Positions 1 through 47,856 of a DNA stretch of 47,856 bases are shown piece after piece. The stretch spans positions 1 to 47,856 of the forward strand of contig QKDN01000025.1 of NCBI GenBank assembly GCA_003252535.1. The letters run 5' to 3'. The number at the start of each line of letters is the position of its first letter. Position 1 is the stretch's first letter. The position numbers were made by a program, and so were the translations under genes. Under the pieces are notes generated by a model. That model made no database searches. It was not told the DNA's origin and worked only from the letters and a program-made list of their open reading frames with translations. Source of the DNA: Campylobacterota bacterium (GTDB lineage: Bacteria > Campylobacterota > Campylobacteria > Campylobacterales > Sulfurovaceae).

Positions 1-3000
1 GCGACCGTCCTTGCAAGCGGTGACTACCTCAACACCGCTGTCGTTACCAATAAAGAGGATGACAACGATACAAGCGATAACAACGACTCCAACGAGACGA
101 CACCGATCCCTGTGGTCGACCTCCATATCCAGAAAGATGTCAACGATACTATGCCACAGGCCGGATCGAATGTCATGTTTACACTGACAGTCACCAATAG
201 CGGGCCGAGTACGGCAACGGATGTCAACGTCACCGATATCCTTCAGAACGGATATATCTACGTGAGCAGCAGTGCATCCAAGGCACTCGTACCGTACAAT
301 GCAGCGACAGGGCTCTGGAGAGTCGGTACACTGTTGAATGGCCAAAGTGCTGAGCTCAATATCACGGTCGAGGTGAATGCAACAGGTACTGTTTTCGGCA
401 ATACTGCTACAACAGTGACAAAAGAACTAGACAGCAACATCACGAACAACCAGGACAGCAACTCGACGAATCCATATGCAGTGATCATAGCTAATGATGA
501 CGACTACAGCGCGACACCTGCTGACGGAGTCAACGGCGGTGTGGTCGGTGACATTACAGCCAATGATACCTTCAACGGTTCTGCTGTGGATGATACGCTG
601 ATCAATATTACAATCATCTACGATGGCGATACGAACCTCAGCGGTGCGTCTATCGCCAGCGACGGCAATATTTCGATAGCACCGAATACACATAAAGGTA
701 CATACAATGTCGAGTACAAAATATGTGAGAAGACACATCCAACCAACTGTGATGATGCCAATGTGACAATCGTTGTCAAGAACGTGCCGCCTATCGCGAA
801 CGATGACAACAAAACCACACCGGTGAATACACCGATCTCTGTCACACCGCTTGTCAACGATACCGATCCGGAGAACGATCCACTCAAGATCGTCAGTGTC
901 GGTGGAGAGACGAACGGCAACACCTATATCCATGCTGACGGTAACGTGACATGGGATGCCAACGGTACGATGATCTATACACCGACCTACGGTTTCACCG
1001 GAGTATTTGTATTCGATTACAACATTACAGACGGTGATGGTGGCTATGACTCCGCTACGGTAACTATCACGGTCGTAGATAATAACACCAACACGGTAAC
1101 AGCGGAAGACGATACGGTCAATACAGCCTTCAACACCGATATCAATATCTCGGTCCTCGCCAACGACTACGATCTCAATGGAGATGACTTCAATATCACT
1201 GTGATCAAAACGGCACCGCAGCACGGTACAGTGAAGATCAACCCTGATGGCACGGTCGAGTACTCGCCTGATACAAACTTCACCGGTATCGATACATTCG
1301 TCTATGAGATCAAGGACGAGAACAATGCTACAGATACCGCTACGGTCACGGTCAAGATAGGGGCTGACGGTGGCGACGGCGTGCCGAACCCTGTGAGCGA
1401 CAGTGCGACGACCTACCAGGAAGTACCGGTCAATATCGATGTCAAGGTCAATGACACCCATACGACGGGAGATGACTTCAATGTCACGAGCATCACACAG
1501 CCGGCCAACGGTAAAGCTGTACTCGAGGCCAACGGCACAGTGACCTATACACCGAAGATCGACTTCCTCGGCGTCGATACGTTCACCTACACCGTCACCG
1601 ACAGCAATGGCTCTACAGCCACGGCTACGGTCACGGTCACGGTCATTAGCCAGCCACCGGTGGCAATAGACGATTCGACAAGCACGCCTCTCAATACTCC
1701 AGTGGGTATACCGGCCCTTGCCAATGACTACGATCCGGAGAACGATACGATCACGATCGTAGGCGTAGGCAACCAGACAGGGGGCGCGACCTATGTGATG
1801 CCTGAGGGTAATGTCACATGGGATGAGAACGGTACGATGGTCTTTACCCCGGCACAGGATTACAACGGTACGGTGAGCTTCGACTACAATATCACTGACG
1901 GCCACGACAACTACGCTACGGCGACAGTCACTGTGATCATCGGTACCAATACCGTAACGGCTGTCACCGATACAGCGACGACAGATGTCAATACATCGGT
2001 CAATATCAATGTCACCGTCAACGACTACGATCCTAACAGTGACGACTTCAATGTGACCGATGTCAATACGACGACGATGCAGGGAGGAACGGTAGTCCTC
2101 GAAACCAACGGTACGGTGACCTATACGCCGCCGGCAGATTTCACGGGTATCGATATCTTCTTCTATACGATCACCGACAGCAACGGTTCACAAGATACGG
2201 CAACTGTCAAAGTGACTGTGATAGATCCGAACGCACCTGCCGATCCAGCGCCGACGGCGATGCCGGATACGGCGACTACGGAGCAGAACACTGCGGTGGT
2301 GATCAGCGTACTTGACAACGATACCCATCCGACGCCGAACGAGCCGCTGACAGTGGTGACACTCACACAGCCGGCCAACGGAACCGTGGTCAAGAACAGC
2401 GACGGTACGGTGACCTATACACCTGACAGCGGATTCATAGGGTATGATACGTTCACCTATACGATCAGCGACAGTAATGGTGACAAATCGACGACAACGG
2501 TAGGGGTGACAGTGTCTCCTGTACCGCCAAGTGCAAGTGATGACAATGGAAACGGAGCAAGCGGGCAGCCTGTGACAGTCAATACTCTTGGTAACGACAC
2601 GATGGGTTCATACTCGCTCGTTCCGTCATCTGTAGTGATCCTGGATGGCAACGGAAACGGTGTCAAGACCCTTACCGTACCTGGACAGGGTACATGGACG
2701 GTCAATGCGACTACAGGTGCGGTCACATTCACGCCGCAAAACGGCTTCATCGGTGATCCGACACCGGTAGATTACGAGGTATCCGATACTTCGGGTGCAG
2801 TGACGAGCTCAACGGTGAGTATCAACTATCCGCCTGTAGCAGTTGACGATGTGACAACGGTACAGGTCAACCAGACAGTGAAACTCAATGTCCTTGCCAA
2901 CGACAAGAATACGAGCTATCCGCTCGATCCGTCCAGTGTGGTGTTGATCAACACTTACGGGCAGCAGGTCAAGACGCTCACTGTAGCTGACCAGGGTACA

Positions 3001-3900
3001 TGGAGTGTCAACGGCGACGGTACCGTGACCTTCGATCCGATCGACGGTTTCGTCGGTATCGCCACCGTACCGTACAAGGTCAAGGAGACAAATGGCGATG
3101 TGAGTAACACTGCGACGATCACGATCTACTACCCGGCACTCGAGGATGACCTCCTTGTCACACAGGATCCGGGCGGTACACCTGAGACGATCAGCGTCCT
3201 TGACAACGATATCGCAGGGGTCGATCCGTCCACGATATGGATCGTCGGTACGAACAATCCAGGTGATTCTCTCACGGTACCGGGCGAGGGTGTATGGAGC
3301 GTCGACCTTGTAGCAGGTACGATCACCTTCACCCCTGCCGCAGGATTCACGGGCAATCCGACACCGATAGAGTATGTGGCCGAATACAACGGAGTACTTA
3401 TCAACTCCGCGACTGTAACGATCATCTATCCGGGTGCAACGGAGAACAACGAGACGGAAGCAGGGCCGCTTGCAACGGACAACCTCAATATCACAGTCTC
3501 GCACGGCGGGCCGAATGTGATCGATGTCCTTGCGAACGGTGACAGCTTCGGACCGAACGGCCCGGGCACTGTGTCTATAATCTTCACACAGGCGCATCAT
3601 GGGACTGTATCGATCGATGACGGTGGTACGCCGGATGATCCGACAGACGATGTGTTGATCTATACACCGGATGCGGACTATAACGGTGTCGATTCGTTCA
3701 CCTACACGATCACAGATTCGCAGGGCAATACATCGACGGCGACCGTGTCGATCAATGTGGCGTGTTCGAGCTCGCAGACGAGCGACTCGGGCGGTGCACC
3801 GTCACTGGGCACATGGGGTGCAATAGCTATGCTAATCTTCTCGATAGGTGCAGGATTGTATTATATCAGACAAGAAGAAGAGGAGTACTGCAATGCATAA
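1..3900 (+). CDS. Large repetitive surface protein with IPTL-CTERM-like sorting signal (5' end missing)
   Basis: The reading frame is open from base 1, so the start lies outside the window. The visible part (about 1,300 residues) begins with DUF11-type repeats (to about nt 480), then a run of about seven cadherin-like/VCBS-type Ig repeats (about nt 480-2520) recognisable by V-N-D-x-D-P-E-N-D and G-T-V-x-Y-T-P motifs, then three CshA-like repeats (about nt 2520-3430) with L-T-V-P-G-x-G-x-W, and a last cadherin-like unit. The C terminus has P-S-L-G-T-W-G, a hydrophobic segment and a short charged tail with a Cys, resembling the IPTLxxWG-CTERM signal processed by exosortase H. Probable role: adhesin or fibre-like cell-surface protein anchored or released through the exosortase encoded two genes downstream. 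Very Thr/Asp/Asn-rich with almost no Cys, as expected for an extracellular protein. The repeats create long spurious open frames on the other strand. Confidence 0.85.
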   Translation, partial: ATVLASGDYLNTAVVTNKEDDNDTSDNNDSNETTPIPVVDLHIQKDVNDTMPQAGSNVMFTLTVTNSGPSTATDVNVTDILQNGYIYVSSSASKALVPYNAATGLWRVGTLLNGQSAELNITVEVNATGTVFGNTATTVTKELDSNITNNQDSNSTNPYAVIIANDDDYSATPADGVNGGVVGDITANDTFNGSAVDDTLINITIIYDGDTNLSGASIASDGNISIAPNTHKGTYNVEYKICEKTHPTNCDDANVTIVVKNVPPIANDDNKTTPVNTPISVTPLVNDTDPENDPLKIVSVGGETNGNTYIHADGNVTWDANGTMIYTPTYGFTGVFVFDYNITDGDGGYDSATVTITVVDNNTNTVTAEDDTVNTAFNTDINISVLANDYDLNGDDFNITVIKTAPQHGTVKINPDGTVEYSPDTNFTGIDTFVYEIKDENNATDTATVTVKIGADGGDGVPNPVSDSATTYQEVPVNIDVKVNDTHTTGDDFNVTSITQPANGKAVLEANGTVTYTPKIDFLGVDTFTYTVTDSNGSTATATVTVTVISQPPVAIDDSTSTPLNTPVGIPALANDYDPENDTITIVGVGNQTGGATYVMPEGNVTWDENGTMVFTPAQDYNGTVSFDYNITDGHDNYATATVTVIIGTNTVTAVTDTATTDVNTSVNINVTVNDYDPNSDDFNVTDVNTTTMQGGTVVLETNGTVTYTPPADFTGIDIFFYTITDSNGSQDTATVKVTVIDPNAPADPAPTAMPDTATTEQNTAVVISVLDNDTHPTPNEPLTVVTLTQPANGTVVKNSDGTVTYTPDSGFIGYDTFTYTISDSNGDKSTTTVGVTVSPVPPSASDDNGNGASGQPVTVNTLGNDTMGSYSLVPSSVVILDGNGNGVKTLTVPGQGTWTVNATTGAVTFTPQNGFIGDPTPVDYEVSDTSGAVTSSTVSINYPPVAVDDVTTVQVNQTVKLNVLANDKNTSYPLDPSSVVLINTYGQQVKTLTVADQGTWSVNGDGTVTFDPIDGFVGIATVPYKVKETNGDVSNTATITIYYPALEDDLLVTQDPGGTPETISVLDNDIAGVDPSTIWIVGTNNPGDSLTVPGEGVWSVDLVAGTITFTPAAGFTGNPTPIEYVAEYNGVLINSATVTIIYPGATENNETEAGPLATDNLNITVSHGGPNVIDVLANGDSFGPNGPGTVSIIFTQAHHGTVSIDDGGTPDDPTDDVLIYTPDADYNGVDSFTYTITDSQGNTSTATVSINVACSSSQTSDSGGAPSLGTWGAIAMLIFSIGAGLYYIRQEEEEYCNA

Positions 3901-4546
3901 GGGAATGAAATTTCTCCTGGCCCTGGCGCTGATGAGTGATCTTTTGATGGCGGGGGGTAAGGATGCCGGACCAGTGACAATACCGTATGTCCCTATCCCT
4001 GAGCCTGCCGATCCATCGCCTTGGTATGCGGGTGTGGGTCTTGTATACGGTAGCTATCTGCGGGAAACTGCTGTTTGCCGTTATGAGGATCAAACATCGG
4101 GAATCATGGCCAGAGTCGGGTACGAGTATAACGAATACCTTGGATTCGAAGCAAGAGCGATCAAAACCCTGTGGGGTGAGGGGAGTAACGGCGGCGAGAA
4201 ACTCGAGCATCTCGGTATCTTTGCCAAACCGACACTCTATATGGGGGACAGGTTCAGGTTGTACGGTCTTGTAGGATACGGACAGACCAAAACGATCAAC
4301 GAAGGGGGGAACGGCAACCTTCCAGAATATGATGAGACCGGTTTCTCATGGGGAGCGGGTATAGATTTCGACCTTTCCGGCAGGGACGGGGACAAAGAGG
4401 AGAACAAAGCATACTCAAGAGAGTTCGACGGCCATGCCGAGCAGGAGAAGGGTTGGGGTCTGTTCATTGATTACCAGCGTCTCATCGTCGACAGCAACCT
4501 GCCTGATATGAAAGCGATCACTGTGGGTATCAGGTACGACTTCTAG
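3893..4546 (+). CDS. Outer-membrane beta-barrel protein (porin/OmpA-like fold)
   Basis: A 217-residue protein with a signal peptide (residues 1 to about 19, ending L-L-M-A-G-G), a proline-rich linker (P-Y-V-P-I-P-E-P), alternating hydrophobic/polar strands rich in Gly and Tyr, and a C-terminal Y-D-F, the usual Phe-ending signal for the BAM machinery. I chose the ATG at 3893 because GAGGAG lies about 8 nt upstream and signal-peptide cleavage is then normal; an upstream in-frame ATG at 3848 would add a polar, non-signal extension. The start overlaps the stop of the large surface protein by 8 nt, so the two are probably translated together. It may be an accessory outer-membrane partner for display of that protein; the ligand or exact role cannot be told. 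Confidence 0.75.
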   Translation: MHKGMKFLLALALMSDLLMAGGKDAGPVTIPYVPIPEPADPSPWYAGVGLVYGSYLRETAVCRYEDQTSGIMARVGYEYNEYLGFEARAIKTLWGEGSNGGEKLEHLGIFAKPTLYMGDRFRLYGLVGYGQTKTINEGGNGNLPEYDETGFSWGAGIDFDLSGRDGDKEENKAYSREFDGHAEQEKGWGLFIDYQRLIVDSNLPDMKAITVGIRYDF

Positions 4547-4559
4547 CCAAACTGGTCAG

Positions 4560-5048
4560 ATGAAGAGATTTCTGCTCCTTGGCCCGGTGCTCATCGGGCT
4601 CTTTTTCATCCTTTTTTATCTCGATATTTCTCCCCTTGCACGCTTACTTAATGAGTTGCAGACCGGGCTGACGCTCCGTATCCTGGAACCTACGCTGGGG
4701 AGCAGTGTGCTGCGTGAAAATATTGTCTACACTCCCGTCGATTTCCGTATCATTATCAACAAGGCGTGCAATGGTATGGCGGTCGTACTCATCTACCTTG
4801 GATTGATCTGGGCATACCCCAGGGGGATCATCGACAAGATGGTATGGAGCGGTATCGGCTATATCATTCTCACCCTTGTCAATATCCTCCGACTCTACCT
4901 CGTGACCCTGGCCGTGGAGCACGACAGGGAGAGTTTTGAAATAGCACATGATTTTTTCGGTAATGTACTGTTGATTTTGATCGTACTGCTTCTTTTCGTA
5001 GCATTTATCAAAATTTCAAAGAGAAAAAAAAGAAGGGTATTTAATTAA
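4560..5048 (+). CDS. Exosortase family protein (XrtH-like)
   Basis: A 162-residue polytopic membrane protein. The exosortase/archaeosortase catalytic triad is visible: Cys70 in N-K-A-C-N-G-M, Arg111 in N-I-L-R-L-Y, and His130 in I-A-H-D-F-F-G. Family members cleave C-terminal sorting signals of exported proteins in the inner membrane. The short length and the IPTLxxWG-like signal on the protein two genes upstream point to the exosortase H group (known to pair with IPTL-CTERM), but the subgroup is inferred. The gene follows the barrel gene by 13 nt, so the three probably form one operon. No strong ribosome binding site is seen. The end is strongly basic (K-R-K-K-R-R), consistent with a cytoplasmic C terminus. 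Confidence 0.85.
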   Translation: MKRFLLLGPVLIGLFFILFYLDISPLARLLNELQTGLTLRILEPTLGSSVLRENIVYTPVDFRIIINKACNGMAVVLIYLGLIWAYPRGIIDKMVWSGIGYIILTLVNILRLYLVTLAVEHDRESFEIAHDFFGNVLLILIVLLLFVAFIKISKRKKRRVFN

Positions 5049-5110
5049 GAGTAAATTTATCCTATTTAGACTATCATTCTGTATTCATCAATACAAAAAA
5101 GGAACAAAAC

Positions 5111-5626
5111 ATGGCAACAGTAACTTTCAAAAACGATATCGTATGTAACCTCGCAGGAACAGAAGTAAACGTAGGCGATACAGCGCCTGTAGTAACAGTC
5201 GTAAACTGCAACCCAATGCTTCAGAACGAGACTATCGGCGGCGAAGGCAAAGTCCAGCTTGTAGTAGCAGTACCTTCACTCGATACAGGTGTATGTGACG
5301 CTGAAACAAGAAGATTCAACAAAGAAGCTGCAAGCCTCGAGGGTGTAGAAGTGATCACGGTATCTATGGACCTTCCGTTCGCTGCTGCAAGATGGTGTGG
5401 TGCTGCTGGTATCGAAAACCTCAAAGTATGTTCTGACTTCAGAAACAAAGATTTCGCTAACGCATACGGTGTTCTTCTTGCTGACGGTCCTCTTGCAGGT
5501 ATCCTTGCGAGAGTTATCTTCGTTGTCGGCAAAGACGGTAAAGTTACTTACAAGCAAGTAGTACCTGAGATCACAACTGAGCCAAACTACGAAGAGGCTC
5601 TTGGAGCAGCGAAAGCAGCTCTATAA
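5111..5626 (+). CDS. tpx: Thiol peroxidase (Tpx, 2-Cys peroxiredoxin)
   Basis: A 171-residue peroxiredoxin of the Tpx group. It reduces hydrogen peroxide and alkyl hydroperoxides using thioredoxin. The peroxidatic cysteine lies in P-S-L-D-T-G-V-C-D and the resolving cysteine in L-K-V-C-S-D-F, the classical Tpx pair. The length equals that of the family. An AAGGAAC sequence precedes the ATG. Codon choice is biased (many GTA, AAC, GGT) in the way of highly expressed genes. It stands alone between the exosortase operon and the L,D-transpeptidase genes. A divergent homologue without the peroxidatic cysteine is encoded at 24128-24667 beside nifA. Confidence 0.95.
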   Translation: MATVTFKNDIVCNLAGTEVNVGDTAPVVTVVNCNPMLQNETIGGEGKVQLVVAVPSLDTGVCDAETRRFNKEAASLEGVEVITVSMDLPFAAARWCGAAGIENLKVCSDFRNKDFANAYGVLLADGPLAGILARVIFVVGKDGKVTYKQVVPEITTEPNYEEALGAAKAAL

Positions 5627-5632
5627 TCATTC

Positions 5633-5656
5633 CTCTCCCGGCTTTGCCGCGGAGAG
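5633..5656 (+). terminator. Stem-loop after tpx
   Basis: CTCTCC pairs with GGAGAG and CGGC with GCCG around a TTT loop, with one bulge, 7 nt after the tpx stop. A T-run is lacking, so this may stabilise the 3' end or be a weak terminator. Confidence 0.4.
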
Positions 5657-5780
5657 ATCATCTCCTCCCCGGTCCGAATGCGACCAGTAATACAATCTGC
5701 ATTAAAATCATACAAACGAAAAAATAATTATAAATCTATATTGTGATAAAATTTGAACTCTACTTGATCGAGGAGTATGT

Positions 5781-6347
5781 ATGAGATATATTGCTATGGG
5801 GGCAATAATCCTTTTGATGACAGGGTGTTCACAGAAATTTACGGCAGATGGCAAACATTATGTGACCGGGTCATGTGTCAAAGAGGTGTCGCAGAACAGA
5901 GACTTCAAAGAGAGAAAACAGATCGACAAGATCGTGGTATACAAGTCAAAACGGGAGATGCATCTCTACAAAGGTGACCAGCCGGTAGGCAAGCTCAGGG
6001 TATCTCTGGGGAAAAGCCCTGTCGGTCACAAAGCGGTAAGAGGCGACAACAGGACACCGGAAGGGGAGTATTTCATTTCGCGGAAGATATGCTCATCGGA
6101 GTACTATCGATCCCTTGAGATATCCTACCCGGGGCCGCAGGATGTAGAGAGTGCCAGAAAACGGGGTGTCGATCCGGGGGGCAATATCACCATCCATGCA
6201 CAGCCTACATGGAACGCTGATGGCAAAGGCGACAGTTATACTCTGTGCAGGGACTGGACGCAGGGGTGTATAGCGATACCCAATAAACAGATGGACGACC
6301 TGTGGTACGGTATCCGTGTAGGGATACCAATAACGATTTATCAATAA
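5781..6347 (+). CDS. L,D-transpeptidase-like (YkuD) lipoprotein, copy 1
   Basis: A 188-residue protein with a lipoprotein signal (L-L-M-T-G-C, Cys15) and a YkuD-type domain (about residues 50-188). Recognisable elements are the R-x-M-H-L-Y segment, R-G-D-N-R-T-P-E-G-x-Y, I-T-I-H-A-Q-P and the catalytic segment D-W-T-Q-G-C-I-A-I. The usual YkuD motif is S-H-G-C-I/V-R; here the Cys is kept but the preceding His and following Arg are replaced. The family makes 3-3 crosslinks in peptidoglycan or attaches proteins to it; this divergent group may have a different acyl acceptor or another activity. It is followed 14 nt later by a paralogue. Start chosen at the ATG behind GAGGAG. Confidence 0.8.
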   Translation: MRYIAMGAIILLMTGCSQKFTADGKHYVTGSCVKEVSQNRDFKERKQIDKIVVYKSKREMHLYKGDQPVGKLRVSLGKSPVGHKAVRGDNRTPEGEYFISRKICSSEYYRSLEISYPGPQDVESARKRGVDPGGNITIHAQPTWNADGKGDSYTLCRDWTQGCIAIPNKQMDDLWYGIRVGIPITIYQ

Positions 6348-6361
6348 TAAGGAAAATAGGA

Positions 6362-6940
6362 ATGAAAAAATACCTGGCAATTGCGGCACTTGCGTGGCTG
6401 TTCAGCGGCTGTGGAAGCAACTACGGAAACCTCAAATATGTTGAAGGGAGCTATGATACAAAAGAGTGCAGACAGCAGCTCAGTCTTGGCAAAGAGTATC
6501 TGGACAAAAAAGGGATAGACAGGATCGTCGTAGAGAAAAAGAACAGGAAAATGCACCTCTACAGAGGCGGGAAGAAAGTGGAGACTTTTGACATTTCTCT
6601 TGGGAAGAATCCCGACGGACACAAACTGCAGCAGGGCGACTTCCGTACACCGATCGGCACCTACAGGATCACGATCAAAAAATGCCACCCGAAATACTAC
6701 AGGATGATCAACATCTCCTATCCGAACGAGAGCGATATCATCGAAGCACATAAAAGAGGGAACAATCCCGGAAGCGGTATTACGATCCATGCACAGCCGT
6801 TCTGGAACGCTGACGGCAAAGGTGACAAGTATACCCTCTCAAAAGACTGGACCAACGGCTGTATAGCGATCACCAACAGCGCTATGAAAGTCCTCTGGGA
6901 ATCTGTCAAGAACGGTACGATCATAGAGATCAAGGCATAG
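6362..6940 (+). CDS. L,D-transpeptidase-like (YkuD) lipoprotein, copy 2
   Basis: A 192-residue paralogue of the preceding gene, arranged in tandem. It has a lipobox L-F-S-G-C (near residue 17) and the same YkuD landmarks: R-K-M-H-L-Y-R, G-D-F-R-T-P-I-G-T-Y, I-T-I-H-A-Q-P and D-W-T-N-G-C-I-A-I. I chose the ATG at 6362, preceded by AAGGAAAATAGG and starting a good signal sequence; an in-frame ATG at 6302 would overlap copy 1 and spoil the signal. As in copy 1, the Cys of the active site is present while the classical His and Arg neighbours are absent. Likely attached to a membrane and facing the peptidoglycan. Confidence 0.8.
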   Translation: MKKYLAIAALAWLFSGCGSNYGNLKYVEGSYDTKECRQQLSLGKEYLDKKGIDRIVVEKKNRKMHLYRGGKKVETFDISLGKNPDGHKLQQGDFRTPIGTYRITIKKCHPKYYRMINISYPNESDIIEAHKRGNNPGSGITIHAQPFWNADGKGDKYTLSKDWTNGCIAITNSAMKVLWESVKNGTIIEIKA

Positions 6941-7036
6941 GAGTTTCCCATCCGTTACACTCCCAAGCAGATCGAGAAGTACAACAGGCAGAAGTACATC
7001 AACGAGATCGAAAAACTCTCAAAAAACCTCTTCCGG

Positions 7037-7339
7037 ATGTTCCGGGACAAGGAGTGTACACTTGAGAGTTACACTGTCAAATTCACAGCGCTCAAAAAAA
7101 AGCTTGATGAGATGGAGGAGGTACGGATGGACTCTCAATATCTCGAACAACTGAGCAAATATATCGAAGAGCTCTACAGACAGACCGTCATGAACAACAC
7201 TCTTGACGAAGCAGGTTTCAATGAACTGCGTGAACCCCAGATGAGCAACCTCAACCGTCTCCAAAAGCTGAAAAATAGCGCCTCCTATAGGAAAGATAAA
7301 CACAAGCACAAGAGTAAAAACGAAGATTGGGGAGAATAA
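7037..7339 (+). CDS. Hypothetical charged helical protein; start probably further upstream
   Basis: A protein of at least 100 residues that I do not recognise. It is rich in Lys, Glu and Leu with helix/coiled-coil character and ends in a Lys/His-rich tail. The first ATG (7037) has no ribosome binding site. The same frame is open back to the stop of the preceding gene, and that stretch reads like protein. AGGAG at 6939-6943 sits 6 nt before an ATC codon at 6950, so translation may begin at a rare ATC start, giving about 129 residues. It would follow the L,D-transpeptidase pair in the same operon. Confidence 0.55.
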   Translation: MFRDKECTLESYTVKFTALKKKLDEMEEVRMDSQYLEQLSKYIEELYRQTVMNNTLDEAGFNELREPQMSNLNRLQKLKNSASYRKDKHKHKSKNEDWGE

Positions 7340-7405
7340 TTATTTTTTTTAGCAAAGATTGATTAATTATATATTAATATGTCTCTAAGTAATGAAGGAG
7401 TGCAA

Positions 7406-7927
7406 ATGATGAAGAAGAGTTTGATAGCTATTGCAATCATATCGCTAGGCAGCTTCGCCATAGCCGGTGGGGATGTCGTACCCTATACTCCCTATGTAGA
7501 GCCGACAAAACCATGTAATGCAGGTACAGTCTATATTCAAAAGGCAGAGAACCTGATGTGGCAGGACGAGGTCTATCATGATGATGAGGAGAGCGCATAC
7601 CGCAATGGCGGCTCCAACGGCAAAGCCGGTACATGGAGCCATGCCGACAGCTACTGCCGCAGCCTCTCATATGCAGGGTATTCCGACTGGCGCCTGCCCA
7701 CACTTGATGAGCTGATGAACCTGCACCAGAGACCAAGTGAGCTCAAGCACACTATCGCTGCCGACTTCTGGTCATCGACACCCGACAAAGGTGATAGCTA
7801 CAAGACGCTCTATACAGCAGACGGGTACCCCTATGTACATAAAAAAAGCGAGTCTCACTACTTCCGCTGCGTACGCTGTCTCAAAGACATCAGCCGTAGC
7901 GAACATCCTGCGTCGAGCAGAAGGTAG
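7406..7927 (+). CDS. Secreted DUF1566 (Lcl C-terminal domain) protein
   Basis: A 173-residue protein with a signal peptide (cleavage near A-I-A-G-G). The mature part has the DUF1566 pattern: a L-M-W-Q-D-E segment, A-D-S-Y-C-R-S-L, Y-S-D-W-R-L-P-T-L-D-E-L, D-F-W-S-S-T-P and a final C-V-R-C. Such domains occur in exported proteins of unknown, possibly carbohydrate- or surface-binding, role. The ATG at 7406 follows AAGGAG by 5 nt (an ATG at 7409 is equally possible). The Pro/Tyr-rich start of the mature chain resembles the linker of the barrel protein at 3893. A -10-like TATTAAT lies just upstream of 7380. Confidence 0.75.
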   Translation: MMKKSLIAIAIISLGSFAIAGGDVVPYTPYVEPTKPCNAGTVYIQKAENLMWQDEVYHDDEESAYRNGGSNGKAGTWSHADSYCRSLSYAGYSDWRLPTLDELMNLHQRPSELKHTIAADFWSSTPDKGDSYKTLYTADGYPYVHKKSESHYFRCVRCLKDISRSEHPASSRR

Positions 7928-7936
7928 GGAAACGAC

Positions 7937-8446
7937 ATGCCTTTACTAGACAGTTTCTGCGTCGACCATACCAGGATGTCCGCTCCGGCAGTGAGAGTTG
8001 CCAAGAGGATGAAGACCCCATGCGGTGACGATATCACCGTCTACGATCTCCGTTTCTGCAAACCGAATGTCGACAAGCTCAGCTCCAAAGCGATCCATAC
8101 GATGGAACACCTTTTTGCAGGGTTCATGCGGGACCATCTCAACAGCCCGAAGGTCGAGATCATCGATATCTCACCGATGGGATGCCGTACCGGGTTCTAT
8201 ATGTCGCTTCTCGGTGCTCCGGGCAAAAAAGAGGTAGCCAGAGCATGGAAAGCCTCTATGGAAGATATCCTGGCAGTCAAAGAGCAGTCGGATATCCCCG
8301 AGCTCAATATCTATCAGTGCGGCACCTACGAGATGCATTCGCTCAAAGCAGCCAAGAAAGTGGCCAAAATGGTGCTCAAAGAGAAGATCGGTATCATGAG
8401 CAACAAAAAGCTCGCACTCCCGGAAGAAAAGCTCAAAGGTCTCTAG
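7937..8446 (+). CDS. luxS: S-ribosylhomocysteine lyase LuxS
   Basis: A 169-residue enzyme that splits S-ribosylhomocysteine into homocysteine and DPD, the precursor of autoinducer-2, in the activated methyl cycle. Iron/zinc ligands are visible: His54 and His58 in the H-T-M-E-H motif and Cys128 in Y-Q-C-G-T. The catalytic Cys83 sits in M-G-C-R-T-G-F. Length and all motifs fit the family. The gene starts 9 nt after the DUF1566 gene and ends 1 nt before the next start, so it lies in a compact cluster, but the neighbours are not methyl-cycle genes. Confidence 0.96.
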
Positions 8447-8447
8447 G

Positions 8448-8753
8448 ATGTATATTCTCATCCCCGTCAACGGTGAAGACCAGCTCAATGCCAGGATAGT
8501 CCCACTTGTCGAACTTGCAAAATGGGCTTTGATCGAATTTGACGAAGGGAATGTCCGGTCGCTCCGTTTCATCGATGACCGTACGCAGAGCGGTGTCGAG
8601 TGGATCGATTTCATTATCCTCGAGAACAGGTTCGAGAACAGCATGGAGTTCATGCAGGAGGGGATGATGGTACTGGTACGGCGTAGCGAAGAGACGATCG
8701 AAGAGATCATGGAGGCATTCCGCTTCAAAGAGCTTGACGAGGTCGGGGTCTAG
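8448..8753 (+). CDS. Small conserved-looking hypothetical protein
   Basis: A 101-residue acidic soluble protein beginning M-Y-I-L-I-P-V-N-G-E-D. The alternation of strands and helices and the start I-P-V resemble the NifX/NafY-type fold, but no ligand residues can be named, so this is only a shape-level guess. It starts 1 nt after the luxS stop and ends 9 nt before the methyltransferase gene, so it is certainly within the luxS transcription unit. Codon use matches its neighbours. No function assigned. Confidence 0.7.
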   Translation: MYILIPVNGEDQLNARIVPLVELAKWALIEFDEGNVRSLRFIDDRTQSGVEWIDFIILENRFENSMEFMQEGMMVLVRRSEETIEEIMEAFRFKELDEVGV

Positions 8754-8762
8754 GTTCCCTGC

Positions 8763-9542
8763 ATGTACGACAGTTCGCTTCGCCCAAACAAGAACAAAGT
8801 ACCCACTGCCGACGGCACACTTACCCTCTACTCGGAGGAGTTCGGTGAATCATACCATTCCGGCAAGGATGGGGCCCTCAACGAATCACTTCAAAAACAT
8901 ATCAACCCAGCATTTACCTTCAAATCGGCCAGTGAGAGCCTGACGATACTCGATATCTGCTTCGGTCTCGGATATAACACCCTCGCAACCCTGTATGAAG
9001 CAGACAGGATCGGTTATCGGGGGAAGCTTCATATCATTTCGCCTGAATTCGACAGGGAGCTTGTCGAGAGTCTCGGGAGTTTCGAATACCCGGAAGAGTT
9101 CGCCCCCTATCGTGAGATCATTGCAACACTTGCGAGGGAGAAGTACTACAGCGATGACCAATGGACGATAGAGGTCCTTATCGGCGATGCCAGGGAAGAA
9201 CTTCCAAAGGTTGATAAGAGATTCGATATCGTCTACCAGGATGCCTTCAGTCCGAAGAAAAACCCGCTCCTCTGGACGCGGGAATATTTTGCGCTCATAC
9301 GTTCGCTGCTCAGGGAAGATGGAGTATTGACCACCTATTCCGTAGCGTCGGCAGTGAGGATGGGGCTCCATGAGAACGGCTTCGAGCTCTTTGCCTACAG
9401 AGGGGAAAAGAGCCGGGAGTCGATGGTCGCATCACCGTCGATGCTGGAGCTTGAGCATATCGACATGGCACTGAAGATGAGCAGGAATCCCTCAGCGAGA
9501 AGCCTGCGGGACAGCGATTTCGCTGTCGGGGAAGCAATATAA
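8763..9542 (+). CDS. MnmC-like (MnmD) SAM-dependent methyltransferase
   Basis: A 259-residue protein of the MnmC methyltransferase family (DUF752). The SAM-binding glycine-rich motif is I-L-D-I-C-F-G-L-G-Y-N-T-L (about residues 60-72), and the family motif D-A-F-S-P-K-K-N-P-L-L-W-T appears near residue 160. In the two-domain MnmC enzyme this part methylates the aminomethyl group of the wobble uridine to form mnm5(s2)U in tRNA. Here the oxidoreductase half is absent, as in stand-alone MnmD enzymes. It lies 10 nt after the previous gene and 14 nt before the response regulator. The exact tRNA substrate is inferred from the family. Confidence 0.8.
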   Translation: MYDSSLRPNKNKVPTADGTLTLYSEEFGESYHSGKDGALNESLQKHINPAFTFKSASESLTILDICFGLGYNTLATLYEADRIGYRGKLHIISPEFDRELVESLGSFEYPEEFAPYREIIATLAREKYYSDDQWTIEVLIGDAREELPKVDKRFDIVYQDAFSPKKNPLLWTREYFALIRSLLREDGVLTTYSVASAVRMGLHENGFELFAYRGEKSRESMVASPSMLELEHIDMALKMSRNPSARSLRDSDFAVGEAI

Positions 9543-9555
9543 ACCGGAGGGATGC

Positions 9556-10239
9556 ATGAAAAAACTGAAGTGTATGATCGTAGAGGATGAGAGTCTGACC
9601 GTGATGTATATGGAGGACATTCTCGAAAAAGCAGAGTGTGAAGTGGTCGGTGTCTTTGACAACGGACCGGCTGCCCTTGAGGGGATACGCACCATAGAGC
9701 CAGATTTCATCCTGATGGATATCAATATCAAAGGACAGATCGACGGAATACAGCTCAGCCGCGATCTTGTGCGTCTCAGCGATGCCCAGCTCATTTTCGT
9801 GACGGCGTACAATGACGACGAGACAAGGGATGAAGTGGAAGGGCTCTCTCCGTTTGCCTTCATCGACAAGCCTTTTACCAGTAAACGACTCGAAGAACTG
9901 GTGGATAATCTCAGGGAGTTCTACCGGAAAAAAAGCGAACCGCTCGACGAAGTGATCTATCTGGGGGAGGAATTCTGCTTCGATCCGTGCCGTGAAGAAG
10001 TATGCGACAGCGGGGAGGTTCTCGAAGTGAGCCGTAACGATCTGACGATGATCAGGGTATTTGCCCTCAACAGGAACAAAGTGCTTTCGTACGAACAGCT
10101 TTTGTATATGGTCGACGAGACCAAAGAGATCAACCACAGGACGCTTCGGTCGAAGGTCTATCACCTCAGAAGAAAGTACCCAAAGCTCATCATAGAGACC
10201 GTAGCACAGAGCGGTTATGTGCTCAAAACAGCAGAATAA
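9556..10239 (+). CDS. Response regulator, receiver plus winged-helix output domain
   Basis: A 227-residue protein. The receiver domain (1 to about 120) shows the acidic pocket Glu10/Asp11, phospho-acceptor Asp55 in L-M-D-I-N, Thr83 and Lys105 in D-K-P-F. The C-terminal part (about 135-227) has the form of a transcriptional-regulatory winged helix (L-S-Y-E-Q-L-L, R-S-K-V-Y-H-L-R-R-K, V-A-Q-S-G-Y-V-L), so it should bind DNA. The receiver motif M-D-I-N-I-K-G resembles those of two-component regulators that pair with PAS-containing kinases. No histidine kinase is adjacent, so it is an orphan here. GGAGGG precedes the ATG. Confidence 0.85.
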   Translation: MKKLKCMIVEDESLTVMYMEDILEKAECEVVGVFDNGPAALEGIRTIEPDFILMDINIKGQIDGIQLSRDLVRLSDAQLIFVTAYNDDETRDEVEGLSPFAFIDKPFTSKRLEELVDNLREFYRKKSEPLDEVIYLGEEFCFDPCREEVCDSGEVLEVSRNDLTMIRVFALNRNKVLSYEQLLYMVDETKEINHRTLRSKVYHLRRKYPKLIIETVAQSGYVLKTAE

Positions 10240-10294
10240 TCTTAAAATAACGGTATGTATAATTGACGAATGATCAATTATAATACTATTTGGG

Positions 10295-10300
10295 TATAAT
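10295..10300 (+). promoter_or_regulatory. Probable -10 box for typA
   Basis: TATAAT lies 38 nt before the typA start in a T/A-rich stretch. No good -35 box at 16-18 nt spacing is seen; another TATAAT at 10279-10284 could serve instead. Confidence 0.5.
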
Positions 10301-10337
10301 TCGCGTAGTTTCAGAAGCAAATATGAGGAAATTTAAT

Positions 10338-12155
10338 ATGCAAAAAATAAAAAACATAGCGGTTATTGCCCACGTCGACCACGGTAAAACGACGCTCGTA
10401 GACCAGCTATTGCAGCAAAGCGGCACGTTCGAGGCCCATAAAGAGGTGCAAGAGCGTGTCATGGACAGCAACGATATCGAGAAAGAGAGAGGGATCACGA
10501 TCCTCTCGAAAAACACAGCGATCACGTACAAAGATCACAAGATCAACATCATCGACACCCCGGGCCACGCCGACTTCGGCGGCGAGGTAGAGCGTGTACT
10601 CAAGATGGTGGACGGCGTTCTCCTCCTCGTTGATGCGCAGGAAGGTGTTATGCCGCAGACCAAGTTCGTTCTCAAAAAAGCGATCGAGCTTAACCTGATC
10701 CCGGTTGTCGTCATCAACAAGATCGACAAGGACGCAGCTGAGCCTGACAGAGTTCTCGACGAGGTGTTCGACCTTCTCGTAGCACTCGATGCGAGCGAAG
10801 AGCAGCTGGAGTTCCCTGTACTTTACGCAGCGGCAAGAAACGGTTATGCAAAACTCCACATGGAAGATGAGAACGTCAACATGGAGCCGCTTTTCGAAGC
10901 GATCCTCGAGCATGTTCCAAGCCCGAGCGGTTCTGCCGACAACGATACACAGGTACAGGTATTCACCCTCGACAACGACAACTTCGTAGGGCGTATCGGT
11001 ATCGCACGTATCTTCAACGGCCGTGTGAAAAAAGGAGACGAGTATATCCTCGTCAAAGCATGCGGTACAAAGAGCAAGAGCCGTATCTCGAAGCTCATCG
11101 GTTTCAGAGGGCTTGAGCGTATCGATATCGTCGAAGCGGAAGCAGGCGATATCGTAGCGATCGCTGGATTCAGCGACATCGATGTCGGTGACAGTATCTG
11201 TGACCTCAAGAACCCGGTACCGCTCGATCCGATGCATGTCGAGGAGCCGACCCTCTCGGTCATCTTCTCGGTCAACGACGGCCCTCTCGCAGGTACAGAA
11301 GGGAAGCATGTCACATCGAACAAGCTCCACGACAGACTAGCCAAAGAGATGGAGACAAACATAGCTATGAGAATGGAGCCGCTCGGTGATGCTTCATACA
11401 AGGTTTCAGGCCGTGGTGAGCTTCAGATCGGTATTTTGGCCGAGAACATGAGAAGGGAAGGGTTCGAGTTCCTTCTCGCCCGTCCTGAGGTCGTCATCCG
11501 TGAAGAGAACGGCGTGAGAATGGAGCCGTTCGAGCACCTCGTCGTCGATGTCCCTTCAGAGTTCCAGGGTGTCGCTATCGAGAAACTCGGTAAGAGAAAA
11601 GGTGAGATGACCTCGATGATCCCGATGCCGGACGGTACAGTCAGGATCGAGTTCGAGATCCCTGCAAGAGGTCTTATCGGATTCAGGAACGAGTTCCTCA
11701 CTGATACCAAAGGTGAAGGTATCATGAACCATTCATACCTCGATTACCGCCCATACTCAGGGACGGTCGAGACAAGAACACCGGGTGCTCTCGTCTCTAT
11801 GGATGATGGTGAAGCAGTTGCCTTCTCTATCTTCAACCTCCAGGCACGCGGTGTGATGTTCATCAAGCCACAGGACAAGGTCTACAGCGGTATGGTCATC
11901 GGTGAATCGAGCAGACCGGGCGACCTCGATGTCAACCCGCTCAAAGGGAAGCAGCTCACCAACATGAGAACATCAGGTGCGGACGAAGCGATCAAGCTTA
12001 TCCCACCAAGAGCGATCACCCTTGAGTCAGCGATGGAGTGGATCGAGGATGACGAGCTCGTAGAAGTCACACCGATCTCAATCCGTATCCGTAAAAAATC
12101 TCTCGATCCGAACGTCAGAAAGAGAGAAGCTAGAGACAAGAAAAACAACAAATAG
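10338..12155 (+). CDS. typA: Ribosome-binding GTPase TypA/BipA
   Basis: A 605-residue translational GTPase, the length of E. coli BipA (607). G-domain motifs: A-H-V-D-H-G-K-T-T (G1), D-T-P-G-H-A-D-F (G3) and N-K-I-D (G4). EF-G-like domains III and V and the BipA-specific C-terminal domain follow. The protein helps 50S ribosome assembly and stress or low-temperature growth. I start at the ATG 10338 because AGGA lies 8 nt upstream and the family begins near M-Q-K-I-K-N-I-A; in-frame ATGs at 10290 and 10323 lie in the promoter region. Strong codon bias suggests high expression. Confidence 0.95.
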
Positions 12156-12456
12156 TTCTCTTCTCCTTCAAATCCTTCGGGGCATAGATGTCCCGAAGGT
12201 ATCTCCTTTCAGAAATGCCCCCACCTTTACACTACGTTCCCCCCTATATCATTTTGTCCGTATCTTTCTGTCTTTGAAGAAGTTTTTTGTAATATGTTCG
12301 ACAGTTTTGCTAACCATACTCTTTACCAGGGAGAGAGGATAAGATTACTGCAACGTTCTGGTTTTGTTTTTGTGATTGTGTATCAGTGGGATGAGATGTA
12401 TATGGAGCACAAGGGGTCTCTGCCCCGTTTTTCGGAGCAGAGTTGCGTAAGTAAAA
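12156..12456. other. Intergenic region between typA and the L,D-transpeptidase gene, with stem-loop
   Basis: About 300 nt between convergent genes. At 12174-12199 CCTTCGGGGC pairs with GTCCCGAAGG around the loop ATAGAT (one G-T pair); a weak pyrimidine run follows. It probably ends typA transcription. The remainder shows no convincing gene; a short plus-strand frame at 12294-12479 lacks a ribosome binding site and protein-like composition. Confidence 0.5.
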
Positions 12457-14157
12457 TTAGTAGCTTCTTTTGTATTTGAGCTGCATTTTGTCGTAGCCAT
12501 AGATATCGTTGCGTATCTGGAGCTTGCCGTCGAGATCGACCCATGCAGTGAGGTAGGCGACATCGATCGGCACATCCTGATCGAGATCGATAAAGGTCTG
12601 TGTTTTCCCTTTGAGTATCTTGTCCGAAGCTTCGAGATTGAGATTCTTGTCGAACGACGAGAAGGTCTCAAGGAGCTTATGAGGTTGGTGGAGTCTGATA
12701 CAGCCGTGGCTGAATGCCCTTACACTGTTGCCGAAAAGGTGTTTTTTGGGCGTATCGTGCATATAGACCGAGAACTGGTTGGGGAAGAGGAACTTGATCT
12801 TGCCCAGTGCATTCCCGTGGCCCGGTGTCTGTGCAAATCTGAACGGAACCGAACTGGTATTTCTGAACCTTGACCAGTCGACCTGCTCAGGCGATATTCT
12901 CTTGGAGCCCATCGTGATCTCGATACCCTGTGCTGCCATTGCATTCTTGTTTCTCAGCAGCTTGGGGATCATCTCTTTCTGTATGATGCTTGTGGGGACG
13001 TTCCAGTATGGGTTGAGAACGACCGTTTTGACCTTGTTGCTGAAGATCGGCGTAGGGTGACGCGGTGTACCGGTGATGACCTTCATGGTCTCCCTGATCT
13101 TGCCGTTCTCGAAGAAGTAGAGGGTGAAGGCTGGGATATTGATCATGATATGGCGATCGGTATCGCAGTTGTTCTTCATCATTCTCACACGGTCAAGGTT
13201 GAGCTTGAGCTTGGTGACGAGCGTGCCGATATCCTCGGAGAGGAGCTTGGCAGTGGCAGCGCCGATAATGCCGTCATCTGTCTGTCCGTGTCTTGACTGG
13301 AAGTGCTTGACACCTTCGACAAGACATTCGTTGTAACGATTCGGGTTTTCATCGGTTTCACAGTTCTGGATGTCACCCATGAGCTCAAGGCGTGTACGGA
13401 GTGCAGGGACACTTGCATTGATACCGCCCGGTCTGAGTCCGGTGATCTTACCGGGAACCGGCCAGTTGTTGCCCGCAGCGATCTTCATGTACCTGTCGAG
13501 CTCTTTTTTAAGAGCAGCATAGAGCTTGCTCTTGGGGATCACGGCGCTGAACACCTCTTCGATCTGTCCACCCTTGACGATCTTTTCGAGCATGGAGACA
13601 GGATTGTCCCTCGGGTAGATCACCCAGTCGGCATAGACATCTTCGATCCCGGCTTTTCTGTCGAAGAGTATCTGGAACGCTTCCCAGTTGATGATACCGT
13701 AGACGGTATAGTTGGCATAGTTGTTGTAGAGCTTGCTCATCTTGAGTTCCATACCGATGTAGGCAGAGATCGATTTTTTGTCGTTCATGTCGAACGGTGC
13801 CGGGGAAGCAGTATCGAGCGTTTTGGCCAGTTTGTATATCTTGGTGGAGTGGTCGAGGTCTTTGTCCTCGATGATCTTCTGGACCAGTTCCATCCCTTTC
13901 GGATTGAGACCTTCCGCGTTCGTCCAGATGGGTTTGCCGTTCGAGAGGGCGTATATCTTGCGCAGGTAGCTCTCTTTCGGCTGTTTGGCAAGCGCTTTGT
14001 CGATGATTCTGGAGGCGAATTCATAATAGCTGCTGTCCGCAGGTTTTACCTTCGGTGCCTCAAGCAGTGTCTGGGTTGATTCGTTTGTCTCGGCAGTTGC
14101 ATGAAGGGCAGTCAGCGAGAAAAGCAGTGTAATGAGTAGGTGTTTAAAGCGTCTCAT
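12457..14157 (-). CDS. Large L,D-transpeptidase (YcbB/LdtD type)
   Basis: A 566-residue exported protein with a signal peptide (L-L-I-T-L-L-F-S-L-T-A-L-H-A-T-A). The middle contains a peptidoglycan-binding domain (about 235-310; G-V-K-H-F-Q-S-R-H-G) and the C-terminal half a complete YkuD catalytic domain with Y-M-H-D-T-P and S-H-G-C-I-R-L. The enzyme should form 3-3 crosslinks between meso-diaminopimelate residues in the periplasm. In contrast to the two lipoproteins at 5781-6940, the classical S-H-G-C-x-R is intact. It stands alone, with an AT-rich upstream region to 14237. Confidence 0.88.
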   Translation of the reverse strand: MRRFKHLLITLLFSLTALHATAETNESTQTLLEAPKVKPADSSYYEFASRIIDKALAKQPKESYLRKIYALSNGKPIWTNAEGLNPKGMELVQKIIEDKDLDHSTKIYKLAKTLDTASPAPFDMNDKKSISAYIGMELKMSKLYNNYANYTVYGIINWEAFQILFDRKAGIEDVYADWVIYPRDNPVSMLEKIVKGGQIEEVFSAVIPKSKLYAALKKELDRYMKIAAGNNWPVPGKITGLRPGGINASVPALRTRLELMGDIQNCETDENPNRYNECLVEGVKHFQSRHGQTDDGIIGAATAKLLSEDIGTLVTKLKLNLDRVRMMKNNCDTDRHIMINIPAFTLYFFENGKIRETMKVITGTPRHPTPIFSNKVKTVVLNPYWNVPTSIIQKEMIPKLLRNKNAMAAQGIEITMGSKRISPEQVDWSRFRNTSSVPFRFAQTPGHGNALGKIKFLFPNQFSVYMHDTPKKHLFGNSVRAFSHGCIRLHQPHKLLETFSSFDKNLNLEASDKILKGKTQTFIDLDQDVPIDVAYLTAWVDLDGKLQIRNDIYGYDKMQLKYKRSY

Positions 14158-14237
14158 GTAACAAATATCCTCAATAATAAATTAAAATACTAGATTTTAT
14201 CTAAATTGAGCATAAATTTAATAGAAAAATTTTCCGA

Positions 14238-14468
14238 TTATCCGTTTTTTGTCACATGAATCTTGTTCGCTTCCGCTTCCCTGAGGGCTATGAGCGTCCC
14301 CTCGACCTCTATCTCCATGGTCTGTTTGGCCAGCGAGCACCCTTTGACGGTGAGGGTTTCTCCCCTGACGATCCCCAGTGAACCCAGTCTCCGTTTGAGT
14401 GCCGGGTCGGCGTCAATTTTTGTGATGAGGGCGCTGTTGCCCTTGGTCAGTTCGCTTAAAAGCATCAT
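14238..14468 (-). CDS. feoA: FeoA-family SH3-like protein
   Basis: A 76-residue protein with the FeoA pattern: L-S-E-L-T-K-G-N-S-A-L-I, R-R-L-G-S-L-G-I-V-R-G, a hydrophobic central strand and a final K-I-H-V. FeoA is a small cytoplasmic partner of the ferrous-iron transporter FeoB. No feoB is next to it; the gene stands divergently from nifN with 108 nt between them. It could supply or sense iron for nitrogenase assembly, but that is only suggested by position. The second Met is an equally possible start. Confidence 0.8.
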   Translation of the reverse strand: MMLLSELTKGNSALITKIDADPALKRRLGSLGIVRGETLTVKGCSLAKQTMEIEVEGTLIALREAEANKIHVTKNG

Positions 14469-14528
14469 TTTGCCTAGATATTTTGTTTGTAAGTATATTC
14501 GTAAGTATAGTGGGGAAAACTTAGATGA

Positions 14529-14544
14529 AGGAACATGATTTGCA
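14529..14544 (+). promoter_or_regulatory. Sigma-54 promoter for the nifN operon
   Basis: AGGAACATGATTTGCA has the invariant GG and GC with the canonical spacing of a -24/-12 promoter. Transcription would start near 14556, giving a leader of about 20 nt before nifN. It shares its form with six other sites in this window. Confidence 0.8.
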
Positions 14545-14576
14545 TATCTGATTTCAAATCATCCCAAGGAAACGTC

Positions 14577-15857
14577 ATGTCCCGCAAGCCGATGCAGATC
14601 AACCCGCTCAAACTCTCTCAGCCTATGGGAGCGCTGCTGTGCTTTCTCGGGATCAAGGATACGATGCCGCTGATGCACGGGGCACAGGGATGTGCCAGTT
14701 TCTCGAAGGTATTTTTCACCAGACACTTCAGCGATCCTATCGCCATCCAGACCACGGCGGTCAACGATATCACCGCGGTCATCGACGGCGGCGAGTACTC
14801 GATAGGGGAAGCGATCAAGAACATCACCGCCAAGGTGAAGCCCTCCCTCGTAGGGCTCTTCACCACCGGGATGACCGAGACCAAGGGGGACGATATCAAG
14901 GGGGTCACCTACCTGCTGCGGGATGAGCAGAGGATCGTCTATGTCCACACACCAGACTTCGAAGGGGGGCTCGAGAGCGGTTTCGCCCGCTCCGTCGAGG
15001 CGATCATCGAGCAGCTGGTCGTCCCCTCGGAGGAGATCGACCTTGCCAAAGCGACGCTGATCCCCCATGCGAGTATGACGCCGCTCGAGGTGGAGCGTGT
15101 CAAGGAAGAGATCGCCAAATTCGGCTTCGAGGTCTACGCACTGCCTGACCTCAGCCTCTCTCTCGACGGCCACCTGGGGCTCAAGCAGGGGACATTGACA
15201 AGCGGCGGGATCAGTGTTGACGATATTGCAGGTCTGGCAAGCAGCTCGATTGTCATCACGGTAGGCGGGAGTGTCAAGCGTTCCGGGGAGCTACTGGCAT
15301 CGAAAAACCCGGCGATGCAGCATCTCCACCTCGACTCACTCGGCGGTCTTGTCAATAACGATGCATTTTACAAAGGGCTCCTTCAGTTCCGTTCGCTTGA
15401 CAAGCCGACACCTTCCGTCGTCAGATGGCGCAAGCGGCTCCAGGATGCCCTCCTCGATACCCATTTCGCCCTCGGGGGTGCCAGGGTGATCCTCGCCCTC
15501 GAGCCCGACGAGCTCCTGAGCGTCGCCGAGACGATCACCGAGGCGGGGGCGACCATCGTAGCGGCCCTCTCTCCCACCAAATCACCCGTACTCGAAAAGG
15601 TCAGATGCGAGCATCTCGTTATCGGGGACTTCGACGATATCATGGGGTATCTCCCCGGTACAGATATGATCATCGGCAATTTTCACGCCCAGCGTATCGC
15701 CCACGAGCACCACAAAGCGGTCATCGTCCGCGGTTTCCCCAACTACGAGATCGTAGGGAACCAGCTCAAGTCCGACCTTTTGTACGAGGGGAGCTGCGCG
15801 CTTCTTTTCGAGGTCGCCAACACGATGAACCATTACAGGGAGATGAACGCCCACTAA
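14577..15857 (+). CDS. nifN: Nitrogenase cofactor scaffold subunit NifN
   Basis: A 426-residue homologue of nitrogenase beta-type subunits. The N terminus (I-N-P-L-K-L-S-Q-P-M-G-A, then H-G-A-Q-G-C-A-S-F) and the absence of NifK-specific regions identify NifN, which with NifE forms the scaffold for FeMo-cofactor maturation. nifE, normally just upstream, is not adjacent and not in the window. The ATG at 14577 follows AAGGAAA; an upstream in-frame ATG (14535) lies inside the promoter. It is the first gene of a compact operon (nifN to the second ferredoxin). Confidence 0.93.
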   Translation: MSRKPMQINPLKLSQPMGALLCFLGIKDTMPLMHGAQGCASFSKVFFTRHFSDPIAIQTTAVNDITAVIDGGEYSIGEAIKNITAKVKPSLVGLFTTGMTETKGDDIKGVTYLLRDEQRIVYVHTPDFEGGLESGFARSVEAIIEQLVVPSEEIDLAKATLIPHASMTPLEVERVKEEIAKFGFEVYALPDLSLSLDGHLGLKQGTLTSGGISVDDIAGLASSSIVITVGGSVKRSGELLASKNPAMQHLHLDSLGGLVNNDAFYKGLLQFRSLDKPTPSVVRWRKRLQDALLDTHFALGGARVILALEPDELLSVAETITEAGATIVAALSPTKSPVLEKVRCEHLVIGDFDDIMGYLPGTDMIIGNFHAQRIAHEHHKAVIVRGFPNYEIVGNQLKSDLLYEGSCALLFEVANTMNHYREMNAH

Positions 15858-15907
15858 GGGAACACTATATGCATTGCATCAACCAACAACTCTCAAAGGA
15901 GAAGCAA

Positions 15908-16306
15908 ATGAGTACACATATCAAAGTAACATCGAATAACAGCAATAAAGGTACCATAAAAGTAGCGTTCGCCACCAATGACGACAGCAATATCGACGCC
16001 CACTTCGGGAGTGCGAAGAAGTTCCATGTCTATGACATCGGCAGCGAAAACTACGAGCTCTTCTCGATCATCCATATAGAGTCCAAGGATACTGACAAAA
16101 CTGTCGCCCTTCTCGATGGTGTAGATATCGTATATTTTATCAATATCGGCCCGACAGCTGCGGCCAAGATCATCAACAGCGGTATCTTCCCGATCAAGTA
16201 CAAAGAGATCGTAGGGATCGAAGAGGAGCTTGAGAAGCTCATGAAGATGCTCGGTTCCAACCCGCCGCCGTTCATCAAGAAGATCGTCGAGAAAAAGGCT
16301 GCGTAA
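15908..16306 (+). CDS. nifX: Nitrogenase cofactor carrier NifX
   Basis: A 132-residue NifX/NafY-family protein (I-K-V-A-F-A-T-N-D, D-A-H-F-G-S-A-K-K-F, Y-D-I-G motifs). NifX binds the NifB cofactor or VK-cluster and passes it between NifB and NifEN. I start at 15908 because AAGGAG lies 6 nt upstream; an earlier in-frame ATG at 15869 lacks a good site. The stop overlaps the next start (TAATG). Confidence 0.9.
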   Translation: MSTHIKVTSNNSNKGTIKVAFATNDDSNIDAHFGSAKKFHVYDIGSENYELFSIIHIESKDTDKTVALLDGVDIVYFINIGPTAAAKIINSGIFPIKYKEIVGIEEELEKLMKMLGSNPPPFIKKIVEKKAA

Positions 16307-16728
16307 TGGAAAATCTGTTTTTAACCATGCTTATCAACCAGGTACGCGCGCTCGACCAGTTCGGAACATGGTCGAATAAATCCGATGAAGAGCTCCTGAT
16401 CCAGAAATATGTCAAGACCAAGGAAGACCTCAAAAACATCCCCGTCATCGCCGATATCGACGAGATGCAGATACAGAACATCCGTCTGATCTACCAGGCG
16501 ATCGCTCTTGCTTTCGAGAAAAAGACAGGGATAATGTGCAGCGTCGTTATGGAGATGAGCCACGAGGGGTTCGGTCGTGCGGTTGTCATCGCCGACAAGA
16601 TCGTCGTCGTCAACAAGTTCTTCAAAGACGCCCACAGGTTCTCGTTCAGAAGCTATGAAAACCTTGTAGAAGAGGGTGAGAAGATGCTTGAGAACGCGAT
16701 CAAAACTTATGAGGAGTACAAGAAATGA
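16306..16728 (+). CDS. NifX-associated DUF269 protein
   Basis: A 140-residue protein of the NifX-associated nitrogen-fixation family (DUF269). Visible signs are the L-V-R/Q-Q-V-R-A-L-D-x-F-G-T-W start, a run of helices, and R-A-V-V-I-A-D-K-I-V-V-V-N-K-F-F-K-D-A-H-R-F. These proteins are almost always next to nifX; a cofactor-assembly role is proposed from context. It overlaps nifX by one base and the flavodoxin gene by ATGA, so translation is coupled. A DUF683 protein, its frequent companion, is at 32166. Confidence 0.9.
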   Translation: MENLFLTMLINQVRALDQFGTWSNKSDEELLIQKYVKTKEDLKNIPVIADIDEMQIQNIRLIYQAIALAFEKKTGIMCSVVMEMSHEGFGRAVVIADKIVVVNKFFKDAHRFSFRSYENLVEEGEKMLENAIKTYEEYKK

Positions 16729-17246
16729 GCAAAATAGGAATATTCGTAGGGACAGCCGGCGGCACTTCGATGAAGATCGCCGAGGCATTGGCAGAGGCAT
16801 TTGACGTAGAAGAAGATGCGATAGTCAATATGGAAGAGGACTTCGATGAGGTCGATCAACTTCTCGAATACGATGTGCTCTTCCTCGGAAGCTCCACATG
16901 GGGGCAGGGCGATGTCCACTTCAGCTGGGTCGATCCTATCCTTGAGATCGAGGACGACGATGTTGATTTCTCGGGCAAGAAAGTAGCCTTCTTCGGTGCA
17001 GGCGACAGCAAAAAGCACGGCGAGCATTTCTGCAGCGCGCTGGGCAAACTTCATAAGACCTTTACGGGTGCAGGCGCGAAGGCGATAGGCTTCATCCCCA
17101 AGGATGGATACAGCTATGAGTTCTCGCTTGCTGAGATGGACGGTAAACTGTGCGGATGCGCTATCGATGAACACAACGAAAGCGACAAGAGCGACGAGAG
17201 GATCGAACTATGGATCGAAACTCTCAAAGAGGAATTAGGAGGATGA
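16725..17246 (+). CDS. nifF: Flavodoxin NifF
   Basis: A 173-residue flavodoxin. The phosphate-binding loop G-T-A-G-G-T-S-M-K-I and FMN-stacking region G-S-S-T-W-G-Q-G-D are in the family positions, and G-A-G-D-S-K-K-H-G-E-H-F-C follows. It should carry low-potential electrons to NifH. The length fits the long-chain flavodoxins used by diazotrophs. Placement between the DUF269 and PII-like genes behind a sigma-54 promoter supports a nitrogenase-dedicated role. Confidence 0.92.
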   Translation: MSKIGIFVGTAGGTSMKIAEALAEAFDVEEDAIVNMEEDFDEVDQLLEYDVLFLGSSTWGQGDVHFSWVDPILEIEDDDVDFSGKKVAFFGAGDSKKHGEHFCSALGKLHKTFTGAGAKAIGFIPKDGYSYEFSLAEMDGKLCGCAIDEHNESDKSDERIELWIETLKEELGG

Positions 17247-17250
17247 GACG

Positions 17251-17655
17251 ATGTACCTGTTAGTAGCCGTATTCAACGAAGATGATCTCAAAAATGTCCT
17301 GGAAGACCTTTTTGAAGCCAATATCGAAGGAGTCACCGTCACGAAAGTGATCGGCAAAGGTTCCTACGGTATCAAAGAGGGTGACAACATCCAGGCCGAT
17401 CTTTACAGCAAGGTCAAAGTGGAGATCGTCCTCTCCAACGACAAGACACTCGAGACAGCCAAAGAGTGTATCCGTGCCAATGCCCAGGATTTCGGGCGCG
17501 GTGCGGGCAAGATGTGGTGGATCCCCGTCGGAGGCGTAGAGCGCATCCGTACAGGCGAGAGAGATGCCGATGCCTTGACAACGCAGGTTGACAAGAAGAT
17601 ACCAAATGTACAGGCAGATATCGTCACCTACGGTGAAGATACCCCGTGTTCATAA
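17251..17655 (+). CDS. PII-like protein with shortened T-loop
   Basis: A 134-residue PII-superfamily protein. Beta-strand pattern and motifs match GlnB: D-D-L-K-N-V-L-E at the start, S-K-V-K-V-E-I-V-L after the T-loop and R-I-R-T-G-E-R-D for ATP binding. The T-loop region (about residues 35-50) is about four residues shorter than in GlnB and lacks the uridylylated Tyr. There is a C-terminal extension of about 25 residues ending with Cys. It lies inside the nif operon (AGGAGG before the start), which suggests signalling of ATP/ADP/2-oxoglutarate directly to a nif partner instead of through GlnD. It differs from NifI by location. Confidence 0.8.
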   Translation: MYLLVAVFNEDDLKNVLEDLFEANIEGVTVTKVIGKGSYGIKEGDNIQADLYSKVKVEIVLSNDKTLETAKECIRANAQDFGRGAGKMWWIPVGGVERIRTGERDADALTTQVDKKIPNVQADIVTYGEDTPCS

Positions 17656-17665
17656 AGGAGATACA

Positions 17666-18007
17666 ATGATGGTGATGGATCGAACAATAGACGATTTTTT
17701 CGAGCTTACCGATGCGGAGGACTATTTCGAGTTCTTCGAGATCGATTATGACAAGTCGCTTGTCAATGTCAAGCGCTTCCATATCATGAAAGAGTACGGC
17801 AGTATGATCAGGACCGGATTCGAGAAGCTATCCGGTGATGACGAGAAGCTCCTCGACTTCCTGAAGTTCTCCCTGCTCAAAGTCTACGGAGACTTCAAGA
17901 ACGGATACGCCCCCAGTGCTGCTGCGGTATGGGGTATGTTCGAAAACGGCAAACTCGGCGGCTGTATGAGCTGCACGCCACAACCGGGGAACAGTTGTGG
18001 CTGCTAA
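17666..18007 (+). CDS. nifW: Nitrogenase stabilising protein NifW
   Basis: A 113-residue protein with the NifW pattern: D-x-F-F-E-L-T-D-A-E-D-Y-F-E-F-F-E-I at the start, V-N-V-K-R-F-H-I-M-K-E-Y, and an aromatic helix K-V-Y-G-D-F. NifW associates with MoFe protein and protects it against oxygen. AAAGGAG overlaps the stop of the previous gene. Unusual: a Cys/Gly-rich tail (G-G-C-M-S-C-T-P...C-G-C) that NifW proteins do not generally need. It overlaps nifZ by 11 nt. Confidence 0.85.
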   Translation: MMVMDRTIDDFFELTDAEDYFEFFEIDYDKSLVNVKRFHIMKEYGSMIRTGFEKLSGDDEKLLDFLKFSLLKVYGDFKNGYAPSAAAVWGMFENGKLGGCMSCTPQPGNSCGC

Positions 18008-18398
18008 AGAGTTCACGGTCGATCCCGATATCGTCCTGCACGACAGCGTCACGGCGACACGCAGCGGCCGCGACGAGGAAGAAGCCAAGTTCAAAGTGGG
18101 GCAGAAGGTAAGGCTGGTAGAGGATATCGTCAACGACGGCACCTACCCGCATGCCCCGATCGGTACCTTGATGATGCCAAAGGGCGCAGAGGGGTACATC
18201 AAAACAATGGGCGAATTCCTACAGGTGATTCGGGTATATGAGGTTCACTTCATAGGGAGTGATATGGAAGTAGAGGTAGTGGGGTGCAGGGAGCACGAGC
18301 TCGAAGCGGTCGATGACGGCTGTGACGAAGAGACGACCGAATCACCGCTGTTTCGAGCCATGATCGAAAAGAGACAAAAAGCTCAAAACCAATCTTAA
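17997..18398 (+). CDS. nifZ: NifZ
   Basis: A 133-residue protein whose central part (about 30-105) is a NifZ domain: F-K-V-G-Q-K-V-R-L, I-V-N-D-G-T-Y-P-H-A-P-I-G-T-L, G-E-F-L-Q-V-I-R-V-Y-E-V-H-F, V-G-C-R-E-H-E-L. NifZ acts in maturation of the P-cluster of the MoFe protein. The best start is GTG at 17997, inside the nifW 3' end, which implies coupled translation. The C terminus is charged and variable. Confidence 0.87.
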   Translation: MAAKEFTVDPDIVLHDSVTATRSGRDEEEAKFKVGQKVRLVEDIVNDGTYPHAPIGTLMMPKGAEGYIKTMGEFLQVIRVYEVHFIGSDMEVEVVGCREHELEAVDDGCDEETTESPLFRAMIEKRQKAQNQS

Positions 18399-18420
18399 AT
18401 CAAAGGAGGAACAACAGGAT

Positions 18421-18765
18421 ATGGCAAAAGTTATTTTTATGCATTTCAAAGAGGAGACAGACGGAGTTTATGAGGCGAAGATAGGAGAACCGCTCCTTAG
18501 AATGGCCAAAGAGAAGGGCGTGCCCATTCCGTTCGAGTGCCAGGATGGCCAGTGCGGCAGCTGCCTTATCAGAGTCGAGTCACTTTCCGATGAAGAGCCT
18601 ACAAGCTACATGGAAGACCTCGAACTTGACAAACTTGTAGAACTTGGCGCGATCACTGCCAAAGACGCTCACACTTGTCAACAATTTACAGTCGCACCAA
18701 AAGTAAGACTTGCTTGTCAAACACTTGTCAAGGGCGATATCTTAGTCAAGCCGTACAAGGGCTAA
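18421..18765 (+). CDS. [2Fe-2S] ferredoxin 1
   Basis: A 114-residue plant/adrenodoxin-type ferredoxin. Cluster ligands are Cys40, Cys45, Cys48 (C-Q-D-G-Q-C-G-S-C) and probably Cys99 (L-A-C-Q); Cys86 is extra. Related small ferredoxins in nif clusters (FdxB/Shethna-type) serve as electron donors or as protectors of nitrogenase. AAAGGAGG lies upstream. It is in the nifN operon, 22 nt after nifZ, and is followed by a second, similar ferredoxin. Confidence 0.9.
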   Translation: MAKVIFMHFKEETDGVYEAKIGEPLLRMAKEKGVPIPFECQDGQCGSCLIRVESLSDEEPTSYMEDLELDKLVELGAITAKDAHTCQQFTVAPKVRLACQTLVKGDILVKPYKG

Positions 18766-18790
18766 TTCATTTCAACAAAGGAGCAATAAT

Positions 18791-19087
18791 ATGACAACCA
18801 GAGTAGAGATCATCAATGATTTTCTTGCGATCAATGTAAAAGAGGGAAGTACCATCCAGGATATCGTAGAAGCGAGCGGTTCAGCGCTTCCATTCGGATG
18901 TAGAGACGGTGAGTGCGGCACATGTGTCGTAGAGGTAGAGCAGGGTATGGAATTCCTCTCTGACAAGACTGAAAAAGAGATCAAAGTTCTCAAAGAGATC
19001 TGTTCAGGTACATGTACACCGAACTCAAGACTCTCTTGCCAGATGAAGATCGTCAAGCCAAACGGCGTTGTGAGACTCAAGTACTAA
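18791..19087 (+). CDS. [2Fe-2S] ferredoxin 2
   Basis: A 98-residue ferredoxin with C-R-D-G-E-C-G-T-C (Cys37, 42, 45) and Cys83 (L-S-C-Q) as likely ligands; Cys71 and Cys75 (C-S-G-T-C) are extra. It is shorter than ferredoxin 1 and is the last gene of the operon, 25 nt behind it. The two may have different potentials or partners (NifH, NifEN, NifB). Codon use suggests strong expression. Confidence 0.9.
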   Translation: MTTRVEIINDFLAINVKEGSTIQDIVEASGSALPFGCRDGECGTCVVEVEQGMEFLSDKTEKEIKVLKEICSGTCTPNSRLSCQMKIVKPNGVVRLKY

Positions 19088-19100
19088 TTCCCCCATCATC

Positions 19101-19126
19101 CATTCCATATCTTTGGGTATGGGATG
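19101..19126. terminator. Stem-loop between convergent genes
   Basis: CATTCCATA pairs with TATGGGATG (one G-T pair) around the remaining bases as loop, 13 nt after the ferredoxin stop; a short T-rich stretch follows on the plus strand. It could end the nifN operon and the opposing gene. Confidence 0.5.
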
Positions 19127-19138
19127 CATGGTATCTTT

Positions 19139-19471
19139 TCAATCCTCCCCCAATATCAGTTCTATCCACATGATCTGCTCGACCAGGGCAATACCATCTG
19201 TTCTGTTCCATACCGATGAGCGGTGTGCTGTATCCCCGTTCTCATCCCACTCACCGCCGCAAAGCTGCCTGAGAGTGTCGAAGCTCGTACTGTCGGCAGG
19301 TCTGAGATCATAGGAGAACTCGTAGTACTCTTCTATCTTCCAGTACTGCTTCGGTGTCATCGTAGATACCGGGGAGAAATCCGCAAGTCTGTCACGGACG
19401 GCAGTATCGATCCGTATCGCTGCCTCAGGATCACTGCAAAGGGCAAAAAATCGAAAAATAAGGTATGACAT
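19139..19471 (-). CDS. Hypothetical protein
   Basis: A 110-residue soluble protein (from the start at 19471) that I do not recognise, rich in Asp, Glu, Trp and Tyr. AAGG lies 9 nt before the ATG at 19471; another in-frame ATG at 19513 would add 14 residues. It is convergent to the nifN operon and is not obviously part of it. Confidence 0.5.
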   Translation of the reverse strand: MSYLIFRFFALCSDPEAAIRIDTAVRDRLADFSPVSTMTPKQYWKIEEYYEFSYDLRPADSTSFDTLRQLCGGEWDENGDTAHRSSVWNRTDGIALVEQIMWIELILGED

Positions 19472-19606
19472 AGGACCAACCTTCAGAAGAGGATAATTTC
19501 GTGATTTTAGCATAGATTCATGCGCTTGAGTACCTGGTACATTGTTACGGTCCGGGAGGAGTACAGAATTCGCGCAGATGAAAGTGATATTCCGATATAC
19601 TGCAAA

Positions 19607-19996
19607 ATGATGAAAACACTGAAGATGATTTTTAACGGACTCCTGGTTCTGGGCTATGCTGCGTTGGTCATGGCAGTGGCTGCATATATCATGATACTGG
19701 AACCGATACGGTCGATGGAGTTCTGGCAGGTCAATGTGCCGGTGTTCTACCCTTTTGTCGTCATCCTCTATGCCTATACCCTTTTAGCCCTCACAGGGCT
19801 CTATGGAGCTGTCGTACTGTTGACATTTTTTGTCAAAAAATATCTTTCACATAGCGTCAGAAAGCTGCTTTGGTTATACCTTGTTATTGTCCCGGTCTTT
19901 TACATCGCGGTGGCTCTCAATGGAAAAGGGGCGGATAAAGATAGCGTGCCTCCTCCGCAGCACCAGAGTTCGGAGGAGAACCGGACTTTCGGGTAA
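19607..19996 (+). CDS. Small integral membrane protein
   Basis: A 129-residue protein with three predicted membrane helices (about residues 6-30, 45-73 and 88-108), followed by a polar tail rich in Gln, Ser and Pro. I start at ATG 19607 since the hydrophobic part begins just after it; an ATG at 19520 would add an unrelated-looking 29 residues. It does not resemble a known family. No operon partner is clear; it lies 44 nt before the P-loop ATPase gene. Confidence 0.5.
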   Translation: MMKTLKMIFNGLLVLGYAALVMAVAAYIMILEPIRSMEFWQVNVPVFYPFVVILYAYTLLALTGLYGAVVLLTFFVKKYLSHSVRKLLWLYLVIVPVFYIAVALNGKGADKDSVPPPQHQSSEENRTFG

Positions 19997-20004
19997 AAGA
20001 TTCT

Positions 20005-20012
20005 GCTATAAT
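20005..20012 (+). promoter_or_regulatory. Extended -10 promoter before the P-loop ATPase gene
   Basis: TGCTATAAT, an extended -10 element, lies 29 nt before the start of the gene at 20041. No clear -35 is seen. Confidence 0.45.
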
Positions 20013-20040
20013 CAGCCATATATCACATCAAAGAGAACCT

Positions 20041-21294
20041 ATGGTAAACACCCATCAGCTCAAACAATACCTTATCGAAGGTGACAACCCATTTTTGCTC
20101 AGTAATGACAACAATAAAAAGACCATTATGCTCTCCGGTGCATGGGGCGCGGGCAAAACACACTTCTGGCAAAATGAGATCGAGCCTGATCTTCAAAAGA
20201 AGCTCAAAGAACAGGAAAAGGCTTGTGTCTATGTCAGTCTCTATGGGAAAACTTCTTTGGAATCTATCAAACAGGAGATATTGATCAAAGCCTCTTCCGA
20301 AAAACCACTGCTTTCAAAAGAAGTATCTACTTTCGGTATAGACGCACTCTCAAGTATCAAAGACAGTGAGCTACTCATTGGAAAGATCGCACAGGCAGCA
20401 GATTCACTCAATAAATACAGAAAAAGTTCAAAAGGTACTCAGAAGCTTGAAAAAGGCGGAATTATATGCTTCGATGACTTCGAGAGAAAGTCCAAAGAGA
20501 TCGACCTCAATGATCTCTTCGGTTTTATCTCCCATCTGGCTTTGACAATGGAGTGTAAAGTTGTCATTATCCTCAATAGCGATGTATTTGAGGGGAAGGA
20601 TGAGGAGATATTCAAAAATGTCAAAGAGAAGACTGTCAATAAGTATTTTTACTTTAAACCTACTATTGAAGAGCTCTTTGAATCTATTTACAGCAGTGAT
20701 CAAAAATATAGTGCTTTAGCTGAACACAAAAATGCTATCCTTGATGCTATTAAAGAGACAGAAGAGCTTAATGCCCGTCTCTATATTCAGGTACTTGATA
20801 ATTGTTTAGAATGCTATGAAAAGAGAACTCTAAATCTCAGCACTATAAGAGTGTTGGTTGTAGCAACGAGTAATTTCATTTTAAATCATAATGTTTTTGA
20901 ATATATGATTCCAACGGATACACGAAAACATACTATAGTATCATCGAGAAGACAACATATAACTTATAAAGAGACGAATGATTACCCTAGAATTATTCGA
21001 GAATCATTAATTAGAATAACTCTTAAATCAGATAAAAATATCAGTACTTTACGAGAAATAGAATATCTTGAATTAATTCACTTTATCGACAAAGAACTAA
21101 AAAGAAAAAATACTAATGGAAATCATGATATTTCAACTGCAGAGCATGACGAAGTAATAAAATGGCTCAATAATCATGAAAATAATCTAAAAGCACTCTG
21201 GAAATACGGCTACCAACTCTACTATGTAGCCGATGTAGACGAAGAGACCTACAATGAAATAGCCCAATTCGTAGAATCAGGCATCCTTCTCTAG
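20041..21294 (+). CDS. KAP-like P-loop NTPase
   Basis: A 417-residue P-loop ATPase. Walker A is G-A-W-G-A-G-K-T-H-F (about residues 33-42) and Walker B is G-G-I-I-C-F-D-D-F-E-R (about 139-149), an arrangement like KAP NTPases and related STAND/AAA ATPases found in defence and phage-exclusion islands. The C-terminal half is helical. The 3' half is clearly richer in A and T than both its own 5' half and the neighbouring nif genes. The stop shares the palindrome CTAG with the stop of the opposing gene. Likely a late insertion in the nif region; its role may be defence. Confidence 0.65.
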   Translation: MVNTHQLKQYLIEGDNPFLLSNDNNKKTIMLSGAWGAGKTHFWQNEIEPDLQKKLKEQEKACVYVSLYGKTSLESIKQEILIKASSEKPLLSKEVSTFGIDALSSIKDSELLIGKIAQAADSLNKYRKSSKGTQKLEKGGIICFDDFERKSKEIDLNDLFGFISHLALTMECKVVIILNSDVFEGKDEEIFKNVKEKTVNKYFYFKPTIEELFESIYSSDQKYSALAEHKNAILDAIKETEELNARLYIQVLDNCLECYEKRTLNLSTIRVLVVATSNFILNHNVFEYMIPTDTRKHTIVSSRRQHITYKETNDYPRIIRESLIRITLKSDKNISTLREIEYLELIHFIDKELKRKNTNGNHDISTAEHDEVIKWLNNHENNLKALWKYGYQLYYVADVDEETYNEIAQFVESGILL

Positions 21295-21641
21295 CACATC
21301 TCTCCCCAGACCAGCTGCTTGAACGCTTTCATCGTCGGCTTGTCCATATCCTTCATCATCGCTACCCGCAGGGCGTGGATCGCCTCTTTATACTCATCCT
21401 TGGGGATGATGGGGTCGTTGGTGCGGGCGAGTTCGATGATCTTGTGCACCTTTTTGTCGAACGGCGTGGCGACCTTGTCGCAGATGCCGTCGTAGACGCT
21501 CATGAAGAGGTTGTAGTTGTCGTAGTCCATCTTGCACTGGCCGTCGAGTATCTTCAGCGCGAGGATCGTGGCATACTGGAGCTGCTCTTCGTCGAAATCA
21601 TAGGTCTTGGCCCATTCGTAGACGGTAGACTGATCATCCAT
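21291..21641 (-). CDS. Hypothetical protein downstream of clpX
   Basis: A 116-residue helical, acidic protein that I cannot assign. Its start overlaps the clpX stop by 8 nt, so the two are translationally coupled, and both fall behind the sigma-54 promoter at 22887-22902. It may be an adaptor or substrate-related factor for ClpX, but this is only an inference from coupling. GC-rich codon use matches clpX. Confidence 0.6.
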   Translation of the reverse strand: MDDQSTVYEWAKTYDFDEEQLQYATILALKILDGQCKMDYDNYNLFMSVYDGICDKVATPFDKKVHKIIELARTNDPIIPKDEYKEAIHALRVAMMKDMDKPTMKAFKQLVWGEMC

Positions 21642-22854
21642 TTTCTCTCTCCTCTTTGCTCTCTATGAGGATCACCTCGCCTTTGCCCTCGGCGTAGTCG
21701 CGGGTGATGATACACCTCTCGACACTCTCGCGGGAGGGGAGCTCGTACTGGAGCGGGAGCATGATCTTCTCGAGGATGCCGCGCAGACCGCGCGCCCCCA
21801 CCCCTTTCTCCTGCGCCTCCTCGGCTACGAACTCGAGCGCCGCATCCTCGAACTCCAGTTCGATACCGTCAAGCTCGAAGAGTGCCTGGTACTGCTTGAT
21901 GATCGCGTTCTTGGGCTCTTTGAGGACGCGGATGAGGTCGTCGATGGAGAGCTCGTCGAGGATCGCCGTGACCGGGATACGCCCCATGAACTCGGGGATG
22001 AGCCCGTAGGAGATGAGGTCGCGCGAGCCGATAGGGGCGTTCTCTTCGGCAGTGTCGTCCTTGAGGAAGCCCATCTGCTTGCCCGAGAGCTCCCTGGCCT
22101 TCTTGTGGCGGTTGACCAGCCCTACGAAAGCGCCGCCGCAGATGAAGAGGACATGGGTGGTGTCGAAGAGCACCGTCTCGGCGCTCGAGCTCTTGCGGCT
22201 CCCTTTGACAGGGACATAGACCTCTCCCCCCTCGAGTATCTTGAGGAGCCCCTGCTGTACCCCTTCGCCGGAGACATCGCGGCCGCTCGTGGAGCTCTCG
22301 CTCTTGTTGGCGATCTTGTCGATCTCGTCTATGTAGACGATCCCCTTCTGGGCTCGTTCGAGGTCGTAGTCGCAGGCGGCGAGGAGGCGCGAGAGGATCG
22401 ACTCGACATCCTCCCCGACATATCCCGCCTCGGTGAGTGCGGTGGCATCGGCCATCGCGAAAGGGACATTCATGATCTTCGCCAGCGAGTTCGCCAGCAG
22501 GGTCTTGCCGCTGCCGGTGGGGCCGATGAGGAGGATATTGCTCTTCTGTATCTCGACATCGTTGAAGTTGGGTTTATCGATCCGTTTGTAGTGGTTGTAG
22601 AGGGCGACGGCGAGGACCCTCTTGGCCTCGTCCTGTCCGATGACATACCCGTCGAGGTGCTCTTTGATCTTGACCGGGACGCTGAGCCCGCGCTGGAAGT
22701 CGGTTTTGGCCTTGCGCAGCTCATCTTTGTGGAGGATGGTCGAGCAGGTGGTGATACATTCGTTGCAGATATGGGCGTGCTCGGCGCTGAATATCTTCTC
22801 CACCTCTGTGACGCTCTTGCCGCAGAAGTCGCATATAAGTTCTTCGTTTTCCAT
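21634..22854 (-). CDS. clpX: ClpX unfoldase, nif-associated copy
   Basis: A 406-residue ATP-dependent unfoldase. It has the N-terminal zinc-binding C-D-F-C...C-N-E-C, Walker A G-P-T-G-S-G-K-T, Walker [10 protein letters not shown], pore loop G-Y-V-G-E-D, and the sensor region G-A-R-G-L-R. It feeds proteins to ClpP. The start at 22854 follows AAAGGA and begins the zinc finger; an upstream in-frame ATG would read through the sigma-54 site. Azotobacter vinelandii has a nif-linked ClpX2 that limits NifB and NifEN levels; the sigma-54 promoter here suggests a similar copy. Whether a second, housekeeping clpX exists cannot be seen. Confidence 0.88.
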
Positions 22855-22886
22855 GAATATCCTTTCAGGAGACATTGGGAGAGCTA

Positions 22887-22902
22887 TGCAAATAGTATTC
22901 CT
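22887..22902 (-). promoter_or_regulatory. Sigma-54 promoter for clpX
   Basis: On the minus strand AGGAATACTATTTGCA, with the GG/GC pair in exact -24/-12 spacing. The start of transcription would be near 22875, about 20 nt before the clpX start. It matches the nifN and nifH sites. Confidence 0.7.
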
Positions 22903-22928
22903 AAGGATTTTTTGGCGGTTCAATTTGG

Positions 22929-23015
22929 GTAGGGTGCATTTTAATGCACCGTTCATCCCGAATACCGAAATATTTCATACTTGCGGATATTTTGGTGCAA
23001 TGAATTGCACCCTAC
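22929..23015. repeat. Paired-hairpin element 1 (GTAGGGTGCA ends)
   Basis: 87 bp bounded by the inverted ends GTAGGGTGCA and TGCACCCTAC. Each end forms its own hairpin (GGTGCATT/AATGCACC and GGTGCAA/TTGCACC). It lies upstream of the clpX promoter. Same architecture as four other elements in the window, with a different stem sequence. Confidence 0.7.
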
Positions 23016-23042
23016 GGTTTCGCTGTGGCAGCTTTGCAGATA

Positions 23043-23864
23043 TTACAGCTTCTCCACAAAGCTGTCGAGGTCTTCCCAGACGATGTCGAGGTTGTGGGTG
23101 GAGGCGAACTTGTTCTCTTTTTTGCTCAGTTCGCTCTTGTCGGTGACGATGGAGCCGCCGCCGAAATCGAGGGTGATCTCGTTGGCGACCATGCGGTAGG
23201 TGTCGCGGCTGAAGTCGATCCCGAGGTAGAGGTAGCTCTTCCCTTTGCGGTACTCCTTGAGGAAGGTCGGGATAGCGTATCCCCCCATCGCCTCGGTGAG
23301 CCAGTCGACGAAGTCGGCGTCGCTGATGATGAAGTTCATCTCCGGTTTCATCGCACCGAGGGGCTTGAAGATGATAGGGAGCGAACCGTCGAGCTCACTC
23401 TTGTCGATCCTGCCGTACTCTTTGGTCGCAGGGTCGTAGCGGTAGACGATATAGCGGTCGTAGTCGGCGGTGATGCGCGAGAGTCCCGTGATCATGAAGT
23501 GGGCTTCATCCTCGTAGATGCTCGTCGAGCTCATGTCGTGGTTGAGATCGACGAGGTAGGGGGGACGGAGTTCCTTGAGCTTTTTGTAGACGAGCGGCGG
23601 CTCGTAGGACTTGGAGGCGTAGATGTGGTTGGTCATCTGCACGATGAACTCCCTCCCTTTGCGCTGCTCGAGGCTCATCGCCGCGCGGCTGTACTCGTAC
23701 ATCAGCCTTTCGCTCATCGCACGCCCGTTGTTGAGAGCGAGGATGAGGCTGTCACTGTCGAAGGGGAGTTGTACGCCGTTGGTATCCTGTGTATGATAGA
23801 AGACCCCGAGTCCGAGGAATGGGATGAGGGAGCCCTCTTTGATATTTTGTGTGAAGTCGTTCAT
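23043..23864 (-). CDS. SIR2-like domain protein
   Basis: A 273-residue protein. The start E-G-S-L-I-P-F-L-G-L-G-V-F resembles the nucleotide-binding loop of SIR2-like proteins, the end of the chain (Y-L-Y-L-G-I-D-F-S-R-D ... E-D-L-D-S-F-V-E-K-L) fits the SIR2_2 pattern, and D-L-N-H-D lies in between. SIR2-like domains bind or hydrolyse NAD+, or deacylate lysines. The classical G-A-G-x-S is altered to G-L-G-V-F, so activity is open. A sigma-54 promoter directly upstream places it in the nif regulon. Confidence 0.6.
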   Translation of the reverse strand: MNDFTQNIKEGSLIPFLGLGVFYHTQDTNGVQLPFDSDSLILALNNGRAMSERLMYEYSRAAMSLEQRKGREFIVQMTNHIYASKSYEPPLVYKKLKELRPPYLVDLNHDMSSTSIYEDEAHFMITGLSRITADYDRYIVYRYDPATKEYGRIDKSELDGSLPIIFKPLGAMKPEMNFIISDADFVDWLTEAMGGYAIPTFLKEYRKGKSYLYLGIDFSRDTYRMVANEITLDFGGGSIVTDKSELSKKENKFASTHNLDIVWEDLDSFVEKL

Positions 23865-23897
23865 AATAGTTTCCGATTCTCTTTTTAGGATACTGGA

Positions 23898-23913
23898 TGC
23901 ATATTCTATTCCG
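23898..23913 (-). promoter_or_regulatory. Sigma-54 promoter for the SIR2-like gene
   Basis: Minus strand CGGAATAGAATATGCA, GG and GC in canonical spacing, about 34 nt before the start codon at 23864. Same form as the other six sites. Confidence 0.65.
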
Positions 23914-23992
23914 TGTGGTATGATCCTATGTCATTCTTGATGTGTACAATGGAGGTATGGTAGTCAATCTGTTTTTGGGGGTTATTTGAAGG

Positions 23993-24098
23993 GTAGGGTG
24001 GGTTTTCCAACCCACTATTTGTCCCATACGCAATAACTGCGCAATATGGAGAAATAAATGTGTGCGTTATGATCGGTGGGCTGGCAAGCCCACCCTAC
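23993..24098. repeat. Paired-hairpin element 2 (GTAGGGTGGG ends)
   Basis: 106 bp between GTAGGGTGGG and CCCACCCTAC. Both ends fold into hairpins (GGTGGG/CCCACC type). Located between the SIR2-like promoter and the 3' end of the Tpx-like gene. Confidence 0.75.
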
Positions 24099-24127
24099 AC
24101 CAGACATTGTGTATGGGTTACGATCTT

Positions 24128-24667
24128 TTACCCGTGGCACCCTACGCCCGTATAGGTGACATAGGCGCGGTTGAGCTCGGCTCTGAGGCGTTCGAGGTCG
24201 AAGGGTTTTTCGAGTTCTTTAGGCATCTCCAGATAGAAGATCGCACCGTCCTTGCTGATGAGGAAGAGGGCCTTGGTGAGGAGTCCTTCGAGGGGGCCGT
24301 CCACGATCTGCGTGGCGTAGAGCGCACCGAACTCCTCCTCGCTGTCGAAATAGACCTCGAACTTCTTGAGCCTGTTGCTGAGCACCGTCTTCTCCTCGAG
24401 GGAGGAGGGGAAGATGAACGAGCAGTAGATATCCACCTCGATATGGGAGAGCATCTCGTCGAGCTTGAGTATCTCATCGATGAAGCCGTTGCCCAGATGA
24501 GGGTAGGAGACGATGAGGCTCATCGCCTTGTTGGGGTGGCTTCTCCTGATCGTGACGTCATTGCCGTGGAGATCCTGGGCCGTGAAGTTCTCGGCCATAT
24601 AGCCCACATCGATATATTCGTCGCACAGTGTGCATTCTTCGCCGTTGTAGAGTACTTTAGATTCCAT
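24128..24667 (-). CDS. Thiol-peroxidase homologue lacking the peroxidatic cysteine
   Basis: A 179-residue protein clearly related to Tpx. Its S-Y-P-H-L-G-N-G-F-I-D aligns with P-S-L-D-T-G-V-C-D of Tpx (5111-5626), so the peroxidatic Cys is replaced by Ile. The C-terminal V-D-G-P-L-E-G-L-L-T-K-A matches the Tpx segment. The resolving Cys is also absent. It has a new N-terminal C-T-L-C pair and a terminal V-G-C-H-G. The peroxidase reaction is therefore unlikely; metal or redox sensing is possible. The start overlaps the nifA stop by 11 nt, so the two are translated together. Confidence 0.8.
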   Translation of the reverse strand: MESKVLYNGEECTLCDEYIDVGYMAENFTAQDLHGNDVTIRRSHPNKAMSLIVSYPHLGNGFIDEILKLDEMLSHIEVDIYCSFIFPSSLEEKTVLSNRLKKFEVYFDSEEEFGALYATQIVDGPLEGLLTKALFLISKDGAIFYLEMPKELEKPFDLERLRAELNRAYVTYTGVGCHG

Positions 24668-26183
24668 ATTTCTTCACCTTGTAACTGATCTGACGCATTG
24701 TGATGCCGAGCATCTCTGCTGCATCTTTGAGGCTCCCTTCGCAGGTCTCGATCGCCTGCGCTATCGCCTCTTTCTCTATATCGTCGAGGGTTCCCTCGTA
24801 GACACCTGCCGCCGGTGCTGCCGTCTGGACCGGGCTCTGTTGTTTGAGGGCAGGGAGGAGCAGCTGCATATCGGTGGCATCGATCCCCTCTTCGCTTCCC
24901 ATCAGGACGATCCGCTCGATAGTGTTCTCGAGTTCCCTGACGTTTCCGGGCCACGGGTAACGCATGAGGATATCCATCGCGTCGTCGTTGATCTTGACGA
25001 TCTTCTTGTGGTTCTTCATCGAACGCTCGAGGAAGAAATTGACCAGCAACTTGATATCCTCGCCCCTCTCGCGCAGCGGCGGGAGGTTGATGGGGATGAC
25101 GTTGAGACGGTAGTAGAGGTCCTCGCGGAATTTCCCCTCTTTGACCATCTGCTCGAGGTCACGGTTGGTCGCGGCGACGAGGCGGACGTTGACCTTGATG
25201 GTCTTCGACCCCCCGACCCGCTCGAACTCCCTCTCCTGGAGGACGCGCAGGAGCTTCACCTGTGCGGGGGCGGAGATATCCCCGATCTCATCGAGGAAGA
25301 GCGTCCCGCCGTCGGCCAGCTCGAAACGCCCCTTGCGCATCTCTTTGGCATCGGTGAAGGCCCCCTTCTCGTGCCCGAAGAGCTCGCTCTCAAGGAGGGT
25401 ATCGGAGATCGCGGCGCAGTTGAGCTTGACGAAAGGCTCGTCGGCTCTTTTGCTCCTTTTATGGATGGCTGCGGCGACGAGCTCCTTGCCCGTACCGGTC
25501 TCTCCCCGTACGAGGATCGTGACGTTGCTCTGGGCGATACGCTCGATCACCTGGTAGACCTGCTGCATCTTGGGGCTTTGACCTACGAAATTACCGAAAT
25601 TGTGCACCTTGGCATCCCATTCCATTTTGTAGTACTGTTTGAGCTCAAAGAGTCTCTCCTTTTGTTTTTCGACGATATTGTGAGAATTGATCGCCTGCCC
25701 GAAAAGCGAGCTGACGATGGTGAGTATCTGGATCGTCTGGTCGAAGTCGATCAGGGTCTGACGGGTGAGGTTCCCCGCCAGTACGCCGATCACTTCATCC
25801 TCTACTACCATCGGCACGGCGACGTAGGAGAGGGTATCACTGTTCTTGTTCCCGGTCTTGTTGAGGAAGAGGAGGTCGTTGTGGACGTTCTCGACCACTA
25901 TGGGTTCTTTGGTCTGCGCGGCCAGTCCTGTCGCACCTTCGCCGAGCCTGTACGAAGCGATGAGCTTCTGGTGTCGGTTGAAAGTGGGTGCAGCATAGAT
26001 CTTGAGCAGTTCACTTTCGGGCTCGAGCTTGTAGATCACGCAGTTCTCTACATGCAGTTCACGTGAGATGGTCTCGAGCGATTTTTCCAGCGCCGTTACC
26101 GCATCCCCTCTCGAATCCGAGATAAGATGGGATATCTCGGTGAGGACGAGGAGCTCTTTTTCCGATATGTTTGAATTGTTCAT
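24657..26183 (-). CDS. nifA: NifA, sigma-54-dependent nif activator
   Basis: A 508-residue enhancer-binding protein. An N-terminal GAF domain (about 25-175) is followed by the AAA+ domain (about 200-425) with Walker A G-E-T-G-T-G-K-E, a sigma-54 contact loop, Walker B G-T-L-F-L-D-E-I and R-E-D-L-Y-Y-R-L-N-V. A Fis-type helix-turn-helix closes the protein (I-T-M-R-Q-I-S-Y-K-V-K-K-Y-G-I). The contact loop reads G-A-F-T-D-A in place of the usual G-A-F-T-G-A. The linker after the AAA+ domain lacks the C-x4-C cysteines of rhizobial NifA, so direct oxygen sensing of that kind is unlikely. It should activate the sigma-54 promoters listed here. Confidence 0.92.
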   Translation of the reverse strand: MNNSNISEKELLVLTEISHLISDSRGDAVTALEKSLETISRELHVENCVIYKLEPESELLKIYAAPTFNRHQKLIASYRLGEGATGLAAQTKEPIVVENVHNDLLFLNKTGNKNSDTLSYVAVPMVVEDEVIGVLAGNLTRQTLIDFDQTIQILTIVSSLFGQAINSHNIVEKQKERLFELKQYYKMEWDAKVHNFGNFVGQSPKMQQVYQVIERIAQSNVTILVRGETGTGKELVAAAIHKRSKRADEPFVKLNCAAISDTLLESELFGHEKGAFTDAKEMRKGRFELADGGTLFLDEIGDISAPAQVKLLRVLQEREFERVGGSKTIKVNVRLVAATNRDLEQMVKEGKFREDLYYRLNVIPINLPPLRERGEDIKLLVNFFLERSMKNHKKIVKINDDAMDILMRYPWPGNVRELENTIERIVLMGSEEGIDATDMQLLLPALKQQSPVQTAAPAAGVYEGTLDDIEKEAIAQAIETCEGSLKDAAEMLGITMRQISYKVKKYGI

Positions 26184-26217
26184 TGTTTTACTTCTGTATT
26201 GAATTAGCTATAAAAGA

Positions 26218-26223
26218 ATTATA
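26218..26223 (-). promoter_or_regulatory. Possible -10 box for nifA
   Basis: TATAAT on the minus strand, about 35 nt before the nifA start. No sigma-54 site is visible here, so nifA is probably read by the main sigma factor. Confidence 0.4.
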
Positions 26224-26243
26224 TAACTAATATGAAGCGAATT

Positions 26244-26260
26244 TATGCACGAACTGCATA
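26244..26260. promoter_or_regulatory. Inverted-repeat operator candidate upstream of nifA
   Basis: TATGCA and TGCATA form a perfect inverted repeat separated by CGAAC. It lies about 20 nt upstream of the possible -10 box, overlapping the -35 position, where a regulator could block or aid RNA polymerase. The regulator is unknown. Confidence 0.45.
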
Positions 26261-26268
26261 TAATTTAA

Positions 26269-26478
26269 TCAATCGGCAAGTTTCTTGCAGCTGACCTCTT
26301 TCGGAAGGTTCTTCGGACCCGGTTCGATCCACCATGTTTCGCCGTTGCTGAGCTCTACTTCACCGCCCCATTTCTCATCGCTTTTGAACTCGATGGTCTC
26401 GATCGTCTCTTCCATATCTTTTTTTGCCACGTAAAAATAGATCACGCCATCCAGTTCTCTGAGCATTACTTTTGCCAT
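26269..26478 (-). CDS. nifT: NifT/FixU
   Basis: A 69-residue protein with the NifT pattern: V-M-L-R-E, Y-F-Y-V-A-K-K-D-M-E-E, W-G-G-E-V-E-L-S-N-G, and L-P-K-E-V-S-C-K-K-L. Its job in nitrogen fixation is unclear, although it is common in nif clusters. It lies 3 nt after the flavoprotein gene and is the last gene of that operon, before nifA. Confidence 0.9.
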   Translation of the reverse strand: MAKVMLRELDGVIYFYVAKKDMEETIETIEFKSDEKWGGEVELSNGETWWIEPGPKNLPKEVSCKKLAD

Positions 26479-26481
26479 TGT

Positions 26482-28125
26482 TTATCCTTTGAAAAATTTT
26501 CTGACCTTGTCGATCAGGCGGTTACGTTCAAAACCGAGCCTGTAAAAGTTCGGTTTCATCTCAAGTACGGAGATGGAGCAGGCCATCTCGCTGTCGGGTG
26601 ACTCATGGTCGCTTCGGTGATGCGCGCCCCTGCTCTCACGCCGCATCTGGGCGCTGAGCACCACCGCTTCTGCTACCTCGAGGGCGTTTCGCAGTTCGAG
26701 GATCGAGATGAGCTCGACATTGTTGGTGCGCTCTTTGCTGATGCAGTGGAGCGACTTCACCTCGCTGCGGAGGTAGGTGAGGTAGGAGAAGGCATCCGTG
26801 AGGCTCGCCTCGTCCCTGACGATCCCCACCTTGTCGAACATCATCTTGCCGAGGCTCGTGCGGATAGCGTTGAAGTTCTTGGAGGTATCCTGGTCGAATA
26901 TACGGTCGACCAGCTCGATATCCTTGATCACCTGGTTGTAGTCGATGGGGAGGAGTCTTCTCCCCTCGATGAACTTCCTCGCCTCGATCCCCGCCAGCTC
27001 GCCGAACACCGCCCCCTCGAGGAGCGAATTGCCGCCGAGGCGGTTGGCCCCGTGGACGCCGCACGAGGTGCACTCGCCGCAGACAAAGAGCCCTTTCATC
27101 GGTGTGGAGACCATATCGGCCTCGATCCCGCCCATCGTGTAGTGGGCGACCGGCTTGACGGGGAGGAGCTCAGTGGCGATGTCGATCCCCGCCTGGTTGT
27201 AGGCGCTCTTGTAGAGGGAGGGGAGCTTGAGCTCGAGCTGCTCCTTGGGGATGTGGCGCAGGTCGATGAAGACCTCTTTCCCCTGCATGATCTGCTCGGA
27301 GATGGCGCGGGAGACCACATCACGGGTGGCGAGCTCGTCGACAAAGCGTTCACCGTCGCTGTTGACCAGGTAGCCCCCTTCGCCGCGTGCTGCTTCGCTG
27401 ACGAGGTAGGCGGTCTTGACGAAGCCCGTGGGGTGGAACTGGACGAACTCCATATCGCTCAGTCGCAGCCCGGCACGCAGTGCGACGGCGTGCATATCGC
27501 CGCTGTAGTCGGGGGCATTGGTCGAGAACCCGCGGTATATCCCTGCATACCCACCCCCTGCGAGGACGACGGACTTGGCGAGGTAGACCACGACCGAGGA
27601 GTCGAAACGGCGCAGGACGACCACACCGCTGACCCTCCCGCCGCTGTGGGCGAGGTTCATCACGAAGGTATTGACCAGGAAGTGTACCCCTTTGGTCTTG
27701 GCGGTCTTGATGAGCGCCTGGGTGATGGCGGAGCCGGTCTTGTCGCCGACATAGCAGGTGCGTTTGTCGCTCCCGCCGCCGAAGCTCCTCTGGGCGATAT
27801 TGCCGTTCTCGTCACGGTCGAACTCCACGCCGTACTCGGTGAGCTTGTCGATGATGAGGGGGGCTCGGCGGCACATATATCCTACCGCTTTTTCGTTCCC
27901 CAGACCGTAGCTCCCTTTGAGGGTATCGTCGATATGTTTTGCGATCCCTTCGTGGTCGCTGTAGTCGAGGACGGCATTGATCCCGCCGCTCGCCATCGAA
28001 CTGTTGGACTTGAAGAGGTTCCCCTTGGTGATGAGGGCGACCCTGGCGCCGTTGCGCGTCGCCTCTATCGCTGCCATCAGTCCGCCGATACCTCCCCCCA
28101 CTACTATCACATCATAGATCATCAT
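26482..28125 (-). CDS. Fumarate-reductase/L-aspartate-oxidase-type flavoprotein
   Basis: A 547-residue FAD protein. The dinucleotide-binding G-G-G-I-G-G is at about residue 10. Active-site elements are F-H-P-T-G, A-R-G-E-G-G, T-R-D-V-V-S-R-A-I, H-Y-T-M-G-G-I and G-A-N-R-L-G-G-N-S-L, as in fumarate reductase FrdA. The covalent-FAD His of FrdA is not kept (S-N-S-S-M-A-S-G-G-I instead), as in the non-covalent NadB. No iron-sulphur or membrane subunit follows. The gene overlaps the aldo/keto reductase gene by ATGA and is followed by nifT. Substrate is unknown: fumarate, aspartate or a related acid. Confidence 0.8.
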   Translation of the reverse strand: MMIYDVIVVGGGIGGLMAAIEATRNGARVALITKGNLFKSNSSMASGGINAVLDYSDHEGIAKHIDDTLKGSYGLGNEKAVGYMCRRAPLIIDKLTEYGVEFDRDENGNIAQRSFGGGSDKRTCYVGDKTGSAITQALIKTAKTKGVHFLVNTFVMNLAHSGGRVSGVVVLRRFDSSVVVYLAKSVVLAGGGYAGIYRGFSTNAPDYSGDMHAVALRAGLRLSDMEFVQFHPTGFVKTAYLVSEAARGEGGYLVNSDGERFVDELATRDVVSRAISEQIMQGKEVFIDLRHIPKEQLELKLPSLYKSAYNQAGIDIATELLPVKPVAHYTMGGIEADMVSTPMKGLFVCGECTSCGVHGANRLGGNSLLEGAVFGELAGIEARKFIEGRRLLPIDYNQVIKDIELVDRIFDQDTSKNFNAIRTSLGKMMFDKVGIVRDEASLTDAFSYLTYLRSEVKSLHCISKERTNNVELISILELRNALEVAEAVVLSAQMRRESRGAHHRSDHESPDSEMACSISVLEMKPNFYRLGFERNRLIDKVRKFFKG

Positions 28126-29225
28126 CAGAGCCTGTAGAGGAGGTTGTAACGTTCGGGTCTGATCGCCCTGATCTGCGAAATGGCGGCGTTCTCACGGATA
28201 TGGACGGGTACCTTGGAGCCTACGAGAGAGCTGACGATCCCGGGGGTCGAACGGACGAACTGAAGAGCGAGCTGCATATCGTTCTTCAGGGTCATGCTCG
28301 CATCGAGGATCGCCCCCGTCTCAGCACTGAATGGTCTCTGGAAGAGCTTCATCTGGAGCAGCGATGCGGAGCTGATCACCCCTATACCGAGGCGGTGGGC
28401 TGCCTGGAGGATCGTGCACGGCTCCCCGGCGACACTCTGTGTCGGCTGGGTGTAGGCGGCGGTCTTGCCCATATTGAACGGCAGCTGGATATAGCGGAAC
28501 CTGTGGTTATCGCCACCTGCACGACGCGCGCACTCCACGAGGCGCTCGAGCGACAGCCGCTCCTCACCCTCGGCGGTGAAGCCGTTCCATACCGCTACGC
28601 CGTAGCTCCCCATCAGCCCCTCGTCAGCGAGCTGTTCGAATCGTGCGAAGGCTGCTTCGACCGCTGCATAGAAAGGTTCTTCTCCCAGACGCATCTTCTG
28701 CATCTCGGGGTTGTGGAGGTAGTAGATATCGAAAGAGTCGATCCCTACATGCTCCAGGCTTCTCCTGCACGACCACTCAAGGAAATCGGGGGTCATGCAG
28801 TGCTGGTCGAGCTCGATATCCTCAGCCGTGGCAAGTCCCGCTTCGATGATATGCTCGTCGATCCAGTGGTAGGGGTTGGCAGGGAAGGGGAAGTCGAGCT
28901 GGATGAATCCACCCTTGGAGCAGATGATCAGCTCTTCGCGGCTCACTTCGTCGCCCAGTTCCCTCAGGGCCGTGCCGATATCCCTCTCACTCTCGCCGTA
29001 GCGGTAGTTGGAGGCGGTGTCTATGAGGTTGATACCGTTCCGGATCGCCTCCTTGACCCCCTCGATGTAGTGGAAGAGATAGTTCTCTTCCTTGTAGGGC
29101 TCCTTGACGAAAGTGCCCAGGCCGAGCTTGGAGAAGACGAGGTCGTTGTGCCTGATATAGAAGTCCTTGTACGCAGAGAACTTCCTGGCAAAGCCAAGAG
29201 TCCCCTCGGCCGTAGCGCGGCTCAT
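28125..29225 (-). CDS. Aldo/keto reductase
   Basis: A 366-residue TIM-barrel oxidoreductase. The catalytic pattern is visible: D-T-A-S-N-Y-R-Y-G-E-S-E (Asp and Tyr), I-C-S-K-G-G (Lys) and Y-Y-L-H-N-P (His), with E-N-A-A near the end for NADP binding. Its substrate is unknown. The ATG overlaps the stop of the 34-residue peptide by ATGA and its own stop overlaps the flavoprotein start, so the operon is tightly coupled, behind the sigma-54 site at 29391-29406. Confidence 0.85.
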   Translation of the reverse strand: MSRATAEGTLGFARKFSAYKDFYIRHNDLVFSKLGLGTFVKEPYKEENYLFHYIEGVKEAIRNGINLIDTASNYRYGESERDIGTALRELGDEVSREELIICSKGGFIQLDFPFPANPYHWIDEHIIEAGLATAEDIELDQHCMTPDFLEWSCRRSLEHVGIDSFDIYYLHNPEMQKMRLGEEPFYAAVEAAFARFEQLADEGLMGSYGVAVWNGFTAEGEERLSLERLVECARRAGGDNHRFRYIQLPFNMGKTAAYTQPTQSVAGEPCTILQAAHRLGIGVISSASLLQMKLFQRPFSAETGAILDASMTLKNDMQLALQFVRSTPGIVSSLVGSKVPVHIRENAAISQIRAIRPERYNLLYRL

Positions 29226-29326
29226 CTACCGAGCTCCGTTTTTCTTTTGTGGGTCTTGTCGGCGAAGAGTACCAGGGCATAGAGATAGGAAATTGTCAAA
29301 AGGATCATTACTACACTATAGAACAT
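29222..29326 (-). CDS. 34-residue single-span membrane peptide
   Basis: Not a long open frame, but it has AAGGAG 6 nt before its ATG and its TGA overlaps the next ATG (ATGA). The product starts M-F-Y-S-V-V-M-I-L-L-T and has one membrane helix of about 20 residues, then a basic tail with K-T-H-K-R-K. Its size and form recall small subunits or assembly factors of membrane enzymes (CcoS, CydX, KdpF type), but no homologue can be named. It is the first gene behind a sigma-54 promoter. Confidence 0.6.
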   Translation of the reverse strand: MFYSVVMILLTISYLYALVLFADKTHKRKTELGR

Positions 29327-29390
29327 TCTGCACTCCTTGTATAGATCGATATTATCCTGAGGATAACATGATATGAATTGATATGATTGA

Positions 29391-29406
29391 TGCAAGAAGC
29401 GTTCCC
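29391..29406 (-). promoter_or_regulatory. Sigma-54 promoter for the 34-residue peptide / aldo-keto reductase / flavoprotein / nifT operon
   Basis: Minus strand GGGAACGCTTCTTGCA, closest of all to the general consensus (GGCACG-N4-TTGC). It lies between the rpoN stop and the small gene. Transcription would start near 29379. Confidence 0.8.
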
Positions 29407-29408
29407 TG

Positions 29409-30662
29409 CTAGGAGGCTTCCATCGATTCCTGCATCATATAGAGCTTTTTGCGTTCTTTGGAGGATGGGATATCGAGCATTTTGCGGTACTTGGTGATCG
29501 TACGGCGCACCATGTCGATCTTGTAGCGGGCCATGACGCCCTCGACGAGCTCCTGGTCTGTGAGCGGCGAATCGGGGGATTCGTTCTCGACGCACTGGGA
29601 GATGAAGTTCTTGATCTCCGAAGAGGAGAGGTTCTTGGTGATGGCGTTGGTGAAGAACGACTTGAGTGAGAAGACCCCGCGTTCGCACTGGAGGTATTTG
29701 TTGGATACCGCCCTGCTGATGGTCGACTCCTCGAACCCAAGCTCCTCCGCTACCTCTACCATCGTCAGAGGCCGCAGCTCGCCACCGATGAAGAAAGGCA
29801 TCTGCTTCTCGACGATGATCAGGGCGAGCTTGTAGAGCGTTGCCTTGCGCAGGTCCATGAGGCTGACGAGGTCTCTGGCTTCTTTGAGCTTCTCTTTGAG
29901 CTCCTGGTTCTTCTGAGCGAACGGATCGCGCACCACGACATCTGGATAGTAGGAGTGGTTGATCCTTACGCTGATCTCGTCACCCACATCGACGAAGAAA
30001 TCGGGGACGATGTAGGGGGTCTCCTTCTGGTACTCGATCGCCGGGCAGCGGTTGAGCGACTTGATCACCGCGCTTGCCTCGGCGAAGAGGTGGTGTCTAT
30101 GGTACTTGTCGATATGGTCGATATCTTTGATGAGGGTCTCGAGGAAGCGGTAGAGCTCGTCCCTGATCTCCATCTGCGATATCTGGAAGCACATCGCCTC
30201 CCTGATATCCTTCGCCCCCACGCCGGCAGGCTCGAGGTAGGAGAAGCGGCTGCGGATACTCTCGACGAAGTCGTCGGTGGTGTTGCAGCGGACCGCTATC
30301 TGCGAGATGTCGCCGTCGAAGAACCCGTCCTCGTCGATATCGCAGATGATCTCCCTGGCGACCTTCTGGGAGTTGGGCGTTGGGAAAAGCGGCGCGTCGA
30401 TCTGGTCAAGGAGCTTTTCATAGAGCGATTCCGTGCTGTCGCCTACATTTTCGATGAAGTCCCTCTTATTGTCCTCTCCTCCATAGCTGGACGGGAGACT
30501 CGTCTCAAATGATGACTTGCAGCCTAGAAACGGGTTCTCATAGCTGTGCTCTTTGAAGATATGTTCCAGCTCCTGCAATGGCGCCTGGAGCAGCGGCAGC
30601 CACATTTTCAGTGACAGTTGCAAAGTTTGTTTTTGTTTGAGGTGTAAAGATAAATTATTCAT
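29409..30662 (-). CDS. rpoN: RNA polymerase sigma-54 factor RpoN
   Basis: A 417-residue sigma-54. The N-terminal Gln/Leu-rich activator-interaction region (L-S-L-H-L-K-Q-K-Q-T-L-Q-L-S-L), core-binding region and the RpoN box (V-R-R-T-I-T-K-Y-R) at the C terminus are visible. Start at 30662 gives the usual family N terminus; an in-frame ATG at 30701 adds 13 residues without a better ribosome binding site. rpoN within the nif region could be a nif-dedicated copy or the only copy. It reads the GGAAYR-N4-WTGC promoters listed here, with NifA. Confidence 0.93.
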   Translation of the reverse strand: MNNLSLHLKQKQTLQLSLKMWLPLLQAPLQELEHIFKEHSYENPFLGCKSSFETSLPSSYGGEDNKRDFIENVGDSTESLYEKLLDQIDAPLFPTPNSQKVAREIICDIDEDGFFDGDISQIAVRCNTTDDFVESIRSRFSYLEPAGVGAKDIREAMCFQISQMEIRDELYRFLETLIKDIDHIDKYHRHHLFAEASAVIKSLNRCPAIEYQKETPYIVPDFFVDVGDEISVRINHSYYPDVVVRDPFAQKNQELKEKLKEARDLVSLMDLRKATLYKLALIIVEKQMPFFIGGELRPLTMVEVAEELGFEESTISRAVSNKYLQCERGVFSLKSFFTNAITKNLSSSEIKNFISQCVENESPDSPLTDQELVEGVMARYKIDMVRRTITKYRKMLDIPSSKERKKLYMMQESMEAS

Positions 30663-30784
30663 AAGTCTATTGTACTCTGAGTCTGTGCAAGTATGGTTCA
30701 TTGGGCTGTATAATAAATAGGCAAAAGAGAATTTGTCTTGGATATTTGATATTTTTTGGGTAGGGGGTGACCATACGATATGTC

Positions 30785-30903
30785 AGGTCCCTTGGAGCCG
30801 GAGACTTTAGTCCCGAAAAAGCAAATACCAAATAAAAGAGTGTTTTTCTGTAGATTGGGCTTTTGTTTGGCGGGGCTGAAGCCGCCGACTCCGGGAATAG
30901 TCT
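30785..30903. repeat. Imperfect inverted-repeat element (second type)
   Basis: A stretch near 30785-30815 (TCCC..GGAGCCGGAGACTTTAG) recurs in reverse near 30870-30900 (CTGAAGCCGCCGACTCCGGGA), and each can fold on itself (for example GGCGG/CCGCC). Related to the hairpin at 40844 by the G-G-C-T-T-T-A-G loop. Confidence 0.5.
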
Positions 30904-30918
30904 ACTATCGTGCGGCTA

Positions 30919-31911
30919 TTACTCCACATCGCAGAATTCAAGCGACGGGATATCGGGGCGTTTGAGATCGTGGTTGTTGTCGATATAGAGGTTCCTGAGG
31001 GCAGTGAGGTTCTCGAGCGACCCGGGGAGGGTCGTGAGGTCGTTGTCCTCCACATCGAGCTCGATGAGGTGGGAGAGGTCGCCGAGGCACTCGGGGAGGG
31101 ACTTGAGCTCGTTCGACGAGGCGCTGAGATATTCGAGGTTGGCGAGTTGACAGATACTCTCGGGCAGGGATGTCAGGAGGTTGTTGTCAAGGCTGAGTAT
31201 CTTGAGGTCTTCGAGACAGGAGATATCGAAGTCGAGCCTGGTCAGGCTGTTGTCGCTGAGGTTGAGACGGATCAGCATATCGTGCGACTCGAGGGCGGGG
31301 AGGTCGGTGATGGCATTCCCCTCCAGCAGCAGGGTCTCGAGCTCCACTATCTGCGAGATCGACGGGGGGAGGGTCGTGAGCTCGTTGAACGAGAGGTCGA
31401 GGTAGTAGAGGGCGTGCATCGGCTCGAAGACATCGGGGAGCTCCCTGAGGTAATTGGTGTCAAGCGAGAGGTAGAGGAGCTTGCGCAGCCTGGCAAGCGA
31501 CGGCGAGAGCATCTCGAGCGAGTTGGCGGCTATTGTCAGCCTGGTGAGATTGACAAGGTTGTAAAACGACTCGGGGAGAGTGCGGAGCTTGTTGCCGTTG
31601 AGGTTGAGGATCACCAGCGATGTGAGCGACCCTATGGAGTCGGGGAGTGACTCGAGGAGGTTGTTCTCGCACTGGATGTTCCGCAGCCTGGTGAGTCTCC
31701 CTATCGACTCGGGGAGCTTTCGCAGCCTGTTGCCCGAGAGCTTGAGGACGGTGAGGTTCTCAAGCGCCCCTATACAGTCGGGGAGCTCACGGAGCTTCAG
31801 TTTGGTCAGGTCGAGGACGGATAGGTTTTTTAATGTATCGATATCGGTCGGGACTTTCGAGGCGAGGTTGCTGTGCTTGACCCACCTTGCGAACTCTTCT
31901 ATAGCTCTCAT
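30919..31911 (-). CDS. Leucine-rich repeat protein
   Basis: A 330-residue protein of about 13 leucine-rich repeats with a 23-residue period and consensus L-x-x-L-P-x-x-I-x-x-L-x-x-L-x-x-L-x-L-x-x-N, after a short N-terminal helix. No signal peptide, so cytoplasmic. LRR proteins bind other proteins; its partner may be a nif product. AGGAG lies 5 nt before the ATG at 31911; ATG 31914 and GTG 31915-31917 are also possible. It overlaps the BFD-like gene, and it ends the DUF683-BFD operon. Confidence 0.75.
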   Translation of the reverse strand: MRAIEEFARWVKHSNLASKVPTDIDTLKNLSVLDLTKLKLRELPDCIGALENLTVLKLSGNRLRKLPESIGRLTRLRNIQCENNLLESLPDSIGSLTSLVILNLNGNKLRTLPESFYNLVNLTRLTIAANSLEMLSPSLARLRKLLYLSLDTNYLRELPDVFEPMHALYYLDLSFNELTTLPPSISQIVELETLLLEGNAITDLPALESHDMLIRLNLSDNSLTRLDFDISCLEDLKILSLDNNLLTSLPESICQLANLEYLSASSNELKSLPECLGDLSHLIELDVEDNDLTTLPGSLENLTALRNLYIDNNHDLKRPDIPSLEFCDVE

Positions 31912-31913
31912 CA

Positions 31914-32153
31914 TCACTCCTGTCTCTCATTCATTTGATCTATCAAAAAATCTATCTCTTCATAATCTATCTCACCGAACTCTATCATGTTGAAGAGCGC
32001 CATGAGTGGGCGGCGGCAGCAGGTTTTGGAGCAGCCGGTGACGAGTTTCTTCGCCTTCTTGTAGGGGAGGTCGGTGGCCTGGAATATCTCCACCGCCTGG
32101 CTCACGCTCTTGGAACCGCATTCGCAAATGGTCCGCTGCTGCATCGCATCCAT
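31914..32153 (-). CDS. BFD-like [2Fe-2S] small protein
   Basis: A 79-residue protein. C-E-C (Cys10, Cys12) and a C-S-K-T-C-C group (Cys41, 45, 46) separated by about 29 residues match the arrangement of BFD-like [2Fe-2S] domains (C-x-C...C-x2-4-C), as in bacterioferritin-associated ferredoxin and the centre of NifU. It may bind a cluster for transfer or electron flow. It starts 12 nt after the DUF683 gene and overlaps the LRR gene. Confidence 0.65.
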   Translation of the reverse strand: MDAMQQRTICECGSKSVSQAVEIFQATDLPYKKAKKLVTGCSKTCCRRPLMALFNMIEFGEIDYEEIDFLIDQMNERQE

Positions 32154-32165
32154 GGTCTCTGATCC

Positions 32166-32372
32166 TTAGTTCAAAAAATCGTACTTCTCTTTGAAGGCTT
32201 CGACATCTTTCATCGCTTCGCCAATCTCTTCTGCGAGTCCGGGGAGCTTGACATAGTCGGTCCAGATGCTGTCCTCGACGATATCGTGGATCGCCCCTGC
32301 GATCTCCGTGACCTTTCTCTTGTATCCCGCGTATTCTTTTTTGATCTCTTTTTGTTCTTCTGTCAGTGCCAT
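32166..32372 (-). CDS. DUF683 / CCE_0567-family nif-associated protein
   Basis: A 68-residue helical hairpin. The family shows E-x-x-K-x-x-T-E-I-A-x-A-I-H-D-I-V-E-D and L-P-G-L-A-E-E. Cyanobacterial members (CCE_0567) occur in nif clusters next to a DUF269 gene; here the DUF269 gene is at 16306 in another operon. The H-D-I-V-E-D segment could bind a metal. AAGGAG precedes the ATG at 32372. Confidence 0.8.
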   Translation of the reverse strand: MALTEEQKEIKKEYAGYKRKVTEIAGAIHDIVEDSIWTDYVKLPGLAEEIGEAMKDVEAFKEKYDFLN

Positions 32373-32428
32373 TGTTTTCTCCTTTTTTATTGATTGAAGC
32401 GCTTTATGGGCTCTGCCCACAAAGCGGC

Positions 32429-32448
32429 AGGGACACTCGTGTCCCTAC
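32429..32448. repeat. Single hairpin of the GTAGG type
   Basis: AGGGACAC-TC-GTGTCCCTAC is a perfect hairpin with a CTAC end, reading as one half of the paired-hairpin elements, in reverse orientation. Confidence 0.55.
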
Positions 32449-32463
32449 GACCCCCTGAAGCTA

Positions 32464-32484
32464 CCCGTATCTTTCGGATACGGG
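32464..32484. repeat. Perfect hairpin CCCGTATC/GATACGGG
   Basis: Stem CCCGTATC, loop TTTCG, stem GATACGGG. Lies between the GNAT gene and the DUF683 gene; might end transcripts from nifV or be a REP-like unit. No T-run on the minus strand side. Confidence 0.5.
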
Positions 32485-32503
32485 AGAGGGACTTTTGTGA
32501 TTC

Positions 32504-32583
32504 GTAGGGTGGGTTTCCTAACCCACCGTTTGTTTCCGGTATCGCTGGCTGTTCATCTCGGTGGGCGGGGAAGCCCACCCTAC
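32504..32583. repeat. Paired-hairpin element 3 (GTAGGGTGGG ends)
   Basis: 80 bp, ends GTAGGGTGGG and CCCACCCTAC, each able to form a hairpin with GGTGGG/CCCACC. It splits the nifV-GNAT part from the DUF683-BFD-LRR part. Confidence 0.75.
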
Positions 32584-32615
32584 GGGTTTCTGATCTCTGT
32601 CCAGCGAACGGTAAG

Positions 32616-33419
32616 TCAGAACGCATACACCATCTCCAGGTCGATATCGGGTCTTGCCCCCTTGTACATCAGCACCATATTGTCGGTGAGCTTGAAGCCG
32701 TACGAGGTGTAGAGCTCCCTGATCTCCGGGATCGATACGGGGATGATCGAGAGGACTTTCTTGAGCCCCCTGTGGTAGAGGACGCCGCGCATCAGCTGTT
32801 CGGCGTCGGTGTATGCCCCGTCGCTCATCACCCACGGCGCTATCTTCACCAGCCCCTTGTCGAGGGCGTAGGAGTGCTGGAAGCCCACCTGTGTCGAGAG
32901 GACGAGCGAAGAGTGGCGTATCGTGGAGAGGAGGTATTCGCTCCGCTCTATCCCGAACGCTTTGCGGTCGAGCGATTTGAGTATGGGGATATAGTTCTCG
33001 CCCGATATCCTCTTGGACATCGCGGAGGTGAAGTTGAATGCCACTTTCTCGCCGCTGTAGAGCGCCTGCGAGAACCTGCTGTGGACGGCGAACCCGAGAC
33101 TCTCGAAGAGGGCTTTCTCCCCTTCGTGCGCCATGACCATCATATCGTTCGCGGGGAAGTTCCGCAGCAGCAGTCCGGCAAGGCGCTCCTTGAGTCCCTC
33201 CGGGGCGTTCTGGTCGTAGTGGAAGGAGTTGATGAAGATGCTCTCTTCGATCCTGTATCCACCGATCACCCCGATGATGTCGCTCCCCTCGTAGGCGGCG
33301 AATGTGATATCCCCGAATGTCTGGTAAGAGCTCATCACGAGGTGCCTGTCGCAGAGTATCCGCTGCGAGAAGAGCTCCATATCATGGGCGAATGTGGGGC
33401 GCGGCCAACCTACGAACAT
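32616..33419 (-). CDS. GNAT-like acetyltransferase protein
   Basis: A 267-residue protein with the look of a GNAT N-acetyltransferase, possibly with two such folds: strand segments I-T-F-A-A-Y-E-G-S-D-I-I-G-V-I-G, a loop A-P-E-G-L-K-E-R-L-A-G-L-L-L, the F-E-S-L-G-F-A motif and, near the C terminus, R-E-L-Y-T-S-Y-G-F. The Gly-rich acetyl-CoA loop is weak, so this is not certain. It overlaps nifV by 10 nt and is translated behind it. A role in modifying a nif product or in homocitrate use is speculative. Confidence 0.65.
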   Translation of the reverse strand: MFVGWPRPTFAHDMELFSQRILCDRHLVMSSYQTFGDITFAAYEGSDIIGVIGGYRIEESIFINSFHYDQNAPEGLKERLAGLLLRNFPANDMMVMAHEGEKALFESLGFAVHSRFSQALYSGEKVAFNFTSAMSKRISGENYIPILKSLDRKAFGIERSEYLLSTIRHSSLVLSTQVGFQHSYALDKGLVKIAPWVMSDGAYTDAEQLMRGVLYHRGLKKVLSIIPVSIPEIRELYTSYGFKLTDNMVLMYKGARPDIDLEMVYAF

Positions 33420-34516
33420 AGGTAGAGCTCCCGCAGCTCATCCGGTGCCATCACCTCTTTGCGGTCGGTGACGATCTCCCTGACCCTCGGGAGGAGCTGG
33501 TTGACCTTGGCGAGGTTCGCCTCGATCCCCGCTGCCCTGAGGTGGTAGAGGAGGGTGGAGCTCCCCGAGTGCTTGCCGATGGGGAAGCGGCGAGTGAGCC
33601 CCACCTCTTCGGGTGCGAAGGCCTCGTAGGAGCTGCTCGACTTGATCATCCCGTTGACATGGATGCCAGACTCGTGGGAGAAGATATTCTGCCCGATGAT
33701 CGGGATATTGGTGCCGATGGGTTGTCGTGCCGCTTCACTGACAAGATTGACAAGCTCTGTCAACCTCGCGCCGTTGATGGTGCGCTGCTCCCCCAGCTGG
33801 TGGGTGAGGCTCATCAGCACCTGCTCGAAAGAGGCGTTGCCGGCTCTCTCCCCCAGGCCGATGACAGTGGTGTTGACACTTGCCGCTCCCGCTTCTATCC
33901 CTGCGATGGCGTTGGCGGTGGCCATGCCGAAGTCGTTGTGGGTGTGCATCTCGATATCGAGGAGCCCCAGTGCCGTGAGACGGGAGACATTCTCGTAGGT
34001 GCGGCGGGGGGTGAGGATGCCGACCGTATCGCAGTAGCGGAATCTGTCGGCTCCGTGCTCTGCACCAAAACGCATGATCTCCTCGATGAATGCCAGGTCT
34101 CCCCTCGAAGCGTCCTCGCCGCCGATACAGACATAGAGCCCCTCGGCTTTGGCGGTGCGGAGTACCGTCTCAAGGTTGCGGAAGAGCTTCTCGCGATCCC
34201 CGCCGAACTTGATATCGATGAGGATATCGGAGACAGGGATCGAGAGATCGACCGCTTTGATACCGCACTCGAGCGACTTTTCGAGGTCTTCGGGGGTCGC
34301 CCTGTTCCAGCTCATGGTGCGAATGGGGAGCCCCAGCGAGAGTATCTCCCTGATATCCTCCTGCTCCCTCGCCCCCATCGCAGGGATACCGATCTCCAGC
34401 TCATCGGCTCCCGCTTCATAGAGAGCCAGAGCGATGGCAAGCTTCTCGTGCGTATTGAACGCTACGAACGGGGCTTGCTCTCCGTCACGCAATGTAGTGT
34501 CATTGATGAGTGCCAT
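33410..34516 (-). CDS. nifV: Homocitrate synthase NifV
   Basis: A 368-residue enzyme that joins acetyl-CoA and 2-oxoglutarate into homocitrate, the organic ligand of the FeMo-cofactor. The family signature D-T-T-L-R-D-G-E-Q-A-P is at the N terminus and the metal-binding H-T-H-N-D-F-G-M-A near residue 185. A further signature, N-T-T-V-I-G-L-G-E-R-A-G-N-A, is also present. It is the first gene behind a sigma-54 promoter. Confidence 0.95.
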   Translation of the reverse strand: MALINDTTLRDGEQAPFVAFNTHEKLAIALALYEAGADELEIGIPAMGAREQEDIREILSLGLPIRTMSWNRATPEDLEKSLECGIKAVDLSIPVSDILIDIKFGGDREKLFRNLETVLRTAKAEGLYVCIGGEDASRGDLAFIEEIMRFGAEHGADRFRYCDTVGILTPRRTYENVSRLTALGLLDIEMHTHNDFGMATANAIAGIEAGAASVNTTVIGLGERAGNASFEQVLMSLTHQLGEQRTINGARLTELVNLVSEAARQPIGTNIPIIGQNIFSHESGIHVNGMIKSSSSYEAFAPEEVGLTRRFPIGKHSGSSTLLYHLRAAGIEANLAKVNQLLPRVREIVTDRKEVMAPDELRELYLCS

Positions 34517-34553
34517 AGGTATATCCTTGTGATGGGATCATTAGGGATAGAGA

Positions 34554-34569
34554 TGCAAAAAGCGTTCCG
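34554..34569 (-). promoter_or_regulatory. Sigma-54 promoter for nifV
   Basis: Minus strand CGGAACGCTTTTTGCA with GG/GC in canonical spacing; transcription near 34542, about 26 nt before nifV. Confidence 0.8.
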
Positions 34570-34601
34570 TGTGGATTTTGTGAAATGGGGTGTTGTGATA
34601 T

Positions 34602-34709
34602 ACAGGGTGGGCTTGCCAGCCCACAAATTATTTCGTATGAAGTGTAATGTTCAATTTGGAGTAATTGATGATATCTGGAACAAATGGTGGGTTAGCAAAC
34701 CCACCCTAC
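34602..34709. repeat. Paired-hairpin element 4
   Basis: 108 bp with ends ACAGGGTGGG and CCCACCCTAC; the left end has one change from GTAGGGTGGG. Each end folds into a hairpin (GGTGGGCT..AGCCCAC and GGTGGGTT..AACCCACC). Located upstream of the nifV promoter. Confidence 0.7.
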
Positions 34710-34724
34710 GCGTGAAAAATCTAT

Positions 34725-35104
34725 TTACATCACAATTGCAAAGTTGAGTTTTGCACCTGTCTCGGCGGAATTTTGTGCGAATTTTATACTGCTTTGCAAC
34801 TCTTCTACAATTTCATCATGTGAATTTTTAATGAGTCCAAATCTGATTTTATTTGACTGTATGTGACTCAGAAGCTTTTCCAGTATATCCAGAGCTTCGC
34901 TTGCTTCAATCCAGATACCTTGTTCCGCCATCATCTCATCAGTGCTTTCATATTTTTCGGGCATTTCCAGTATTTCCATATTTATACGAAAATCTATATC
35001 ATCACAAATACTTGTCAAGGAACGGATTCCTATCTTTTCGCAAATGGCTGATCCGAAGTGACTTTACCATCTTTTAAAGCATTACGCCAAAGAACCGTAC
35101 TCAT
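34725..35104 (-). pseudogene. Small hypothetical gene with an apparent one-base frameshift
   Basis: A start at 35104 behind AAAGGA opens a protein beginning M-S-T-V-L-W-R-N-A-L that stops at 35030. A second frame from about 35018 to 34725 encodes 97 residues. Adding one A to the AAAA run near 35040 would join them to D-Q-P-F-A-K-K-I-G-I-R-S and give one protein of about 125 residues. So it may be a decayed gene, a sequencing error in a homopolymer, or a frameshifted gene. No family recognised; AT-rich unlike the nif genes. Confidence 0.5.
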
Positions 35105-35177
35105 ATGTTTATCCTTTTAGAGTTTTATTGAACAAATCTCTAAAGCATACCCAAAAAAAATCAAATCAAAAAACATC

Positions 35178-35262
35178 GTAGGTTCGATTTCATCGAACAT
35201 CCATTTGCATACAGAAAGTTTTCCGATCATTCGTAACAATCGTTCGATGAAATCGAACCTAC
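35178..35262. repeat. Paired-hairpin element 5 (GTAGGTTCGAT ends)
   Basis: 85 bp with a perfect 21-bp terminal inverted repeat starting GTAGGTTCGAT and ending ATCGAACCTAC. Each end is itself a hairpin (TTCGAT/ATCGAA). The stem differs from the other elements while GTAGG/CCTAC stays. Confidence 0.8.
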
Positions 35263-35303
35263 GGGTATGGTAAAATGAGGTGAAAAAAGAAATGGAGGAG
35301 GGA

Positions 35304-35323
35304 CACCCGGGAAGCCCCGGATG
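35304..35323 (-). terminator. Possible terminator after nifK
   Basis: On the minus strand CATCCGGG-GCTT-CCCGGGTG (one G-T pair) forms a hairpin 13 nt after the nifK stop; a T-rich run (TTTCTTTTTT) follows about 13 nt later. Confidence 0.5.
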
Positions 35324-35336
35324 TGGAGAAAACTTC

Positions 35337-36884
35337 TTAGCGAACGCAGTCGAAGAAGTAGTCTGTCTTGGCGATAGTTTTTGTCTCTTCGTCAAGTTGG
35401 TCAAGAACAGAGTTCGTGATCCAGGTAAGAAGGTTAAGAGCACCTTTGTAACCGCTCATAGAGTATCTGTGCAGGTGGTGTCTGTCGAAGATCGGGAAAC
35501 CGATTCTGATCAGAGGTATACCTGTATCTCTGTAGAGCTCTTTACCATAGACGTTACCGATGAGGAAGTCTACAGGCTCTGTGAAGAGAAGTGATCTGAG
35601 CGCCCAGAGGTCTTTACCTGCCCAGATGTTGCACTCTTCAGCCCACTGAGACTTGGCGATGATCGCTTTCATATCCTCTTCCCAGCCTTTTCTTGGAGCG
35701 TTGTGGCAGAGAACATGAGTCGGGATACCACCCATCTCTACGATGAAGCTTACGAGACCAAGAAGGAAATCGGGATCACCGTAGATCGCGAATTTCTTGC
35801 CGTGCATATACGGATATGAATCCTGCATAGCATCTACAAGCTGTGCTCTTTGTACTTTGAGCGCTTCAGGAACTTCTTTGCCTGTAAGCTCAGCGAGCTT
35901 CATTACGAACTCATCTGTACCTGCAAGACCGATTGGGTTGCAAGTTTCGTAACCTTGCTTCCACTTGTTCTTGATAGTTTTAGCAGTCTGTGTAGTTGAG
36001 TACTTTTGGAGGCTGATAGTCGCTTTGGCGTTGATCGCTGTTTTAGCGTCTGCCATAGTCGTACCGCCTGCGTACATTGTGTACTCACCTGCACCTGTGT
36101 TCCACTGCTCTTCGTGGTCACCGAGCATGACGATCTTGTCAGAGAACATTTTGCTGATCTCTTTGATCTCTGCAAGTGAACCGAGGTATGGTTCGAAACC
36201 AGGGATGATGTTGATTCTCTCTTCATCGAGAACCTTTTCACTTTTCTCCGGGTTGAGCTGCTCAAGCATAGACTTCATCATGTTGTCGTAACCAGTGATG
36301 TGGCTACCTACGAATGATGGAGTGTGTGCATAAGTGATAGGGAGGTTGTCGAGTTCACCCTCGGCTTCTTCTCTTGCACCTACGATGAAGGCATTGAGGT
36401 CATCACCGATGACTTCTGCCATACATGTGGTAGATACTGCGATATGATCAGGTTTGTACATTGCGTTACAGTTTCTGAGACCATCTTTCATGTTGGCAAG
36501 ACCACCGAAGACCGCTGCTGACTCTGACATTGAGTCAGATACACATGGAGTCGGCTCTTTGAAGTGTCTTGTGAAGTACGATCTGAAGTACGCAACACAC
36601 CCGTGGCTACCGTGAACATAAGGCATAGTGTTTTCGAACCCGAGAGCTGCCATGATAGCCCCTAGAGGCTGGCAAGCTTTTGCAGGGTTGACAGTGATCG
36701 CTTCACGGGCAAGGTTCTTCTCTCTGTATTCCCATGACTTCGTCCAGTCTGCGACCTCCTGAACTTTTGCAGGATTGATCGCGCCCATTGCGCTCTCGAA
36801 TTCTTTTTTAGCTGCCAGAGAAGTTTGATACTCCTCTTTAAGGAACAGCTTTTGTCCGTTTACTATGTTTTCTACGTCTTGCAT
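35337..36884 (-). CDS. nifK: Nitrogenase MoFe protein beta subunit NifK
   Basis: A 515-residue subunit of the MoFe protein. P-cluster ligands are visible in P-A-K-A-C-Q-P-L-G-A, G-S-H-G-C-V-A-Y-F and S-T-T-C-M-A-E-V-I-G. The length and the N-terminal extension typical of the molybdenum type are present. It follows nifD by 16 nt. Codon choice is richer in T-ending and optimal codons than the surrounding genes, fitting very high expression. Confidence 0.97.
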   Translation of the reverse strand: MQDVENIVNGQKLFLKEEYQTSLAAKKEFESAMGAINPAKVQEVADWTKSWEYREKNLAREAITVNPAKACQPLGAIMAALGFENTMPYVHGSHGCVAYFRSYFTRHFKEPTPCVSDSMSESAAVFGGLANMKDGLRNCNAMYKPDHIAVSTTCMAEVIGDDLNAFIVGAREEAEGELDNLPITYAHTPSFVGSHITGYDNMMKSMLEQLNPEKSEKVLDEERINIIPGFEPYLGSLAEIKEISKMFSDKIVMLGDHEEQWNTGAGEYTMYAGGTTMADAKTAINAKATISLQKYSTTQTAKTIKNKWKQGYETCNPIGLAGTDEFVMKLAELTGKEVPEALKVQRAQLVDAMQDSYPYMHGKKFAIYGDPDFLLGLVSFIVEMGGIPTHVLCHNAPRKGWEEDMKAIIAKSQWAEECNIWAGKDLWALRSLLFTEPVDFLIGNVYGKELYRDTGIPLIRIGFPIFDRHHLHRYSMSGYKGALNLLTWITNSVLDQLDEETKTIAKTDYFFDCVR

Positions 36885-36900
36885 CTTATGCTCCTGCTTC

Positions 36901-38352
36901 TTATTTTTCCCAAGGCGCTTTAGTGTGCGCCCATACAGGTGAGTTCATAGCCAAATCCATATCTTTGGCAAATACCGCAAACGCATCATACCCGTGGTAT
37001 GGTCCGCTGTAGTCCCATGAGTGCATTTGTCTGAACGGAAGACCCATTTTCTGGAACACATATTTCTCTTTGACACCTGAAGCTACGAGGTCTGGCTTAA
37101 GTGTTTTTACAAACTGCTCAAGCTCGTATTCGTTGACGTCATCGTAGATGAGCGTACTTCTGGCGATATCTTCTTTGGTTCTCTTGTAGTCGTCACCGTG
37201 AGCGAACTCGTAACCTGTACCGATAACTTCCATACCGAGGTCTTCGTAAGCGCCGATTACGTGTCTTGGTCTGAGACCACCGACGTAAAGCATTACTTTC
37301 TTACCTTCGAGTTTCGGTCTGTACTTCGCGACAACTGCATCAGTCATAGCTGTGTATTTCGCGATAACCGCTTCAGTTTTCTCCTGAATCTCAGGTCCGA
37401 AGAATTCAGCGATCTTTCTGAGAGACTCAGTAGTTTTTGATGGACCAAAGAAGTTGTACTCCATCCAGGGTATACCGAACTCTTGCTCCATGTGTCTGCT
37501 GATGTAGTTCATCGATCTGTAGCAGTGGAGGAGGTTGAGTTTCGCTTTTGGAGCGATAGCCATCTCTTTGTAAGATGCATCCCCTGACCACTGAGCGATA
37601 ACTCTGAGACCCATCTCTTCAAGAAGGATTCTTGATGCCCATGCGTCACCACCGATGTTGTAGTCGCCGATGATAGCTACATCGTAATCAGTCGATTCGA
37701 AGTCTTTTCTGTAAGATGCATCCGGCATAACCTCATCACGGATCATGTCGTTGGCGATGTGGTGACCAAGTGACTGGGAAACACCACGGAAACCTTCACA
37801 TGATACCGCGATCGTAGGCTTGCTTGACTCTTTCTTGTGAACTTTCGCTACCGCCTGGATATCGTCACCGATAAGACCGATCGGACACTCAGACTGGATA
37901 GAAATACCGTTATTGAGTGGGAATAATTCATCGATCTCTTCAAGAGCTTTCTTGAGTTTCTTATCCCCACCGAATACGATATCTTTCTCTGTAAAGTCTG
38001 TAGAGAAGTTCATAGTAACGAATGTATCGATACCTGTTGTTCCGATGTAGTAGTTTCTTCTACCTGCACGGCTGTACTGACCACAACCGATCGGTCCGTG
38101 TGAGATATGGATCATATCTTTGATCGGTCCCCAGACAACACCTTTTGAACCTGCGTATGCACAACCTCTCTGGCTCATTACGCCTGGAACAGTTTGCTTG
38201 TTTGATCTTGTTTTGTCACAAGCGCCTTTGACACCTTCTGGAGAGTCTACACCAAGGTGTTTTGCTCTGTTCTTCGCTGCTTTCGCAGGATATGCCTTCA
38301 GTACTTCTTCGATCGCTTCTTTCTGTAGAGCTTCTAGTTCTGGATTACCCAT
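36901..38352 (-). CDS. nifD: Nitrogenase MoFe protein alpha subunit NifD
   Basis: A 483-residue subunit that holds the FeMo-cofactor. Key parts: P-cluster Cys in [18 protein letters not shown] and S-E-C-P-I-G-L-I-G; the cofactor Cys in L-L-H-C-Y-R-S-M-N; the cofactor His in [12 protein letters not shown]; and the active-site region [11 protein letters not shown]. All are as in molybdenum nitrogenase. It follows the unknown 119-residue gene by 36 nt and is followed by nifK. Confidence 0.97.
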
Positions 38353-38388
38353 TTTTCATCCTTTCAACTGGCTTGTGGTGAGAGTTGC

Positions 38389-38748
38389 TTACGCAACTTT
38401 CACTCTGTAGAGATTCATATCGTCAAGCTTTTTGCAAAGCTCTTTTGTCTTCTCACCGTCAACAGATTTTGAAATCTCAGAAATTTGGTATTTATTTGTG
38501 TAATAAATCATTTTGAAATCATTTTTAGCTGCAACTTCTGTATTTGTATAGTAATCTACAAAAGCAGTGTGAGCGAATGTACCGGCAGGTACTTCGATTG
38601 TCTCAAGTTGGACACCTTCTCTTGTCTCACTTGTCAATGTCACTGTCTTGCCAGCTGCATCGATACCTTCTTCAACTTTAGCGATCACTTTTTCGAAACT
38701 TACGTCGTTTCCTTCACTTGCTGGGAAATGATAACCACATACAAACAT
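38389..38748 (-). CDS. Unknown 119-residue protein between nifH and nifD
   Basis: A 119-residue soluble protein beginning M-F-V-C-G-Y-H-F-P-A-S-E-G-N-D. It has two Cys (residues 4 and near 105), many Val, Thr and Glu, and shows no resemblance to PII/NifI or any nif protein I know. Start chosen at 38748 with GAGGAG upstream; an upstream in-frame ATG would cross the sigma-54 site. Codon use is like that of nifHDK, pointing to high expression. It has its own sigma-54 promoter and is followed by nifD at 36 nt. Position and codon use suggest a role with the MoFe or Fe protein. Confidence 0.7.
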   Translation of the reverse strand: MFVCGYHFPASEGNDVSFEKVIAKVEEGIDAAGKTVTLTSETREGVQLETIEVPAGTFAHTAFVDYYTNTEVAAKNDFKMIYYTNKYQISEISKSVDGEKTKELCKKLDDMNLYRVKVA

Positions 38749-38784
38749 TTTATTCTCCTCTTTCTCTTTTATTTTATATTCTCT

Positions 38785-38800
38785 TGCATAATCCGTTCCA
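38785..38800 (-). promoter_or_regulatory. Sigma-54 promoter for the 119-residue gene and nifDK
   Basis: Minus strand TGGAACGGATTATGCA with the exact GG/GC spacing, between the nifH hairpins and the 119-residue gene. Transcription would start near 38773, about 25 nt before the start codon. It allows nifDK to be read separately from nifH. Confidence 0.75.
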
Positions 38801-38829
38801 AAGACGAATCTTGGAAACGATATTTTTCG

Positions 38830-38851
38830 TTCCCAAACACCGGCTTGGGAA
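38830..38851 (-). terminator. Second stem-loop downstream of nifH
   Basis: TTCCCAA pairs with TTGGGAA around an 8-nt loop. Together with the stem at 38870-38885 it may limit read-through from nifH or protect its 3' end. No long T-run. Confidence 0.45.
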
Positions 38852-38869
38852 TGCATCTTCATTTGCCTC

Positions 38870-38885
38870 GAGGGGCTACCCCCTC
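38870..38885 (-). terminator. First stem-loop downstream of nifH
   Basis: GAGGGG-CTAC-CCCCTC, a strong GC-rich 6-bp hairpin 12 nt after the nifH stop. Confidence 0.45.
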
Positions 38886-38897
38886 ACCTGGAGGATA

Positions 38898-39893
<996 letters not shown>

Positions 39894-39973
39894 TTAGAAA
39901 AATTTTTCAAATCCCCTTTTTAAGGGCTTCAGAAGATATTTTGGAGGTTTTTTGTCCGATTTTTCCGTTTCGG

Positions 39974-39991
39974 GACATTTTCGTTTTTGTC
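39974..39991. promoter_or_regulatory. GACA-N10-TGTC dyad upstream of nifH promoter
   Basis: GACA and TGTC separated by 10 nt, about 105-120 nt upstream of the nifH sigma-54 site, at the distance of an activator site. The order is the mirror of the known NifA site (TGT-N10-ACA), and it is not repeated at the other promoters, so it may be chance. Confidence 0.25.
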
Positions 39992-40096
39992 GTACATTTT
40001 TGGTTTTTTGGGAGGATTTGGATGTAATTTTCGGAAAATTTTGTAAGGATCGGAAGGGTTCGTACCTGCCCGTCCGGGCAGGAGTATGGAGAGAGA

Positions 40097-40642
40097 CTAG
40101 TACGACCTGGCGCCGTAGCTGTAGGATCGCCCCGTATCTGCCGTCTCGGCAGCGACCTCGAGCTTCTGTTCGCTCTGCGAAAAGATACAGACGCTCTCGT
40201 GCTGCTCGAGACTGAGGGCGAAATACTGCCGCTCGAGGGTGGCGAACTTCTTCTTGAGCTTGTCGGAGAGATCGAGGAGGTTCTCGTAGTAGACCGACGC
40301 CAGCTCGTTGTCGTTGCTGCTAACGACGGTTTTGGCGCCGAAGAGGTTTTGCAGTACCCCCTGCTTTTTGCCAAAGTAGATCATATATATCTTGGTATAG
40401 TCATCATAGAGGGCTGCGATGAGCTCCTCCATCTCGGAAAGCACCTGTGAAGCATTGAACTTCGAAAAGTGCAGCGCTTCGTTATAGAACCAGTGGCCGA
40501 AGGGGGACTCCTGAACGATCAGGGACGGTGCCTTGTTCTGATCGGTCAGTCCCGATACGAGAAGTTTGATAGAGTTGACCCATTGGATATGTGCAGCGCG
40601 TGCCTTATAGAGCCTGTCGATGTTCTTCTCTTTGCTGTTCAT
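40097..40642 (-). CDS. CZB-like / chemoreceptor zinc-binding-like protein
   Basis: About 181 residues (190 from an earlier ATG at 40669). The segment A-R-A-A-H-I-Q-W-V-N-S-I, then E-S-P-F-G-H-W-F-Y-N, resembles the CZB domain (H-x-x-W and C-x-L-G-x-W), but the expected Cys is Ser and the later His pair is not clear. It has a long coiled-coil-like C-terminal half and no signal. Start 40642 chosen because GGAG lies 7 nt upstream and a possible -10 (TATAAT) covers the earlier ATG. It is upstream of nifH, on the same strand. Confidence 0.55.
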   Translation of the reverse strand: MNSKEKNIDRLYKARAAHIQWVNSIKLLVSGLTDQNKAPSLIVQESPFGHWFYNEALHFSKFNASQVLSEMEELIAALYDDYTKIYMIYFGKKQGVLQNLFGAKTVVSSNDNELASVYYENLLDLSDKLKKKFATLERQYFALSLEQHESVCIFSQSEQKLEVAAETADTGRSYSYGARSY

Positions 40643-40843
40643 TTTTTTCTCCAAATTGCTTTTTGCCATTATAGCACTCCCAGCACCGGACGGCTGATTC
40701 TGGTTGTATATTTTTTAGACATAGTATTTATTAAATTTTAATCATAACTATTAACTCCGAAAGTTTAGGGAAACCAGAGAAGTGCCGGGAATATGGGCAG
40801 ATGCAGCCGTTCACATCTATCTGACCAGATTTTGACAAAACCT

Positions 40844-40873
40844 GTAGGGATCGGCGGCTTTAGACGCGCCGAT
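40844..40873. repeat. Single GTAGG-type hairpin
   Basis: GTAGGG followed by the stem ATCGGCG ... CGCCGAT (7 bp) with loop GCTTTAGACG, about 20 nt before the promoter of the toxin-antitoxin pair. It resembles one half of the paired-hairpin elements. Confidence 0.5.
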
Positions 40874-40891
40874 GTGGGAATATCGGATCAA

Positions 40892-40920
40892 TTGACAATA
40901 TAGATACAAAAAGTTATAAT
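40892..40920 (+). promoter_or_regulatory. Consensus sigma-70 promoter of the toxin-antitoxin pair
   Basis: TTGACA (40892-40897), a spacer of exactly 17 nt, and TATAAT (40915-40920). Both boxes are perfect, which is rare in this window. It would start transcription near 40928, just before the antitoxin gene. Confidence 0.8.
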
Positions 40921-40947
40921 GATTCAAAAGATGACAAGGAGCTATAG

Positions 40948-41250
40948 ATGACGGTAGCGACCAAGATAGGGATCAGAGATATAGCAAGAAATGTGAATAT
41001 ACTCAATGAGTACGATTACATCGAAGTGGAAGACAGAAAAACGCACGAATACAAAGGGCTCTTCATCGCACCCAAATATGCCGAAGAGTTCAAGAGATAC
41101 CTGGAGGAAAAGCTTGCCAACGAGCGCAACGGGAAGCTCGATCGGCTGAAAAGATATGCAGCCAAAGGCAAAATAGAAGAACAGTACAACGATCTCGACG
41201 GCGCGGCGCTGAGAGAAAAGATAGCCGAAGCGAAACTCGACGATGCGTAA
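40948..41250 (+). CDS. Antitoxin of a VapBC-like pair
   Basis: A 100-residue protein with N-terminal strands (I-G-I-R-D-I-A-R-N-V-N, Y-D-Y-I-E-V-E-D) consistent with a DNA-binding antitoxin, and a basic helical C-terminal half. AAGGAG is upstream. The following PIN-domain gene overlaps it by 8 nt (ATGCGTAA), the usual antitoxin-toxin order. It probably represses its own promoter, which is unusually strong. The family (AbrB-, PHD- or other) is not certain. Confidence 0.65.
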   Translation: MTVATKIGIRDIARNVNILNEYDYIEVEDRKTHEYKGLFIAPKYAEEFKRYLEEKLANERNGKLDRLKRYAAKGKIEEQYNDLDGAALREKIAEAKLDDA

Positions 41251-41641
41251 AGCGTTTCTGGATACCAATATCGTCGCAGATCTCCTCGATACCGGCAGAC
41301 GCCATCACCGTGACTCGCTGCGCCTTGTCGAAGATTTCATTCAGAACGATATACAGATATGTATCAGCGAAGACATGATAAGCACCCTCTACTACATCTC
41401 GAAAGAGAAAATTGCAACGCTGGAATTCCTGAAAAATGTCGTATTTGTCGACTGGGAGGTGCTCTCCTACGGCAAAGAGATGCTGCATAAAGCGGTCGAG
41501 CTCTCTCTTCGTGACGGAAAAGACCTCGAAGACATCCTCCAGTGCCTGTGCGCCAAATCAAACGGCTGCTCCGTCATCGTCACCAACGACACTGATTTTT
41601 ATGACTGCGGTATCGAGGTAAAGCGCTCTTACGGGGAATAA
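41243..41641 (+). CDS. PIN-domain toxin (VapC-like)
   Basis: A 132-residue PIN-domain nuclease. Acidic active-site residues lie in F-L-D-T-N-I (Asp7), the middle of the chain (D-L-E-D-I-L-Q), and near the end in T-N-D-T-D-F. The family cleaves RNA (tRNA or rRNA) in the cytoplasm. It overlaps the antitoxin gene by 8 nt. The product is Cys-containing (C-L-C-A-K). Confidence 0.75.
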   Translation: MRKAFLDTNIVADLLDTGRRHHRDSLRLVEDFIQNDIQICISEDMISTLYYISKEKIATLEFLKNVVFVDWEVLSYGKEMLHKAVELSLRDGKDLEDILQCLCAKSNGCSVIVTNDTDFYDCGIEVKRSYGE

Positions 41642-41709
41642 TTTTGACTAATTCGTTCCCCGATCTCCCCGATTGGGAATCTAGCCTCCAATATATGCCG
41701 GATCGAGAT

Positions 41710-41733
41710 GTGCCATATCGGGAGATATGGCAC
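41710..41733. repeat. Perfect 10-bp hairpin
   Basis: GTGCCATATC-GGGA-GATATGGCAC, about 70 nt after the toxin gene. No T-run; REP-like or mRNA-stabilising. Confidence 0.5.
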
Positions 41734-41814
41734 GAGGAGGATATTCTAATGTATCCGGGAACAGTCCGTTCACCCGTGCCATATTTTCAAAGTAGATGCT
41801 TATAGGAGTCAAGA

Positions 41815-42456
41815 ATGATAATATGTAATAGAAAGCAAACTGTATATATCATACTGATCTTCACATTTATCAGTTTTTTCATGCAGGGATGTTCTCAAGA
41901 TAATATAGTACAAAGAGGAGATACCAGTGTAATTGTCAGATATTATCTAACAGTAGAACCTGCTAATAGCTGGATCGGATTAAATCATACATACTTATTT
42001 TCAAATCAAGTATCAAAAGAAGAAGGTGAAGCATTAATCAGGCAGGATACAGAAAACCCCTTAAGGTCTCCAAACGAGGCAATCCATAAGGTATATTTTT
42101 CTAATGATAAAACTTACCAACAGCATATTCCCCTTAAAGATGAAGTCTATTATGGTCAGTTAGAGCCAAGAGGTATGTGGCTATTTGATGATTCCGGGAG
42201 AGTTACGAAATATATTTCCAATGGCATTGAGATGAAAACATTTCAATATGGTCAAGATATAAAGATCATCATAGGTACACTTGGCAACCATAAATATCTT
42301 CAAAAATATTTCTATAAAAATGGACAGTTTATTCAGATGTTAGAGTTTGATGATACTGGCATTTTGAAAAGTAGTGTAAGATACAATCGTAAGAAGAATA
42401 TACTTGAAGAGTTTGACATAAGAGGAAAGGTAGTTGATATTTATCATATCGATTGA
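41815..42456 (+). CDS. AT-rich lipoprotein of unknown function
   Basis: A 213-residue exported lipoprotein; signal ends with F-M-Q-G-C (Cys near 26). The mature part is rich in Tyr, Lys and Ile, with repeating strands such as G-R-V-T-K-Y and G-I-L-K-S-S-V-R-Y that recall MORN- or YwqK-type short repeats. Codon use is much more AT-rich than the nif genes, which points to acquisition from elsewhere or weak expression. Confidence 0.6.
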   Translation: MIICNRKQTVYIILIFTFISFFMQGCSQDNIVQRGDTSVIVRYYLTVEPANSWIGLNHTYLFSNQVSKEEGEALIRQDTENPLRSPNEAIHKVYFSNDKTYQQHIPLKDEVYYGQLEPRGMWLFDDSGRVTKYISNGIEMKTFQYGQDIKIIIGTLGNHKYLQKYFYKNGQFIQMLEFDDTGILKSSVRYNRKKNILEEFDIRGKVVDIYHID

Positions 42457-42626
42457 ACAGCCATAGCGTGGATGCGATTTGTATTCTCGATTGGAGCGTA
42501 GACGAACCTTTTTCTTCGTACATCATCTCAATGGTGATGTATACGGGATATAATCATGGAAAGTGTATCGCTATCAGGTAGTGCCAAAATAGATTTTCCA
42601 CTTTATTTAAAAGAAAGGACCGAATA

Positions 42627-43295
42627 ATGATAAAGACCAAAACAGTTCTTGTACTATTGAATCTCCTGATCATTCTGTCCACATCAGCATCTGCCGATGA
42701 TCTGAACCTGACGCGAATGATCAGGTGGTACAATTGGAAAGAATGCAATGAGACACGGGAAGTGGTATGGTATAGATGGGCGATGACTTTTACAGCGGAA
42801 GCCAAACCGGAATTTAGCGATCGTGATAGCCAGGAAGCTATTGTGAAATCCACAAAATTACTTCAGACGGATTACTATCAGGTAATCTATCTGAATGGCA
42901 TACCCAGGGAGATGTATACTTATGGATATAAAGATGATCAGATTGTTCAAATTGACTATTTTGATCCTACGGGAACATTGATACGATATATTGACCTTCG
43001 AGGAAAGGAACGGAAAAGATGTGAAGTAGCGTATCATGAGTCTGATAAAGATACGAAGATACATACCGTCACCTGTTCTGACAATACGAAGATCGTTCGA
43101 AAATATGTTGATTGGAGCTGGGTCAACTTTACAAGGTATAAGAATGGGAAAAAGATAAAAGAGACCCAAATAGACTATAAATTCGTAACATGCAAAGATT
43201 TTGATAGTAAGGGTAAACTTATTGATACCTATACCTGTTATCCATACGAAGAATCTGCACCGCTTGATTCATCTGAATTCCCCCGGCATGACTAA
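42627..43295 (+). CDS. AT-rich secreted protein, possibly YwqK/MORN-like
   Basis: A 222-residue protein with a signal peptide (cleavage near S-A-S-A-D) and several short beta repeats (Y-F-D-P-T-G-T-L-I-R-Y-I and D-F-D-S-K-G-K-L-I-D-T-Y) of the type found in YwqK-like antitoxin and MORN-like proteins. Six Cys residues may form disulphides. Compositionally like the lipoprotein before it, from which it may be an ancient duplicate, although sequence similarity is limited to the repeat pattern. Confidence 0.6.
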   Translation: MIKTKTVLVLLNLLIILSTSASADDLNLTRMIRWYNWKECNETREVVWYRWAMTFTAEAKPEFSDRDSQEAIVKSTKLLQTDYYQVIYLNGIPREMYTYGYKDDQIVQIDYFDPTGTLIRYIDLRGKERKRCEVAYHESDKDTKIHTVTCSDNTKIVRKYVDWSWVNFTRYKNGKKIKETQIDYKFVTCKDFDSKGKLIDTYTCYPYEESAPLDSSEFPRHD

Positions 43296-43437
43296 TATAC
43301 TGAGAATTCGCATATATTTGTAATTCACAGGCGTTGTGTCAGCAGTTCCATGTTGTCTCCGGAGCTGCGTCACGAAAGAAAATTACAGCATAAGTAAAAT
43401 CATGTATAATCAAACAATAATAATATAGGTTGATAAC

Positions 43438-44256
43438 ATGCGTAATTATTTAGTTGTATGGTTATTGTTTACTACGATCCTTGCGGCTAAGCCTTTGGTT
43501 TTTGGCGTTGTTCCGCAACAAAGCTCGTTTGAACTCGCTCAAACATGGAAACCTATTATCGAATATCTTGAAAAGACTACCGGCGAAACGATCAGTTTGA
43601 AGATCGAGCGTTCTATTCCCGACTTTGAGCGTGCTCTTTATAGCGGTCAGTATGATATCGCCTACATGAATCCGTATCATTATGTGATCGCCCACAAGGA
43701 TAAAGGCTACAATGCTTTTGCCAGAGATCAGAAAAAAATCATCGGAATCATTGTCGGAAGAAAAGAGAGTCAGATCGCAGACATTCGGATGCTCAAAGGG
43801 AAAAAGTTCCTGTTCCCCGCTCCCGATGCATTTGCGGCTACCCTGCTCACCAAGTATGAACTCCTGAAAAAATACGACATCGATGTCGAAAAAGAAAAAA
43901 ACTTTTTGTATGTCAATTCTCATGATTCTGTCTATAAAGGAGTGGCGCGCGGCATAGGGGATGCCGGCGGTGGGATCGAACGAACTTTCGACACTCTCAA
44001 TGACCCGGAAGTAAAAGATACTCTGACTATCTTATATAGAACCGATGCATATCCCAGCCATCCGTTTGCATGTAACTCTTCCGTGCCTCAAGCTTCATGT
44101 GAAAAGATCAAAGGTGCTTTGCTTGCATTGCCTACATCTTTGATGCAGCCGTTGAAAATGAAAAAAATCATCCCCACGGATGATGCCGAATACCACAGTG
44201 TGCGTGAGATCACGGAAGCTTTGCCGGCAGTTGTCAATAACTCGGAGAACCCTTAA
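43438..44256 (+). CDS. PhnD-like periplasmic phosphonate/phosphate-type binding protein
   Basis: A 272-residue binding protein with a signal peptide (about residues 1-17). PhnD-family marks are L-V-F-G-V-V-P-Q-Q-S near the start, Y-D-I-A-Y-M-N-P-Y-H-Y-V-I-A-H and R-G-I-G-D-A-G-G-G. Family members bind phosphonate, phosphite or phosphate. There is no ABC permease or ATPase gene next to it. It lies 6 nt before the PAS-GGDEF-EAL gene, suggesting that it serves as a ligand-sensing subunit for that membrane protein. Confidence 0.8.
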   Translation: MRNYLVVWLLFTTILAAKPLVFGVVPQQSSFELAQTWKPIIEYLEKTTGETISLKIERSIPDFERALYSGQYDIAYMNPYHYVIAHKDKGYNAFARDQKKIIGIIVGRKESQIADIRMLKGKKFLFPAPDAFAATLLTKYELLKKYDIDVEKEKNFLYVNSHDSVYKGVARGIGDAGGGIERTFDTLNDPEVKDTLTILYRTDAYPSHPFACNSSVPQASCEKIKGALLALPTSLMQPLKMKKIIPTDDAEYHSVREITEALPAVVNNSENP

Positions 44257-44262
44257 GAACCG

Positions 44263-47094
44263 ATGTTTTTCAACTCTTTACGCTACCGATTCATCCTGTC
44301 GTTCTTATCGATCGAACTATTATTCATCAGCCTGATCGTATTTTTCAATTTCTCCTCTATCGCCAGACTTTCACATTCTCTCATCGATGAAAAAATCTCA
44401 ACATCGACGCAACTTTTTATAGAAATGATCAAAACACCGATGGCCGTGTACGACCTGGCAACACTCGATGACAATGCCAACAGTTTTACCAAATTGCAAA
44501 ATATCATTTCGGTGAAAATCTACGACAACAGCAAGAGACTCATCAGCAAAAGCGCTGCGAATACGGTGGTCAGTTTTGACGATGTTCAGCACAGCGGCAC
44601 CGTTGCAGGGGATGGGGAGAAAACATACCAGGTTGTCTGGACTCCTGTCAACTACAAGAAAGATATACTTGGCACGGTTCAGATCGTGTATGAGATCACC
44701 GAAAGCTTGCAGACCATCGGAGAGAACAGGAAATTAACATTTCTCCTGATGGCCATCGAACTGATCATCAGCAGCATCGTCGCCTTTCTGATCGGATGGA
44801 GACTCACGCACGATCTGTCCCTGTTGACCGGGTCAGCCGAGATAATTGCAAAAAACGAAGATTCCAAATTGCCGCCCGTCCAAAGCAAGATACTGGAAGT
44901 CAATATTCTTTTTGACACTCTCAATACAATGCAAAAAAATATTTCGGAAAGAAAACAGGAATTGTTACAAACCCTTGAGATATTGAAAGATGACATTGTG
45001 AAACTCAATACGCTCGAATTCGATCTGAAACAGGAGAAAAATTTCATCTCCACCATCATCGATAGCGCAAATGCGATCGTCGCTGTCATCAATGCCGACG
45101 GGGTGATGACCAAGATCAATAAATACGGTGTGGATTTCACGGGATATTCCCAGGAAGAGATCGGCAGTGCCCCCTATTTCTGGAGCCGCTTTTTGCCGCC
45201 TGATATTCGTGACAGAATAACGGGTATCATCCCCGACGCCCAAAAAGGAATCCTGACAAAGAGTTACAGAAGCAGCTGGATCTCCAGAACGGGGAACGAA
45301 AGGGTGTTTGAATGGTCCAATGCGCTGGTTTTGAATGATGAGGGTTTGATGGACTATATTGCCAGTATCGGGGTGGATATCACGGAGCAGGCCAGACAGG
45401 AAGCATTGATCCAGCTTCAAAAAGAGGAGTTTGAAACGATATTTCATATCTCCAAAGACCCCATCGCGATCCTGGACAGAGAATCGAATTTTCTCGATTT
45501 CAACGAGGCTTATATAGAGTTGACGGGATTTAGTCGGGAAGAACTTTTGAAACGATCATGCATCGGATTGAGCGCGCCTGAAGACAGAGAGCGCTCGATC
45601 GAAGCGATGAAAACCGTCTTCGAACAAGGGGAATTGGAAAATTACGAAAAAATGTGCGTGGTCAAAGATGACAGAAATGTCATCGTCAATATGAGCTTTT
45701 CGCTGCTGCCAGACGGTGAACGCGTTTTGACCAGTGTCAAAGATGTCACCGAAAGCAGAAACCACGAACGTCAGCTTGAGCATATGGCACATTATGATAT
45801 GCTGACCGGACTGCCAAACCGTATGTTGAATTCGGATCATCTTCGCCGGGCGATGCTTCAGGCTGTCCAAAAGGGCAAACTCCTTGCGGTGCTTTATTTG
45901 GATCTTGACGGATTCAAGGAGGTCAATGACCATTACGGCCATGATATTGGGGACAAACTGCTTGTCAAACTTGCTTCTAATATGCAAAAGGCGCTTCGAG
46001 ATGGCGATTGGCTGGCGCGTTTGGGTGGGGATGAGTTTGTAGTCATTTTACCCGGTCTGTATGACAAAATCCATGCTATGGCAGTGATCCAGAGACTTCT
46101 GGACGCAGTGAACCAATCCATAAGAATCAATGATGTAAGCATACAGATTTCTGTCAGTATTGGGGTAAGCTTCTATCCTCAATCTATCGACATTGACGGT
46201 GATCAGATCATTCGCCAGGCTGACCAGGCGATGTATGAAGCCAAACAATCGGGCAAAAACCATTTTTATATATTCGATCCTGACCACGACCGTATCGTAC
46301 GGGAAAAACATCAAATGCTGAAGAGGATCGAACAGGCGCTTGCCAATCATGAATTCATCCTGTACTATCATCCCAAGATCAATATGCGCACCAACGAGCT
46401 CATCGGTGTAGAGGCCTTGATCCGTTGGCTCGATCCGCAAATCGGTCTTGTCCCTCCTTTGGAATTCCTCCCTCCCATTGAAAACCATCCGCTCGCGGTC
46501 GACATTGGCGAATGGGTGATCAATGAAGCTATTTCACAGATACAGAAATGGCGGCAGGCGGGATTGAATATATCTGTCAGTGTAAATGTAGGGGCTAAAC
46601 AGCTACTCCAGGGGAATTTTGTAGAACGGCTACAGATGATCATAGAGCAGCATGATGGGTTTGATCCTTCTATGTTACAGTTAGAAATACTTGAGACAAG
46701 CGCTCTGGAGGATATCGATCAGGCTGCGAAGATCATCTCTGCATGCAATAAATTGGGAGTCTACTTCTCGCTGGATGATTTCGGGACCGGGTATTCATCT
46801 CTCACCTACTTAAAACGACTCCCTGTTACTACACTGAAAATCGACCAGGGTTTTGTCCGCGATATGCTGATAGATAAAAATGATCTGGCGATCCTGAAGG
46901 GCATCATAGGACTGGCATCTGCTTTTGATCGTGAGATCCTGGCTGAAGGGGTCGAAACATACGAACATGGGCAGCATCTCATGGCTCTTGGTTGCGAGCT
47001 GGCGCAGGGATTCGGTATCGCGCGCCCGATGCCTGCCGATCAGCTGGTGAAGTGGTATGAACAATGGAGGAAAGAACATCGGTGGCAACTATGA
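44263..47094 (+). CDS. Membrane PAS-GGDEF-EAL protein (diguanylate cyclase/phosphodiesterase)
   Basis: A 943-residue protein. Membrane helix about 9-31, periplasmic sensor about 32-160, second helix about 161-180, HAMP-like and coiled-coil segment to about 265, PAS domains about 268-390 and 390-510, GGDEF domain about 515-675 (G588-G-D-E-F592) with an intact inhibitory site R-D-G-D (579-582), and EAL domain about 690-943 (E717-A-L, D-D-F-G-T-G, K-I-D-Q-G, E-G-V-E). Both enzymatic signatures look complete, so it may both make and cleave c-di-GMP. The partner is the PhnD-like protein just upstream. Confidence 0.92.
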   Translation: MFFNSLRYRFILSFLSIELLFISLIVFFNFSSIARLSHSLIDEKISTSTQLFIEMIKTPMAVYDLATLDDNANSFTKLQNIISVKIYDNSKRLISKSAANTVVSFDDVQHSGTVAGDGEKTYQVVWTPVNYKKDILGTVQIVYEITESLQTIGENRKLTFLLMAIELIISSIVAFLIGWRLTHDLSLLTGSAEIIAKNEDSKLPPVQSKILEVNILFDTLNTMQKNISERKQELLQTLEILKDDIVKLNTLEFDLKQEKNFISTIIDSANAIVAVINADGVMTKINKYGVDFTGYSQEEIGSAPYFWSRFLPPDIRDRITGIIPDAQKGILTKSYRSSWISRTGNERVFEWSNALVLNDEGLMDYIASIGVDITEQARQEALIQLQKEEFETIFHISKDPIAILDRESNFLDFNEAYIELTGFSREELLKRSCIGLSAPEDRERSIEAMKTVFEQGELENYEKMCVVKDDRNVIVNMSFSLLPDGERVLTSVKDVTESRNHERQLEHMAHYDMLTGLPNRMLNSDHLRRAMLQAVQKGKLLAVLYLDLDGFKEVNDHYGHDIGDKLLVKLASNMQKALRDGDWLARLGGDEFVVILPGLYDKIHAMAVIQRLLDAVNQSIRINDVSIQISVSIGVSFYPQSIDIDGDQIIRQADQAMYEAKQSGKNHFYIFDPDHDRIVREKHQMLKRIEQALANHEFILYYHPKINMRTNELIGVEALIRWLDPQIGLVPPLEFLPPIENHPLAVDIGEWVINEAISQIQKWRQAGLNISVSVNVGAKQLLQGNFVERLQMIIEQHDGFDPSMLQLEILETSALEDIDQAAKIISACNKLGVYFSLDDFGTGYSSLTYLKRLPVTTLKIDQGFVRDMLIDKNDLAILKGIIGLASAFDREILAEGVETYEHGQHLMALGCELAQGFGIARPMPADQLVKWYEQWRKEHRWQL

Positions 47095-47295
47095 TATTAC
47101 ATCCTCTCCAGTGACCGATATCTCTCCGTATATCCAACTACTGGTTCTGTCAATTAGAAAATAAATCCCGTACATTGACAGATGATCATGTCCCGATATG
47201 GGTGTTTGTGAGTTAAAAAAGCCTGGGATGTGTGAAAGGTGCCGGGAGACAACACCCGCGCGATCCGTGCAGATACAGACCGCCTTGCCTGAGTG

Positions 47296-47322
47296 GGACC
47301 ACCCTCCAATGAGGGGTGATCC
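47296..47322 (-). terminator. Stem-loop after the repeat-protein gene
   Basis: An imperfect hairpin (GGACCACCCTC with GAGGGGTGATCC) lies 8 nt beyond the stop of the minus-strand gene at 47331. No T-run. The rest of 47095-47330 shows nothing notable. Confidence 0.35.
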
Positions 47323-47330
47323 TTCGTAAA

Positions 47331-47846
47331 TTATTTCGATGCTCTCAAAAATGCCTCGAAGTAGAAGTTCTGCCCCTCGGGCTTCTTGTCCAGGAGAGCG
47401 ATCTCACTGCTGTCGCTCTTTGTATAGTTCTGAGTAAATACATCAAAATACGCATTCCTCGCATCGGCTATCTCATCATGTGAATAGACCGATCTTGAGT
47501 GACCAGCATCCTCCAGGGACTTTTCGACCGATGCTGTGAAATACGCATCGAAGTCATTGTTGTGGTGGGTGACATCGGCATAGTCGTTCTTCTTGAACAG
47601 ACCTGTTTCGATAGAGTTCTTAACGAACGCATCGAAATAGGCATCATACGCTTCGACCTTTTTCGGTTCTGTCGATTTGACCGCCGGGATAGCGCCATTA
47701 TCTATCGAATATTTGATGAATGAATCAAAATATGCATTGCGCGCCTCTGCAATATCGTTGTCAAAGGTCACATCCTGAGGCAGGAGATCGTTCTCCTTCA
47801 TTTTATTGATAAATACTTCATAGTACCAGTTGTAAGAGTTTTCCAT
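47331..47846 (-). CDS. Short tandem-repeat protein (A-Y-F-D-x-F repeats)
   Basis: A 171-residue acidic protein made of about six copies of a roughly 28-residue unit with core N/D-A-Y-F-D-x-F-x-x-x-S (for example N-A-Y-F-D-S-F-I-K-Y-S, D-A-Y-F-D-A-F-V-K-N-S, N-A-Y-F-D-V-F-T-Q-N-Y), separated by short linkers. No signal peptide. GGAGG lies upstream of the ATG at 47846. I do not recognise the family. The repeats could be a binding platform or form a helical solenoid. Confidence 0.7.
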   Translation of the reverse strand: MENSYNWYYEVFINKMKENDLLPQDVTFDNDIAEARNAYFDSFIKYSIDNGAIPAVKSTEPKKVEAYDAYFDAFVKNSIETGLFKKNDYADVTHHNNDFDAYFTASVEKSLEDAGHSRSVYSHDEIADARNAYFDVFTQNYTKSDSSEIALLDKKPEGQNFYFEAFLRASK

Positions 47847-47856
47847 AATATCCTCC

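Follow-up and report, generated by a model that had tools for sequence, protein, structure and literature searches.

A small protein family encoded between nifH and nifD in Campylobacterota, strictly linked to Mo-type nitrogenase and a putative partner of it

What is the small protein whose gene separates nifH from nifD in a Campylobacterota genome, and does it act on the nitrogenase encoded around it? Nitrogenase has been studied intensively, and its transfer into crops depends on knowing all the proteins that the enzyme requires. The window (the whole stretch of DNA that was analyzed, 47,856 nucleotides) had previously been interpreted from its letters alone. This sequence-only reading described a 119-residue protein of no known family, distinct from nifI, with nifHDK-like codon use and its own sigma-54 promoter, and proposed a gene-neighbourhood survey and structure prediction as checks. 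The open reading frame (hereafter, the orf) and its flanking genes were confirmed (Table 1), and the transcription order on the minus strand is nifH, orf, nifD, nifK. The interval initially drawn, up to 38800, takes in a sigma-54-like site that lies ahead of the gene start at 38748. Further downstream, the same contig carries nifV (homocitrate synthase), rpoN (sigma-54) and a nifA-like activator scoring just below its family cut-off, and NifU, NifS and NifE are located on a different contig. Two other small genes lie nearby on the minus strand. One, upstream of nifH (40097-40669), encodes a 190-aa protein for which neither Pfam nor NCBIfam gave a match at E 0.001 and whose HIQW and FGHWFY stretches are reminiscent of a chemoreceptor zinc-binding domain. 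The other, between nifK and nifV (34725-35018, about 90-97 aa), has no family match.

Table 1. Positions of the nif structural genes, the orf and the associated sites in the window
Feature	Positions	Strand	Remarks
nifH (Fe protein), upstream gene	38898..39806	-	PF00142, 398.6 bits
orf between nifH and nifD, 119 aa	38389..38748	-	ATG at 38748, stop included
nifD (MoFe protein alpha chain), downstream gene	36901..38352	-	TIGR01282 826 bits, above cut-off
nifK (MoFe protein beta chain)	35337..36884	-	orthologs in relatives directly after nifD
sigma-54-like site TGGAACACCAAATGCA upstream of nifH	39853..39868	-	position conserved in relatives
sigma-54-like -24/-12 site TGGAACGGATTATGCA	38785..38800	-	about 36 bases before the orf ATG; in this genome only
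nifH-orf gap	38749..38897	-	strong GAGGGG/CCCCTC hairpin just past nifH, plus a second hairpin

The occurrence of the orf was surveyed at the level of the order and of the phylum. Both surveys together, it is present in 86 of the 87 Campylobacterota genomes with a NifD above the family cut-off, and in the 86 genomes counted the partner NifD passes the cut-off of the Mo-type model TIGR01282. Among the 299 genomes of the order, the orf was found in 68 and NifD above the TIGR01282 cut-off in 67; all of the 67 NifD-positive genomes were orf-positive, versus 1 of the 232 NifD-negative ones (Fisher P about 1e-66, a value that is indicative only, the genomes being phylogenetically non-independent). 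The phylum-level survey (397 genomes) recovered the orf in 72 of 73 genomes with NifD. In the sole miss, nifD stops about 90 bases from the contig end, and thus the neighbouring gene falls off the assembly. The only orf-positive genome without an intact NifD (G101) has a decaying nif operon, with breaks in each of nifH, orf, nifD and nifK (locus L059, 5832-9341); missing from the orf are its start codon and an internal stretch, and, with the nifH stop codon also gone, the reading frame of nifH runs on into the orf. Wherever both flanks could be read, the order was nifH-orf-nifD, and each locus read had a single orf, never a pair. Hence, the orf is not missing from related nif clusters, and its linkage to and co-inheritance with nifHDK are strict, as for accessory proteins that bind nitrogenase. 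In addition, 84,980 GTDB species genomes were scanned for two degenerate motifs, an approach that would overlook relatives without both of them. It identified 117 relatives, and the 79 loci listed from it bear Campylobacterota names or unspecific labels. A search of plasmids for the orf gave no match.

In two genomes of the order, the nif cluster is foreign, with NifH 58% and NifD 39% identical to those of the window. These clusters have no orf; instead, the PII genes nifI1 and nifI2 occupy the slot between nifH and nifD. The orf therefore belongs to one nitrogenase lineage and not to nitrogen fixation as such. In the loci read, orf and nifI1-nifI2 were never found together. In clostridia and methanogens, nifI1/nifI2 are placed between nifH and nifDK, and their products regulate the enzyme post-translationally (PMC4246453), and the position of the orf is where another lineage keeps enzyme-level nitrogenase regulators. 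The PII profile (PF00543) matched none of the 28 orf members at E 1 or better, while the true NifI proteins of the order (loci L062 and L063) match it at E 1e-21 to 2e-15, which bears out the earlier statement that the orf is not nifI. The predicted order of helices and strands also differs from the one that we take PII proteins to have. These foreign-lineage loci of Campylobacterales (L062, 7144-11725; L063, 4885-9463) encode a NifD of 544 aa along with nifI1-nifI2.

The orf tracks the nif type and not the host genus. Genus g23, for instance, contains two genomes of a window-like type (orf identity 82-84%, NifD about 92%) and four of another type (orf 38-44%, NifD about 78%), and in the window's own genus, the orf was found in one other genome of ten, at 43% identity. 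The codon use of the orf is like that of nifHDK, as the sequence-only reading had it, with +0.38 log2 units per codon and a GC3 of 0.31; on the codon score, nearly all of the other window genes that were tested range from -0.2 to -0.9, and one is at +0.05. Across the nif genes of the window (35337-39806), GC3 lies between 0.31 and 0.52, versus mostly 0.74-0.84 in the neighbours (21634-34516), which include nifA-like, rpoN, nifV, clpX and nadB-like genes on the same strand. To explain this contrast, nifH-orf-nifDK was probably acquired horizontally, or else its codon use is strongly biased by expression, and the nifHDK-like codon use of the orf may stem from a shared horizontal origin with low GC3 rather than from high expression. 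Since the orf follows the nif type, is patchy within the genus and shares in the GC3 contrast, the data indicate that nifH-orf-nifDK is transferred between genomes as a unit. The orf would also provide a marker by which this nif lineage can be recognized.

With a median pairwise dN/dS of 0.21, the orf is under purifying selection, yet it diverges faster than nifH (0.07) or nifD (0.09), and its mean protein distance is 0.47 versus 0.13 and 0.18 for these neighbours. The pairwise distances of the orf correlate with those of NifD (0.90), NifK (0.88) and NifH (0.84). Partial correlations were similar in size for all three, and picking a partner in this way was not decisive, as shared phylogeny dominates and no partner is singled out.

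As for the proposed promoter, the site itself exists: the 16-base stretch TGGAACGGATTATGCA (38785-38800) matches exactly the core TGGAAC-N5-ATGCA that is seen upstream of nifH in relatives. What did not hold is that it belongs to the gene family. At two mismatches or fewer, the core is found upstream of nifH in 81 of 108 loci (about 75%; a few of these stretches are irregular, as the contig begins inside nifH), versus about 4 per shuffled set. In the nifH-orf gap, the same search found it in 1 of 101 loci, namely the window, and in none of about 100 relatives. Given that the core is common upstream of nifH and that its gap copy occurs in the window only, a single promoter upstream of nifH would be the general rule, probably serving the whole operon, and the internal site of the window would be a local addition or a coincidence. 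The 2.9-Mb genome has three exact copies of the core, two of them within the nif operon (the internal site and the one upstream of nifH) and the third on contig 47, where the genes that it overlaps or adjoins show no connection to nif. The gap folds better than shuffled sequences (z -3.1), and its hairpins could stabilize or attenuate the mRNA past nifH. Among relatives, its length ranges from 10 to 272 bases. Near the hairpins and next to the internal site lies the palindrome TTCCCAAGCCGGTGTTTGGGAA. Only one further approximate copy of it occurs in the genome, so that an origin of the promoter-like site from a repeat element is not established.

At the protein level, searches of Pfam, NCBIfam and PDB sequences with the orf returned only weak and mutually inconsistent matches, none of them credible (e.g., 8hku chain L45A, E 0.12, spanning 56 residues), in agreement with the absence of a known family in the sequence-only reading. 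Pfam and NCBIfam presumably include models for CowN, the AnfG/VnfG delta subunits, NafY/NifX, NifW, NifT and NifZ, and none of these profiles matched any of the 28 orf members. Weak second genomic matches in two Sulfurospirillum-type genomes (E 8e-4) concern a 255-aa metallophosphoesterase-like protein and were judged to be chance alignments over a Lys-rich helix. The gene is not mentioned in the open-access full texts that were covered, nor in two papers on Campylobacterota diazotrophs that were searched by term (PMC12029903, PMC11474244).

The 28 diverse members can be aligned across their full length, and two segments stand out as conserved, MFxxGxHFPAxxGN (residues 1-14) and TNxYQxxExSKxxD (residues 84-97); the alignment shows no Cys or His residues conserved together in the way expected of a metal site. 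Structure prediction with AlphaFold gave confident models for the window protein and for an ortholog 36% identical to it (pLDDT 91.7 and 92.4, i.e., about 92 in both; pTM 0.85). The orf product is thus predicted to be a folded alpha/beta protein, with, in the window protein, a helix at residues 18-28, strands at 36-41 and 47-53 and a helix at 58-69, followed by a strand at 78-80, helices at 83-96 and 98-108 and a strand at 113-118.

Among solved structures, both models are matched best by the DapD N-terminal domain (THDPS_N, PF14790) from C. jejuni (2rij; Z 5.4 and 4.4 A over 101 residues for one model, Z 6.0 and 4.0 A over 102 residues for the other), followed by the DapD of Pseudomonas. It is conceivable, on these grounds, that the orf derives from this domain, keeping a small-molecule or oligomerization role and acting in nitrogen metabolism and not on nitrogenase. 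However, Z values below 8 can reflect a common arrangement, Foldseek gave E 0.011 for one model and had no DapD in the top 50 for the other, and the sequences speak against it: the hhalign probability for orf versus DapD is below 1%, and in a permissive hmmsearch DapD ranks among the decoys. A relation by sequence was rejected as unsupported, and a descent from DapD is, in our view, very improbable. For the same reasons, the likeness is taken as a lead about the fold only, as suggested by the models. It spans orf residues 16-119 and leaves the conserved first 15 residues outside; moreover, DapD has an acyltransferase domain that the orf product does not, and the host carries a separate, normal DapD. 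Neither PII nor any other nif fold turned up in the VIA matches of either model, which proves nothing.

The interpretation that we prefer, at a rough probability of 0.55, is that the orf product is a dedicated, non-catalytic partner of nitrogenase that binds NifDK or NifH and stabilizes or modulates it. The sequence-only reading had likewise suggested a possible partner of the Fe or MoFe protein, a proposal in line with all of the evidence. It is favored because this is a small folded protein, always encoded with nifHDK, and evolving fast except for two segments. The near-total linkage to NifD, the joint decay in G101 and the inheritance with the nif type would speak for it as well, and so do the lack of a conserved Cys/His metal set and the slot held by nifI1-nifI2 in foreign clusters. 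The NifA/sigma-54-type promoter upstream of nifH would normally drive the orf in one transcript with nifH, nifD and nifK, and the extra internal site in this genome may raise the level of the orf. The product, presumably cytoplasmic, nitrogenase-dedicated and particular to Campylobacterota, would then bind NifDK or NifH directly, with the N-terminal MFxxGxHFPAxxGN and the TNxYQxxExSKxxD segments possibly forming one shared contact face, and would stabilize, protect or modulate the enzyme without being a catalyst. However, linkage by itself is also compatible with a factor for assembly, a helper in electron transfer or a regulator that acts without contacting nitrogenase, and the nitrogenases of other phyla work without the orf.

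Thus, a stabilizer or modulator of the mature enzyme is ranked first, and an assembly chaperone and an on/off switch come next; the confidences overlap, since a switch is one kind of modulator. A chaperone would bind NifDK or NifH in the apo form while the cofactor or the P-cluster matures, like NafY or NifW, and leave the mature enzyme. A gene that is locked to nifD/nifK and inherited with them, and a product with no conserved metal-ligand set, are consistent with such a role, but the orf sits between nifH and nifD and not among maturation genes, which lie in part on another contig (NifU, NifS, NifE), and the lack of NafY/NifX, NifW, NifT and NifZ matches also weighs against it, so that we consider it rather unlikely. 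A post-translational switch, answering to ammonium, energy or O2 and replacing NifI1-NifI2 or DraT-DraG in the phylum, would fit the slot that the two kinds of genes share and their never occurring together in the loci read, and DraT was not matched in 45 nifD-bearing genomes (in a search run with no positive control, by which absence is not established). Against this, the orf has no PII match and no recognizable ligand-binding motif, and the slot coincidence comes from a single foreign lineage, represented by two genomes that belong to the same genus; we regard a switch as unlikely. A bolder version, which we hold possible though doubtful, is that the Campylobacterota nitrogenase has or needs a lineage-specific extra component, either an independently evolved small subunit or a post-translational switch in the place of NifI1-NifI2, possibly with the fold of the DapD N-terminal domain. 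Should the product turn out to be an obligatory subunit, or a switch of a new type, the orf would amount to more than a new accessory family. Returning to the dedicated partner, Campylobacterota with the usual nitrogenase probably have a helper or regulator of their own that has seemingly never been studied: a phylum whose sulfur-oxidizing diazotrophs are abundant keeps an unnamed gene inside its structural operon, with 0 clear losses in 87 genomes.

Among known systems, small proteins encoded inside the structural operon, as the orf is, include the AnfG/VnfG delta subunits, whose genes lie between D and K of the Fe and V nitrogenases; the orf, unlike these, has a Mo-type NifD as its partner and takes the slot between H and D. 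NifI1 and NifI2 have this slot in common with the orf and are likewise small, of similar size and dedicated to nif, but they form a pair with PII matches, whereas the orf is a single gene without one. NafY/NifX, NifW, NifT and NifZ, all nitrogenase accessory proteins, resemble the orf product in being small and nif-linked. CowN is also small and nitrogenase-dedicated; this protein of about 13 kDa crosslinks to the MoFe protein and sustains nitrogenase turnover under CO, and it is predominantly alpha-helical (PMC8047169), in contrast to the alpha/beta fold predicted for the orf product. Next to NifI, CowN, NafY, NifW and AnfG, the orf represents a new, phylum-specific family among the small nitrogenase accessory proteins.
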